From Siphonodentalium dalli (Eukaryota > Mollusca > Scaphopoda > Gadilida > Siphonodentaliidae), in NCBI GenBank assembly GCA_032622095.1, contig CP136061.1, forward strand, positions 94,113,345-94,177,344: a DNA stretch of 64,000 nt, read 5' to 3'. Positions 1 through 64,000 of the stretch are shown in pieces. Below the pieces are notes generated by a model that was given only the letters and a program-made list of their open reading frames with translations, did not search any database and was not told the DNA's origin. Position numbers and translations under genes: made by a program. The stretch's first letter is position 1, and every line of letters starts with the position of its first letter.

Positions 1-2268
1 ATTTGTTTTGATTAAGTGTATGCAGTTTGAAGACAAATAAAATCTAATATTTTTAGCTGCATTCGGTAAATCTAGGGAATTGTAATATGAAGTTAACTTC
101 ATGTTCTACTTCGACATAATATTGCACCGTTTACAGATGCGCAGATGGTGCGGTGTTGGCTCTGTGTTCGTATGTCTGTCTGTCTATCTCTAAGCTATGT
201 ACACTTGTTATTATTCGCGAATCGGTCTCCTTTCCCTAAAAAGTCAGGTAATTTACGTATTGTAGAGTATTTTCAAAAAAAAAAATTCACTGCGCCAAGC
301 TAATTTATTTTGCTGTTTTCGGTGTACACATCCACCCCTTATATCGACATGTAGCCAGCCCTGTCTGAAGTGATCTCTAAACAAATTGCGAAAACGTCAC
401 TGATTTGATTTTGATTTACATCTGTTGGTGATTCTGATGCATACATACCCAAAACCCTATTTCTAGAGATGATTCTTTATGCAATTCACCCATGGACAAT
501 TTGTATATATAGTTGCAGTCATGTTATGTATACAGTTTGTTTACCAAACGACCATCCTTCAATGACTGTATACGTAAGCACTAACGTACTATATATTTGT
601 ATAACTGCATTCCTGAAAGGAAAACGATCAATTGTGACGATTGTTGCCATATTATATATATATATAGCTTTCCTTTGGACCCCAAGTTGATCTTTTCAAA
701 ATAGAAGGTGAAATTTGTCCGTTTCACATTCGTTTTACTGAATCGCTCTTAAAATCAGATTTGAACAACAAAATTTGGTTAGCACGCATCGAACAACTTG
801 CATATGACTTTTAAGACGGATGCTGTATCCGCACACACTTAATGAAGTTTGAATACTAAATGTCCTCGATGCTCTGTTTTGAGACCAATGAGCGCAGAGG
901 AAAACGTTCCTGATAGGACTAACTTTACTCCCAGTTACCACCCCTTGCGATAGCCAGGTTCACATTGGACGTATTTTGTTATGTAATAAAACAATAGTGA
1001 ACGTATACCCTATAACAGCTATTCCACTGAATTGCGCCGGCAACAATGAAAACACTTTCCATGGTAAATATATAGGCTATTGTGGAACCTGTATTATTTA
1101 CATGATGCCATATTGGACTTATTTAGTTTTGAAATACATTCACATTGAACCTATTTCTACCCCCAACATATTGACGCTGTATTTCTTCCCCCAAATAGGT
1201 TCATATTGATATTATGATCCGCGAGCACAGGCTGAATGGCTGAATATACATTTATTAATTAGATACGATCGTTTTGCCCAGAACTGCTTGTTTTCGAACC
1301 ATAGGTGAATATCGCTTCAATTTGCCAATAAACAGAATAATTTACGAGATCACCAATCCAAGTAATATCATTTTACAACATCACGAATCAGAGTAATGTG
1401 GTTTTACGACATGCTGTAACTCTATCTCACTGCTAAATAATGTGTACATATATATTTCTGTGACGGTACTCATTTGAAAGAGTTATCGATATTACACTGT
1501 TACAAAGAGGCGATCTAATTAATAAATAGGATATTACTTGGTTAGTTTGATATTATCGGCCTGATATCAGCAATCTGTAATCTCGTATCAGCCAGCATTC
1601 GACCTTCAGTCTCAGGTCTTCGGTCTTATGAGGTTACATCGGGCTTATATCGGGCCTAACATCAAACCAGCCATGTATAATATCATCTAAATAGTTCGCG
1701 TTTGCTGGCTGAAATTAATGACTCTATCGGGCCCGAGTTTCAAGCTTGATTTCAGTTGATGGACAACTCTATGTGTCATTCCGATCGATACGTAGTTCTG
1801 ACAAAGGCATTCTTTTATCACAATGACGAAACTGCAATAAAATTGATCATCGGTCGCATGATGATCTTAGTACCGGTATCAAATATGGACAGACAGAACT
1901 GCTTGGTTGTTTGAGCGATGAACGGAAGAAATGAACTTGCAAAAAATATCAGCACGTGTGCATTTATGTAGAAAACACTACGACAATGACCATGTCACGT
2001 GACACTAAGCGAGACTGGTGTGCATTTATGCATACAGAAATGGACACGGTGTGCATCTATGTATAAAAAATTACGACAATGACCCATTAGCCCGACTGGC
2101 TGTTATGTTGGATGTAAACACTATTCGCTCGGTGACGTCACTACTGATAACAGCCGAGTTTAGTTTGTTGTCAGCAGAGTTTAGTGGGTTATCAGCCGAT
2201 GTCGATAATAGGTCGCTCAAGGCAAACACGTGATATGTAATTAATAATATATATTCTCTTTGTTTTAG
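1..2268. other. Non-coding, presumed intron upstream of receptor exon
   Basis: I see no convincing exon here. The open frames are short and have no recognisable domains. The stretch ends in a pyrimidine-rich splice acceptor (TTCTCTTTGTTTTAG, ending at 2268) in front of the first receptor exon, so it is probably the intron that precedes it. Repeat sequence occupies about 950-1212, and a CRE-type octamer TGACGTCA lies at 2133-2140. Confidence 0.6.
950..1212 (+). repeat. Dispersed repeat, copy 1 (flanks receptor exon)
   Basis: This stretch contains AGGTTCACATTGGAC near its start and AATAGGTTCATATTGA near its end. It shares this vocabulary and its spacing with 3786-4020 on the other side of the 1.46-kb receptor exon. 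The family is unknown to me. Confidence 0.4.
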
Positions 2269-3732
2269 GTTGGCACATTTACAGACGCCATAATGATGGA
2301 CTCAAGCAAGATGAAGGCATACGACAGGGATGGGAACGAACAGGATAGCTACCCTTCTTCACAGTGTCCAGTCGGAACAGTCTGCCCTGAGTGCATTAAT
2401 GGAAACCTTGCAAATGAATTTTATCATCAAGATGGAGATTTCATCATTGTGGGGGCAGCTCCGATGTATTATCCATCAGAAAATAGATATGGGTGCGGTG
2501 TAATGTTCGAAACGACTGGAGGCTCTATCGTTGAATCTATGGCGTTCGCAGTTAGAGAAATAAACAAAAAGAAAGGCCGTTTCGCTAGTGTATACCCCGG
2601 GAAGAAACTTGGTTTTATTATCATTAATAGTTGCAACAACGGACTACTCACGCAAGAGCGGATTTTTGAAGTGATAAATGGTTTATCTCCCTTGGGTGAT
2701 ATTAAACATAAAATATTAGGATTTGTTGGAGAGTTAGGAAGCGTCATAAGTCTAGCGATGTCGAGGGTTATAACTGAATTAAAGTACGTGCAAGTAGCGT
2801 ATGCGTCCACGGCTTCAACGCTTAGCGACCGATCTCAACACCCTTATTTTATGAGAGTCATTACAGAGGACAACAAGCAGGCGGAACTCATGGTTGGGCT
2901 TTTGGGAAGATTGCATGCAAATTATATACAGATAATATACCAGGACGATGCTTATGGAAGGGGCGGCTTCCAGTCTATCAAGAGCGCAATAGAGCACAAT
3001 AAAGCTCGTATATGTATAGCGCAATCAAGAGAAGTCACTTCCACTGAGGATTTCGATTCCTTGCTGGAGAGATTACGCGGTTATCCCGAAGCAAAGATTA
3101 TTGTGGCATTCTTGAGGACGAAAGTATTTGAAGATGCAGCACCTTATTTCAATAAAATGAAGTCTGGTGAATTCATGATTATTGGATCGGAGTCGTGGGG
3201 AAAAAGACCGTCCTTCATAGCTGGGCGAAATAACCTCGTCGGCTCATTGGTGACTTCCGTGGAAATGGCATATGACCGAAACCTTGATGAGTATCTGGCC
3301 ACCCAGAAACCAACAATGGAGGACCAACCATCTAAGAATCCATGGCTACAACTCATGATCGAGAGGCGATTGAAGTGTTACTACCCTCAGAGCTTCGATA
3401 AGAAAACCTTCCCTGTTCAGTGTGACGAATCTAAAAGTTACGTATCGGCAGAAAACTACTTACAGGATCCGTTCACACCATTTGCTATTCGGGCAGTCCA
3501 GGCTCTTGTTCTCGGAACCGATAAAGCCATCAAAGACCTGTGTCCCCAAAACGATTTCTGTGATGAGATAAAGAATTACCCCGAGCTAATTGTGGAGAGA
3601 ACAAAGAAGGTTAAATTCGACTTATTTTCAACTGGTGACATGATAGAGATTTTTGATTCTAATGGAGACGGTGCAGTGGGGTATAAAATATACAACGTTC
3701 AACTGAAGAACGGAGATCCAATTTACGAACTG
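2269..3732 (+). CDS. Receptor exon A: class-C Venus flytrap ligand-binding domain
   Basis: This exon encodes 488 residues in phase 0 between an acceptor ending at 2268 and a donor at 3733 (GAACTG|GTGAGC). The domain matches the ANF_receptor/periplasmic-binding fold of mGluR-like class C receptors. An N-terminal FIIVGAAPMYYP strand is followed by MAFAVREIN, and then by YASTASTLSD at 2800, which is the Ser-Thr amino-acid-binding loop of mGluRs. DDAYGRGGF follows, where the mGluR ligand-contact Tyr is kept, and then IIGSESWG. The first residues (VGTFTDA and a Cys-containing linker with CPVGTVCPEC) resemble what normally follows a VFT. Read without splicing, the frame continues to a TAG at 3787-3789. 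The first in-frame ATG is at 2293, but an upstream exon is likelier than initiation there. The ligand is unknown; an amino-acid-like ligand is an inference from the conserved loop. Confidence 0.88.
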
Positions 3733-3785
3733 GTGAGCATAATTAACTCCCATCTTACATTTGGCTGCAACATATCCTCGTGTAA

Positions 3786-4020
3786 ATAGGTTCATATTGG
3801 ACCTAAATATTGACATGTTAATATTGGGCTTAGGTGGTTTGAAATAAGCCGACAGTGGACGTATATCCGTTATTCCGTTTTATGGCGCGGGCCAGAGTGA
3901 AAACACATTATAAAGAATGTATATCTTGTAAGTCGTTTTAGGTTCATATTGAGCGTAATTCAGATTCAAATAATGCAGATGTGGGTTTATTTGTGTTTTT
4001 GAAATAAGTTCAATATGAGC
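3786..4020 (+). repeat. Dispersed repeat, copy 2
   Basis: It begins with AATAGGTTCATATTGGAC and contains a second TTTTAGGTTCATATTGAGC. It is related to 950-1212. It starts just after the donor of exon A and supplies the stop codon met if intron 1 is not spliced. Confidence 0.4.
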
Positions 4021-4059
4021 TTATTTTCATGAAAACAGGCTGATTTACTCCCACCTTAT

Positions 4060-4252
4060 AGTAAACAGGCTAATGTACTCCCACCTTATAGTATACCACA
4101 ACCTGAACGAGTACAGGGAAAACTTATTATCTAGACATTTCCCTCATATAATTAGGGATCCTTCTGGACTTGTATGAATAATAGATCATTCCAATGTATA
4201 CTTATATAACTGAGTGGGAAAATCCATTTAGTATAGACAATCCTTCAAAGGG
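4060..4252. mobile_element. TTAA-type MITE, right end only
   Basis: The right end reads TTTAGTATAGAC, then AAAGGG, immediately followed by TTAA at 4253-4256. It matches the end of the 13017-13788 element (TTTAGTATAGAAAGGG) and the 46240-46454 copy. The left boundary is not clear. Confidence 0.4.
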
Positions 4253-4290
4253 TTAAGTTTTTTTTATTACTGGTCCCTGGGCTCTTCTTG

Positions 4291-5745
4291 TAATATTATT
4301 ATTATCCATTCCTCAACTATAACACTCTTTCTGATTGGGCAAAAGCCGCCACGTGATTATCCGGGAAAAAGTCATATTGGACTCCCGAATGTCATATTGA
4401 ACTCACAAGTGTGCCATATGACCATTTTATCGGGACTGTGACGTCACGAATTAACTCTATTGCGAAATGAATCGGTGAAATTGTGATGCGCTAGCAACAC
4501 GGGTGGATTTAGCAGACGTTTCACTTCCGCAATGAGTTTTTTCTCACTTCCGTGTTTACTGTTCCAAATCTTGCTTTCTGATGATCAATTACATGCTTGT
4601 ATATAGAGAATTAAGTGCCGGCAAATACCAAAAATTACCACAAAAGTTTTATTCCCAAAATTTGGATAAACATACAGATGGATAATAAAAAAATGTCATT
4701 ATACAATGTTGTGTACGGTATGTGTTTTTCTTGTACACGTCCATGGTGTGGTGAAAAAGTCATATTGGACTCGACACTGCGTGTCTCGTCAATTATGACT
4801 TTTCACCACAACCTGGACTCGTATAAGAAATACACAGAATGACACGATGTGTAAATGGATTTGTCAATACGGCACGAGTGCTGTCGCGTCAGGATAGAAC
4901 GAGAAGCGCTTGCGCCTCGAGTTCTATCCTTCCGCGACAGCACGAGTGCCGTATCGACAAACCCATTTACACATCGTGTCGTTCTGTGTTTATTACACGC
5001 TTCGTGATGACTCTTTTATTTAAATAGTTCCAGTTTCGTGGTTGAGGCGAACGTCATGTACGTCATTTTACGTCAACGAGATGCGTATGGAACGTACGTT
5101 GCATACGGATGTGTGAATATGGAACGGCAATAACACTGTACTTCTAGGAACAAGCGTGTAATAAAAACACATACTGTATATGTATAATAACTTTATGTTA
5201 TACAAAAAAAATGTTGTGTACATTATGTGTTTTTCTTGTACCAGTCCAGGTTTTAGTGAAAAGTTATATTGGACGAGACACGCAATGTCGAGTCCAATAT
5301 GACTTTTCACCACAACCTGAACGAGTACAAGGAAAACACACACTGTCAACCACATTGTATGACATTTTATTATCCATCTGTATGTTTATTCAAATTTTGG
5401 GAATAAAACTTTTTGTGATTATTTTTGGTATTTGTCGGCACTTTAATCTCTATAAAAGCCTGTATTGATCACCAGAAAGCATTATTTGGAACAGTAAACA
5501 CGGAAGTGAAAACAAATTCAACGCGGAAGTGAAACGTCTGCTAAATCCACAAGAGTACTGTGCGGGCATCACAATTTCACCGAGTCATTTGGCAATAGAG
5601 TTACTTTGTGACGTCACGGATTCCCGTTAAACAAAAGTCAAATTATATGACTTTTTCCTGGATTATCATGTGACGGCTTTTGCCCAATCAGAAATGGTGT
5701 TATTTAAGGGATGGATAATACATATATTTATTATTATTATAAATT
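4291..5745. mobile_element. Foldback element with inverted arms of about 550 bp
   Basis: The left arm (about 4291-4835) and right arm (about 5180-5745) are diverged reverse complements. The shared landmarks are the segment around TCTGATTGGGCAAAAGCC, the TGACGTCAC sites at 4439 and 5609, AAACACGGAAGTGA, and the AAAGTCATATTGGAC core. Each arm contains its own smaller palindrome. The centre carries a separate 158-bp hairpin. No transposase is encoded, so it would be a non-autonomous foldback or MITE element lying in intron 1 of the receptor gene. Confidence 0.65.
4832..4989. repeat. Near-perfect 158-bp palindrome (hairpin)
   Basis: ACACAGAATGACACGATG at the left is mirrored by CATCGTGTCGTTCTGTGT at the right. 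The arms are about 70 bp with few mismatches and meet around GAAGCGCTTGCGCC near 4911. It lies at the centre of the foldback element and may be a separate nested insertion. Confidence 0.75.
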
Positions 5746-5802
5746 TTCCTAGACCCCTGTGATGTTGTCAGTTGACTAACTATTTTGTTCTGTTGTAACC
5801 AG

Positions 5803-5948
5803 GTTGGCCAATGGTATACCGATACTCACCTTGAATTTAGGTCAGAAAAAGTTGTTTTTCCTGGAGATGTTGCTTTTGTCTCCAACTGCTCGTCCTGTGC
5901 TGGCTGTTTCCTTAATGAGAAAACAGAGATCGAGTCAGGAATTTCCAG
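5803..5948 (+). CDS. Receptor exon B: VFT exit strand and Cys stalk
   Basis: This exon has 146 nt, entered in phase 0 and left in phase 2, between AACCAG|GTTGGC and TTCCAG|GTAAGC. It reads VGQWYTDTHLEF, the strand that closes a class-C VFT (compare 'VG.W' after 'Y.L' at the end of exon A). A short stalk with CSSCAGC follows. Only three cysteines are seen, whereas the cysteine-rich domain of mGluR and calcium-sensing receptors has nine, so a full CRD is absent. An ATG inside the exon in another frame (5804) opens a 73-aa shadow frame that I do not accept. Confidence 0.78.
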
Positions 5949-5999
5949 GTAAGCCCATCAGCATTGCTATAAACTATTTGTTATTATACACCCACTCTG

Positions 6000-6570
6000 G
6001 AATAGCATGGGGTATACTGGTTTGACCTAGTCACTCCGTCCGTCCGTTGCATGGGTCGTCCGTGCGGGCAGATATCTCAAACACCGATTGTCGGGTCTGA
6101 TTGAAACTTGGATGTGCACTACTATGAGGACATTCAACGGAGTGTTCAATCGTTTCTTTCCCAGATTCTCCGTTCCAGTGTTATTCATCTTAGTTTATCT
6201 GGAAGTGTTGCTTTTTGTGTTCGTCCGAGCAGATATCTCCACCACCGGTTGACGAATCTCAGTGAAATTTTGTATGGATGTTCACTACTATGACGGGGAA
6301 TCAATTGATTGTTCAATCGTTTTTTTCTTTTCGTTATAGAGTTATTCAGCTTTGTTTATTTGGAAGTGTTGGTTTTTGTCCGCATCTCTACCACCGGTTG
6401 AAGGATATCAATGAAATTTGGTATGGATGTTCCCTATATATGATGGCAATCAATTGAGAGTTCATTGGTTTTGTTAATGTTTTCCGTTCTAGAATTTGCC
6501 TCCGTGGGGTATGCCAGCACGCCGATGCAACCTTCTGTTTGTTATTGCATTGAATTTTCGTTTCGATCAC
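6000..6570 (+). repeat. Three diverged units of about 145 bp in tandem
   Basis: Each unit carries AGATATCTC..CACCGGTTG-type sequence, then a segment like TGAAATTTGGTATGGATGTTC, then ATTCAACGG- or CAATTGA-type sequence, then TGTTCAATCG. The block begins with the TCCGTCCGTCCG motif that many invertebrate DNA elements carry, just downstream of receptor exon B. The family was not identified. Confidence 0.45.
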
Positions 6571-7024
6571 CTGCAGATTTATCTAAACCAGTGTACTGAC
6601 GTCATTGCTTGGAAGAGACTTCAGTTTAGAGAACATTCAACGGACTAGCAAAACACGATTTTGTTTTATTATACGTCCGTTTTAAAAACGGGACGCATGA
6701 ATGTTTTGTCTATATACGTGTGCGTCAGTTCATTTTTTCGTTTCCGGGTGATGACTAGTGCTGCTAAACTAAATAGAATGATAGTGTGTATGTAGATTGA
6801 CTACCACAAACTACACGACACTCTCTAGTTCGATTGTGTGTCCGGCCACTCATGATTGTTACAATAGCTACGACCCTTTAATGAAATTTGGGCTAAATTT
6901 TGGTTTCCGGATGATAACTGCATGTAGTTAGTGTTGACTAAATGGAATGGAAATTTGGTATGCAGATTTACAGCCAGAAGGTACAGATCAGGTTTGATTT
7001 TGGGTTCAGTGCGCTAATTTTTAC

Positions 7025-7198
7025 ATAAGGATTAACTGTCATGTGGACTGTTTTTATTGGGATGTAACCGCGAGGCGAGTGGTCATAACTTGTGTAAAAC
7101 CCGAAGACCACTCACCTCGCGGTTACATCTCCATAAAAACAGTCCACATGACAGTTAATCCTTATATTTATATACATTTAGCGAAAAAGCCACTTTTG
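7025..7198. mobile_element. Palindromic MITE, left terminal inverted repeat missing
   Basis: ATAAGGATTAACTGTCATG at the left is mirrored by CATGACAGTTAATCCTTAT, and the right terminal repeat continues to ..GCGAAAAAGCCACTTTTG at 7198. The same palindrome with the opposite end preserved lies at 22742-22935. The element is non-coding. Confidence 0.7.
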
Positions 7199-8100
7199 TA
7201 AATTAGTAGAGTCGCTTATGTCAGATTTTGGGCTCCCGTGGGAAATTCATGAACAAATATAGAGACCATGTTCATGAGTCAGTATATGGTCTCTACTTCA
7301 GAAAAAAAATTGTTAGACCCCCTGGGGTCGCGACTGGGTGGACTGATGACGTCACAAAGATGGCCGCCATGCTCATTTTTTTAAGTTCGCCATTGTTATA
7401 TTTCATGATAAAAATATAATTTTGATATAAAATAAATGACAATCCTTTTGTACCGTGCATGGTGTGACGCCATGTTATATTTTTATATAAAAAATGGTGA
7501 CCGAAAGTGGGAAATTGATGATTTTCCATACATGTCGCTTACATCATTTTCGATTGTATCGAACTGGTGACGATTATGGAATATACTTCTCTTCAATCTT
7601 GATAACAACTCACTTAGGCATCACATTAGTTGATTTCTTGAATCATAACCTTGATTTAATTCTCCAAATGCGATGATTTAACGGAATTGGTATGAATTTT
7701 GCCACAATATACTTTTTTTTATTTTCTAACTATATCCTTATAGAAATTTAGAAATAATCGATGATGGAAATGAGTATGATCATTACATAAGGTATTTATA
7801 TCTAACTGGATCCAGAAACTGTCAACATAATCCAAGATGGCTTCCAAGATGGCGGCCAAAATACGATAATACGCAAATTTTACCCTTTTTCTTCCAATTA
7901 CGTTTCTGTCATGTAGAAGGTGAATGTAGTAGACTAATTTGCTTCTTCCAAATAAATATCTACAATGTTACGGCACATTCATAGTAGTTGTCTTTCCGCA
8001 ATGACTCAATATGCGAGTTCATATGACAATTATTGTCCAAATAAGCATCATGAAAATTCGCCAAACATTATATTTGCACACGTCAAATAACATGTCCGCA
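7199..8100 (+). repeat. Mosaic repeat, plus copy
   Basis: It contains TAGTAGAGTCGCTTATGTC, a GACCCCCTGGGGTCGCGACTG segment, TGACGTCAC and AAGATGGCCGCCATG. The same order appears inverted and diverged at about 11760-12691. AAGATGGCGGCC recurs at about 7846, which is a good match to the vertebrate YY1 core. Confidence 0.5.
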
Positions 8101-8357
8101 ACATGAGAACGATATCTCGGTGTTAGATATATGAATTAATGTACTCCGATTTAGATTATCCGGAGTTATTAATATCTCATTGTAATCGAGATGGCCGCCA
8201 ATGTGGTGGAAATGGCGAAATTTGACATTAAAATAGATATATTTCCGAAATATATCACAGCGTGCAAGAAAGGTACATACGCATATCATTATCAAACATG
8301 GGCTTTCGATGAGAAATATATCAAACTGAAATATATGTTCGAGCACGTTAAGTAAAT

Positions 8358-9186
8358 CAGGGTTCATACACCTAGCTGAGAGTAAAATTCCATAACTTTT
8401 TCAAGACTTTCGGACAAATTTTCCAAGACTTTTAAGTTAAAAATTCCATAAATTTTCCATACCTCGTACCTAGCTAAACAATGAGGAAGACCAATATATA
8501 AATTTCCAGGTTGTTTAAACAGAGCACACATATACGTTAGTTAAAATGAGCCCTTTATCTGCAAAGATGCATTCAACTAATTAAGCTGATATGAACAATA
8601 AATCATAAATGGTTTGCATCTGCAACAATTATCGGCCTTGACACCCAGAGTCTATAATTTCTAAAATCATTGGGAAAATAATTACGATTTTCCGGTTATG
8701 GATCACGATTTATTTCGAACAAGGCAATACAACGATTAAAACTATATTTGCACACTATACAATGGTGCTCTCAAATAATTTTGTCGCCAAATATATTCAG
8801 TAACATCAGGTAACTTCGGTGAATTTAGAGAGAGTACGCATTGACATATTTGTTTTAGGTCCGTTCGATTCGCATTCTTTTATTGCGTATATAAATGAGT
8901 TCCGGTAAGGGAGACAATTCGTGTTTCGGCATACCGTAAAATGTGTAGTTCCAACTATAACTACGGAGATGGTATCGTAAGAACGGAAAGTAACAGCGTT
9001 TATATACCTAAGAACTCAGCCTTGGGATATTCCATGACTTTTCAAGACCTTGAATCTCAGGGTAGCTTATTTTCAAGACTTTTTCCATAGTAGGGTGAAA
9101 AAAGGTCCCATTTTCCAGACTTTTCAAGGGTATTGAATCGAAATTTTCGAATTCCATAACTATTCCAGACCCGCGTACGAACCCTG
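8358..9186. mobile_element. CAGGGTTC-ended DNA element, 829 bp
   Basis: The termini are CAGGGTTCATAC at 8358 and GTACGAACCCTG ending at 9186, flanked by a 5-bp direct repeat TAAAT. The subterminal parts are rich in TTCCATGACTTTTCAAGAC-type motifs, as in widespread hAT-like non-autonomous elements. A canonical 8-bp hAT duplication is not evident, so the superfamily is tentative. It has no coding capacity. Confidence 0.6.
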
Positions 9187-11750
9187 TAAATGGACTTAAT
9201 AGAGACCTACGTGGTATGTGGAGATAATAGTGAAGTTTCCAACTTCAGGCGATGTCAGCTACCAATGCTCAAATCATGCATGTGATCGCCATACGTTCTT
9301 GCATATCGATAACGATTGAGTTTATATAATATCTACTCGTATACTAAAAGGTCTAGCGACGGGCTCAATCAGATTACTGTATATAGCTAACAGTAGCTGG
9401 CTTTTGAAGCCTGAAATTGAAAATATAAACCAGGAGATCGCCCGGAACCTTGTTCAGATATTCTAGCTATACTTTATTCTTTTCCATTTCACCATGATAC
9501 ATGTATACCACCGGCATAGGCTTGGTAGATTAATGAGGTTGGATAGTCTGTCGAAGCTACACGGACGTTTTCTGACGTTTTCCATAAAAGTCTTCGTAAA
9601 ATCAACCCTTGTATGGGTACTCTTGGTGATTGGAATGGAAAATCGACACAAAATGATCAGAAACCCCATTCTACCATTCTGGCAAACATATGTGCAGGAA
9701 GAAATTTTGATGATTGCCTCATGCTTAGACTTCTTCTTGTCACCAGTTCATACTATTAAAGTACCGCTACATTTCCACACGTGCATTACTATGACGACCA
9801 AGTTGGGATCTTGACAAATTTGAACTAGAACTCAAGCAATATATTTACTTGTATTGCAGCGATATTAGCATACTTATGTATCACTACATGTATGTACAAA
9901 TGTATACAATTAGTTTGTCTCATATACAAGTAGCGTTTATGTGTATCTGGACCATAACACTATCGTTAGGTGGGGTGAATATAAAATGATTCCCGGAAAT
10001 TACTCACATGGAATAAATACTGTTTAAACTAAAGTCTATCTGATCAAACTGGATTGATTTTCACGTGAACATGTATGGAGCTCTGCGTACAATAGCCCCA
10101 CCATGACCGTGTTCTGCTGAAGTTAATATATATATGCCACTTGGTTGGGGGATTATCAAGATGCATGAATGCAGCATGATATATACAATTTATGGGATAT
10201 AGCCAGACTGATCAGATAACTCCTAGTTGAATAGAATTAGAACAGTTTGAGTCATTAGAATATATATGGATCGGCCTATATAATATGATCTGAAACATGC
10301 CATTATTATTATTATAATGAACCATGGCCACCTCCGTAGTTACGCGTGCTAATTCAACTTCCTTCATTTCCACATTTCCTTTGGTTCATGATAACGTTAT
10401 AACCAGAATCAACATGGCACGTCATGAGCTGTTATTAACTCCAAATATTACTTCACATTATGTTGTAAGAAGTTAGTGGACTGCGTTGCCCCATAATGTC
10501 ATTCAGTATTAAGAACCTGGATTCCAGAGTATATTGGACATAATAAATCAAACTGATGACATGACACTGGAAGACCCATCACTACTAATAGACGTTTCAC
10601 CCGTTTCCCACCACGTGGTCGTACAGTTTGTCAAAACGCGGGAATTAGTATCATAATAAGTATCGCCTGTCTATTTTTGGCTCGTATCTATTGCGCTTAC
10701 CATTCACATTATTTCGTCATCTAAGCTGCATGGTTGGATATGCAAAGCAGTTGCGCAGTCCCTGTTGATTTCGATAAACTTCAAAATAATCGCTAATTAA
10801 GTGCGGCCGGCAGCACAGTCATAACCATTGCCCAGAACCACTTTCCCATTAAACTGATGTACAAACGTAATGCATTGTCTCACTAAACGTTTCACATGCC
10901 TAAATCATAGAAATCAATATGGGATATTAGTTTGCTGTATACTATCAATGGTCCATACCAGCCTAGCGTGTTCATGCCAAGCCACCTTTCGTATATTGGG
11001 CGAATCACTTTGTGTGACTACGACCAATTAACTGAACACGAGGAAAGCCAAGAACCAGACATACCACTTCGCCCGTTTGTGGGGATCTAGCTTGGTGTAT
11101 GGCAATGTTCATTTCAACTGAATAACATGTCCTGTGGGGTCACTAACTTATATTAACTTGTCAAAACTCCACATTTGCAATGAAAGTGGTTGGACTACTT
11201 TGGTGAAAACAATCATCCAGATTTCAGAACCTGGTATTCACAATATATCACTTTAAGCTTGATACGGGACACTACCGCATATACGGATATATTACCCACC
11301 TATGGGTGTCTATTCTATTTTGATCTGTTGTGGTTATCAATACGATTGAAACCTGCTAAGTTCAGCTAAACGAGGTTCAAATGGTGTTTCCATGCAAATT
11401 TAATTAAAGGTTACAGCGCAACTAACAGTGAGATAAGCAGGCCAAATGACAGCCATAGCATTAATTCTACTACTGTTTGTGTTTTATAAACAAGGATGTG
11501 TTGTTTCTTGCTTGCCAAGATTAATGGTATAGCTGAGAAGTACAATCCCACTTCATAGCTATCACAATAAACAATTGCGTATTGCTACCTGCTATGAAAC
11601 ACTATATGCATTTACTACAGATATGTCACGACAAGAACTAACACTAACGATTAACTGCATCATCAATTACCATTTGATATGGTAACCACCATTACTTCTC
11701 ACTTAGTACTTTGGCTAAGAGTATAGCACAGAAGTCTAGACATTGGAATA
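9187..11750. other. No recognisable feature
   Basis: This is part of receptor intron 2. Open frames are at most about 100 codons and have no domain. I saw neither inverted repeats nor tandem repeats of note. Confidence 0.4.
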
Positions 11751-11759
11751 GTAACACTT

Positions 11760-12691
11760 ACCCACCCCAATCTAAGATGGCGGTCTAAGATACTTTCTAA
11801 TTTCACATAGTGAGTTGGATTTTCTCTTCAACACCCTCCTCACTTAATATCAGGAAATTTGAAGAAATGCCGCGTATGCCGTATAGGACATCGCTAATTT
11901 GTATAAGAAATTAAAGCTATGCGCATATACTTAAAATTAGCAGATTAACCTAATTCCCCATGATGGAATGCCAGGGCGACATTTGGTGATGTACCGTAAC
12001 GAACACTGACTTTTGTATTTGACTGCCATTTTGGTAGCCATCTTGGATGAAATTGAACAGTTTTGTTGAAGTCTGATAATAATTCCGCATGTGGCACGAA
12101 TACTTCTTTCCCATCACTGAATGCCGCTCATTTCTTTAAATCTATTGCTACAATATCGGAATTAATTTTTTACAAGATGCTATAATTCGATTGTCTAAAG
12201 TGGATTTTTGACAGATCGAACAACATTTTGTACAATACAATTGGTCACCACATTGCTGAAGCAATAATTAAACACAGAATTGTCACAATTCGCAGTCGAT
12301 ACCAAACGGAAGGTCATTTACATGAGATTCTTGAAAATCGCAAAATTGTTGATTTTTAGTGCCATTTTGGCAGCCATCTTTGACTGGAATAACATTTTCC
12401 CGTTAAATTGGGTACTGTACTTCGAGAACTACTATTGCTGAATTGCCCTAACTGAAAAGAATGTATAACAATTAAGAAATATGCGCTGAATTTGTCAGTT
12501 CTTATGACAACCCTACATCTGAACTGAACTGACAATGACGTCATTTTTGTGACGTCATAATTCTCTCCAGTCGCGGACCCATGAAGTCTAACAAACTTTT
12601 TCCGACAAAGTAAGTGATACCCTATCATAATATCATAGTCTCTATATTTGTTCAAAAAAATCCCACGAAAGTACATAAGCAACTCTACTAA
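11760..12691 (-). repeat. Mosaic repeat, minus copy
   Basis: It is the reverse-complement relative of 7199-8100: GCCATTTTGGCAGCCATCTT at about 12361, two TGACGTCA octamers (12536 and 12550), CTCCAGTCGCGGACCC, and AAGCAACTCTACTA at the end. It joins directly to 12692-12955 without the palindromic MITE seen at the corresponding place in the other copies. Confidence 0.5.
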
Positions 12692-12955
12692 ATGTATTTA
12701 AATCGAAAAGTGTATCGTGATAAAACCAGCCCACAATATCCCATAGCACCCTTCGCAATAGTTAACAGGAACAATCTCTTTATATTGAAACCCGATGATT
12801 TATTAAGTCAATCCTGCGCGTCTTTCTTTCCAAAACCAATGACGCGTCAATGTAATTTTGAGGCTGCAATTATGATCTCTTGCGCGTTCACCGAGAAATA
12901 ATTGCAACTAGCCACGTGGGCGCCGACCAATCGGAATGCTGGCTTTAGTGATAAT
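12692..12955 (-). repeat. Repeat related to 22455-22741, inverted
   Basis: AAGTGTATCGTGATAAAACC, CCCGATGATTTATTAAGTC and GCCACGTGGGCGCCGACC are all found reverse-complemented at 22455-22741 in the same order. Together with the adjoining mosaic repeat it forms the uninterrupted version of a locus that carries a MITE elsewhere. Confidence 0.6.
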
Positions 12956-13016
12956 CAAACTTAGTATGTAAATATTAGTAGTTATCCCATAGGAACTGAT
13001 CAGATAATAAGTTTAA

Positions 13017-13788
13017 CCCTCTATATACTAAAGCATAATTGATGAGTAGTTATCCGATATGAACTGTTCAGATAATAGAATTAACAAACGACCGCATATA
13101 ACTATTTCCCTCAATCAATAGGACTCCTTCTGGACTGTTATGTATCAGGTCAGGCGCATCCTGAATTCCACTATTATAGTGATATTTGACCATTACCGCT
13201 TTGTTAATTTGACAAAAGAGGGATAATCCAAAATCATATTTCACACAAATATTATTCAAAATCAGGTCACACTAATTCGGTATCATACATATAGTTTGTC
13301 CAGGAGAATGATTTATCGTGACGGCACACGATAAGCAACTCCATGCATTAGCATGCAATTAGTTAAAATATTGTTATGACGGAATGATTGAGTCATCCTG
13401 CTATTGTCATTTAGAACGGGATATATTAGTAATATTATAATATTATTGAATATCAAAGCTGGCGCAAAAGATTGCACAACGAATTTTGTCGGAAGACTGT
13501 TCATTCGCTGCGATATTTTTAAGAGTGACATTTGGCTGTGCACTGGTATGCGCCGTCTTCTATTCCCGACGCAAATAAAGAAAACATGAATATGTTATAG
13601 TCAAATATCACTATAATAGTGGAATATCACTATAATAGTGGAATTCCGGATGTGCCTGACCTGTGTATAGCACGCTGTCTGCTTATTTTACCTGTTCATC
13701 CCTACACATGATCAACTCAATAATAGACCATTATGATGGTATATACAATTTGTATCTGACTGGGAGAATCCATTTAGTATAGAAAGGG
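13017..13788. mobile_element. TTAA/CCCT-type (piggyBac-like) MITE, 772 bp
   Basis: It begins TTAA|CCCTCTATATACTAAA and ends TTTAGTATAGAAAGGG|TGAA, so one flank of the TTAA duplication is mutated. Inner inverted repeats include GGTCAGGCGCATCCTGAATT at about 13149 against its complement at about 13640, where ATATCACTATAATAGTGGA is doubled. TTAA plus CCCT ends is the piggyBac signature. No transposase is present. It ends 45 bp before the exon C acceptor. Confidence 0.65.
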
Positions 13789-13833
13789 TGAATTTGACTG
13801 TCTTTCGTCCAGCTGTTTCTCCTAAATTTTCAG

Positions 13834-13946
13834 CCAACAGATTACAGTCTATTCTCAGGCAGTTCTCATCTCTATATTAGCCGTGGTTTTGCTGGTCTTT
13901 ATAGTCATCTTTGTCATACAACGGCGGAATGGCAAGGACAAGACTG
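13834..13946 (+). CDS. Receptor exon C: single transmembrane helix
   Basis: This exon has 113 nt, entered in phase 2 and left in phase 1, between TCCTAAATTTTCAG and GACTG|GTGAGT. It encodes QQITVYSQ, then about 21 strongly hydrophobic residues (AVLISILAVV onward), then the basic stop-transfer QRRNGKDK. The charge distribution puts the VFT outside and the tail inside. It does not read like TM1 of a class C GPCR, which is normally followed by an 'R.NDTP'-type loop and further helices in the same exon. Confidence 0.78.
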
Positions 13947-14902
13947 GTGAGTACCATTTTGTCGTATTCTAAAGATTCCAAATGTGATGTGATGTGTATA
14001 ACAGGAAATATATCCAGGGTATAACCAAATGTTTTGCGCAAACGTGACATGTGACTTCCGGGTTGTCGTCTGTTTACATTCCGTATGCTACTAACGGTAA
14101 CTCGATGTTTTTGACTATTGTTGACTTAGTTTGAATAAATATTTCATTAAATTTACGTCATTAAGTACGTAAAAGAGTCATCTTTTGTTTTTAAAGCATA
14201 AAAAATATGACATTTATCGTTGAAACGATATTTTGTGATATTGTAAAACATTTACGACAATACCATCTGGGACTATAAGTCGAACGACTTGTTCCTTATT
14301 AAATTGATATTATTTATCTTGGACTAATTTTTTACGCGGGAAAACAAAGCATAGTCACATGAAACGTCAGCGCAGGCCTTATATAAGCCGATGTTAGTTT
14401 CACGCACATTTATTGATTTAAGTATCGTTTTATGGATGTTTGGGATAAAGTAATAACTAAAATCTACATTTCGCCCCCAGTTTATAGGGACATTTCAAAA
14501 CTCGTCCAGTAAATTAGGTCTGGACCACTATAAACTGGGGACGACTTGTAGATCCTGTATAGTCCTAATTCCCTTGGGCCAACATCGCTATATACATCTA
14601 TCCGACATATTGTTGCCTTATTGTAGTAAATCACATTGACAAGTGAGTAATCACGAATGTAATTGACCCATTAAAACTGCAACATTGAATCATTATTGCC
14701 GATAATTCCGAACCACAACGCGATGATATCGTTTCAGAAAACACGTCAGCTGAACAATTCACATTGCAAATAAAACACATGGGAAATATTCAATGGACGG
14801 GCATATAGCTTCATATAAAGTGACATTGTGTGTTTCTACCGGATATAAACAATTATAAAATTTATGATAGCATGACTATACTTTGAGCAAATTTTTTCAC
14901 AA

Positions 14903-15160
14903 TTCTCGCTGAGTTCCCCACACTGAGAGCCTTGTCTATATATAGCTATACGGACCCCATATGGTGATACGGACCCTAGTCACTATTCTCGCTGAGTTCC
15001 CCACACTGAGCCTTGTCTAGCTATACGGACCCCGGATGATGATACAGACCCTATTCACTGTTCTCGCTGAGTTCCCCACACTGAGAGCCTTGTCTAACTA
15101 TACGGACCCCGGATGATGATACGGACCCTATTCACTATTCTTGCTAGGATTGTGTTGGCG
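14903..15160 (+). repeat. Tandem repeat block 1 (units 92, 66, 77 bp)
   Basis: Units start with TTCTCGCTGAGTTCCCCAC at 14903, 14995 and 15061 and contain ACTATACGGACCCCGGATG. The block ends in TTCTTGCTAGGATTGTGTTGG at 15138, followed by sequence that is shared with block 2. Confidence 0.7.
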
Positions 15161-15726
15161 GCTCAAATCAATGGACTTTTTAGTTCCGACGTGAGCCTAA
15201 TATTGATCTCGCTGAGCCTCACGTGACACCATATCCGACCAATAAGCGTCCCCGTGACGTATTTATTATGTAAGTGGACAAAATCCAACATATCCCTTTA
15301 AGTAATCGTCCCTGTAATTTATTGTAATTTGGTAAGATAAATGTGTTATGTAACGTCACAGTGACGCGTCATGGGCGTTGAACGTCAACGCATTGAGTCA
15401 ATGGCTAATTACCAGAAGTAGGACAACTTGTTGAGTTTGATAGTCAATTTATGAGTCTTCAGAATTCCTCAAATATATCGCATGCAGGTTTTGGTACATG
15501 GTACTATGTCTTTAAATTCACAGAAAATGATTTCCAACAGATATCCCCTTTCTTGGCGCCAAAACACACCAAAAATATTCCCGTTTCTTTAAAAACAAGA
15601 TGGCGGATAAGCACCTAATATTGATTTCATATTAGGTCACATACCTAATATGGGTTCATATACCGTCACTGTATATCGACGCCGATTTGCTAATTGCAAA
15701 AGCTGACATAATAAATAGCTTTAGGG

Positions 15727-15970
15727 ACCCCATATGATGATACGGACCCTAGTCACTATTCTTGCTGAGTTCCCCACACTGAGAGCCTTGTTTAACTATA
15801 CGGACCCCGGATGATGATACGGACCCTATTCACTGTTCTTTCTGAGTTCCCCACACTGAGAGCCTTGTTTAACTATACGGACCCCGGATGGTGATACGGA
15901 CCCTATTCACTATTCTTGCTAGGATTGTGTTGGCGGCTCAAATCAATGGACTGTTTAGTTCCGACGTGAG
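15727..15970 (+). repeat. Tandem repeat block 2 (77-bp units)
   Basis: Units start at 15759 and 15836 and end at 15913 with the same TTCTTGCTAGGATTGTGTTGG exit and the same following sequence (GTTCCGACGTGAG) as block 1. The two blocks are therefore copies of one repeat-bearing element or a segmental duplication about 780 bp apart. Confidence 0.7.
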
Positions 15971-16029
15971 TGTATGATACATTTAGTGAATTATACTCAA
16001 AGTACTGTTTATACCAGGTAATTCTTCAA

Positions 16030-16611
16030 GGATTGTCCACTAATAAATGGACAATCGGTACCTAAAATGGTCATTAATAAATGGACAATCCAACCACGCG
16101 TGGCAAGCGAGCTTGGGATTGTCCACTAAATGAAGACATGTTTTGTTAATCCTGCATGAAGGGCAATAACTCTATAAATAATGTTAATTTGCTAAATAAC
16201 GGTGATTTGTATGAGAAGAAGTTTTTTTGACGAAATAACGGAGATATTTGAAGAGGAGTTTTTGACGAAATAACGGAAATATTTTAAGAAGTGTTTTTAA
16301 AGAGCGTACCCCAAACCTCCCCCAAACCCACCCACCCAAGGGAAGAATTTGACTTATATTTCACAAAAGTTGATCTGTTGTGATGTTGCAAATTTCTCAT
16401 ACAAATCTCCGTAATTTAGTAAAGGTACATTCTGTATAGGGTTAATTTATTACCCTTCAGATTTAATATGAAGCTAACATGCACGATTATCTATATATGT
16501 CGTGATTTAGTGGACAATCGCAAGCTCGCGTGCCATGCACGCGTTGTCGGATTGTCCATTTATTAACGACCATTTTATAGGTACCGATTGTCCATTTATA
16601 AGTGGACAATC
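16030..16611. mobile_element. MITE with inverted repeats of about 110 bp
   Basis: The left end GGATTGTCCACTAATAAATG is mirrored by CATTTATAAGTGGACAATC at the right. Both arms also share GGTACCGATTGTCC-type inner palindromes and an ACGCGTGGCAAGCGAGCTTG segment. The motif ATTGTCCA recurs in both orientations inside each arm. The interior is non-coding, with two copies of TTTTTGACGAAATAACGGA. No clear target duplication is visible. Confidence 0.7.
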
Positions 16612-16790
16612 TTATGCGCATTATGTGCTTTATACACTATAGACATACAGTTACTTGGTTTACTAGTGATATCATATATATCTTGATTGCCTCCAATTGT
16701 GGAGATTGATTGCTGTACATTATTTACATAATAGTTTCAATACATAAATATATAATAGTGCATACCGTACTATAAAGTACTGCCAATAAC

Positions 16791-16890
16791 GTTTACCATA
16801 TATCTCACAACCGTGTGAGCGCAACAATAGTCAAGTGGATGTTTACCATATATCTCACAACCGTGTGAGCGCAACAATAATCAAGTGGAT
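16791..16890 (+). repeat. 50-bp tandem duplication
   Basis: GTTTACCATATATCTCACAA begins at 16791 and again at 16841, with a single A/G difference seen in the ACAATAGTC / ACAATAATC part. Confidence 0.85.
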
Positions 16891-17059
16891 GTTTCGGAGA
16901 GAAGAAAGAAAAAAAAAAATACACGAAACAATACACAAAGTCTAAAAACAAACATGCACTGCGTATGTCCTAATCGACAGACAGGAAGATGGATTGTTGC
17001 ACATGATCACACGAAGGAGGCTGCTGACCACTTGCGTGTGAGCTATGCTGCATATATAG

Positions 17060-17917
17060 TATTTATGAGAGGTGATATCGTCTTAATTGAAGAAGACCTA
17101 AGTTCATAAGTTTGGAAGACTTGATAAGAAAGGCTGCCGTCAAGAGAATGAATTCATCCCACGCACCAAGGAACTCGTTTGGAACGATAATCGATACTCC
17201 GCCTAGGATTATTGTGAGTAGGTCGGCATCTTGCAAAGAGTCTAAGAATATAAACAAATCAGTACCAAACATATCTATGATAATCATCCAATATCTATGC
17301 CATAGAGCATGAGGTACTGCACTATACTACACGGTGGGTTCTACACCCGAAGAGTGCGTGATGAAGCTCGCTATTGTACAGTGAACCACGCACCATACAA
17401 GTCAGATTGTTGTCGTATGTCCAACAGAGACGCGAGATGTTTCAGCTCTGTCGATTTCCGTATGTTGAGTTTTTTTTAATAAGGACCAGATGCTCCAGCA
17501 CCGGAGAGGGCTAGCGTGGATGGAGCGGAAGACAGAGAGTCTCTCGTCATCGCGGGTAGATAAGTCCCACTCTTCTGGGTATAGTGAGTTTACGGCTGTC
17601 CTTACAATGAAATTCCATTTCTTCTTGGCAGGGAAAACTCCATAGTCAAGGAAGTCATGTAGGTACATTAGAAGGTCATATTTTGTAAGGACTGAAATAA
17701 TATCTGACACGAAACCTGATGATCGCATCCCGAACATGGTGTGTTGATAGCAATTGTTGAGAAATATTTTCAGAGGTGTGTCGTGTTTTGCAGGAAGATG
17801 TATCAAATTTAATTTCGGTAAATATACAGCAAACTGTTTTACGCCAAATATCACGACAAAACAAAAAAGCGGAACGACCGTACATATTATATAAGCAACT
17901 AACGGTAACGGAAACAA
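17060..17917 (-). pseudogene. LINE ORF2 C-terminal fragment
   Basis: The minus-strand frame 17917-17402 (171 codons) contains GFVSDIISVLTKYDLLMYLHD, then a DYGVFPAKKKW-type segment. These resemble the post-RT region of invertebrate non-LTR retrotransposons ('..PDI..IL.KY.L..YL...F..G.FP.K..W..'). After a degraded, stop-containing stretch (17290-17400) where the zinc-knuckle would be, a second open frame (17287-17063) continues with residues typical of the protein's end. There is no reverse transcriptase core and the ends are undefined. It lies inside receptor intron 3, antisense to the gene. Family assignment is by motif memory only. Confidence 0.5.
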
Positions 17918-19073
17918 TTTCGATAAGAAATGATTAATTTAACAATGTCTGACGTTGCATATGTTCTACTGGATACATATTACTCCAACGCCTTCAATTT
18001 ACTGAAGCTTGTGGGAGGTCCAGGTATAGCTACCACGGTCGAGTAACTTTATAGCCATGTGGTGACTCCAGTAGCGTTCTTTAACACGACGTCTGCACGC
18101 ACTCACCGATCGAGGCGTGTACATGCACGGATTAGCCATTAATGTCCGCGTCCGATCGGACCGCGTACTGCACTTACGACAACATACATGCACATGGACA
18201 TATGTTGTAATGGGGGAAAGTCGCCATTTTGCATTCGGATCTGTATTCAATTATCTCGAATGAGACTTTTCAGACTGACAAACTTGGTATCTGACCGAGT
18301 TCTGATTTTTGTCAGAATACACCGACCAGCTTTCGATCCGCGGTCCGCAAGCAGGGGACATCAGTAGCCTACTCCTCGGCTACCGACTTCCCTGGTGATG
18401 ATATGATATATACCGTATAATAATATATACTAATCAAATAGTAACATATATAATAAATGTATTGTATTTGCACTGTATTTTTATGAACTATTTTCTGTTA
18501 AAATATTCGTTACGGTACTTGTGTTATTTTTGACGAATACAATTTAGAAGAAAACAAAATTAAATAGGAGCTATATATGGGGTAACTATTAATAACGTAC
18601 TCGCTATATTTCGTACCGGTTAGACTTTTTTCAGGATGTATGTATTTGCCGATGTATCTTCGCTGATGTCTCATTGTTGCAGTATGTAACTTTTATGACC
18701 GCGTTAATTGTTTTCGATATTTAGGTGTGAACAATGGCTGGGCCACCCTTGAAGATTTTATTGCGGGAACACAATGCATATTATAACAGCTAAAATTGCT
18801 GATGAAGTATGTCTCAGTTGGAAAGTAGACTAAAAGGTTATATTGCAAAGTATCGGGAATGTATTTAATCCGGTTAGAAGAGTTTTTGTCTGCATTTAGA
18901 GGCTTTCTGGTGTGATTCATGAGAAACCTTCAGTGATAAGCCGTATATAGTTGTTTTAATAATTTGAAGGATTAGTTGTTTTAACTGAATTCCGAGGTGG
19001 TCATTCGTGAAGCCAATATATTTTATATTCTATAATTACAATCATGGGTATATTATATATGATCTTGAGTGCG

Positions 19074-19245
19074 TTACCATTTCTGACTATGGGTTTCTTG
19101 TTATAATTACCATGTTGTTTACATCATTCATAGAGCACATGAGTGTATTTTGAACTCATTCATGGCTCAAATTCAGTCATTTGTTACGCATATTATGTTG
19201 AGTATAATAGGAGATGGTCCCATATATGGCCGGATTTAATGACCA
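19074..19245 (+). repeat. Partial copy of the 21755-22208 MITE
   Basis: TTATAATTACCATGTT, TTCATAGAGCACA, ACTCATTCATGGCTCAAATT and GAGTATAATAGGAGATG occur in the same order in both places. The terminal AGAGGTACTG repeats are missing here. It ends about 65 bp before exon D. Confidence 0.65.
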
Positions 19246-19309
19246 TGCGGTTATTATAAACGTGCTTCGTTGTCTTAATGATTGAATTGAATTTTCATTT
19301 ACAATAAAG

Positions 19310-19522
19310 CTGGTGAGTATATTCATGCCACCGGACATAAGAGAGAGGAAGTCTATGAAGTACCACATGAACCAGGCAGTGGATCCAGTGGCTCGGATCC
19401 ACCCAACCCATGCCGACCGACGGGGTCCACTTCGAGCGGGGGGTTACCAGCGTTACAGGCTGGACTCGGCGAGACTGGGAGCCTACCAGGCTTCGCTATG
19501 GGAATATCTCAACCTAGCTACG
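19310..19522 (+). CDS. Receptor exon D: cytoplasmic tail
   Basis: This exon has 213 nt, entered in phase 1 and left in phase 1. The acceptor is TTTACAATAAAG, of moderate quality; the donor CTACG|GTAAGT is strong. It encodes GEYIHATGHKREEVYEVPHE, then a low-complexity Gly/Ser/Pro stretch ending FAMGISQPSYG. The acidic YEVP segment fits a YxxP phosphotyrosine site of the Crk/Abl SH2 kind, which is inference. There are no hydrophobic helices and no kinase motifs. An ATG-initiated 106-aa frame over the same DNA in another phase ignores the splice sites and is rejected. Confidence 0.62.
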
Positions 19523-20458
19523 GTAAGTTATATATTACACATATACATAGCCGTACTGGCCAGGGGGCTGAGAGGTTTACACCCCACAAACGTTTTGAAA
19601 GCTCCCCCTCTCGCCGATTCGCGGCTCGGATAATGCTACGCATAATATATACAGCAAAACATAGCGCCTTCCCCGTTTCCAAATTTTCTGGATCTGCCAC
19701 TTTATTCGCATGAACTTGCAGGTTGGGAGGATTTAGCATCCGTCATACATAATCACCATTTTGCAGACGGACTACTTTTCATTTGAATATCCCGACTGTT
19801 GCCGGAAGAGAACAACGTATTTTAGTCCCGAATACTGGGGGTTCCAAATCTATTTTTTTTTTTCATGCCAGCGCCATGGACTGGATTCGTATAACAAGTT
19901 TTAAATAGCCAAGATAATGCTATAATATATGTTGTGACTAAATGTTTCCAAATTACCAACACTCCATATGAAAATAGGCGAACAGACTTATTTTTGTGCA
20001 GCCACCACACAATTGAAGATGAGTGCTCGGTAATATATGAATATTCATAAGGTCAAGGTAATTTTCCAATATCACATCGTTGTGTACTTCCGAGCTTACA
20101 TTCCGCGAAATCGACGGATCGTAACGAGGAATCCGATTGGTCAATACGTTGATGAGCGGAAACAGGCCAAACTTCCAACATGCCAATATATGAGCACCTC
20201 GTGTTTTCTTATCCCACTGCACAGGGGCCTGTAACGCGCTCCGCTGTCCGCCCCCCCTTTGCACTGCCCATATACGCCGCCTCCATATACGCGCCTTCCT
20301 ATACGCGCGTATAGAGAGGCGGCGTATATGGGCAGTGCAAAGGGGGGGGGGCGGACAGCGGAGCGCGTTACAAGCCCCTGTGCCCACTGTCAATTTTACA
20401 GAGGAAAGTTTCAGCGACTGTAATTGTTAACAAGGATTTGCAACTTTTTGTTTTACAG
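19523..20458. other. Receptor intron 4
   Basis: It runs from GTAAGT to a strong acceptor, CAACTTTTTGTTTTACAG. Its only notable content is the 163-bp hairpin element at 20220-20382. No coding sequence was seen. Confidence 0.6.
20220..20382. mobile_element. 163-bp perfect-hairpin MITE with 7-bp target duplication
   Basis: The ends CACAGGGGC and GCCCCTGTG are flanked on both sides by CCCACTG (20213-20219 and 20383-20389). The arms of about 65 bp are nearly perfect complements, including a run of C (left) against a run of G (right) and GCCCATATACGCCGCCTC with its complement. The loop is itself partly palindromic (ATACGCGCGTAT). The conserved arms suggest recent insertion. In transcripts of the receptor gene it would fold into a long RNA hairpin about 76 nt before the terminal exon. 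Confidence 0.82.
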
Positions 20459-20535
20459 GGTTGATGCCTGGAAGATCCATATCTGACACAAGCATGCAGC
20501 GCGGATATCTGAATAGATTCAATGATAACACGTAA
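20459..20535 (+). CDS. Receptor exon E: C-terminus and stop
   Basis: Entered in phase 1, this exon completes a Gly codon and encodes LMPGRSISDTSMQRGYLNRF followed by NDNT and TAA at 20533-20535. The acceptor is a strong polypyrimidine tract. The 3'UTR is about 110-130 nt. No PDZ-binding consensus is evident at the C-terminus. Confidence 0.68.
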
Positions 20536-20640
20536 CATCTTCGAATCGTACTCCGTTTAGTCGTCAAGGAATCTGTGCTTAGCGTGGTGTTGTATATACT
20601 CAAAGATATACACGCATTCATTGGACTTCCTCCTTCGATT

Positions 20641-20646
20641 AATAAA
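20641..20646 (+). terminator. Polyadenylation signal AATAAA of receptor gene
   Basis: A canonical AATAAA lies 106 nt after the TAA of exon E, as expected for a short 3'UTR, with a cleavage site probably near 20660-20670. Confidence 0.65.
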
Positions 20647-20664
20647 TCACATACATTTGAGGTT

Positions 20665-21362
20665 CTGAAAACACATTATATGAATTTCATTTCATTTCAT
20701 TTCATTCATAATATCGGAATGAATTAGAAGAAATTATCAAGTAGATAATATGAGAAATTTTTGTTTCCCATCGCAATAGAAACAACAGAGAAAATAGTTG
20801 AGCGCCAATACGACGAGGGAATGTTTACCCACCAAATGTCAGCCATTTCTCGCAGATCAGCCCATTTCCCATTTTTAGCGAATTATTTCAATCAGTTTTA
20901 ACTCAAACTTCATATTGATCTTCGGGGTGACCTCTAGATGAGAGTCATCGATTTTTCCGAAATTCGTGAAAAAAAACATGGCAACCAGCAGCCATCTTGG
21001 ATTTCACATGGTAATCCATCGACATACCATGCAACCTACATTTAATTCTGAAATGGTTGAAATGAAAATAATTTGATCTACACAATACAAATCCTTTACT
21101 GAAACTTTTGACTTTCCTTCTTGCTTATCATTCTGATTGCTCAGAATAAAATTAAGCACTCCCAAGTTGAGCTACAGTGTCATTGATACTTTCATTTAAT
21201 AATATAATTGCAGTGGACGTATGATTCATGTGCAGCTGTTTGGAGGGAATGTTCAGATAATAAGTGCAGGTATTTATCGATCATATTTTCTGAATCTCCT
21301 ACATATAAATGAACAACAATCTTGACTGAATAGCAATTAATTAAACTCCATTATATCTCTGG
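20665..21362. other. Intergenic, no recognisable feature
   Basis: This is AT-rich sequence with a short ATTTC run near 20689-20706 and an AACCGGCCAAAACCGGCC direct repeat near 21380. No coding potential was seen. Confidence 0.45.
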
Positions 21363-21366
21363 TTAA

Positions 21367-21750
21367 CCCTTTACCCAACAAACCGGCCAAAACCGGCCAA
21401 ATAAAGCTTCAACAGCCTAAAATATCTTCGGTCTGTCTCAATAGAACCATACAAATATGGATATCATTGGAACCGGCTCCTTGACCACATTGTGATAGTT
21501 ACAGTTATGCCCTGTGCCAATGCATTCTCTTATATATGCGAGTCGACCATATGTCGCCTCGCATATATAAGAGAATGCATTGGCCTAAAAAAAATCTTTT
21601 TTTAACACTTTTTACCATTTCTTACATTCTTTAACAATTTTATAATTTTTAATGTGTTAAGCCAGTGCATTCTCTTATATATGCGAGGCGACATATGGTC
21701 GACTCGCATATATAAGAGAATGCATTGGCACAGGGCCCTTCTGTAAAGGG
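21367..21750. mobile_element. piggyBac-like MITE flanked by TTAA, with doubled palindromes
   Basis: TTAA (21363-21366), CCCTTTAC at the left, GTAAAGGG at the right and TTAA (21751-21754) give the piggyBac-type signature. Two inner hairpins, each built from AATGCATTCTCTTATATATG and its complement around CGACCATATGTCG, lie at both ends in inverted orientation. A diverged relative is at 48235-48572. Confidence 0.8.
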
Positions 21751-21754
21751 TTAA

Positions 21755-22208
21755 AGAGGTACTGTACCCGACTGTACACTAAATCGGGATTTCTGTTTTC
21801 AAGGTTTCATCACACTGCGCAGAGATTCGTGTCAATTGCTCTAATTTGTTTGCACTGTTGGTTTTATAATACTCTTCATACTGTAGCTTACACATCATTA
21901 ACTAGACATGGAGCCTATTTAACAGTGATAATATTTAAATGTTAAATGTTCAAAGGGGATTGTATACTAAATCCAGCAGCCATGTATGGGGCCATCTCCT
22001 ATTATATAATCAACAGAATATATGCAGCAAATGTTCGAGCCATAAGCTCATTTTCATTATAATTACCATGTTATTTACATCGTTCATAGAGCACAGTGGT
22101 GTATTTTGCACTCATCCCTGACTCAAATTTATTCATTTGTTGCATAATATTATGTCGAGTATAATAGGAGATGTCCACATATGGCTGAATTTAGTGCACA
22201 GTTCCTCT
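21755..22208. mobile_element. TTAA-flanked MITE with AGAGGTACTG ends
   Basis: AGAGGTACTGTACCCG at the left and CAGTTCCTCT at the right are bracketed by TTAA at 21751-21754 (shared with the previous element) and 22209-22212. A partial copy lies at 19074-19245, and the 59369-59929 element has closely similar ends. Confidence 0.75.
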
Positions 22209-22454
22209 TTAATATTGGCGCGAGATTGCATCGTTCACATTTTGATATAGACTGTGTTATCCAGTGGAAGGGGTGGATATCCTTCAAACATTGAAGGTAG
22301 AACCCATTTCCATAAGACAAATACTGGTACATAATCTCATAGCTCACCAGTCTAGCTACTAGTATACACATGTACACTTAAAGGCACCGAGGGCCTTGGT
22401 TGTAGGTTATAATTTATAAATAAAAGTACCAAATTATATTTACACACTAAGTGT

Positions 22455-22741
22455 TATTATCACTAAATCCAGCATTCTGATTGGTCGGCGCCCACGTGGC
22501 TAGTTGCAGTTATTTCTCGGTGAATGCGCAACAGCGTATAACTGCAAGCGCATAACCACATCGATACGTCATTTGGGTTTGGAAAGACGAACGCGTAATG
22601 TTTTGGGCGCATTTGGATTCGCGCAGGATTGACTTAATAAATCATCGGGTTTCAATTGTTCCTGTTAACTTTTGCCAAGGGTGCTATGGGATATTTTGGG
22701 CTTGTTTTGTCACGATACACTTTTCGATTTAAATACATTTA
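22455..22741 (+). repeat. Repeat related to 12692-12955
   Basis: CCAGCATTCTGATTGGTCGG, GCCCACGTGGCTAGTTGCAG and TGTCACGATACACTTTTCG recur inverted at 12692-12955. The palindromic MITE follows directly. Confidence 0.6.
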
Positions 22742-22935
22742 CAAAAGTGGCTTTTTCGCTAAATGTATATAAATATAAGGATTAACTGTCATGTGGACTG
22801 TTTTTATGGAGATGTAACCGTGAGGTAAGTGGTCATAACTTGTATGTAAAACCCTTCGGGTTTCACACAAGTTATGACCACTTACCTCGCGGTTACATCT
22901 CCATAAAAACAGTCCACATGACAGTTAATCCTTAT
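22742..22935. mobile_element. Palindromic MITE, right terminal repeat missing
   Basis: It starts CAAAAGTGGCTTTTTCGC and runs into the ATAAGGATTAACTG..CAGTTAATCCTTAT palindrome, stopping there. It preserves the end that the copy at 7025-7198 lacks. The arms are nearly perfect complements around ACCCTTCGGGTTT. Confidence 0.7.
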
Positions 22936-22959
22936 ATGAAAATTTCCCAAGAATAGTAT

Positions 22960-23230
22960 GAATGTGATATTATCCACAAAACACACTTTGTGTGAGCCGA
23001 GCATTTGTTTATATACAACACGCAAAGAGTGCGCGATAAGCAAAACCTTATTCACAGTTGGCCGCTCAGCTCATAAATCTTGAATGGCGAGGATTGGCGA
23101 GTGTTGTACAGGTATGTTGTAAACAAAATGGTGGCAGTTTTAATTAACCACCGTTTACTTAGTGAGAGTTTCTCCGGTGCTGAGTGTTTTGCTTATTGCA
23201 CACTATTTGCGTACTGCACAACATGTTCTG
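22960..23230 (+). repeat. Inverted-repeat element, relative at 49668-49740
   Basis: It contains ATTATCCACAAAACACACTT, AGCATTTGTTTATATACAAC and GCGATAAGCAAAAC, all found reverse-complemented at about 49668-49740. Inside, GCTGAGTGTTTTGCTTATTG at about 23178 partly mirrors the GCGATAAGCAAAAC end. Confidence 0.45.
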
Positions 23231-23920
23231 TAACATAATTTGGCTTTTGTTAACATAACACAGCGTACGAACTTGACAATAACATACTATTTACGCGATA
23301 TTTATGATTGGTATAAGAACAAGTTACGTAAATATTTTAATATTCTTTCTGTTTATGGCGTTTTTAACGGATGTGACTATTTTAACAGAAATACCCATCA
23401 CGACGGGCCTCCATATCTTTAACTTTAAAAGTAGCATACATTGTTCAAGATCTTGATAATATTTGTTTATAGATGTACATACTACATATTGTTTAACACT
23501 TGAATGTTTGTTATGGCTTATTCCTGTTACATCTCAACTCATAAATAACATTGGCATATATAGATAGCCGTTCCATGTCCGTTTCATCATCATAGCATGC
23601 TTTTAAACAATTCGAGAGTGGTTATAATTGCGAGGATTCTGAATGTTTGAGACCGTGAAACGATTGTGTTGGAACATTCAATTTTAGTGGCACATTCTAG
23701 AATCGGACCCCCCCCCCCCCCAAACTAACGTTGATATTTCCATGGGAACACGGTCTACTGAACAATCAGGACGAACCTTGCATGCGGTTTTAGGAACGGT
23801 CGTACATGTATTACAATAAAGGTTGAACATTGTGTGTGGGTTTAACCATTTATTTACTGAATTGATTCTCCCATCACTTATATCAGCAATCATTGGAATG
23901 GCCAATTACAAGCCGCAAAA

Positions 23921-24198
23921 CAGAGTTCAGTCCCCTCGGTACGCTATTTCTGACCGCTGCCGGATGTGTATTTTCTTAATTAAATATAACATTTGTTATT
24001 GAAGTGTTTTGTCAGTTACAAATCATTCTGGCATTATCTAGACAATTTTCAAATGAATATGGACAGTTCATGCAGTTTCTCAGAAAAATGCGGAATTAAT
24101 TGTAACCTACACAAGTCTCAAATAAATACATATGCGATTTCTTCACAGTATGAGTAGGTGCTGGCATCGGTAATTCACGTGTAGGGGACTGAACTCTG
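23921..24198. mobile_element. MITE with CAGAGTTCAGTCCCC ends, 278 bp
   Basis: CAGAGTTCAGTCCCCT at the left is matched by AGGGGACTGAACTCTG at the right, a perfect 16-bp terminal inverted repeat. No clear target duplication was seen and no coding capacity. Confidence 0.7.
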
Positions 24199-24458
24199 CG
24201 TGAACCTTGGGCCAATTATTCATTTCGATGTGTGTTTAGGAATAATCAGAAGCCAAACGAAAAGATAAAATAAGTTTAGAATGATTCATAGTAATTGGTT
24301 GGAACTATTCAAATAATAAGCCCATGACGTATGGCCGTCTATTTAACTTATTATCTGAACATTCCCCAAGGCATCTACCTGTCAATGAGTATTTAGTATA
24401 TTTTTTATCAGTGCTAAAAAAAATCAGTGGTTTTGATGAACATTTTACTTTGCATTAA

Positions 24459-24896
24459 AGATGGATTATCTCTTGTCCGGAAACGCTTCTATCAATTAAT
24501 ATTGATTTTATTTCGAATATTTTATTATCAAATTAGATGAATAATTGGGACACTTTATTATTCTATTTTTAGAACAGCCCATTCAGGTGATACCATATAG
24601 CGATATAGATCATTAGGGCGTTCCCATAGCTACGGTTCGAACGTCAAATATCCAAGATCGATTGTTTGTATTGTTTTATTCCATAGTTATAAGCGATAAT
24701 GGGTCTAATTAACGTTTATTTGTGACAAAATTACAAAATAAAATAAAGTCACCCACACCCTTTTCGTCCAGAAAATATTCGAAATGTAATCAATATTAAT
24801 CGATAGAAGCATTTCCGGACAGGAGTCTTCGATTCATATATAATATTTTATACCCGGTAAATATACAGCACATGTTTACAAAGAGATAGACCATCT
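24459..24896. mobile_element. TTAA-flanked MITE with AGATGG ends, 438 bp
   Basis: TTAA|AGATGG at the left and CCATCT|TTAA at the right. The subterminal arms share TGTCCGGAAACGCTTCTATC and its complement. It ends about 95 bp before the minisatellite. Confidence 0.75.
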
Positions 24897-24989
24897 TTAA
24901 GCTATAGCTTATTTCAGAGTAGTTTTTCTCAGTTGCAATTAATATGCCAGTATATTACAAATTATAATGCTTTTACATTATTTCAGACC

Positions 24990-27476
24990 AGGTGCTTGTT
25001 ATATCGGATATAGTAACTGTTATTTATGTGCTTGTTATATCGGATATAGTAACAGTTATTTATGTGCTTGTTATATCGGATATAGTAACTGTTATTTATG
25101 TGCTTGTTATATCGGGTATAGTAACTGTTATTTATGTGCTTGTTATATCGGATATAGTAACTGTTATTTATGTGCTTGTTATATCGGATATAGTAACTGT
25201 TATTTATGTGCTTGTTATATCGGATATAATAACTGTTATTTATGTGCTTGTTATATCGGATATAGTATCTGTTATTTATGTGCTTGTTATATCGGATATA
25301 GTATCTGTTATTTATGTGCTTGTTATATCGGGTATAGTAACTGTTATTTATGTGCTTGTTATATCGGATATAGTAACTGTTATTTATGTGCTTGTTATAT
25401 CGGATATAGTAACTGTTATTTATGTGCTTGTTATATCGGATATAATAACTGTTATTTATGTGCTTGTTATATCGGATATAGTAACTGTTATTTATGTGCT
25501 TGTTATATCGGGTATAGTAACTGTTATTTATGTGCTTGTTATATCGGATATAGTATCTGTTATTTATGTGCTTGTTATATCGGATATAGTAACTGTTATT
25601 TATGTGCTTGTTATATCGTATATAATAACTGTTATGTATGTGCTTGTTATATCGGGTATAGTAACTGTTATTTATGTGCTTGTTATATCGTATATAGTAT
25701 CTGTTATTTATGTCCTTGTTATATCGTATATAATAACTGTTATTTATGTGCTTGTTATATCGGATATAGTATCTGTTATTTATGTGCTTGTTATATCGGA
25801 TATAGTATCTGTTATTTATGTGCTTGTCATATCGGATATAGTAACTGTTATTTATGTGCTTGTTATATCGGATATAATAACTGTTATTTATGTGCTTGTT
25901 ATATTGGATATAGTAACTGTTATTTATGTGCTTGTTATATCGGATATAGTATCTGTTATTTATGTCCTTGTTATATCGGATATAGTAACTGTTATTTATG
26001 TGCTTGTTATATCGGATATATTATCTGTTATTTATGTGCTTGTTATATCGGATATAGTAACTGTTATTTATGTGCTTGTTATATCGCATATATAGTAACT
26101 GTTATTTATGTGCTTGTTATATAGGATATAGTAACTGTTATTTATGTGCTTGTTATATCGGATATATAGTAACTGTTATTTATGTGCTTGTTATATCGGA
26201 TATAGTAACTGATATATATGTGCTTGTTATATCGGATATAGTAACTGTTATCTATGTGCTTGTTATATCGGATATAGTAACTGTTATTTATGTGCTTGTT
26301 ATATCGGATATATAGTAACTGTTATTTATGGGCTTGTTATATCGGATATAGTAACTGTTATATATGTGCTTGTTATATCGGATATAGTATCTGTTATTTA
26401 TGTGCTTGTTATATCGGATATAGTAACTGTTATTTATGTGCTTGTTATATCGGATATATAGTAACTGTTATTTATGTGCTTGTTATATCGGATATAGTAA
26501 CTGTTATATATGTGCTTGTTATATCGGATATAGTAACTGTTATATATGTGCTTGTTATATCGGGTATAGTAACTGTTATTTATGTGCTTGTTATATCGGA
26601 TATAGTAACTGTTATATATGTGCTTGTTATATCGGATATAGTAAATGTTATTTATGTGCTTGTTATATCGGATATAGTAACTGTTATTTATGTGCTTGTT
26701 ATATCGGATATAGTAACTGTTATTTATGTGCTTGTTATATCGGATATAGTAACTGTTATATATGTGCTTGTTATATCGGATATAATAACTGTTATTTATG
26801 TGCTTGTTATACCGGATATAGTAACTGTTATTTATGTGCTTGTTATATCGGATATAATAACTGTTATTTATGTGCTTGTTATATCGGATATAGTAACTGT
26901 TATTTATGTGCTTGTTATATCGGATATAGTAACTGTTATATATGTGCTTGTTATATCGGATATAATAACTGTTATTTATGTGCTTGTTATATCGGATATA
27001 GTAACTGTTATTTATGTGCTTGTTATATCGGATATATAGTAACTGTTATATATGTGCTTGTTATATCGTATATAATAACTGTTATATATGTGCTTGTTAT
27101 ATCGTATATAGTAACTGTTATGTATGTGCTTGTTATATCGTATATAGTAACTGTTATTTATGTGCTTGTTATATCGGATATAGTAACTGTTATTTATGTG
27201 CTTGTTATATCGGATATAGTAACTGTTATTTATGTGCTTGTTATATCGGATATAGTAACTGTTATTTATGTGCTTGTTATATCGGGTATAGTAACTGTTA
27301 TTTATGTGCTTGTTATATCGGATATATAGTAACTGTTATTTATGTGCTTGTTATATCGGATATAGTAACTGTTATTTATGTGCTTGTTATATCGGATATA
27401 ATAACTGTTATTTATGTGCTTGTTATACCGGATATAGTAACTGTTATTTATATGCTTGTTATATTGGATATAGTTA
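24990..27476 (+). repeat. Minisatellite, 36-bp unit, about 69 copies
   Basis: The unit is TGTGCTTGTTATATCGGATA followed by TAGTAACTGTTATTTA. Point variants (ATAATAAC, AGTATCTG, CGGGTATAG, TATATATG) are scattered. Six units are 38 bp long because of an extra TA (at about 26093, 26167, 26313, 26459, 27037 and 27327). Since 36 is divisible by three and two forward frames lack stops, long artificial open frames (up to 385 codons, 12-residue repeats such as CACYIGYSNCYL) run through it, broken only at the 38-bp units. A duplicated block containing the TTATACCGG variant occurs at about 26811 and 27427. Confidence 0.95.
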
Positions 27477-27704
27477 TTGCTTTGTTGATTGTTATGTTTA
27501 TATAAACTTTATACTTAGTCTTTCCGTTTCGTTTTATGATAATGTTACACTGCCCTTCGACTTACTATTTCTTTCGCAGCTACAACATGATCTCGAACTC
27601 ATTCATCTCATATATGTGTATATATATTATTGCAAATCCAAAAACAATTGCAAAAAAATCACACCAGGCTCGCCTTACTGTTATGCTCCTAGTGGTGTGA
27701 TTAA

Positions 27705-28148
27705 AGGTACTCAATCTGATCAGACGGTCCCCATACCATTAAGATACAACATTTCTTCAACATAAGCTTTAGTTATCACAATCGATTTATTGCAACAAAA
27801 TAATGCTAATCATGCGCAGACTGTCAACTATGGTATGCAGATTTCCCAAAACTTGTTATTTATCAACATTTTGTATTATCACTAAAAGTATCACGAAATT
27901 TGACCCTATTACTACTCGATTTTAGAGTTATCCATCTTCTTCCGCAATTTTGTCCGACAACCTCCGTTTGACCACGTTTTTCTGGGCCACATATTATTAC
28001 ACATCTCGAGAAATAAAAAACTTCAAAAATTGATGTATGATCACTCTGAGCTTTGATGGGTGGGTTTCTCGACTCGAATCAAATATTTTTTTTAACCCCG
28101 AAGCCAAATAAATAGTAATTTAGGAGCGTCTGGTCGGATTGAGTACCT
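27705..28148. mobile_element. TTAA-type MITE, AGGTACTCAA ends, 444 bp
   Basis: It starts TTAA|AGGTACTCAATC and ends GGATTGAGTACCT|GTAA (one flank mutated). The interior carries CGACTCGAATCAAATATTTT and AAATAGTAATTTAGGAGCGTC, shared with the copies near 28523, 33377, 43926 and 48587. Confidence 0.75.
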
Positions 28149-29488
28149 GTAATCCACATAAATTATGTGCCGGGTTCGCGCTGCCGTTTGACAAAGTTTC
28201 CAAAGGCAAAAATAATGCATATTTGGCCAAAAACTAAATTTCATTTGGAAAGAGTTTTGGCAAATCACTTTTTAATTCCTCAAGAAAGTTGAAAAATATT
28301 GGTCAATTAATACGTACCATTCATTTGAGGAAACTCTTATACTATACAAGTGTAAGTCGTATTTTATAAAAGGCTCACATCTCCGAAAATTAATAGATTT
28401 CAAAAATCGATATCTAATCACTCTGAGCTTTGATGGGTGGGTTCCTCGACTCGAATCAAATATTTTCTACCCCCAAAGTCAAAGAAATAGTAATTTAGGA
28501 GCGTCTAATCGGATTGAGTACCTTTAATCTTTTGATGGCCAACGACCCCCCTGGATAAAAAAAAATCGAGGGCGATAGATTGGCAATGGTAACGTTCGCA
28601 GACGACCCGCGCTTCCATATGATACTGTCTGCATGTGGTAAGACCGTAAGGGTGCTGTCTGACGGTGTATGCTATCAATTTAATGGGCTTTACTCGAGTA
28701 ATAGCGATCACTTTTACTAATCATGGCACGTGAGGTTTATTTTTTAGCATATTGAACATTTCGCATTGTTTCACAGCCGACAGACGAACGATATATTTGA
28801 AAAAAATTATGAAACACACAAAGATGAGACAAATTAAAGACGTATTTGCATTGCACAATATCATATTAGTGTATTGTTGATATTTCATGGAAATAATCTG
28901 TTAGCTTCGATTGACATTGTTTCCATTTTCTATATATATATATATATATATATATACGGCATCTCAAGAATACCTGCCTTTGGAACGACCGAAAGTTCTA
29001 AGACGCCACTCAAGATAATTTAACAACATCAACTCCCACCAAAATCCCGCGCTTCCAAAATTTCAATGATACTGTCTGCATGTGGTAATGGTGTCTGACG
29101 GTGGTCTGTTATCAATGTAATGGGCTTTATTCACGTAAACAGTTGTTCAAATAATATTGGGAAAGGGGCTGCAGTAAGTTGTCATAACTGGTGTCCCAAT
29201 CCCTTGTAAATTTGGTTGCAATAAATATGTTTAAACCAATAATTTATTCATAACACAATAATTTCCACTAAACGCAAGACCACATGCAGTCGTTACTATT
29301 TCATAGATTGCAACCACTGCAATCAGGGTCCATAAACACTGAGAGCAGGACCATTCAACGGTTTCTTAATTTAAAACAAGACGTATTACTCCCGTTCAGA
29401 ATACAAGTATATGGGAACAATTACTAACACGAAAACTAAGATGCATGCATCAGGTCGGCCGTGAACTGTCTACCATAGAATTGTTGTA
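28149..29488. other. Intergenic with repeat pieces
   Basis: It includes a truncated AGGTACTC-type MITE (about 28370-28523, ending TTGAGTACCT|TTAA), an (AT)n microsatellite at 28933-28957, and two diverged copies of a segment with ATACTGTCTGCATGTGGTAA (about 28620 and 29070). No gene was seen. Confidence 0.55.
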
Positions 29489-29869
29489 GCTATTGATTAT
29501 ACATTTTGGAACACCTGTCTGTATGTATGTGTGTATGCATGAATGCATGTGTGTATGTGTTATAGACTCTAACACTGCTCGACTGATCCGACTCGGATTT
29601 GGTATTTAACGTGTCATAGGCATGTTTCTGGACCTTGACCGATCCGACTAAAATTTTGTGTGTAGGACTACTTCGATCCCGGGAGCAATATGGACGGGTC
29701 CAATTGCACGTGGGACCATGTTCTCGAACGTGCTGATGTAGGCATGTTTCTGGACTAATTGAACAATAGTTTGGCCAGACGCTGTATATACTGGGTACTG
29801 TCCAGATGGAGGCGATCACCAAAAAAAAAATCCCTAAATAGCCCGAACGAAGTCGAGTACATCAGCTAG
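29489..29869 (+). mobile_element. Short non-autonomous Helitron, degraded 5' end
   Basis: The 5' end TATTGATTATACATTTTGG is a diverged version of the TCTATTATATATTTTGG end seen in better copies. The 3' end GAACGAAGTCGAGTACATCAG finishes in CTAG at 29866-29869 and is followed by T. It has no Rep/helicase coding sequence. Confidence 0.6.
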
Positions 29870-30367
29870 TTTAATATATATTTTGGACATTTGTCTGTCT
29901 GTTTGTCTGTTAGCTATGGCCGGGAAACTGCCGGACAGATTGGACGAAATTTTATACCTAGGGGAAATTATTTCCAGGGAGTATTTTGGACGGGTCAAAT
30001 CTTGATCCCGACCTGACTTTGACATTCAAAAAGATCAATTCAAGGTCAAATCTGGTAAAACGGAAGTATTTCAACGAAATATAATACCTACTGTTACTTT
30101 TGTCCCAGGAGTGTTTCGGGTGGGTCAAATTATGACCCTGACCTGATCTTGACATTCAAAATTGTCAATTCAAGGTCAAATCGGGTAAAGCCGGGCGGAT
30201 TTCGACGGGTACTTTTGTCGTGACTTTTGTCCGGGGAGTGTTTTGGACGGGTCAAATCGTGACCCGACATGACGTTCACCTTTAAAATGGTCAATTCAAG
30301 GTTAAATCGCGCAATTCTCCGAAAATCAGAGGGGAACATCCCGGACGAAGTAGGGTCCACCAGCTAC
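29870..30367 (+). mobile_element. Short Helitron joined head-to-tail to the previous one
   Basis: It begins exactly at the CTAG end of the preceding copy with TTTAATATATATTTTGG. It ends GGACGAAGTAGGGTCCACCAG followed by CTAC (CTAG expected). Internal units repeat the pattern AATTCAAGGTCAAATC and GGGTCAAAT. Short minus-strand open frames here are by-products of these repeats. Confidence 0.6.
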
Positions 30368-33300
30368 TATTATATATTTCTAGATTTAGTTACAAACTAA
30401 ATACCTGTATATTGTACAAAGAAATGTTTGACAAATATATCTGTATCAATATTACCATACGGGTCATTAAAATAGATACGACGAAACAAATTTTGAAGGG
30501 TGCATGGTATCAGGTAATTTTTATATTTCAAATGATGACAGGAATGCGGAAAGTTGAAGTACCTACGTAATACTGGCTATCCGAATGAAGAGATATACAT
30601 GTATATAAAAACCAAAATAGAAGATGACTGCTGGCGACAATGTTTTCCAAAAAAATTCAAAGCATTCGATAGCTCCCATCTAGTTGTCAGCCCGAAGATC
30701 AATATAAAGTGGGGTGACTATCAGATGAGGGATATGACTGTACAGTTGCTAAACAATTCAGTCACGCAAAAGAGAATCAAACAGCAAGATATCAAATTGC
30801 TGCCTGTGGTAATGTTTTTTAACGAAATTCGGGAAAATTAGATTACTCTCACCCTGGTTATCCAGAAGATCATTGTGGAATCTGGTGACGATCGGACAAG
30901 GGGTGTCGTCTGTAGGATCAACCAAATTATTTAGCCATAAAAATAGTAAAATTCAAGATCACCGCTGGCAGTGATGTCTTCACAAGGACAGCTTGAGAAC
31001 AAAACATGGCTCACATCTAGCGGTGACCCAAACTATCCACATGAGAAAAAGTTCTCCAATAAAAGCTGGCTGCAGGGTGCGCCAATTGATTCAAATTCGA
31101 AATTTAACAGGGTGTACTGCTTGTGGCCATGTTTTCCCCGCAAATGTGATAGACTGATGGACAAAACCACTGAATCCGTTGAATCAATATACATGTATAC
31201 ATGGATTAATTTATATGCATTGTTATACACAGTACTGGTATATAAAGGTACTGAAAATAACAATATTACTAGTATACACAAAATAAACCATATATCATGG
31301 CTATGGGTTCTAATATCCGAATATGACAGCTGATAACTTGGTGTGAATTGAAGAGTGGTGGTGTCTCAAGCATATCTAACCCTCCACGTTAGAAACATGC
31401 CATTAAATGTCATAAGTATAATCTAGCTTGAGGACAGAAGTTATCCATAAAACCCCCCTTAATTCAACCAGGTCCTCGCGCGATGTATGGTCGATCACAT
31501 GATGATCTAGGGGGGATTAGAATTGTTGAATAAAAACAGCACTGCATGTAAATATAAAATAAAATAGTGCTACATCTTATTACAGATTATTGCCATATAT
31601 AATCAGTGACTATACAGACAGTCTGACAAAATAAAGTTTCAGTGACACTCTATCCGAAGAGGGGAATAATTCCATCTGTTACAGTAAATGGAGCAATTAT
31701 GAATCTGGAAAGGTGAAATTTCTAAGTAATACTAGATATCGACATGACGCGATAACATATAACGTAAATGCAATATGTCCGCTGGCGACCATTTTTTCCT
31801 ATAAAATTAAAAAAATATTTGATAGCTCTCATCTGATAGATCAATATCAAGATAAATATGAAGTTTGGTGATGATCGGATGAGTGAAGTGGACTGTGCTA
31901 AACGGTTTAGTAATGCTTAAAAAGATTTTTACCTTAATATTTTTATGTTCACTTTATAAACTTCACTGAGTCATCTTTGTCATGTATTGAGTTTGATATC
32001 TTTTGTTAACAGTTTATAAATCATGTATGTCTCATGTTTGTTATTTTAATTTATGTGTTTATTATCATTAAATAAAGTTGCATTCCTTAAAAAGATTCTT
32101 ACCTCAATGTTTTTATGTTCACTTTATAAACTCCACTGAGTCATCTTTGTCATGTATTGAATTTGATATCTTTTGTTAACAGTTTATAAATTATGTATGT
32201 CTCGTGTTCGTTATTATATTATATACACTTTATAGTGTGTTTCAGAACGAAAAAAAAATGAATAAAATCAACAAATTTGTAAATTTAAAAACAATTCAAA
32301 CGTTGTTGTATTCCATGTCCCAGCCCGGACATATACACCAAATTTCAATAATATTCATTGAGAAACAACGGACCAAACGCCATATAACACCCCGTATGCA
32401 TCTTTTATTCCGAGTTGGCCTTTTATTCCGAGTTGGCACGCGTCGATTGGGGCGAGTTAGCCCTGGGGCGAGTACGCCGATTCCGACACCTTTTCTATTT
32501 GCAGCAGGTATACGTTTACGCGTAATTTAATTTACAAAGTTCCCCAATTGGTATCGTAAATAGAGCGACCTTATTTGACAGAGAATGCCTCTGTTATTGA
32601 TTATAAAGTTGCTATACATTAAAAACGACAATTCACATGCTCGTTCAAGCGCAGTAGTCTATTTTCCCCATGTTAAAGGACATCCACAAATACTAAATAA
32701 CGCTAACCTACTGCCGAATGTTTTACACGACAACTGTTAACATATTTGGGCTGAATTCATCTGACGCGGTATTATTCCTCAAAATAAACAACAAAACCAT
32801 CGTTACTTGGAAATGTAGTTTGGGCTAACATTTACATAAATCCTCCACATCATTATTCCGACACAGACGTCAGATGAAAAACACACACGAAGTAACCGGC
32901 CAAATTGGCCGAAATGAACCATTCGACGTCCAGTTTAATATATTATGTTTCGTCAAAGATAATCAGTATTTTCTTGTTAAATATGGGATATGAATACCTA
33001 AATTTTGGATTGTCAACGTGATGTCTAAATGGATTTTAACACAAAATAAGTATATCCTGCGTATGTTCTTTTGTAGTTCACTGCCGCTAACATGTGCTAA
33101 GATCTCGATAGTTTATCCTCGCCGCGTGTTTCTTCCATCTCTGTGTGGCATTAAAATTTTGCTTACACTTTGCTACCTAAACTGTTCCCTGCGATCAGGA
33201 GCTTAACCACTGCTACCTCCAAGTAGAGGACCGGTTCACATGGGGTGGATATGTATTAAATTGTTTGTTAAGCTGAAGGCCGTCTCACAAAAAAAAGTGC

Positions 33301-33376
33301 TGAAGGGTACACAGGTTTTGAAAATGTTCTGAAGGGTGCACATGGTTTGTGATCAGGACTAATGCAGTTACTTTAA
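30368..33376. other. Intergenic with duplicated segments
   Basis: A diverged repeat of about 200 bp occurs at about 30540-30740 and 31690-31890 (shared CGCTGGCGAC / GCTGGCGACA and GATAGCTC..CATCT context). A 170-bp tandem duplication starts CTTAAAAAGATT at 31916 and 32086 and contains ATTAAATAAAG. The sequence TTTTATTCCGAGTTGGC is doubled at about 32402-32440. The 95-codon and 120-codon open frames in this stretch show no family features. Confidence 0.45.
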
Positions 33377-33666
33377 AGGTACTCAATCCGATTAGACGCT
33401 CCTAAATTACTATTTATTTGACTTTGGGGGGGTAGAAAATATTTGATTCGAGTATTAATTTTCGGAGATGTGGGCCACAAGTTTTAGAGTTATCCATCTT
33501 ACACCCGCAATTTGTCCGTTTTGAGCACGTGGTTCTGCCAACTTGTGGCCATTATATATATCTCCGAAAATTAATAGATTTCAAAAATCGATATCTAATC
33601 ACTGAGCTTTGATGGGTGGGTTCCTCGACTCGAATCAAATATTTTTTACCCCCAAGTTGAGTACCT
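33377..33666. mobile_element. TTAA-type MITE, AGGTACTCAA ends, 290 bp
   Basis: TTTAA|AGGTACTCAATCCG at the left and TTGAGTACCT|TTAA at the right. It is an internally shortened relative of the 27705 and 43926 copies. Confidence 0.75.
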
Positions 33667-34679
33667 TTAACTGCGTTCCTGAAAGTTTGACGCCCATCAC
33701 CAGTTCGTTTTCAGTTCATATAAATTTTTCTTGGAACATACGCCACTCTTCTCTAACAGAAATCATGGCATACATGAAAATTCAAAGTAATTTAGAACAA
33801 GATTTCTAAACCTGTATACCCTTTTTTCGTGAGAGTGACCCCTTCAGCAGTATTTAAGCAAGTGGATTGTGACTGTGGGACATTGGTGTCACACTGTTTT
33901 CGCTTTTATCCCATTGACACATTGATTTCCGTGAAATTGCCCTGTCGTTCAACTTATCGGCGTACGTCGAGCGTTCGCTGGGTAAATCAGGCGATGCTTT
34001 CGTGCTAAGAATATTTCTAGAGCCATCCCAATTTTCATGTTCGGTTCCTTTGATAATCGGACAAGTTTAAATTCTTCGCAAATCGACTTAATCATTGGAA
34101 ATTTCCACTAAGAGATTCATCAATTTCATGCAAACATGGCATGATCCAGGTTCTCACTTCATTCAGACTTCAGTGCTGTGTTGACTGACAGTTGTGACTT
34201 AGTATAAAAACAGTAGCGTATATTCTGACACATGATGATACAGGTACAATTAACATGAGCTTCGCTGTCAACCAATAGTGACAATAATAGCAACAACAAC
34301 TCAACGAGCAGCTATTTCTATTATAATGTTGAAAATGCAGTTGACAGTGTTCAGTATCTGATTCAAGTAATTGTTTCAAAGCACATCATCCCACATGCAT
34401 GTAAAATTACAAGAGAGGATATACATGTATTGCACTACTGTGTGTACCAGTGTACCGGTAATTCACAAGAACTTCAAAGTCCATAAACAATGAACTGACG
34501 GCACGCAACTGTATTCATCAATTTTCATTGAAACGTGTGGATATGAGACATTGTCATTATTCGCCATGTTATTGTCAAGTTACCGGTTTTACGACAATTT
34601 ACCTGGAGGAAATGTACACTATTAGTTGGAAGTTCTTATCAAATCATCTTAATAGCTGACTCCCTGATATTTCATGGAA
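33667..34679. other. No recognisable feature
   Basis: Neither genes nor repeats could be identified. Short open frames have no domains. The stretch probably includes the unmarked 5' boundary of the LINE that follows. Confidence 0.4.
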
Positions 34680-34940
34680 AATGTGCGACTACAGGAGATA
34701 CGTCACTTCCGGTCATAGATGGCAGGCGTGGAAAAAATTCAGCGCAGTTTTTTTACAAAATAATCGGTTATATCTGATCGAAATAGTGATCATCTAAAGT
34801 TGTGTTTCCAAATTATATAAAATATATATACTTATTATTGATACTGTATAAAATATTTGATTTGAAAATGTCATTTAATAGACTTTTATCGCTGGAGGGT
34901 TTGTCAGTGCTCAAAAACAGGTGCGAAAATTCCGAAACAA

Positions 34941-35662
34941 ATGTCAAATACTAAGGTTGTGAAGAGGAACAAAGCGGAGCAGAAGAAACTAGAAAGAGAT
35001 GAAAAAAGAAGAGAATAATAAAATCACAACGGAAAATTCTGGTAGTCTGTGATAGCAAAGGGAGAGGATTCAAGGAACAGATAAATCGAAATGATGATGT
35101 CAAAATCGAAGTCATTTTTGAAAAAGGTGCAAGAGCTTCGGAATTGAAAGGGCTGGGAAAGAAAATAGAAGCAAAGATTAGCAAAATAACACACCCTATT
35201 GTCATAGTGTGGTTTGGTACATGTGAGTTGACAAGAATACAAGACAGAAGAGTGGAGCTCAGGATAGACTGTGTGATCCAAAATATTATTGACGAATACA
35301 GGGAGTTGAAGAGAAAAATTGTATAGGCAAACAAAAATGCAAGAGTTTTCTTCCTAGAATGTCCGTTTTACTCAACCAGCATATGGAATACCAAATATAG
35401 AAGAGAAGAAGAAGGTGACAAAGAAACAGACAAAATCCTCGAGGGAAAAATCGAAGAGCTGAACACTGAAATTGGATACATCAACCGTGAAAGATTACCC
35501 AAGATTAGTCAAGACCAGGTCTTCAGCACAAAACACAAAGGCAGGATTAGGAAGAAAATTGAGTATCGGAATACTACAATTGATGGAATTCACCCGAGCA
35601 AAGATACAAACAGACTGTGGTTGTTGCGTCTTTACAAGTTTATTAGGAGGATTCATCATTAA
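34941..35662 (+). pseudogene. LINE 5' ORF: SGNH/GDSL hydrolase-like, broken
   Basis: An ATG at 34941 (MSNTKVVKRNKAEQKKLERD) opens a lysine-rich start that runs to TAA near 35016. The continuation lies in the next frame, so a small indel falls around the A-run at 35002-35006. That frame shows KILVVCDSKGRGF (block I, with Cys where GDS has Gly but Ser kept) and IVWFGTCELT (block III-like). After an in-frame TAG at 35324-35326 it shows VFFLECPFYS and then TIDGIHPS (block V, the Asp-His pair), ending at TAA 35660-35662. SGNH enzymes hydrolyse esters, and in CR1 elements the role of the domain is not settled. Two lesions make this copy non-functional. Confidence 0.7.
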
Positions 35663-35687
35663 AATCTAAATCTACTAGCAGCGAAGG

Positions 35688-35807
35688 AAGGGTGAGATAG
35701 GGATTGCTCTGCCTCCCCTTAGACCAAATAACTATTTGAAGGTAGAAGAATTAGTTTTTTTCTGAAGGAGTATACGGGTGAGGTAGGGATTGCTCTGCCT
35801 CCCCGTA
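35688..35807 (+). other. Two tandem RNA-hairpin motifs between LINE ORFs
   Basis: Hairpin 1 (35688-35720) and hairpin 2 (35773-35807) share the loop GGATTGCT and the arm CTGCCTCCCC. In each, the 5' arm (AAGGGTGAGATAG or ACGGGTGAGGTAG) pairs with the 3' arm, with one bulged T and one G-T wobble. The A-T pair 35689/35719 in copy 1 is replaced by C-G 35775/35805 in copy 2, a compensatory change. Copy 1 begins 25 nt after the first ORF's stop and copy 2 ends 38 nt before the ORF1 ATG. A role in reinitiation or RNA packaging is inference. Confidence 0.6.
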
Positions 35808-35845
35808 CAAAGATATAAAAGGTATAAACCAGAAGACGGAACAAA

Positions 35846-36751
35846 ATGCCCCGGAGAAAGAAAGATACGGATAATAGTACAGTAGTAGCCAAGTGCGGAA
35901 GCTGTAAAAAGCCAGTTGCTGAAGATGGGAAGGATCATGGTCTAGGATGCCATATCTGTGACATGTGGTTTCACGCCAAATGTCAACAGGTGCCGAAAGA
36001 AGTGCTGGCTTTCATAGAAAGCCAAAGCTCAGAAGAAAATTCCACTATCCATTGGTATTGCAAGAGCTGTAACGAAGGAACACAGAAGATATTAGGAAGA
36101 ATGATTAAAATGGAAAAAAGACAATACGTTATTGAAGAAGATAGGTCAGATATACAGCAAAGAATGAGCAGGATAGAAGAAAAAAAAAGTGACAGAGAAA
36201 AAGCTGGAGAAGTACAAGATGGAGCAGAAGCTGCTAAAACTACCTCAACAGAAACTGTAAGGAAGGCAATAAATGAGGCAATTAAAGAACATAGGAAGTT
36301 CGAAGCAGACAACCAGTTGAGGAAGAAGAATATAATCGTCTTCAATATTGAAGAATCTGAAGCCGAGGATAGTACAAGAGCAAGAGAGGAGGATTTGGTG
36401 AAATACAGTGATCTCTGCGAACGAATAGAAGTAGAGGCACACACAGTGGGTGATATAAAACAGATTATCCGACTGGGAAAGAAAAGCCAAGAAAAGGATA
36501 ATCCACGTCCACTCAGAGTGACATACAAAGAGCAAGCAGTGAAAGATAGAGCACTGAAAGCTGGAGCAAAGTTGAAGGAGAAGAATGAGAGGGCAACATT
36601 CACAAATGATCTGTGCAAAGCAGATAGAGAAGAAAGGAAAAAGTGTATCGAGGAGGCCAAGAAAAGAACATCGGAATCACCAGAATGGTTCTTCCAAGTC
36701 CGGGGCCCTCCATGGACACTGAAAAAAGTGAAGAAGAAGGAATCGGAGTGA
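35846..36751 (+). CDS. LINE ORF1: PHD finger plus RNA-binding-like domain
   Basis: It encodes 301 residues and is intact. Residues 17-75 form a Cys4-His-Cys3 PHD finger (C17, C20, C35, C38, H43, C46, C72, C75). A charged, probably coiled-coil stretch follows (about 90-135). Then comes an RRM-like region beginning NIIVFNIEES and including IIRLGKKS, RPLRVTYKE and WFFQVRGPPW, as in ORF1 proteins of CR1/L1-type elements. The expected role is RNA binding and RNP assembly, with the PHD finger perhaps reading chromatin. The ORF2 frame overlaps its end by about 67 nt from the ATG at 36685. Confidence 0.85.
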   Translation: MPRRKKDTDNSTVVAKCGSCKKPVAEDGKDHGLGCHICDMWFHAKCQQVPKEVLAFIESQSSEENSTIHWYCKSCNEGTQKILGRMIKMEKRQYVIEEDRSDIQQRMSRIEEKKSDREKAGEVQDGAEAAKTTSTETVRKAINEAIKEHRKFEADNQLRKKNIIVFNIEESEAEDSTRAREEDLVKYSDLCERIEVEAHTVGDIKQIIRLGKKSQEKDNPRPLRVTYKEQAVKDRALKAGAKLKEKNERATFTNDLCKADREERKKCIEEAKKRTSESPEWFFQVRGPPWTLKKVKKKESE

Positions 36752-39700
36752 AGCCACAGAGAAGGCAAAATGTAAATACGTTATTGCAAAGCACAAAGCA
36801 CAAAATGCACAAGGTGGAGGGACTGAAGATTTTACTCTTGAATACAGACAGTGTTCTCAACAAACTAAATGAGCTGCGACACATAATTAAGGAGGAAAAG
36901 TACGACATAAATAGCATCACCGAAGCAAAGCCAAAAAATCTCAAAGAGATCTTACCGGTTGCACTTTACTCAGTAGATGGCTATCATATGTTCCACATGA
37001 ATCTTACTTCAAAGGAAGGGAGAGGAGTGATTATATATATAAAAGAAGGAATCAAAGCAGAGGAGTTATCAAACATAGAAGAATACAGTGAGACAGTATG
37101 GGTTGAAGTTCCACTACAAAATAAAGACAAACTTGTTATTGGCACAGTATACAGAAGCCCAAATAATAGCACTGAGGAAAAGGACAAAATACTAAAAAGG
37201 GCGCTGAAGAAGATATGCAATGATAAGAAGAACACCCATATACTGATAATGGGAGACCTGAACCACCCAACTATCAACTGGGGAAAACATACATCATCAG
37301 ACAAGAAAGGAGAAGTATTCCTGAAGACAGTTGACAAATGCTACCTAACACAACACGTAAAAGAGGCAACAAGATATAGACATGGACAGAAAGCAAATGT
37401 ACTGGATCTAGTCCTAACCAACGAAGTAAATATGGTTAAAACCTGGAGATTGGGAACCCCCTAGGGAAGAGTGATCACTGCTCCATCAGTTTCTACTATA
37501 AATGCTATAGCGTAAAAAAAACAAGGAATGAAGAAGAAACAATATGCTGCAGGAAACTATGACAAAATGAGGGAAGAAGTTGGGAAGATAGATTGGAAAG
37601 GAGTATTTGAGGACTGTAATAATGACATCAACATCCAGTGGAAAAGATTCTGCCTGGTACTCGAAGAAGTTACAAACAAACACATATTAGAAAGAAATAC
37701 ATCCAGCAAAAATAAATAGAATGCCGCTAGATCAAAAACAAGAGAGGAGGTGAGGAAGAAGCATAGAGCTTGGACTCGCTATATGGAAAACAGGACACAA
37801 CAAAACTATAACATATATACAAAATATAGGAACCAAGTGAGAAATTTGACAAGGAAGAAGCAGAAAAATCACGAACGTGATATTGCCGACCAAGTTAAGA
37901 TAACCCCAAGAAATTCTGGGACTATGTATCGAGACGTACGAAGACGAAGACAGGGATAGCAAACCTAGAGAAAGCAGATGGAAGTGTAACAACAAGCGAT
38001 AAGGAGAAAGCAGAAGTGTTAGCAGATTTCTTCTCCGAATTATTCACACGGGAACCAGAAGGAAACATCCCATATACAGATATGAAGACAATAAAGCATG
38101 AGATGGAAGACCTTGAAGTGACTGCAGAGGGGGTAGAGATTAGGCTATCAAAACTCAAACCACGCAAGTCCCAGGGTCCTGACAACATACACCCTAAAAT
38201 CATAAAAGAGCTAGCGAAGGAACTAAGCATACCAATATCACAAATCTTCAATAACAGCCTACTAGGAATATTACCAAACGAATGGAAAACAGCAAACATA
38301 TCTGCTATATACAAAAAAGGGGGAAAATCTAAACCAAACAACTATCGCCCAGTCAGCCAAACCAGTATAGTAGGCAAAGCTCTGGAGGCAAGAATAAGGG
38401 ACAAAATAATGGACCACATGAAGAACAACAAACTATTTAGTAAGAAGCAATTTGGGTTCATCAAGGGACGATCTACAACATTACAGCTACTGCACTCATT
38501 GGAAAAGTGGACCAAGACCATAAATGAAGGATATGCAACACATGTAATTTATATGGACTTCCAGAAAGCATTTGATACTGTTCCACATCAAAGACTACTG
38601 CATAAAGCAAGAAGCTACGGAATAAATGGGAATATATTGGAATGGATAGAGAATGTTTTACAGGGAAGACAACAAATAGTGATGATAAATGGCGAAGCGT
38701 CAACAACACGAGAAGTAATAAGTGGAATACCCCAAGGAAGCGTGATCGGACCCATATTATTTGTCATATACATAAATGACCTACCATCCAACGTCAAATC
38801 TGATGTCATTATGTTTGCCGACGACACTAAAATTTACAGGGAAATAGAGGATATATCAGATGTGGATGCATTACAGAATGACTTAGATGAACTCCAGACA
38901 TGGTCAGACAAGTGGCTCTTGAAATTTCATCCAGATAAATGTGTGACAATGAACATTGGCACGAAAACAGAAGAACCAATCTATCACATGAAGAACAAAG
39001 ATGGACAATATGTACAACTAAAGGAGGTAAATGAAGAGAAAGATATAGGAGTCACAACTGATAACAAACTGAAATTTGACCAACACATGAACGAGAAAAT
39101 ACAGAAAGCAAATGCAGTCACTGGAGCTACACGCAGAGCATTTACGCACATGGACACCAAAACAATGCTGAAACTATACAAAAGTCTGGTGAGACCACTT
39201 TTAGAATATGCCCAACCGGCTTGGAGTCCAGACTTAAAGAAAGACATTGAAATGCTCGAGAAAGTCCAAAAAAGATTCACAAAACTAATACCAGAATTAA
39301 AAGAACTACCATATGAAGAAAGACTAAAGAAGCTAAATATACCAATACTTAACTACAGAAGAATAAGAGGAGATATGATAGAATGCTTCAAGATATTTAA
39401 CACCTATGATCCGGAAGTGAATGACATATTAAGAAGAAGCACCGAACTCAGAACCAGAGGACATAATTATAAATTATTTCTGGAAGGAGCAAACAGGGAT
39501 GTGAGGAAATACTCATTCAGCCTAAGAGTGGTGGAGCCATGGGATCATCTTACAGAAAAAGTGGTCTATGCAGAAGACATGAACTCATTCAAAAACAATC
39601 TCGATTACCATTGGCAGGACCAAGAAATTAAATTAAATTTCAAGGCTGAGTTGAGGCTGACAGACCCTGATACGATCAATCAAACAAAAAACAAAAATTC

Positions 39701-39776
39701 ACGAGAGTTCGGAGAATCAGAAGATGAAGAATCAGAGGTGGATATAGTGGCATATATAGAAGCCAACGTCCACTAA
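36685..39776 (+). pseudogene. LINE ORF2: endonuclease and reverse transcriptase, four lesions
   Basis: The AP-endonuclease-like part (to 37464) has VIGTVYRSPNN and MGDLNHP. The SDHC catalytic motif is reached only after a one-base shift near 37440. Further lesions are an indel in the A-run near 37510-37517, a TAG at 37717-37719 and a frameshift near 37897. The reverse transcriptase (open to 39776) is complete: KPNNYRPVS, MDFQKAFDTV (motif A), GIPQGSVIGPILF (motif B) and MFADDTK (motif C). A C-terminal region carries RVVEPWDHL and MNSFKNNLD. The element needs trans-supplied ORF2 to move. The motif set fits the CR1 group; exact clade is not determined. Confidence 0.88.
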
Positions 39777-39921
39777 CAACATAAGGTTACATAAGGTAAG
39801 GTTAAGGAGAACATTGTCGTCAAGTCATTGTGCACAGTTATTATGCTGTTGTCTGAGCTGAGGGGGAGGGGATGGTTCCAATCCCAACTACATGTAGCTG
39901 TTAATTGATACCGTATATATA

Positions 39922-40443
39922 CAGTACCAGTCAAAAGAAGTGGTATAATATTACGGTATATATAAAGCTGCTTAAGCACGCTATTTTCGCACTCAATATT
40001 GCAATAATATTGCAAGGGGAAACGCTTATAAGCATGTCGCCTGTGATATTATTGCAATATTTTGCACTAAATATCTCAATATTTTGCGCGTAATATTGCA
40101 ACATCTTGCGCTCAAAATTGTGACATTTTCAATAAAATTTTTGCTTCTTCTACCGTATATTGTTTATTGTATAAATAGAGACAATGTTTTAGATATGTTT
40201 ATAATTATAGTTGTATATGCTATATGTACACTATATGCACAGTATTTATCTAATATTATATAAATATAACACTATCGGTCTGTATGAAATTTAGCGCGCT
40301 TAGTATCGCAATATTTTGCATTGAATATTGCAATAATAAGCGGGACTGGTATTGTGCTATAATCACACGTTTTTCTAAATTGAGCTCCCTCAATATCACA
40401 AAGAATGCGCGCCTAAAAATACCACTTCTTCTGACTGGTACAG
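39922..40443. mobile_element. Tc1/mariner-type MITE, 522 bp
   Basis: TA|CAGTACCAGTCAAAAGAAG at the left and CTTCTTCTGACTGGTACAG|TA at the right. The CAGTACCAGTCAAAAG terminus and TA target are typical of Tc1-like elements. The interior repeats GCAATATTTTGCAC-type palindromes. It inserted next to the LINE 3' tail. Confidence 0.8.
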
Positions 40444-41859
40444 TATTGTCATGATGTACGGATTCACCTGTTAAAACAAAAACTGTGTTTACAAGTGACT
40501 GGACAATTTCATGCCTTATACATGTACATGTATACATGTTACCAAAAAGTATGCCATTAAGATATTTCACTTTTATATGTAAATAAATTTGAGTTCTAAC
40601 TGTGTAGCTTCCTTTTTTATGGCTTAAAAGCGCATGCCGATTCAATGGATTCATGTTTTAGAATGGTCGAAATTAGTATTACTCATACCGGTAACTGAAT
40701 AGTGATGGGTTGGCTTATTTTTATTTACAGCCATATCTATACAGTAGTTAGTGAAAGGGTTTCAAAGCGAACACATTACGCGTGCGCAGTCTTTTCCGGA
40801 ATAAATTCCATGAGGCAGATAACAAGCTTGATCCTCTGCAAACTGCAAAGTTTCATAAGTATCGTAAACTATGATCATAACATACGAACTACCGGTAAGA
40901 TGTATTTTTTAGTCATGAATAATACTAGTTTCGACCATTCAAAATCATGAATCGTAATGCCTATCGGGAAATCATATTGTCACCATGGCAACCTGGCTAA
41001 TTATATAGTAAATTAGCAAATAAAGAGCAAAACATTGGTGTTGACCCATGAAAAATACCATTGGTCTGACCTTTATTAGTTACGGTCTTGATATTAATTA
41101 AAGGGTGCTGAACCGTATGTTAAACGGTCAAATGTTGGCAGCGATGTTGCGTAATTCAGGTCAACATCCTATGATTTTACGGAGTGGGTAGTTTATCATT
41201 TTGAAGGAAGTTCCGTAATTTTACAGAAGGTGTCAATTAAATGTTTTTACGGAAGTTCCGTTAATTTAGGTTAATATCCTGTGATTTTACGGAGTGGGAA
41301 GTTTATCATTTTGAAGGAAGTTCCGTATTTTTACAGCAAATGTGATGGCAGCAAAGTTACCAGCACATTGTGCCGTAAAATTACGGATATTTTTTAACAG
41401 TGTAATTAAAGGGCCGTTTATCCTGGCGCTCTTCTTGCTGCCGCTAACTGGCCCATTAGCGGCATAATGTTGGCAGCAAATGCCAAGAACGGCTCGGCAC
41501 TAAAGATTTTAATTTAAAGTTTCCCACACACAGTTTGTGGGGAAATTCACCTGGTCGATAAGAAGGTGATGAAATGAATTGTTTGTTATTTTTTTTTGAA
41601 AATTGAATTCGAAACGTGCATGAGTTGTAAATAATCGTTGTTTATCCTGGCGCCCCAACGGAACACATTAAAGGCCCGTTATTGGTACACACTAGTAGCT
41701 GTTGGTAATTTCATATATTAGGTCATTAATGGCAAAGTTTGATGGAAATTCTCAATACTAGATGCAGCGACCAGCGCACTGGCCATCAAATTATCGCTAC
41801 GACGAAATGCACCAAAATAGGGGTACCCCATTTACCTACATGTGATCAAGAACGAACCA
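40444..41859. other. Intergenic, local tandem repeat
   Basis: A duplicated segment of about 120 bp containing GATTTTACGGAGTGGG and TTTGAAGGAAGTTCCGTA lies at about 41170 and 41290. CCGTAAAATTACGG follows at about 41375. A TACATGTACATGTATACATG tract lies at about 40519. No gene was seen. Confidence 0.5.
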
Positions 41860-44510
41860 GGGGCCTGTTTCATGAAGCAAGGTCATAAGATTATCTTAAG
41901 ATGGACTTAATCTAAGATCTAAGGTGGATCTTATGATGTAACTTTTCCGTTTCAAGAACGCGTTTCACAAAACAAGATTAAGTGCTACTTAAGTAGTAAG
42001 TTAAGTTCCCGCTCATTTAGACTGGTTATCGACAATTTTCTACAGTTCGGAACAAAAAAATGTGGGCTTGTGCAATCTTTATGTACGGCATTGAGAGGTT
42101 ATCGAGAAAGAGCCGAGTCCGAGTTGACATTATTGTGTGACAGGGATGCTGGATAGCGGCTGGGATGGGGTGGGCGAATCAGCGCATGTATCTCAGTGTC
42201 TATAGTCAGTGGCCTTATATTCGCATATGGATCTTAGACTTGTATGAGTTCCACGATGTGAATTCGAACATGAGTACATCGCAGGCTCTTAAAATGACGA
42301 GCTTTGCGTTTACTGACGAGTGGCGGTGTCAGAAATAAGACAATATAATTATATGGATCGATGCATGACTGCGACCATGCATTCACGCCGAGTTAATCCA
42401 CTGAGAGCAATGATCAGGCGGCGATTTTTTTATGTGAGCCGACATAACTCGTATATTATCGACCACCGCTCTCTACGTGTAGCAATAATCAAAATAAATC
42501 GGCGATGTCACCAGGACACACATAGGTCATTTTTCGATTCAAAGGGAAATGAAAAATATTTGTTAGAGTAACGTTTTTATTATTTTTATGCAGATGTTTT
42601 ATGCGGTTGTCATACCATGGATATATATATAACTACGTTTTCATTAGCACACTCGTATTAAGGGGTGTCGTCGTTACGGGTGTGTATATCATATATACAG
42701 TATGCTGTACAACGGTCATCCCACCCCTGCAAAAAAAAAACATGACAAAAATTTGGACAGCCTTGAAAATCACGACACATGGGCGTGGGCATAAACTCAA
42801 TAAAAATAATATTCTCTATAGAAAATTGTCACTATTTCTAAAACATATTTTGATAAAGAGCGTTTATGTTACCTTTCCTATATGACATATCTGCTTTGTA
42901 AACAGCCGCCGAAAATTTGGAAAGAGGAAAGAATCAATACATTAATTGATCTCATTTTACCACATCTCCACACACACATATGGAATAGCATAGAGGAGAT
43001 TGTGAGCTTTGAGCTTTGAGCTAGGCCATAATTCTTATCAAAAGTTTAATTCGTGGGTAATACAATTTTATAATATATATTATCTATAGGTTACATACAC
43101 AGCTGATAATTGACTATATCCTACATTCGACGAGGCTCGGGTGGCTAGTTGGTCTCTGTGGGGGGGGGGGTACATATCGTGCAATTTCCAACTGCACCCA
43201 CTCCTTAATTGACCGGGCCAAACTTCAATGTTCGCGACATGCCATGTCCACCCACCCCACCCCACCAATTGGTATCTCAAATATTCCAACAGTTCAAAAT
43301 TTCTAACATGACGCCCCTAAAGTTGGTTATTTTCGGTTGCTGCTGTTTGTCTAAACAACACATTCCTTTACTAGTTCGAAATTCAAACAATTGAAACCTA
43401 TAAATAGTGTACGATTAATGTTGTTGTCAGGCATGAAATTTCCAATTGCTAAACATTTTGACCAAAGTGTGTGTGTTGTTGGTGGGGGGGGGGGGGGGTA
43501 GACAACACACAAACCCCATTCGCCACGTCCCTGGTGATAAGCCTGTGCTCTGACTTGTTTTTACCAAACTAACCCTATGGTTATACGGTGGGGGGGGGGG
43601 GGGTTGCCCTCTCCAAACTTTGGTTTTGGAAAGTTTGAGGTACCAGTTGGAATGTTTAAACCCAAACAGAATTTGGTGTTGTTTAAGGGGGTGTAGTTGG
43701 ACATTTCGAGGCGAAGACCCCTCTCACTCTGTAGCCACGACCCTGTATACCAGACGACGAATTGCCCACCAAGACAATGTACAGATATCTCCGTAATTGC
43801 AAAATAACATAGGCCGCCATACTTGTGATCGATATGCCACTTATCACGTGGGTCTTAACTTTAAGATTATCTTATGACACCTCACAGCAGTCTTAAAGTT
43901 AAGACCAAAGTTAAGACCATCTTAAAGGTACTCAACCCGTAAAGAGGGTCCCCATCTCAACAGATTCCAACAACAACAATCCGATCAGAGGGTCCTATAT
44001 TACTATTTCTTTGGCTTTGGGGGTAAAAAATATTTGATTCGAGTCGAGGAACCCATCAAACAAAGTTCAGAGTTATTAGATATTGATTTTTGAAAATTCT
44101 TATGTTCTCGAGATGAGTACTTATAACTGCCGTCAATTTGGTAACCTGCTCGAGATATTACGCCAAAATTCTATTCAAACAGACAAGGATGGATAACTCT
44201 ATAATCAAGTGGGTAATAATAACGAATTTTTGACTATCTTCTGGGCCAGAAAGAATTCCCGATAATGAAAAATAATAGATTTCTAAAATCGATATCTAAC
44301 AAATCTGAGCTTTGATGGGTGACTTCCTCGACTCGAATCAAATATTTTTGACCCCCGAAGCCATTGAAATAGTAATTGAGAGGAGTTTTATCGGGTTGAG
44401 TACCTTTAAGTTAAGACCTTGTCCGTGAAACGCACTTATGTCTGAAGTTTGAACTTATGACCATCTTAAGTCCCAACTATGTCATAAGATGCTTTCATGA
44501 AACAGGGCCC
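41860..44510. mobile_element. Inverted-repeat DNA transposon, about 2.65 kb, GGGCC ends
   Basis: GGGGCCTGTTTCATGAAGC at the left and GCTTTCATGAAACAGGGCCC at the right. Subterminal parts share GTCATAAGATTATCTTAAG-type sequence on both sides. The interior has G-runs (43157, 43483, 43590) and no convincing transposase; an 83-codon frame at 42320 has no domain I recognise. A MITE is nested at 43926-44405. The superfamily is uncertain; PIF/Harbinger-like is a guess from the GGGCC ends. Confidence 0.6.
43926..44405 (+). mobile_element. TTAA-type MITE nested in the 2.65-kb transposon, 480 bp
   Basis: TTAA|AGGTACTCAACCCG at the left and TTGAGTACCT|TTAA at the right. It splits an otherwise continuous CATCTTAA/AGTTAAGACC context. 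It is the inverted counterpart of 48587-49055. Confidence 0.8.
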
Positions 44511-46239
44511 AGAAAAGTATAGGCAATTGTCACACAATATATGAAAAAAAGGTTATCCTGTGAAATTATCCATATGCTGGCAATGCATGTGAATGCTAAG
44601 TTAGAACTGCTAACATGTACATCGGTAGACCTAATTAGCTGGTATGTCATTTAATCTGCATTTAATCCTCTTCAGGATTCCAATAGATGCTTATCAAATA
44701 CATTTTAGTGTTATGTGCATTGTGTTGGGTATTGGAAATATAACTCAGCATGTAAAGAATTTATAATTGTTTCTGATGATTTTTTCCCCATAAATATTAC
44801 GTATCAGTTGCAAAGCATACAAGAAAATAAAAATAAACATTTGTAATGAAATACATTGACATAAAATTGGTCTATTCCCAATATTTTGGTGTGTACAACT
44901 GCATGATAAAACCTCACCAAAAATTGTAGAAAAGCTTATTATGTCCTCTTTAAATAACAGTCATGACAATTTTGGAAAGTAATAGAATTTCTTGAGAAAG
45001 GGTAATTAATTACAGTCAATTAAATTACAGATTACAATTACCCATCCCTGATAAGAATTTTTTTTTCAATCCAAACACCGCAAGTGTTGAAGAAGTGACC
45101 AACTAAATAAAAAACAATTTTAATTCAATATCGGCTGCAAAGCAGAAAGCTCAGTCCTTTCGCTGCGCTGGTAAACATGGTTCAGTAGGGTTCGGTCTCG
45201 TAACTACAGTCAGGTAGTTCAGTCCTGTGCTGCGCTGGTGACTGCAAAGCAGATAGTTCAGTCCCTTCGCTGTGCTGGTAACTACAAGGCAAATTTCAGA
45301 CACCCCCGCTAAACTGGTCTGACCACTGACATTGATTATAACGCAATAAAAGTCGGTTTGCAATCCACCTAATGCGCACGAGTGTAGACTATAAACGATA
45401 TCTGATCCTACGGAGGATGACATAGTTTTTGATATGCGATCTTTATCTGTTTTTAGAGATCTTTTAACAGTATCGGAGGATCAATATCAGATCATGCATA
45501 TCCACTGATCCTTAAAAGACGCCATTTTTATTTCTAGATGTGTGAGCTCCCGCTTCGAAATTTGTTGGTCACATTAAATCGAATCTTCTAATCCCCCAAT
45601 ACCACAGAGACGTCAGATTTATCTTGTTTTGAATAAATCGACCAAATTTAATTCTCAACTATTTCTCTTTGTTAGATTTTTTTTATTTTTTTACAAAAAA
45701 CCTTCAGTTTAGCAACAATATTATGATCATATATTTGAGCCGCTTCCTGGTCCGATAGATTTAACATAACAACGCAAGTTGGTATGGACGCCATATTCGA
45801 TGAAAACAATTCATTTAAAAGTAAATACAATATATATAAATAAATCACAAATTTAACACTGAAACACGGAGGAGTTAGTATGAATTTATACTAATTGCAC
45901 AAGCTTATGATACATTGCCATCGATATACAAACATGTTCCATTGTCAAAGTCTTTATAAATTATTTTATAATATAATTTTAATAATAATATAAACTTTTA
46001 ACTGCATTTTTTAAATTTGCAAATCTATAGGACTAGTAAATAAGTAATAAAATAATTACTCCTATGAATCTGAGTCAATGTTCAACATAATTTCCTTTTA
46101 TGGCATTTCTGCATTGGGAATATCTCTAACATTAGCCTAACAGTCAGTGATTGAGTGAATATCATTGGAATTTGAACTCTAGTTATTAATAATTAATATT
46201 CTGGATCTGATGCATTGTAAAGGTTTATGTGTTTATTAT
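44511..46239. other. Intergenic, short local repeat
   Basis: At about 45130-45300 a unit of about 50 bp with AGTTCAGTCC..TGCGCTGGTAACT-type sequence occurs three to four times. The rest is AT-rich without identifiable content. Confidence 0.45.
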
Positions 46240-46454
46240 AACCATTTATATACTAAAGCATCGTTGATGAGTAGTTAACCCACAGGAAATATTCAGATAA
46301 TAGTTCACCAAAAGACCACACATTTTCCTCAATACATCAATAGGGATCTTTGCAGCTCCTTGTGAACTTCTATTTATCTGTTATCTGCTTTTATCACATT
46401 AATACCCTCCAAATCAATAATATACCATTCCTATGTCATTTGATATATTAAGGG
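46240..46454. mobile_element. TTAA/CCCT-type MITE remnant
   Basis: The left part TTATATACTAAAGCATCGTTG and GATGAGTAGTTAACCCACAG match the element at 13017. The right end is AAGGG|TTAA at 46450-46458. Confidence 0.5.
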
Positions 46455-48230
46455 TTAAACAACTGAATGGTGATTGTGAAACTTTCCTACATAGTAATGG
46501 GTCTTGAAAAAATATCTATAAAGACTATCCACTCAGTGTAAAATTCTGTCATGTTGCCAGACTAGCAGCCCACTATATATATAGGCCCTCACCACCCACC
46601 AATGTATTACTATTATTAATAAGATTTAAATTTGTGTGATAATATAAATTTGGGAATAAATTGAATAACTTAGTTTTGTTCAATCTCATAATTTTGTGGA
46701 TCATCTAGGTTTAGATTTGGTGTACCCAAGTGAACATTGGTCAGAACACAGTACGGTACCCAGGGCAATATGCAGAGCTGGTAAAAGTGTTCAGCAGTTG
46801 ACAATATATCACCTGACAGCATAAGAGCAACAATTAGATATTTTAGACAGCAATCGGCCAGGTTAAAATTGATGTATCAGATGTTCTCATAGGTTAATTT
46901 TTGAACTATTACATTTTTTTTTCACACCAAAAGTTGAATATTTCCCTATTTTTAGACTGAAATGGCCATCAGATGAAAAGTTAGGTTGGAAATGTTCAAG
47001 TTTAATTAGAGGGGGGGGGGGGTCCAATCCCAGATTGCCAGGAAATAAATCAACAAATCCCAGTTCCCAGGAAAAAAATATGCCATTTCCCAGTTCCCAG
47101 GAATTAAAAGCAAATCCCAGTTCCCAGTAAAAAAAAAAGTCAGTTCCCAGGAATTAAAATATTATATAGAGTATCGACAAAAATTACAATATTCACAAGT
47201 AATGTAGATCAATGTACATATCTTGTATTTTTATGCAATCTTATGATTTACTGGCTACTGTCTAGTCAATTGTACATCATTTTACATGACATAAAATGCG
47301 AACCTATATGCAAATCCATTGAACAGAATCAACAGATCACTCTTTACGCTGATCTACACCACAAATCAGGTATTCCCTAAATGTCCAGGTGATGTATGCA
47401 AATTCATGTGGTCTCAATATATCTAAGATGGTTTGTGATTTGAGATTGTACCCCATAACTGGAATGTTAGTATGAAAAACCAAGTCACAAACCAACTGAG
47501 AAATAGGAGACAACAATTAATGAACACAAGTCACCAGATACAACAGCTTAGATAGGCCAAGTGGTAAAACTCGTATAAATAAATGACTTTAAAATTACTG
47601 GATACCAGCAGACCTTGTTGGTAGTTGTTACAGATGCACGGTATCGACAACAGCTGAATACTTCTTACAGAGAACGTACATTAAAAAGAAATGGAAAAAA
47701 ACATGCCTGACTCATCTTTCATCACTGGAATACAATTCGGGTGTGTGCATTTTTGGGGAAATCAGTTCATAATTAGGTAAATAAAAATGGAAATCCCGAT
47801 TAATTGGGGATAATTGGTCCCGGAAAATAATTTCAACCTTTTCCGGGTTCCGGTGGAATTCTGTTCCCGATTCCCGAAAAATTAAACCTGATGATCCCAA
47901 TTCCCGAAAAATAAAAAGGGTCGATCCTGGTGTCCCGAAAATACCCGTTCCCACTCTAATTACATTTTCACATTTGCCCACTGACTGTGTGTGAAGGCCA
48001 TGCATCTTACTGAAACTTTTACCCAATAACCATGTGTTAGCTAATGGATAATAACAACCCAACCCAAAGTGAGTCTAGTGGTTGCAGGAATAATTAAGTG
48101 ACCAGTAAAATTGGTATATGACCTCAGTACATGACTTTATTCAAACAATGACTGCACGCATCTAAAATACAGCAACAATGGTACATTGAGATTGGAAAGT
48201 ATGCGAAGTTTACAGCTACATTAACCCTTC
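46455..48230. other. Intergenic, low-complexity repeats
   Basis: At 47030-47155 the motif CCAGTTCCCAGGAA recurs four to five times after a G-run (47010). At 47810-47960 ATTCCCGAAAAAT-type motifs recur. These may be parts of degenerate tandem elements. No gene was seen. Confidence 0.45.
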
Positions 48231-48234
48231 CATG

Positions 48235-48572
48235 ACAGGATGTTCCTGAAATTTTGCGAAAACCTTGTGCTAATGCATTCTCTTATTTGTGCAAGTCTCC
48301 CATAGGGAGCCTCGCATATATAAGAGCATACATTGGCCTAACAATATTTTCCTTGACCTTATAAGCCAGTGCATTCTCTTATATATGGGAGATTCGCATA
48401 TATAAGAGAATTCACTCACTCAGGATCTTTGATGCTGCACCAGCACAGCTCCCTTCATGAAATTATAGCGATAAATGGTGAAAATCCAGGTTCACTCCAA
48501 AGAGCAACTCCCTCATCATCCAATCTCTTGATCCCTATATCTCAATCGCTGTGAGTCTAAGAGTCAAAAGGG
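48235..48572. mobile_element. piggyBac-like MITE, relative of 21367-21750
   Basis: TTAA|CCCTTCCATGAC at the left and AAAAGGG|TTCT at the right (mutated flank). It contains the same AATGCATTCTCTTATTTGTG and CGCATATATAAGAG palindromes as the 21.4-kb copy. It ends 14 bp before the next MITE. Confidence 0.65.
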
Positions 48573-48586
48573 TTCTGCATTATTAA

Positions 48587-49055
48587 AGGTACTCAACCCG
48601 ATAAAACTCCTCTCAATTACTATTTCAATGGCTTCGGGGGTCAAAAATATTTGATTCGAGTCGAGGAAGTCACCCATCAAAGCTCAGATTTGTTAGATAT
48701 CGATTTTAGAAATCTATTATTTTTCATTATCGGGAATACTATCTGGCCCAGAACTCAGTCAAAATTGCGTTAAAATTACCACTTGATTTTAGAGTTATTC
48801 ATCCTTGTCTGTTTGAATAGATTTGGAGTACACATCCAGAGCAGATTACGGCAGTTAATGGTACTCGTCTCGAGAACATAACAAATTTGAAAAATCAATA
48901 TCTAATAACTCTGAGCTTTGTTTGATGGGTTCCTCGACTCGAATCAAATATTTTTTACCCCCAAAGCCAAAGAAATAGTAATATAGGACCCTCTGATCGG
49001 ATTGTTGTTGTTGGAATCTGTTGAGATGGGGACCCTCTTTACGGGTTGAGTACCT
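48587..49055 (-). mobile_element. TTAA-type MITE, AGGTACTCAA ends, 469 bp
   Basis: TTAA|AGGTACTCAACCCG at the left and GGGTTGAGTACCT|TTAA at the right. The interior is the reverse complement of 43926-44405 with few differences (for example the GTTGTTGTTGGAATCTGTTG segment). Confidence 0.8.
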
Positions 49056-50249
49056 TTAAAGATTCAGAAATGTATCTGTGAATCTCGTTAACATATCAGG
49101 TTATGGTAGCTATTAAAATTAATTATGCTGATGCCAAACTGGGCAGGGGATGAATAATTAGTATTGTGCAAGCAGACTTTCCAATATCTTTGCGGCATGT
49201 CAGGGCATGTGGGAAAAAAATGTTAAATTTGTTATGTATCTGACCAAATACTTGAACAACTTCAAGATAGAGAAAAAGAATGAGCCAAACAAAAACTGAA
49301 ATGGAGTTAAAATAATTTATTATCTATAATAATAAACAGAATGAATTTAAAAATATGGACAAATTTTGTTCTTATACCAATCATAAATATCGCATAAATA
49401 GCATGTTACTGTCAAGATCATAAGCCTTGTTAGTAAACAAAAGCCATATTATGATACAATACAGTACATAGTGTGCGTTATGTAAAACATACAAAAGCGG
49501 GGAGACCCCACTACTTCAACTTTGGTTAAAATTGCCACCAAATTATTTACAACATACCAATATAATGTTTGCTAATGCTTGCCAATCAAGATTTTGGTGC
49601 TGAATGGGTCACCATGAATCACTCTCTCCAAAAAATTGCCACTGTATTTCAGTGTTTTGCTTATCACACACTCTTAACGAGTTGTATATAAACAAATGCT
49701 GGGCTCACACAAAGTGGTGTTTTGTGGATAATATAACACTGATACTATCGTTATATTATACTATTATTAATTTATTCTTGTAAAAATTCATAATTTGGTA
49801 ACTTTATTTCTAAATTATAACCCACAATGAAGGCCATCTGTATCTTTAAACAAACTTGAAGTCAGTAAATGTTTTCTGAACAAAGATCAATAGTTGATTT
49901 ATGTAAAATATGTATGTTTTACATGTAGCAATAAGTTTTATTATATTTAGCAGGGGTAATCCAGACAGCAAGTTATGATATGATTATATAACCAATAGAC
50001 ATATGAAGTGCTAATTCCACAGCCAGTTTTGGGGCGGGGCATTGCTGTTGTAAACGAGAGGTGTGATTGTCCCAATGCGACTAGGGCCACTATTAAAAAT
50101 ATCTGTGTTTGTCCACTCCCGACCATAGATTTTGGAAGTGGGTAGGTAGGTAGGTAAATATCTTTATTTTTTTTCATTAGACCTGATATTTATACCATGT
50201 TATAATTTTCCCATATAAAACATATCACAAATATCATGATTCGGCATGC
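49056..50249. other. Intergenic
   Basis: A repeat piece at 49668-49740 is related to 22960-23060 (inverted). A segment at about 50100-50125 with TGTTTGTCCACTCCCGACC is mirrored at about 52095-52120. No gene was seen; minus-strand open frames here lack features. Confidence 0.4.
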
Positions 50250-50255
50250 TTTATT
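50250..50255 (-). terminator. Polyadenylation signal AATAAA on minus strand
   Basis: On the minus strand, CAAATAAAGC lies about 40 nt after the stop codon of the Cys-rich frame ending at 50292. The spacing suits a short 3'UTR. Confidence 0.45.
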
Positions 50256-50291
50256 TGACTAGTTATGTTGCTGAAACTTGTCATTAGGACT

Positions 50292-50516
50292 TTATCTTGG
50301 ACTCCTCTTTGGGATCTCCTTGTGAATTTCTGCACATTTCTTGCACACTGGCAGCACCACCTTGTATCTCTTTAATATGTCGGGGTCCCTTGTGCAATTA
50401 GGCCCACAGCAGTGACAGCAGATGTCCAGACTCTCTTGCGAAGAATAAAACGCAAGTTCAACATGAGCTTCACAAGATTGTTGTTCAATTGACATGTATA
50501 TCAAGGGTCGGGGCAC
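50292..50516 (-). CDS. Small Cys-rich ORF or terminal exon, unrecognised
   Basis: The reading frame can begin at an ATG eight codons in (MSIEQQSCEAHVELAF) or be a terminal exon. Its C-terminal half carries CCHCCGPNC, then YKVVLPVCKKCAEIHKEI, with CxxC pairs that could bind zinc, and ends KRSPR. The composition and the polyadenylation signal directly downstream suggest a real 3' end rather than a chance frame. I do not recognise the family. The upstream minus-strand frame at 50901-51257 may belong to the same gene. Confidence 0.4.
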   Translation of the reverse strand: MPRPLIYMSIEQQSCEAHVELAFYSSQESLDICCHCCGPNCTRDPDILKRYKVVLPVCKKCAEIHKEIPKRSPR

Positions 50517-50900
50517 ACATGGCAGGATCGATGCATGTATCCCAGATTTTTAGTTAGAAGATAGGGGCAGTTACATTTAGGCGTGTGGGGTGGCCTGACA
50601 GTGTTTCTCAGATTTTATTCATTGAACACATGGTCTTACAACTTACATCCAGAGTGGTGTCATCTGAGTCTCCAGTCACCAGCGTTGGAGCATGCCTGCT
50701 GCTGCCGTGAAACCTTCAAAATATTCTTAGTTCAAGCTATATACAAGCCGGAATGGAACAAGAACTGGGTATGCGTCGCGGTGGGATTGGTTGGGACAGG
50801 GTGGGGGAGGAATATAAAGTGGACACCCCATGGCATATTTGTGACATATAGTCAAAGAAAGGTTGGAGTAATAATAGCACAATTTAACTCAATCATTTTT

Positions 50901-51257
50901 TTAATCATTTTTTTTTAATTTATTAATTTTAATAATAATATATTTATCATTAAGATTCATGTTTTCCTTTGGAAGAAATTTGGGCAGAACCTTTTCTTTT
51001 GATGTTCCCAAAAGCATATCAAAAGTATTAGTGCGCTGATCCTTCCTGTTTTGTGCTGTTTCACTTTCAAGCACTGTCTCAATCAGTGTAAATTTCACAA
51101 ATTTGAGTATTTTTTCTAAGTCCAAAGCAATCTGAATGGGTTCTTTACACACAGGAGTAAAGATATCTAGGTCCCTGAAACTTCAACTCAATTCCACTTC
51201 CACACTGGAAGGCTCACATTCCGCATCGCTGGACACTTCGTTCAATAAATGTCCCAT
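50901..51257 (-). CDS. Possible 5' coding part of the same minus-strand gene
   Basis: ATG at 51257 opens MGHLLNEVSSDAECEPSSVE. An in-frame TGA follows at 51183-51185, after which the same frame stays open for about 90 codons (FRDLDIFTPVCKEP, ..FDMLLGTSKEKVLPKF, then an AT-rich end). GC and CpG content rises just upstream (51340-51960), as a promoter might. The TGA means it is broken, misassembled, or spliced around (TTTCAG|GGACC lies just after it). No family was recognised. Confidence 0.3.
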
Positions 51258-53584
51258 GCTAATCAGCTAATGATTATATTTTGAACTAAAACGCAAGTTT
51301 GCACGGGCTGTTTAGTCTTAGAAAATAATGTTCTTTTTATTACCGACACACAAAGTGTCACAAGTTTCTGAGAAACTTTCTCTTAATCGAGAGCGGTTGT
51401 GTTGTCTCCGATTTCAGACGCATTGTTCATCTATTTTGGGAATGTTTTCTGCGGTCGCAGACGACCTTGACAGCCGCGATCATTCGGCTCATTTCGGCCG
51501 ATTCCGTAACGTAAACGACTCGATTATACACACGGAGTAGTTCCGATGAGCCGGTACCGGATGTAGAAAAAGTACGGGGTAATATGTTCCGGACGGCAAA
51601 GGATTGCCGTTAAGAGGGAACGGGTTAGTAACCAGGGCTTACCTGACGCCAAGCATACACTTTAGGCGTCAGGGAACAGCTAGTGACCTCGACCTTTCGC
51701 CAATGACCCTTGACCTATCCAACGTGGTAAACAAACTTCACCATTGTTTTCGAAAAACGTGTTATCAACCCGGAAGTCAGTGTTCGTGTTAGTTAATGTC
51801 ATCCCAACAAAGCGCCGGTAGATGTCGAGGGGCGGAGCTTAATCTTAAATTAAGATGGCCGCAGCTGTTATCAGACGTCTATTGGAACAAGACGGCTGTC
51901 AATCAAGACTAACGGGTTAGCCGCAATCGTCACCGATTGTACCGAGGATTCCGATTATACATTCCGAGGAATCGACGGAAAGTACCGAGGATTCCGATTG
52001 TACCGAGGATTCCAATTTTGACAAACAAAAAAACAAAAACAATTTTAGGGAAGTGCAATAAAAATATTTCGGTCGGGGGGGGGGGGGGGGGGGTAAAAAT
52101 GAGTCGGTCGGGAGTGGACAAACAAACCTCTTTTTAATGTCGGCCTAAGGAACCCCCCCCCCCCTGGAGTTTTTAAAACACTAAGATGTTTCATATATCG
52201 GTAAACAATTAGTTAAAATAATAAAATAACACATTCCCATTGCAGGCGCAAACCCTAACTCCTAACCCTTATCCTAAACCTATTGACCGAAAATTGTAGG
52301 AATAAAAGCTCAGACAAAATTATGCATGTTGCGAAAGTGTTCCAAAAGTCGAAAAACGGGAATGACTCCACACAAAAAAGTCGGGCAGACATCATAATCG
52401 CAGTGCACAGGTTCCCATGGTACTAAATATATGTGCCAAGTTAAAAAACATTGATCTAAAAATGTAGGAATAAAAGCTCTGACAAAATATTTCTATGTCA
52501 AAAAAGAGGTGGGACCAGGGATGACGGAGAAAGGGGCATGCTGGGACACTTGCCACCCTCGCCTCGGCCCAGGGGAGACCAGTGGGCATATTCATGTGCC
52601 CACCTGATTGATTTGCCACTTGCCCTTTGGTGCTTCCAGCATCCCTGGGTGGGACTAAGGTATTACCCTAGTATTCAATATGTTATTCCAATGAAGTAGC
52701 AATCAGGATAATTATAAGTCGAAAAATGGTCATAACACAGTCAAAAATGTTTGGACCAAACTCCAAATCACAGGTACACAGGATGCCATGATGATTGACC
52801 CCTGTAGAAAATTTGATTAAAATTGAACTAGAAAATTCTGAGAAAACAGACAGACACCCCAACAGATGACTAGACGGTGAACCCCCCCCCCCCCCCCCAA
52901 CTCATTATAGGGATAGGGAGTATAATGATTGAGAATCCATTATTTACCAAAGCTACTAAATTTATCGATTCAATGTCAGCACAGATGGACCAGCAAGGGA
53001 TTTCTCTTAAAAATTATACCACCAATGCCCCTCAAGTCTCTGAATTTTAAGATAGCTGAAGCGGTAATTTCCAGGGTTGATATAGTGTGATCAAAGTGGA
53101 ATAGCAGAAATCCTTGCCCGATTAAGTTACAGCTGAAATGTTCTTTCGGACACAAATTTCCAAGTCAAACAAGGGCTGTAACTCTTGTAAAAAATTTATG
53201 GACAAAACCCAAAGAATTTGGATATCTTTTCCCCCAACCTGTGCAATTACCATGCCGAAGGACAACGGAATCCAATAATAAAGACATCCACATCGTAATG
53301 TTTGTTATGGACGCGTTGACAGGTTTTACAATAAATCTAGCAAAGGACAATAACTAGAAAAAACGTGCACTATGTGGAGATCCTTTCCACAATGCTGGTC
53401 TACCATACTAAAGGACATCCAAAATCGACCATCGATATTTGAGCTGTGTTGTGAAATCTTAGTTACAGACAGGCAGATGGAAGGAAGGACGGCCAGACGA
53501 AGGTCTCATCTTCATTCCACCAAATCCTCCTTTGGATGTCGGGGCATAATAACATTCAAGTCTGACCATTATTATTATTGGAAA
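51258..53584. other. Intergenic, GC-richer then repeat-rich
   Basis: 51340-51960 is relatively CpG-rich. Homopolymer runs occur at 52075-52094 (G), 52154-52164 (C) and 52880-52898 (C). From about 52670 to 53520 the text 'GGCTGTAACTCTTGT / CCATAACTCTGG' resembles dispersed molluscan repeat sequence, with a relative at 54950-55270. No gene was seen. Confidence 0.45.
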
Positions 53585-54900
53585 TCTATACTATATATTT
53601 TGAGACTTCGTATATATGTATGTGTGTGTGTACTTCATAGAATCCAAAACGCGTGTAAAGATTGAGCTCAAACTTCCTATGTAAGTGTCAAATCTCACCG
53701 ACACGACCGTGGTCGCGATTTAGAGAAGCTCAGAGCACCCGTTCTCCAATCTCAAATCACCGCAAAGGCACGGCGGGGGTTAATCAAGTGATTATTTAAT
53801 GAGCGTTTGTTTTTGACGCATCTCTATAAAGAGCGTCTGTTTCCCATTCAACGTTATTCGCATCTGCAGAGTTATACGGGAACGCAAACGTTATCGCTCG
53901 AAATTTATTCCCTGCGAGCACGGATGGCGCGCTTTGATTTTACAGTATATACCTTCGGTATATACCGAAATCATCCCAGATAATCACGAATATAGCATCA
54001 GATTTCTCCCCAGATATACCGTTATAAAGCTACTGGAATCTGCCAATCTACGGGAAATTCCAGGGAATGCCGATTGAGCTCAAACTTGCTACCTACGGGA
54101 AGTGTCATATATATGAGTGTGTCCTTTATAGACTCTAACCGATTGAGCTCAAACTTGCTAAATAAGAAAATAGCCCCCAAGCCGTAAATATCAACAACAA
54201 CAATATTGCTACCTACGGGGAGCAACGTTATTAGCATCTGCAGAATTATGCAGAGAGAAAGTGCTTTCCTATTTTTAGAACGCAACACATGTTTACATCG
54301 CGTTGGTGATTGAGGTTCACAACGGGGTTAATTGACTGTCCGCTCTTTGCGACGATGAGGTTCACGGCGGGGACTATTGACCAACACTCACAATTTCGTC
54401 TTTTGCATCAGATACCAACACCTCGACCGATCGGGACGAAACTTGGTACGTGAGTGTAGTTTGACCAGGTGGTCGTCGCTGTCGTATTGCCGAGCCCGTG
54501 CGACGCCCGTGCAGCCCATGCGCAGACGAGATCTCGGAAACGGGTGGAGCTATCGATATGAAATTTGCTATGTGAATGTATCTTGCGCCGGGTACAAATT
54601 TTATCGGGTCGCCGAGCCCGTGCGACGCCCGTGCAGCGCATGCGCAGACGAGATCTCGGAAACGGGTGGAGCTATCGACTTGAAATTTGGCATGTGAATG
54701 TATCTTGCGTCGGCTACAAATTTTCATGCGCAGACCAGGTCTCGGAAACTGGTGGAGCTACCGGGTACAAATTTTTCTTATTGAAACGCGTGGAGCTAAA
54801 AATTAAAAAAATATATATAAAAATGTCATGTTTCGGACAAGCCGCCGGTGGCGGGCTAACCTGCTAGACGAATGCCGCCAGTGGCGGGCTAACCTGCTAG
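53585..54900 (+). mobile_element. Non-autonomous Helitron A, 1316 bp
   Basis: The 5' end is A|TCTATACTATATATTTTGAG. The 3' end is a CCGCCAGTGGCGG hairpin, 13 nt and CTAG, followed by T, so it inserted between A and T without target duplication, as Helitrons do. A second complete 3' end (CCGCCGGTGGCGG hairpin and CTAG at 54864-54867) lies 33 bp inside. It has no Rep/helicase gene. The reverse complement at 57833-59148 has the same length and, wherever I compared it, the same sequence. Confidence 0.85.
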
Positions 54901-56947
54901 TACAATATAAAATGACTACAGAATGAAAATTCAATATACTTCTGAGTCCAAAAAGGGCCATAACTCTGGTAGCAGTGAAGGGGACAAATAGTCAGTGGGT
55001 ATCCTCCCCCTAAACTGGGATATCAACACACCAAAGCACAACCATATCTGATGATCATTGCCCGAATTACAAGCTGATATGTTCGTAGAGACAAAATATA
55101 CAAATTTCCAAGTCTTAAACAAGGACCGTACATAACTCTGGTAAAAATTAATTGACGAAACCCGAAATATGTTAGTATTATCCACCCACAAACTGTGCTA
55201 TCACCATGCCAAATTATTAATACCCAAGGTGATGTATTCTGAAGTATGGACAGACGTACAGATGGATGGAAGTACAGAATGGAATATCAACAACGGCATT
55301 GGACACTCTTTTGAAAGCACACCCGATGGCGAACTTTATATTATATATTACGTCAATATCAGGCAAAGGTACTAGGGCTGAAGTGTTAAAGTATCTTACT
55401 GATACCTCCTCTCCCAATCACCAATGCAGACTTATTACATTGAGTATGACAAACATGAAATCCATTGATCAAATGACCCAATTTAATGCTGATATATCTA
55501 AAGATAAACAAAGAAGGATAACTTTAGAGAAGTAAAAATCCTCTTCTGAAAGCAGTCATGATGTTGAACCTCCGTAACAAATTTCATTCAGATCTGTTGA
55601 CCTTTGAATGAGATTATACAGTACCCCCAAAACGAATCAGCCTCATTCAGCTCATTGCGGCGATTGGTCCACTCAAAATTGAGGATCTCGGCAGCAATCC
55701 CCGACATCTAAAAGCGCCATTTTTGCGTGGAAAGGATTATAATCTCATGCCCATTGAAACTTTTGTCGCCGCGAGTTGCTGCAAATGCTACCAACACCAC
55801 AAATAGATGATTTTATATATGTTGGACTTATTTGTTGTACGGCATACATGTACATGTACTTACATGTACATGTATATACCGTGCAGATCTACAGTGAAGC
55901 CATTTGCTGAAGTAAACTTGGCCATGGCAAAGGATTTCCGTAACAGACTGCCGAAGCCAAAAAATCTGAATTAAAAGGGCTGGAAGTATAGACATAATCA
56001 TAGTCTATGAAGCTTAGAAATATATTGCCCCAGACCCCTGCACAGATTTCAACCGAATTTGGTGTGGTGACTCTGGATACCGCTGCAGATGTTATTTTAA
56101 AAGGATCTTTTTCTTCAAAATTTCAAATTAAAAATAATTTTGATTCTTTTTTTTTTTTTTCATTTTTAAATGGAGCAAGTAGTTCAATCTAAAAAAAATG
56201 CATTTATAACATCCGTCAGGATAACCCAAGTCACCGCACCAAATTTTATTGAAATCGGGTCTGGAAGAAAAATTGCGGACATACAAACAATGAAACCATC
56301 CTTGCGTTGTTCATAGTGTTCCGGCATATTGCGGTGAATCACTTCAATTCGTGGTGGAAAATTGGATGTTGGCAAATTGCTGTGATTTCTCACTTAAAAA
56401 AGGCCTGCCGCATTGAGCAGGATGAGACACCTTCATCTTGGGGGCACTGTAACTGGATAGACAGAAAACCACTACTTTCAGGTGAAATTAAGGACTCTAG
56501 AATGGAAAATGCTAACACTGAAATTGGGGGCTCATTTTTGCTCCGGAAGCCAAACATCCATACCAAATTTCATTCGGTATGTCATCCAATAATTCATAGC
56601 CGAGATGAATGCCTGGATGAGCAGACAGACAGACATATACATATAGAAAAATCAACCAGTATACATGTACATGTATCTCCCATTTCTTGTGTGGTTACTT
56701 TAGTTGTCATCTGTCTCTGTTCTGAAAGGGTAAATAGCATGATTACCTAATAATAAATTACCTATCAATATAATATTACTAGAAGTCAAGCAATCAGAAT
56801 AAGTTGAATATTGGAATTTAAGACCTGTTGTCAATTATAATCCATAGTAAAATGCATGAAGCTAAAAATTAGTCATTTCTAAAGGCAAAATCTTCCTTTT
56901 TTCTAACAACGCACTCAATATGCGAGCATGTTTCATTTTATATAGAA
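54901..56947. other. Spacer between inverted Helitrons, repeat-derived
   Basis: It includes a dispersed-repeat copy (54950-55270), a TACATGTACATGTACTTACA tract at about 55845-55875, and sequence of the type 'CCAAATTTCATTCGGTATG..CAGACAGACAGAC' (about 56220-56640) typical of degenerate mobile elements. The 89- and 147-codon open frames show no domains. Confidence 0.45.
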
Positions 56948-57832
56948 CTAGCAGGTTAGCCTGCCACTGGTGTGGTTGGTCAGAAACATGACATTTTGTA
57001 AATTATTTTGTTTTTTTTAATTTTGTAATATTTTAATTTATAATAATTTAATTTTTTGTTAAATTTAATTTAATTGATTTTTTTTTTGTTTTTTTTTGTT
57101 TTTAATTTTTTTTTAAATTAATTGAATTGATTTCTTTTTTAATTTAATTGTTTTTTTATTTTTAAATTTTTTTATTTTTAAATTTTTTAATTGAATTTTT
57201 TTTTTTTTAATGAGTTAATTCTGCCTTTTTCGGGCAGAAAAACTGACCCGCTGAAATCCCCCCTTCCTAGGAACGACAGACATAAGAATCACACAATACG
57301 CATTTTTTGTTTTTCAATGAGTTAATTCTGCCTTTTAATCAAGAGAAATTATGGTACCCGTCCCTAAAAGAGGTATGATTTAAGGTACATCGAGCAGAAA
57401 AAACTGACCCGATGAAAATTTCCCCCGTTCCAAGGAACTACAGACATAAGAATCACACAACACGCATTATTTGTTTTGCAATGAGTTCATTCTGCCTTTT
57501 TAATCGAGATAAATGCATTTGGCGTTTTGCATACATAGTTTCATACGCATGGGTAACCGTTTAGCAACATCGATGGTAATAAAGAGCATTAGTCAGTAAA
57601 CAACTCCAAACATGGTCAATATAAAGATTGTTGATGCCTTAAGTGCCATTTGCGGTGATTTTGATGATTGGGAGTGGAGAATGGGTGCTCAGAGCTTGTC
57701 CAAAATGCGACGGTTTTTACCCTTATTTACGAAATTGAGCTCGATCTGCGCAGCCGTTTTCGATTCTATAAAGTATCCACATAGACACATATATACACAC
57801 ATATATACGGAGTTCTCAAAATATATAGTAGA
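56948..57832 (-). mobile_element. Non-autonomous Helitron B, 885 bp
   Basis: Read on the minus strand, it starts TCTACTATATATTTTGAG at 57832 and ends in AACCTGCTAG at 56948, followed by T. Its 3' hairpin is diverged (CACACCAGTGGCAGG). An AT-rich interior (57000-57200) precedes a GGGCAGAAAAACTGACCCG block that is shared with copy D. It abuts copy C without a gap. Confidence 0.7.
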
Positions 57833-59148
57833 CTAGCAGGTTAGCCCGCCACTGGCGGCATTCGTCTAGCAGGTTAGCCCGCCACCGGCGGCTTGTCCGA
57901 AACATGACATTTTTATATATATTTTTTTAATTTTTAGCTCCACGCGTTTCAATAAGAAAAATTTGTACCCGGTAGCTCCACCAGTTTCCGAGACCTGGTC
58001 TGCGCATGAAAATTTGTAGCCGACGCAAGATACATTCACATGCCAAATTTCAAGTCGATAGCTCCACCCGTTTCCGAGATCTCGTCTGCGCATGCGCTGC
58101 ACGGGCGTCGCACGGGCTCGGCGACCCGATAAAATTTGTACCCGGCGCAAGATACATTCACATAGCAAATTTCATATCGATAGCTCCACCCGTTTCCGAG
58201 ATCTCGTCTGCGCATGGGCTGCACGGGCGTCGCACGGGCTCGGCAATACGACAGCGACGACCACCTGGTCAAACTACACTCACGTACCAAGTTTCGTCCC
58301 GATCGGTCGAGGTGTTGGTATCTGATGCAAAAGACGAAATTGTGAGTGTTGGTCAATAGTCCCCGCCGTGAACCTCATCGTCGCAAAGAGCGGACAGTCA
58401 ATTAACCCCGTTGTGAACCTCAATCACCAACGCGATGTAAACATGTGTTGCGTTCTAAAAATAGGAAAGCACTTTCTCTCTGCATAATTCTGCAGATGCT
58501 AATAACGTTGCTCCCCGTAGGTAGCAATATTGTTGTTGTTGATATTTACGGCTTGGGGGCTATTTTCTTATTTAGCAAGTTTGAGCTCAATCGGTTAGAG
58601 TCTATAAAGGACACACTCATATATATGACACTTCCCGTAGGTAGCAAGTTTGAGCTCAATCGGCATTCCCTGGAATTTCCCGTAGATTGGCAGATTCCAG
58701 TAGCTTTATAACGGTATATCTGGGGAGAAATCTGATGCTATATTCGTGATTATCTGGGATGATTTCGGTATATACCGAAGGTATATACTGTAAAATCAAA
58801 GCGCGCCATCCGTGCTCGCAGGGAATAAATTTCGAGCGATAACGTTTGCGTTCCCGTATAACTCTGCAGATGCGAATAACGTTGAATGGGAAACAGACGC
58901 TCTTTATAGAGATGCGTCAAAAACAAACGCTCATTAAATAATCACTTGATTAACCCCCGCCGTGCCTTTGCGGTGATTTGAGATTGGAGAACGGGTGCTC
59001 TGAGCTTCTCTAAATCGCGACCACGGTCGTGTCGGTGAGATTTGACACTTACATAGGAAGTTTGAGCTCAATCTTTACACGCGTTTTGGATTCTATGAAG
59101 TACACACACACATACATATATACGAAGTCTCAAAATATATAGTATAGA
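57833..59148 (-). mobile_element. Non-autonomous Helitron C, 1316 bp, identical to A
   Basis: This is the reverse complement of copy A, with equal length, both tandem 3' ends preserved (57833 and 57866), and four derived open frames that translate identically in both copies. Its TC end at 59147-59148 touches the CTAG end of D, and its CTAG end touches the TC end of B. Confidence 0.85.
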
Positions 59149-60618
59149 CTAGCAGGTTAGCCCGCCACTATCGTGGTTGGTCAGAAACATGACATTTTTT
59201 AAAATTATTTTGTTTTTATTTATTTTTTTTTATATTTTTTTTAATATTAATTTAATGTTTTTTAAATTGAATTTATGAATTTTTTAATATTTATTTAATT
59301 TTTTTTAATTTAATTTAATTTAATTCTTTTTTTTATAATTTAATCGTTTTTTTATTTTTAAATTTTAAAGGGGTACTGTACGCCAAATGTTGTTGTTGGT
59401 TTCTATAGTCTCCGAGTCGGAGAATAAGGTAACAATTTTTCCATTATTTGAAAGTCTGTTGAGTACGAAGTCATGTTACGGATGACAAATTTACCGGAAT
59501 GCAAAAATACAAATTGTCGTTGTCAACCAAATGAATCAAATAAAAGTTATATTATAGGCATACTAGTCCCATATAATCATTTAAGTTATTGTATCGTCGC
59601 TAGTCAGTGAGTGGCTTGAGTGTTCTCCCCGTATCATCATAATATTTTAAGCAATCGTGTGTGCGATCGGTTTAAAAATCCAGTATCCCTCAATTACTAT
59701 TTTTGATTATGGTAATTCGTAATTTAATTGACGCCATTTTATGGCTCCAGTCATAAATTCAATTTATATCAAATTATTAACTTTTAAATTATTAAATTTT
59801 AAGATAGCCTATTAACCTGAGCGTTTACAGAATACATCTTCGACTCAAATTACTTATGTTTCTATATATTATCGATATTAGATCGTTGTTGTCACCGAAA
59901 ATTTAATGAAAATGGCGTACAGTACCCCTTTAAATTGTTTTAATTAATTGTTTTAATTAATTGTTTTAATTAATTTTTTGTTTCTGGCGGAAAAATTGAC
60001 CCGATGAAATCCCCCCTTCCTAGGAACGACAGACAATGCATTCTTTGTTTTTCAATGAGTTAATTCATGGTACCCATCCTCAACTTCCCCGTTCCTAGAT
60101 ACCTGTCCCTAAAAGAGGTATGATTTTTTTTAAACTGACCGTGGCCATAGAGCAGCCCCTGACGAGATGGTCAATAGTCCCCGAAAAGAGCGGACAGTCA
60201 ATTAATCCCGTCATGAAATCTCTCTGCATAATATTTCGGGTGATAACGTTTCGTTGAATTGTAAACAAACGCTTCTTAGATCAATTCTGCCTTTTTAATC
60301 TAGATAATTGCATTTCGCGTTTCTCATCCGTATTTCGGACGCATGGGGGTAGTTGTTTAGCAATGTCGATTGCAATAAAGAGCGTTCATCATTAACAATC
60401 CCGAATATGGTCAATATAAAGATCGTTAATGCCTTAACCCCCGAAGTGGCGTTTGCAGTGATTTTGATGATGGGAGTGGAGAGTCAGTGCTCAGAGCTTG
60501 TCCAAAATGCGATGTTGATGATCCCCGTTGGTTTTTACACTTATATACGAAATTTGAGCTCAATCTGTCCACGTGTTTTCGATTCTATGAAGTACCCATA
60601 CACACACATAAATATATA
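59149..60618 (-). mobile_element. Non-autonomous Helitron D, interrupted by a MITE
   Basis: The 3' end is AACCTGCTAG at 59149. Without the 561-bp MITE at 59369-59929 it is about 905 bp, near the size of B. Its 5' end is degraded (TATATATTTATGTGTG). It shares the ATGGTCAATATAAAGAT segment and the TTGAGCTCAATCTG tail with the other copies. Confidence 0.65.
59369..59929. mobile_element. TTAA-flanked MITE, AGGGGTACTG ends, 561 bp
   Basis: TTAA|AGGGGTACTGTACGCCA at the left and TGGCGTACAGTACCCCT|TTAA at the right: a 17-bp perfect terminal repeat with a TTAA duplication. Its ends resemble those of 21755-22208. It is nested in Helitron D. Confidence 0.88.
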
Positions 60619-61335
60619 CTAGAAGGTGACCCGACTTCGTCCGGTCTTTGACCTTCAATTGTCCATTTTGAAGGTCAAGTGGGTCACGATTTGACCAGTC
60701 CAAAACACTGTCCGGGCAGAAGTACTCGACAAACGTGCCCGTCGAAATACATCCGGTTTTACCCGATTTGACCATTTTAAAGGTCAAGGTCAGGTCGGGT
60801 CATGATTTGACCCGTCCAAAACACTGCCCGGACAAAAGTAACCCTATGTATAAAATTTCGTGCAAATCTCATAAAAATTGGCGATTTGACCTTGAATTGA
60901 CCCAATTTCAAGGTCAAGGTCATATAGCACGGGCAAATGAATATGCTTATGAGACTCCTCATACGACGGTACCCCCACATACCAAGTTTCGTCGAAATCC
61001 CGTGATATTCGGGGCGTTTGACCTTGAAATGACCCGATTTCAAGGTCAAGGTCAAATGCACGGGAAAATGAATATGCTTATGAGACTCCCCATACAAAAG
61101 TACCCCCACATACCAAGTTTCGCGAAATCCCTTGATATTCGGGTGTTTGACTTTGAAATGACCCGATTTCAAGGTCAAGGTCGCACGGGCAAATTAATAG
61201 GTCCATGTCACTCCTCGGCCGAAAATACCCCCACATACCAAGTTTCATCGAAATCGGCTGGGCCGTTTTCGAGTCCATCGATTACAGACAGACAGACACA
61301 CACACACAGACAGATCTTCCAAAATATATAATAGA
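60619..61335 (-). mobile_element. Helitron E, GGTCA-rich family
   Basis: On the minus strand it starts A|TCTATTATATATTTTGGAAG and ends with a GACCGGACGAAGTCGGGTC hairpin, ACCTT and CTAG, followed by T. The interior is built from repeated units with AAGGTCAAGGTCA and CATACCAAGTTTCG. It carries eight exact TCAAGGTCA sites on either strand. The 198-codon plus-strand frame over it follows from the repeats and is not taken as a gene. Confidence 0.8.
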
Positions 61336-61764
61336 TATATATATACGGAAGTCTCAAAATATATATTTGAACTTGATTGGCTCAGAAAAAATTGATTCAA
61401 TTGGAGATTCGATTTGATTTCGAATCGACGGAATCGTTTGCCTGATTTGATTCAAGATTTTATTCAAAATGGAAACACCTGATTCGCAGGGCCCTAATTT
61501 TGACTTCCATCTTGATTTAACCCAAAGTTCTCAAATTCCCCAAGGCTGTCAGCTTGTCAGCCAGTGGATTCTTCAGAACAGTGCTCTAGACCACTCGAAT
61601 CCACTGAGAAAAAACTTTATACGTGAAAACAAGCATTCGTGACTTGGTGGCATTTTAGAATTCCACATTTTTCCACATCGTTTCCCACGCCATTGCTTAT
61701 TGCCATGGCCAATTTCCAGGACTGAAAACATATACAGAGCTGAAAATAAAATTCCTTTCAAAGT
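61336..61764. other. No recognisable gene
   Basis: It begins with the remains of another Helitron 5' end (GGAAGTCTCAAAATATATA at about 61347). The rest is unassigned and may be the 3'UTR of the minus-strand exon candidate next to it. Confidence 0.4.
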
Positions 61765-61927
61765 CTACTTCTTCTTAGGTGCAAGTATTATCGCACTGGC
61801 ATTCTTTGAGGTGGAAGTGACAAATGTGTCAGATGTACAATAAGTAATATCATGTAATTTACTGGGAGAAGACCATAACACAGAAACCAGGTCCTGTGTA
61901 CATAATTTTGCTGCCGTGTCCCGATGA
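61765..61927 (-). CDS. Candidate terminal exon, unrecognised
   Basis: On the minus strand, a splice acceptor (TATATCATTACAG) is followed by an open frame with HRDTAAKLCTQDLVSVLWSS and ending SAIILAPKKK then TAG at 61765-61767. The composition is protein-like rather than repeat-like. No canonical AATAAA was found close behind. The family is not recognised. Confidence 0.3.
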
Positions 61928-62070
61928 CTGTAATGATATACTTGGCCATGATACAATACGAATCATAATACGTCATTATCAACAATACGATACATATTGT
62001 GATACACTAAATTAGTATTCTCAAATTAATATGACCTCAATTACCAGAACCAACATGTTTGTTTAATTAG

Positions 62071-62350
62071 GTGATGGAATTAATGTTAAATTGCAGTTTA
62101 ATAGCACAGGCACTTTGTTGTTGTTTATTAGGGTTTATCGCCGTTCTAGCCGCTAGGCCACACACAACGTTGTCAATTTTACGGGTGGAGGAAAGACCAC
62201 GCAGAGGCTTAATTTCACCGGGAAATTATTCCACTGCGTGTAAAAACCACCAACCCCCGGAAAGCAACTTGCCCAGATGCACGCCCTATGACGGGTTTGA
62301 ACCAGATTTCTGATTCACTGAACCGATTATGGCCACGTAAATGGCATTTT
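62071..62350 (-). repeat. Possible tRNA-derived SINE
   Basis: On the minus strand GGTTCAAACCCGT matches a pol III B box, with an A-box-like TGGCCATAATCGG about 30 nt upstream. Further on GTGGCCTAGCGGCTAGAACG looks like a second A box. The 80-codon plus-strand frame with a signal-peptide-like start over this region is therefore likely spurious. I could not fold a full tRNA. Confidence 0.3.
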
Positions 62351-63176
62351 CGCTTGTTTTTCATCTTCCAAAAGTGAAAGAATACCTCATTGCACTGTCA
62401 AATTCAGTGGAATGTCCAAAAATATTTTGTATACATTAAATTGAGAAAATTGCTTTGAATCGAACCATCGACATGAAATCTACAGCTACTAATCAGCAGC
62501 AAATGTGACCCTCTTTGTCTGGTCGATCAGGGTCGATATTTAATATACATAATGTTTTTTTTCTGACCCTGTTTTCGTAAGTTTCGTGAGTTGATAGCGA
62601 CCAATCAGAAAGAGGGTTATATTTTTCCCCACATTAATGGCGATTCAGTCATGTTAATGGTTTGCACAGAAAGATTTCTACCACTTGAAAGTATAAAACA
62701 AGTTTATATTGGCACTTCACAACATTTTACACTGTAAGGAGCGTTTCTATCACTTTTAGAAGTAGAAATTTACGCGACAATACCGTTTACCCAACCATAA
62801 TCGCTGCAGCGAGTCAGAAATTCAACAGTGAAGGCTGTACTGGCCATGCTATTCCGTACAGAATATTGTCACCCCCCTGTGGTATGTATATAAGGTATAT
62901 TTTGAAATATTTTTTCTACAAGCTCCCCGTGTTTAAAAGCTGATAGCTAGATGAGTCAAATACACATAATAAACTAACATGTACACTTAAGAGAACATTG
63001 GAGGTGTTGCTCTTATGCGCATGCCCATCTTCAGAAATTATTTTGATTTCCTGTATCAAGATGGCCCGTGTATCAAACAAAAGTGATACATTGAATTCAC
63101 AATGAATTATACAGCCATAACCCACCCCAAGGTCAAAGTCAATTAAATGTTTCAAAACACTTTAAATAGTATTTAC
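62351..63176. other. No recognisable feature
   Basis: This is unassigned sequence without domains, tandem repeats or clear inverted repeats. Confidence 0.4.
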
Positions 63177-63331
63177 CAAATGATCCTGCAGAACTTCTAT
63201 GGATTCTTTGTCTTGCGAATGTTTGCACATGCTGCCATCTCTGTCATCAGTACCCGACAGCTACATGCAGACAACAGTAACAAATGTGTCATCTTTGATA
63301 CCAGGTGCTTTCCTGCTGTGCCTGGCTGCAT
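63177..63331 (-). pseudogene. Candidate exon with in-frame stop
   Basis: On the minus strand a strong acceptor (TTTATTTCTTTTTATTCAG) and a GTAAAT donor bound 155 nt. One frame reads RKAPGIKDDTFVTVVCM, then TAG, then LSGTDDRDGSMCKHSQDKES and so on to the donor. The protein-like text on both sides of the stop suggests a decayed exon, perhaps of the gene ending at 61765, but the phases do not join directly. This is weak evidence. Confidence 0.22.
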
Positions 63332-63803
63332 CTGAATAAAAAGAAATAAACTTTTAATGAACTATTAGAACAAATGCCACATTAGAATTTGATAAGCAAT
63401 TCGCAGTATTCAATTATATATATTTGTAATATGTAGCTTGTAATCTGGTGAAACAATAAACAGTTTCAACAAGTGCAACAGCAATCATAGTATTTGCCCC
63501 CCCCCCCCACATTCAGTTTAGAGAGTGGGCAATGCTATTTAAAATGTTTGTATGGAGGAAAATTTGAGCTGTACTCTATGTTCAAGAAGATCCATAACTC
63601 TTAAGATGAAGATCAATTGTATCATGAAACCAATCATATTAGCTGTAACCTCTCATTATTGTCTATCATTATACTAGGGTGAATCCACCAACCGGTGCCA
63701 TTCAATGTCAACATTGATCACCTGATTCAAGATCAACATGAATCGGTTTGCGGATTCAGATATTTTGGAATGGGCATTAGTTTTGTGTCATCTCTTTTTG
63801 TTA

Positions 63804-64000
63804 TCTAATATATATTTTGGAAGATCTGTCTGTGTCTGTTCGCGATGAAACTTGGTATGTGGGGGTATTTTCGGCCGGGGGGTGGCATGGGCCTATTAAT
63901 TTTCAGATCTGAGGACAACTTTTCACGTGCCAAGGTCAAATCTGTTTTACGCTGTGTTACGGGACTTTCATTTGAGTTCGGTGCTTACAAATCGATTCGA
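63804..64000 (+). mobile_element. 5' end of another GGTCA-family Helitron, cut by window end
   Basis: A|TCTAATATATATTTTGGAAG is followed by ATCTGTCTGTGTCTG, AAACTTGGTATGTGGGGG and GCCAAGGTCAAATCTG, the same order as Helitron E read from its 5' end. Confidence 0.7.

Follow-up and report, generated by a model that had tools for sequence, protein, structure and literature searches.

A scaphopod gene family predicted to encode single-pass receptors with two tandem Venus flytraps of the metabotropic glutamate receptor type

Venus flytrap (VFT) receptors of animals act as dimers with one VFT per chain. Metabotropic glutamate receptors (mGluRs), which are class C GPCRs, have seven transmembrane helices (7TM); the Venus kinase receptors (VKRs) of invertebrates are single-pass proteins with an amino-acid-type VFT and a kinase; natriuretic peptide receptors and receptor guanylate cyclases combine a VFT with a single transmembrane (TM) helix, and one of them, NPR-C, ends in a short tail instead of an enzyme domain. 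The receptor gene of the scaphopod Siphonodentalium dalli described here resembles each of these only in part. It shares with mGluRs the type and fold of the VFT, a VG junction after it and the residues that bind alpha-amino acids, but has two VFTs, a three-Cys stalk with no match to the NCD3G cysteine-rich domain and one TM helix instead of seven, and it does not keep the residue set for the glutamate side chain. It is as single-pass as the VKRs, its VFTs are likewise of amino-acid type, and the Tyr found in VKRs at the position of mGlu1 K409 is also present in VFT1 of the family (5/5); unlike VKRs, it has two VFTs rather than one and no kinase was found. From natriuretic receptors it differs in its two VFTs, which match mGluRs among the PDB matches listed, and in that no guanylate cyclase was found.

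A similar layout is reported for the trypanosome receptor adenylate cyclases, with two extracellular VFTs above one TM helix and a cytosolic cyclase domain (PMC6027212); this likeness is one of layout, and those are protist proteins with a class III cyclase, whereas the present receptor is from an animal and gave no cyclase match. Two tandem VFTs above a TM segment are also a feature of the bacterial sensor kinases BvgS and EvgS, histidine kinases that offer an analogy only. SmGBP of Schistosoma is reported to be a truncated, membrane-associated mGluR with one VFT, no 7TM and no more than a possible N-terminal hydrophobic segment, and to bind glutamate; a single-TM splice form of mGluR3 is cited there as well (PMC3206071). 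The present receptor is similarly an mGluR-type VFT protein without 7TM, but appears to have two VFTs and not to keep the glutamate side-chain set. No animal tandem-VFT receptor is among the literature matches listed (in two of the listings, the best 20 of 36 and the best 20 of 95), where absence does not mean absence from print and unreviewed predicted proteins lie outside the scope, and the accessible portions of a study of ascidian class C GPCRs do not mention two VFTs (PMC9138782). The view of the first-pass annotation that this architecture matches no standard one stands for the animal receptors checked, but has to be narrowed in the light of SmGBP and the trypanosome cyclases.

In the window, i.e., the whole stretch of 64,000 nucleotides that was analysed, five exons (A to E, Table 1) join in frame. 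Their lengths (1464 + 146 + 113 + 213 + 77) give 2013 nt, all have canonical GT-AG borders and compatible phases, and the frame terminates with a TAA at 20535, a polyadenylation signal lying nearby. This five-exon observation, made in the first-pass annotation, is confirmed, as are the three-Cys stalk, the single helix with a basic stop-transfer (in exon C, where QRR comes directly after a single hydrophobic segment) and the Gly/Ser/Pro-rich tail, which is about 105 residues long. It was incomplete rather than wrong: the 5′ end of the frame is a splice acceptor with no start codon, so that the window holds only the 3′ part of the gene. Four further coding exons lie upstream of the window, the first of those found being ~21.1 kb upstream of its first base; they supply the likely signal peptide and another VFT of mGluR type, VFT1. 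The single VFT of the earlier model, which had missed this N-terminal part, must therefore be replaced by two in tandem. The predicted whole gene has nine GT-AG coding exons, the last five inside the window, and a frame of 1137 residues with the layout signal peptide, VFT1, Cys linker, VFT2, three-Cys stalk, one TM helix and tail. The start codon is provisional and a further upstream exon is likely, because the exon that supplies this first ATG has a splice acceptor at its own 5′ end.

Table 1. Features of the receptor gene within the window.
Feature	Position	Strand	Remarks
Exon A, 5th of 9 coding exons	2269..3732	+	ANF_receptor 128.9 bits; best PDB match mGluR3, E 1.5e-39
Exon B, VGQW-type stalk with CSSCAGC, about residues 956-1004	5803..5948	+	Matches at 5/5 other loci
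Exon C, single transmembrane helix (about residues 1013-1032) and basic stop-transfer	13834..13946	+	
Exon D, cytoplasmic tail with YIH and VYEVP, Gly/Ser/Pro-rich	19310..19522	+	86% identical in the inverted paralogue
Exon E, final 25 residues and stop	20459..20535	+	1 other genome match, in the inverted paralogue
AATAAA polyadenylation signal	20641..20646	+	

Exon A is a symmetrical 0-0 exon containing a three-Cys linker and the entire VFT2 (residues 468-955), and exon C was the sole hit of a phase-constrained scan for TM exons over 5948-30000. What takes this structure beyond chance is an inverted paralogue (INV) 0.2 Mb away, which has counterparts of exons A-D and the one match elsewhere of exon E with its acceptor. 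Exon E was considered as an artefact, and this was rejected when its counterpart was found 12 kb farther along in INV (C1:94301338-94301444(-), 94% identical over 20440-20545, the single further match that the genome search gave); the last codons and residues of INV differ from those of the window gene through a one-base insertion.

With matches admitted at E up to 1, Pfam analysis of the 1137-residue protein gave ANF_receptor twice and no other domain; NCD3G was thus without a match at this threshold, short three-Cys linkers being present instead. The AlphaFold model of exon A (pLDDT 82.6) has mGluRs as its best Foldseek matches, and the PDB matches listed (best 60 of 92 and best 60 of 97) are mGluRs, taste receptors and the calcium-sensing receptor, with no natriuretic receptor among them. 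These comparisons show both predicted VFTs to be of mGluR type, in line with the class C assignment made at first. In mGluR3 numbering, S151, T174, D194, Y222 and D301 are all retained in VFT1 of the window receptor and INV, and the first four of these in VFT2 at 6/6 loci, where D301 is replaced by Glu in five copies and by Ala in one. R68 and K389 are non-basic in every aligned copy and R64 is Asn or Thr, with Lys in VFT1 of INV, while an mGluR of the same genome retains all nine listed pocket positions. The glutamate side-chain set is not kept in the VFTs of the window receptor, and the residues that remain would suit amino-acid-like ligands, as had been proposed. Since VFT1 joins the classical mGluR VFTs in a tree in which VFT2 forms a clade of its own, an origin of VFT2 by simple internal duplication of VFT1 is not supported, although the branches are long and the placement is weak.

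INV has counterparts of 9/9 coding exons and is identical to the window protein in 1038/1138 aligned columns (91%). An origin as a haplotype duplicate was rejected, because exon sequences diverge by about 5-10% and large parts of the introns fail to align. Over exons 1-3, A, B and D, dS is 0.140 and dN 0.034 (ratio 0.24), with 0.20 for exon A, 0.21 for exon B and 0.80 for exon D. Four more paralogues (C3a, C3b, C6a and C6b) are located on two other chromosomes, and three of these four retain both VFTs together with the TM exon. Overall, VFT1 lobe-2 matches were found at 5/6 loci, VFT2 at 6/6 and the TM exon at 5/6, its counterparts being in INV, C3b, C6a and C6b. C6a and C6b have counterpart tail exons in matching phase with YI[HT] and VYDDI, a tyrosine pattern defined after viewing the alignment; between them, dN/dS is 0.35 for VFT2, 0.68 for the tail and 1.38, from few changes, for the TM exon. 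No tail exon corresponding to exon D was found for C3b. On the evidence of these copies, the predicted receptor is shown to be conserved as a paralogous family.

Domains that could signal directly were sought at the family loci. The 7tm_3 profile had no match near any of the four family places (44/44 candidates scored), and tblastn of the examined downstream DNA gave only weak 7TM hits (E 0.44 to 0.76), none of them convincing; a hidden 7TM was therefore rejected. The same DNA gave no kinase match by tblastn although the kinase positive control was recovered, and on this basis a kinase domain was rejected too; the kinase-profile search of the genome (145/743 candidates scored) carries little weight, its candidate list having been taken up by a large kinase array. 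A guanylate cyclase domain was rejected on a negative profile search at the four places (150/194 candidates scored), Guanylate_cyc (PF00211) matching neither the window receptor protein nor the loci. The earlier statement that neither 7TM nor kinase is present agrees with these results. Elsewhere in the genome, VKR-like VFT and tyrosine-kinase exons occur at C2:177.25-177.26 Mb, separate from the receptor loci; a non-kinase frame beside a VKR-like exon matched INV DNA at 1e-9 in tblastn and was taken for a repeat. At a further tandem-VFT locus (C1:17.34 Mb), no TM exon was found in the DNA examined.

Our tentative reading is that the window gene encodes a single-pass, two-VFT amino-acid receptor or co-receptor that works non-enzymatically, through partner VFTs or tail tyrosines. 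At the plasma membrane, with its 105-residue tail in the cytoplasm, each VFT would close around a non-glutamate alpha-amino acid, and closure would rearrange the packing of VFT against VFT, whether both belong to one chain or the second is supplied by a partner VFT receptor. The signal would be relayed by the partner, or by SH2/adaptor proteins binding the tail tyrosines (YI[HT], VYEVP/VYDDI), and for this reason the receptor would need no enzyme of its own. Ligand, dimerisation and partner are putative. The weak constraint on the tail, in both exon D and the C6a-C6b comparison, counts against this reading, as do the basic residue at position 64 in VFT1 of INV, the altered last residues of exon E in that copy, the failure to find a tail exon for C3b and the signs of decay in C3a and C3b.

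The same weak tail constraint, set against the stronger constraint on the VFTs, would fit a decoy or clearance receptor that captures amino acids so as to clear or buffer them without sending a signal. The failure of Pfam, cyclase-profile and tblastn searches to find an effector domain agrees with such a role, as does SmGBP, which is reported to be membrane-associated and to bind glutamate although it has no 7TM. However, the distant paralogues C6a and C6b retain the tail exon with tyrosines at similar places, and a sink would seem to need less than two linked VFTs; on balance, we consider a decoy unlikely.

Somewhat more doubtful is a pure co-receptor with an inert tail, whose VFTs would dimerise with those of class C GPCRs and set their response to ligand. 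Class C VFTs are established to act as dimers, and candidate partners exist in two arrays of the genome (C4) that resemble class C GPCRs with five VFTs and share the same kind of phase-0 junction; VFT1 and VFT2, however, do not group with the C4 VFTs in the tree, a split that is weakly supported (82/87).

Some members of the family may be in decay, because VFT2 of C3b contains one in-frame TAA and C3a yielded neither a VFT1 match nor a TM exon counterpart, its exon B counterpart continuing into a stop. Decay of the family as a whole is nevertheless very improbable, given that the window and inverted copies are open across all nine exons and that the dN/dS values over six of these exons and for VFT2 of C6a and C6b are low. 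Finally, a splice form running on into a 7TM or kinase beyond the exons seen can hardly be credited: the partly scored kinase profile and the limited stretches of downstream DNA covered for the paralogues leave some room for it, as does a possible donor ahead of the tail stop in C6a and C6b (GAAG|GTAGGA, CAAG|GTACGA), which would allow a further exon there, but the 7tm_3 and tblastn searches, the recurrence of the TM exon on two other chromosomes and the preservation of exon E with its stop region in INV all speak against it.

VFT proteins without 7TM and two-VFT, single-TM proteins of protists were known already; to these, the sequences would add a small animal gene family of two-VFT single-pass receptors. 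It is rather uncertain, and we would not assume, that they represent a new animal class of tandem-VFT amino-acid receptors signalling by tail tyrosines or partner VFTs with neither enzyme nor 7TM, as one product of a wider phase-0 VFT-cassette radiation giving poly-VFT receptors, with five-VFT class C GPCRs among them. If our reading of the window receptor is true, a chain with one helix and two VFTs that keep the amino-acid-binding residues would amount to two VFTs covalently paired by nature, permitting tests of signalling by VFT packing alone. The VFT cassette, flanked by phase-0 introns at a VG codon, would permit tandem VFT duplication; through such junctions, multi-VFT receptors could arise by a simple genomic route, one that, to judge from the five-VFT 7TM arrays, may have been taken more than once.

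The first-pass annotation had described a receptor with one Venus flytrap domain (VFT) and one transmembrane (TM) helix, encoded by five exons. We rechecked the exact borders and phases of this in-frame join (2013 nt, with a TAA stop and AATAAA nearby), and all agree. The class-C-type VFT in exon A is likewise borne out (ANF_receptor, 128.9 bits); its closest solved relatives are metabotropic glutamate receptors (mGluRs), with mGluR3 as the best PDB relative in a sequence search of solved structures (E = 1.5e-39), and mGluRs are also the top PDB fold matches of its AlphaFold model (mean pLDDT 82.6, from an alignment of 13 sequences, all from the S. dalli genome). While the exons and the one TM stand, the single VFT does not. 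In the 2.23 Gb assembly, where the window is C1:94113345-94177344, the gene extends beyond these five exons, with four more coding exons 5′ of window base 1, which supply a complete additional domain, VFT1 (top PDB matches again mGluRs; mGluR3, E = 2.6e-20). Upstream exon 1 opens at a splice acceptor, with its ATG ten bases on, which makes an additional 5′ exon likely; the start codon is therefore only assumed, and the hydrophobic N-terminus reads like a signal peptide. The nine-exon product has 1137 residues, in which Pfam recognizes two ANF_receptor stretches and nothing more at E up to 1, in keeping with the claimed lack of a 7TM or kinase domain.

Coordinates of the window gene, its predicted product, its paralogues and the C4 arrays
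Feature	Position	Strand	Remarks
Upstream coding exon 1	window-relative -21104..-20860	+	first found; starts at splice acceptor
Upstream coding exon 2	window-relative -19775..-19653	+	
Upstream coding exon 3	window-relative -8610..-8432	+	
Upstream coding exon 4	window-relative -1654..-791	+	
Exon A	window 2269-3732	+	GT-AG borders, phase fits; VFT
Exon B	window 5803-5948	+	GT-AG borders, phase fits
Exon C	window 13834-13946	+	GT-AG borders, phase fits
Exon D	window 19310-19522	+	GT-AG borders, phase fits
Exon E	window 20459-20535	+	ends at stop TAA
AATAAA	window 20641	+	3′ of exon E stop
VFT1	residues 28-467		
Linker + VFT2	residues 468-955		
Stalk, TM, tail	residues 956-1137		
INV	C1:94325550	-	VFT2 match, inverted copy of window gene
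C3a	C3:162403908		VFT2 match; C3a/C3b 58-60% identical
C3b	C3:162469418		VFT2 match; C3a/C3b 58-60% identical
C6a	C6:182606604		VFT2 match, 49% identical
C6b	C6:110630895		VFT2 match, 49% identical
C4 array 1	C4:205402401-205429900	one strand	five VFT modules then 7tm_3 exon (profile searches)
C4 array 2	C4:205473001-205505400	one strand	five VFT modules then 7tm_3 exon (profile searches)

Just upstream of exon E, window 20219-20383 holds inverted repeats nested one in the other (arms of 47 nt, 94%, and of 39 nt, 97%) and resembling a small palindromic element. Window 24943-26124 is open in several frames (CYIGYSNCYLCA and similar); being a low-complexity tandem repeat, it was rejected as a gene on the available evidence.

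At the sequence level, the window gene belongs to a paralogous family in the S. dalli genome. A genome search with VFT2, the exon A domain, gave six close loci, window included; VFT1 lobe 2 is present at five of them and was not found at C3a. The inverted copy, INV, has counterparts to all nine coding exons, and the two proteins are identical in 1038 of 1138 aligned columns. Its exon E with acceptor (C1:94301338-94301444), the sole other match reported for window 20440-20660 in the genome search, carries a frame shift just short of its end. Between the two copies dS is 0.140, dN 0.034 and dN/dS 0.24 over exons 1-3, A, B and D, leaving out exon 4 (codon gap), exon C (just below the 90% length filter) and exon E; per exon, dN/dS is 0.20 for A, 0.21 for B and 0.80 for D. 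For C6a versus C6b it is 0.35 in VFT2, 0.47 in exon B, 1.38 in exon C and 0.68 in exon D. A decoy function of the window-gene protein is possible and would fit the weak constraint on the tail, although retention of the tail exon in distant paralogues argues against it.

The single TM is, from the predicted exons, a trait of the family. The stalk exon B has matches at all five other loci, reading into a stop at C3a, and a phase-matched TM exon occurs in INV and C3b. A scan whose sole requirements were a splice acceptor, the correct phase, a hydrophobic 21-mer, basic residues and a splice donor returned the known TM exons in its controls (window and C3b, one hit each), one hit in C6a, three in C6b and none in 5.6 kb at C3a. 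Two of the C6b hits are one segment, homologous to the C6a hit, and the third is a different segment. Chance hits are rare, since the reverse complements (315,952 bases) gave three: the INV TM exon, which lies on that strand, and two that represent a single weaker segment. The exon following the TM exon in C6a and C6b encodes a readable tail of about 64 residues before a stop, in which YI[HT] and VYDDI occupy the places of YIH and VYEVP in the window gene; a possible donor precedes this stop in both, so a further E-like exon is possible. A tyrosine pattern, drawn up after the alignment had been seen, has a single match in the searched downstream stretch of each of three loci (window, C6a and C6b) and none in that of C3b.

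Searches for an effector domain found none in the window gene or its paralogues. Profile searches gave no family-locus match for 7tm_3 (28 matches genome-wide, 44 of 44 candidates scored) or guanylate cyclase (150 of 194 scored); that for kinases was weak (145 of 743 scored). With an S. dalli kinase as query (positive control, 3e-17), tblastn detected no tyrosine kinase in the downstream DNA of the six loci (the entire window, and 10 to 20 kb at each other locus), and two S. dalli 7TM exons gave weak matches alone (E 0.44 to 0.76).

In mGlu1 the alpha-amino and carboxyl groups are held by Ser165, Thr188, Asp208, Tyr236 and Asp318, and the side chain by Lys409 (PMC2680970). The equivalents of the first five in mGluR3 are positions 151, 174, 194, 222 and 301, a numbering that agrees with the exon A PDB alignment rows; R64, R68 and K389 of mGluR3 hold the glutamate side chain. 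The five alpha-group positions are all conserved in VFT1 of the window gene and INV, as are 222 and 301 in C3b, C6a and C6b, where lobe 2 alone was compared. In VFT2, 151, 174, 194 and 222 are conserved at six of six loci, and 301 is Glu in five and Ala in C3a. The R68 and K389 positions are non-basic wherever aligned, the latter being Tyr in VFT1 (5/5) and Phe, Trp, Met or Ile in VFT2; at the R64 position VFT1 has Asn in the window gene and Lys in INV, and every VFT2 (6/6) has Thr. As a control, S. dalli's own mGluR conserves all nine listed positions. Because the alpha-group residues are largely conserved and the side-chain set is not, both pockets look suited to an alpha-amino acid, probably other than glutamate, which favours the amino-acid-like ligand proposed earlier. 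Venus kinase receptors have Tyr at the K389/Lys409 position, as in VFT1 of this family, and that of the honeybee was activated by L-arginine (PMC2680970). In a signalling receptor, an alpha-amino acid would bind, the VFTs would close on it, and the signal may pass via a partner or the tail tyrosines.

Two mGluR-type VFTs with one TM and no enzyme were not found together in the literature and solved structures searched. The proposal that the protein matches no standard architecture holds to that extent, but two VFTs above one TM are known outside animals, in trypanosome receptor adenylate cyclases (PMC6027212) and in bacterial BvgS-type kinases; both have an enzyme, whereas none was found in the window gene. 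SmGBP, an animal protein likewise without 7TM, has one VFT (PMC3206071), unlike the two here.

As to origin, nine of 12 exon starts (C4 arrays, C1:17.34 Mb and C6b) are phase 0 at a VG-type codon pair (VG, VA, AG, IG), and the other three fall within a VFT. In the window gene and in INV, exons A and B start in this way too, so exon A is a symmetrical cassette. VFT2 is a separate clade in the tree. VFT1, whose branch is very long, groups with classical mGluR VFTs (96/92); the tree thus does not show simple self-copying of one VFT.

Other VFT loci were also seen. Tandem VFTs joined at a VG phase-0 junction also occur at C1:17342001-17360000, which has an inverted partner near C1:17391700-17395900; no 7tm_3 match was found nearby, nor a TM exon in the DNA scanned. 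The VFT and tyrosine-kinase exons at C2:177248307 and C2:177261035 share a strand, lie about 13 kb from each other and probably belong to a Venus kinase receptor. Separately, protein kinase frames of near-identical sequence, most of them 281 aa long, form a large minus-strand array with few-kb spacing at C2:149.8-150.6 Mb; they account for about 94 of the 147 matches that the kinase profile search listed.

For the two C4 arrays, a Pfam recheck confirmed five VFT exons and both 7TM exons. In the tree, the fourth VFTs of the two arrays pair with each other (93/92), as do the fifth (100/99), and several internal modules open at VG-type acceptors, with no start codon there. The simplest reading, an inference given that the inter-module DNA was read in part, would be two class C GPCRs with five VFTs apiece, and these arrays are perhaps more striking than the window gene itself.
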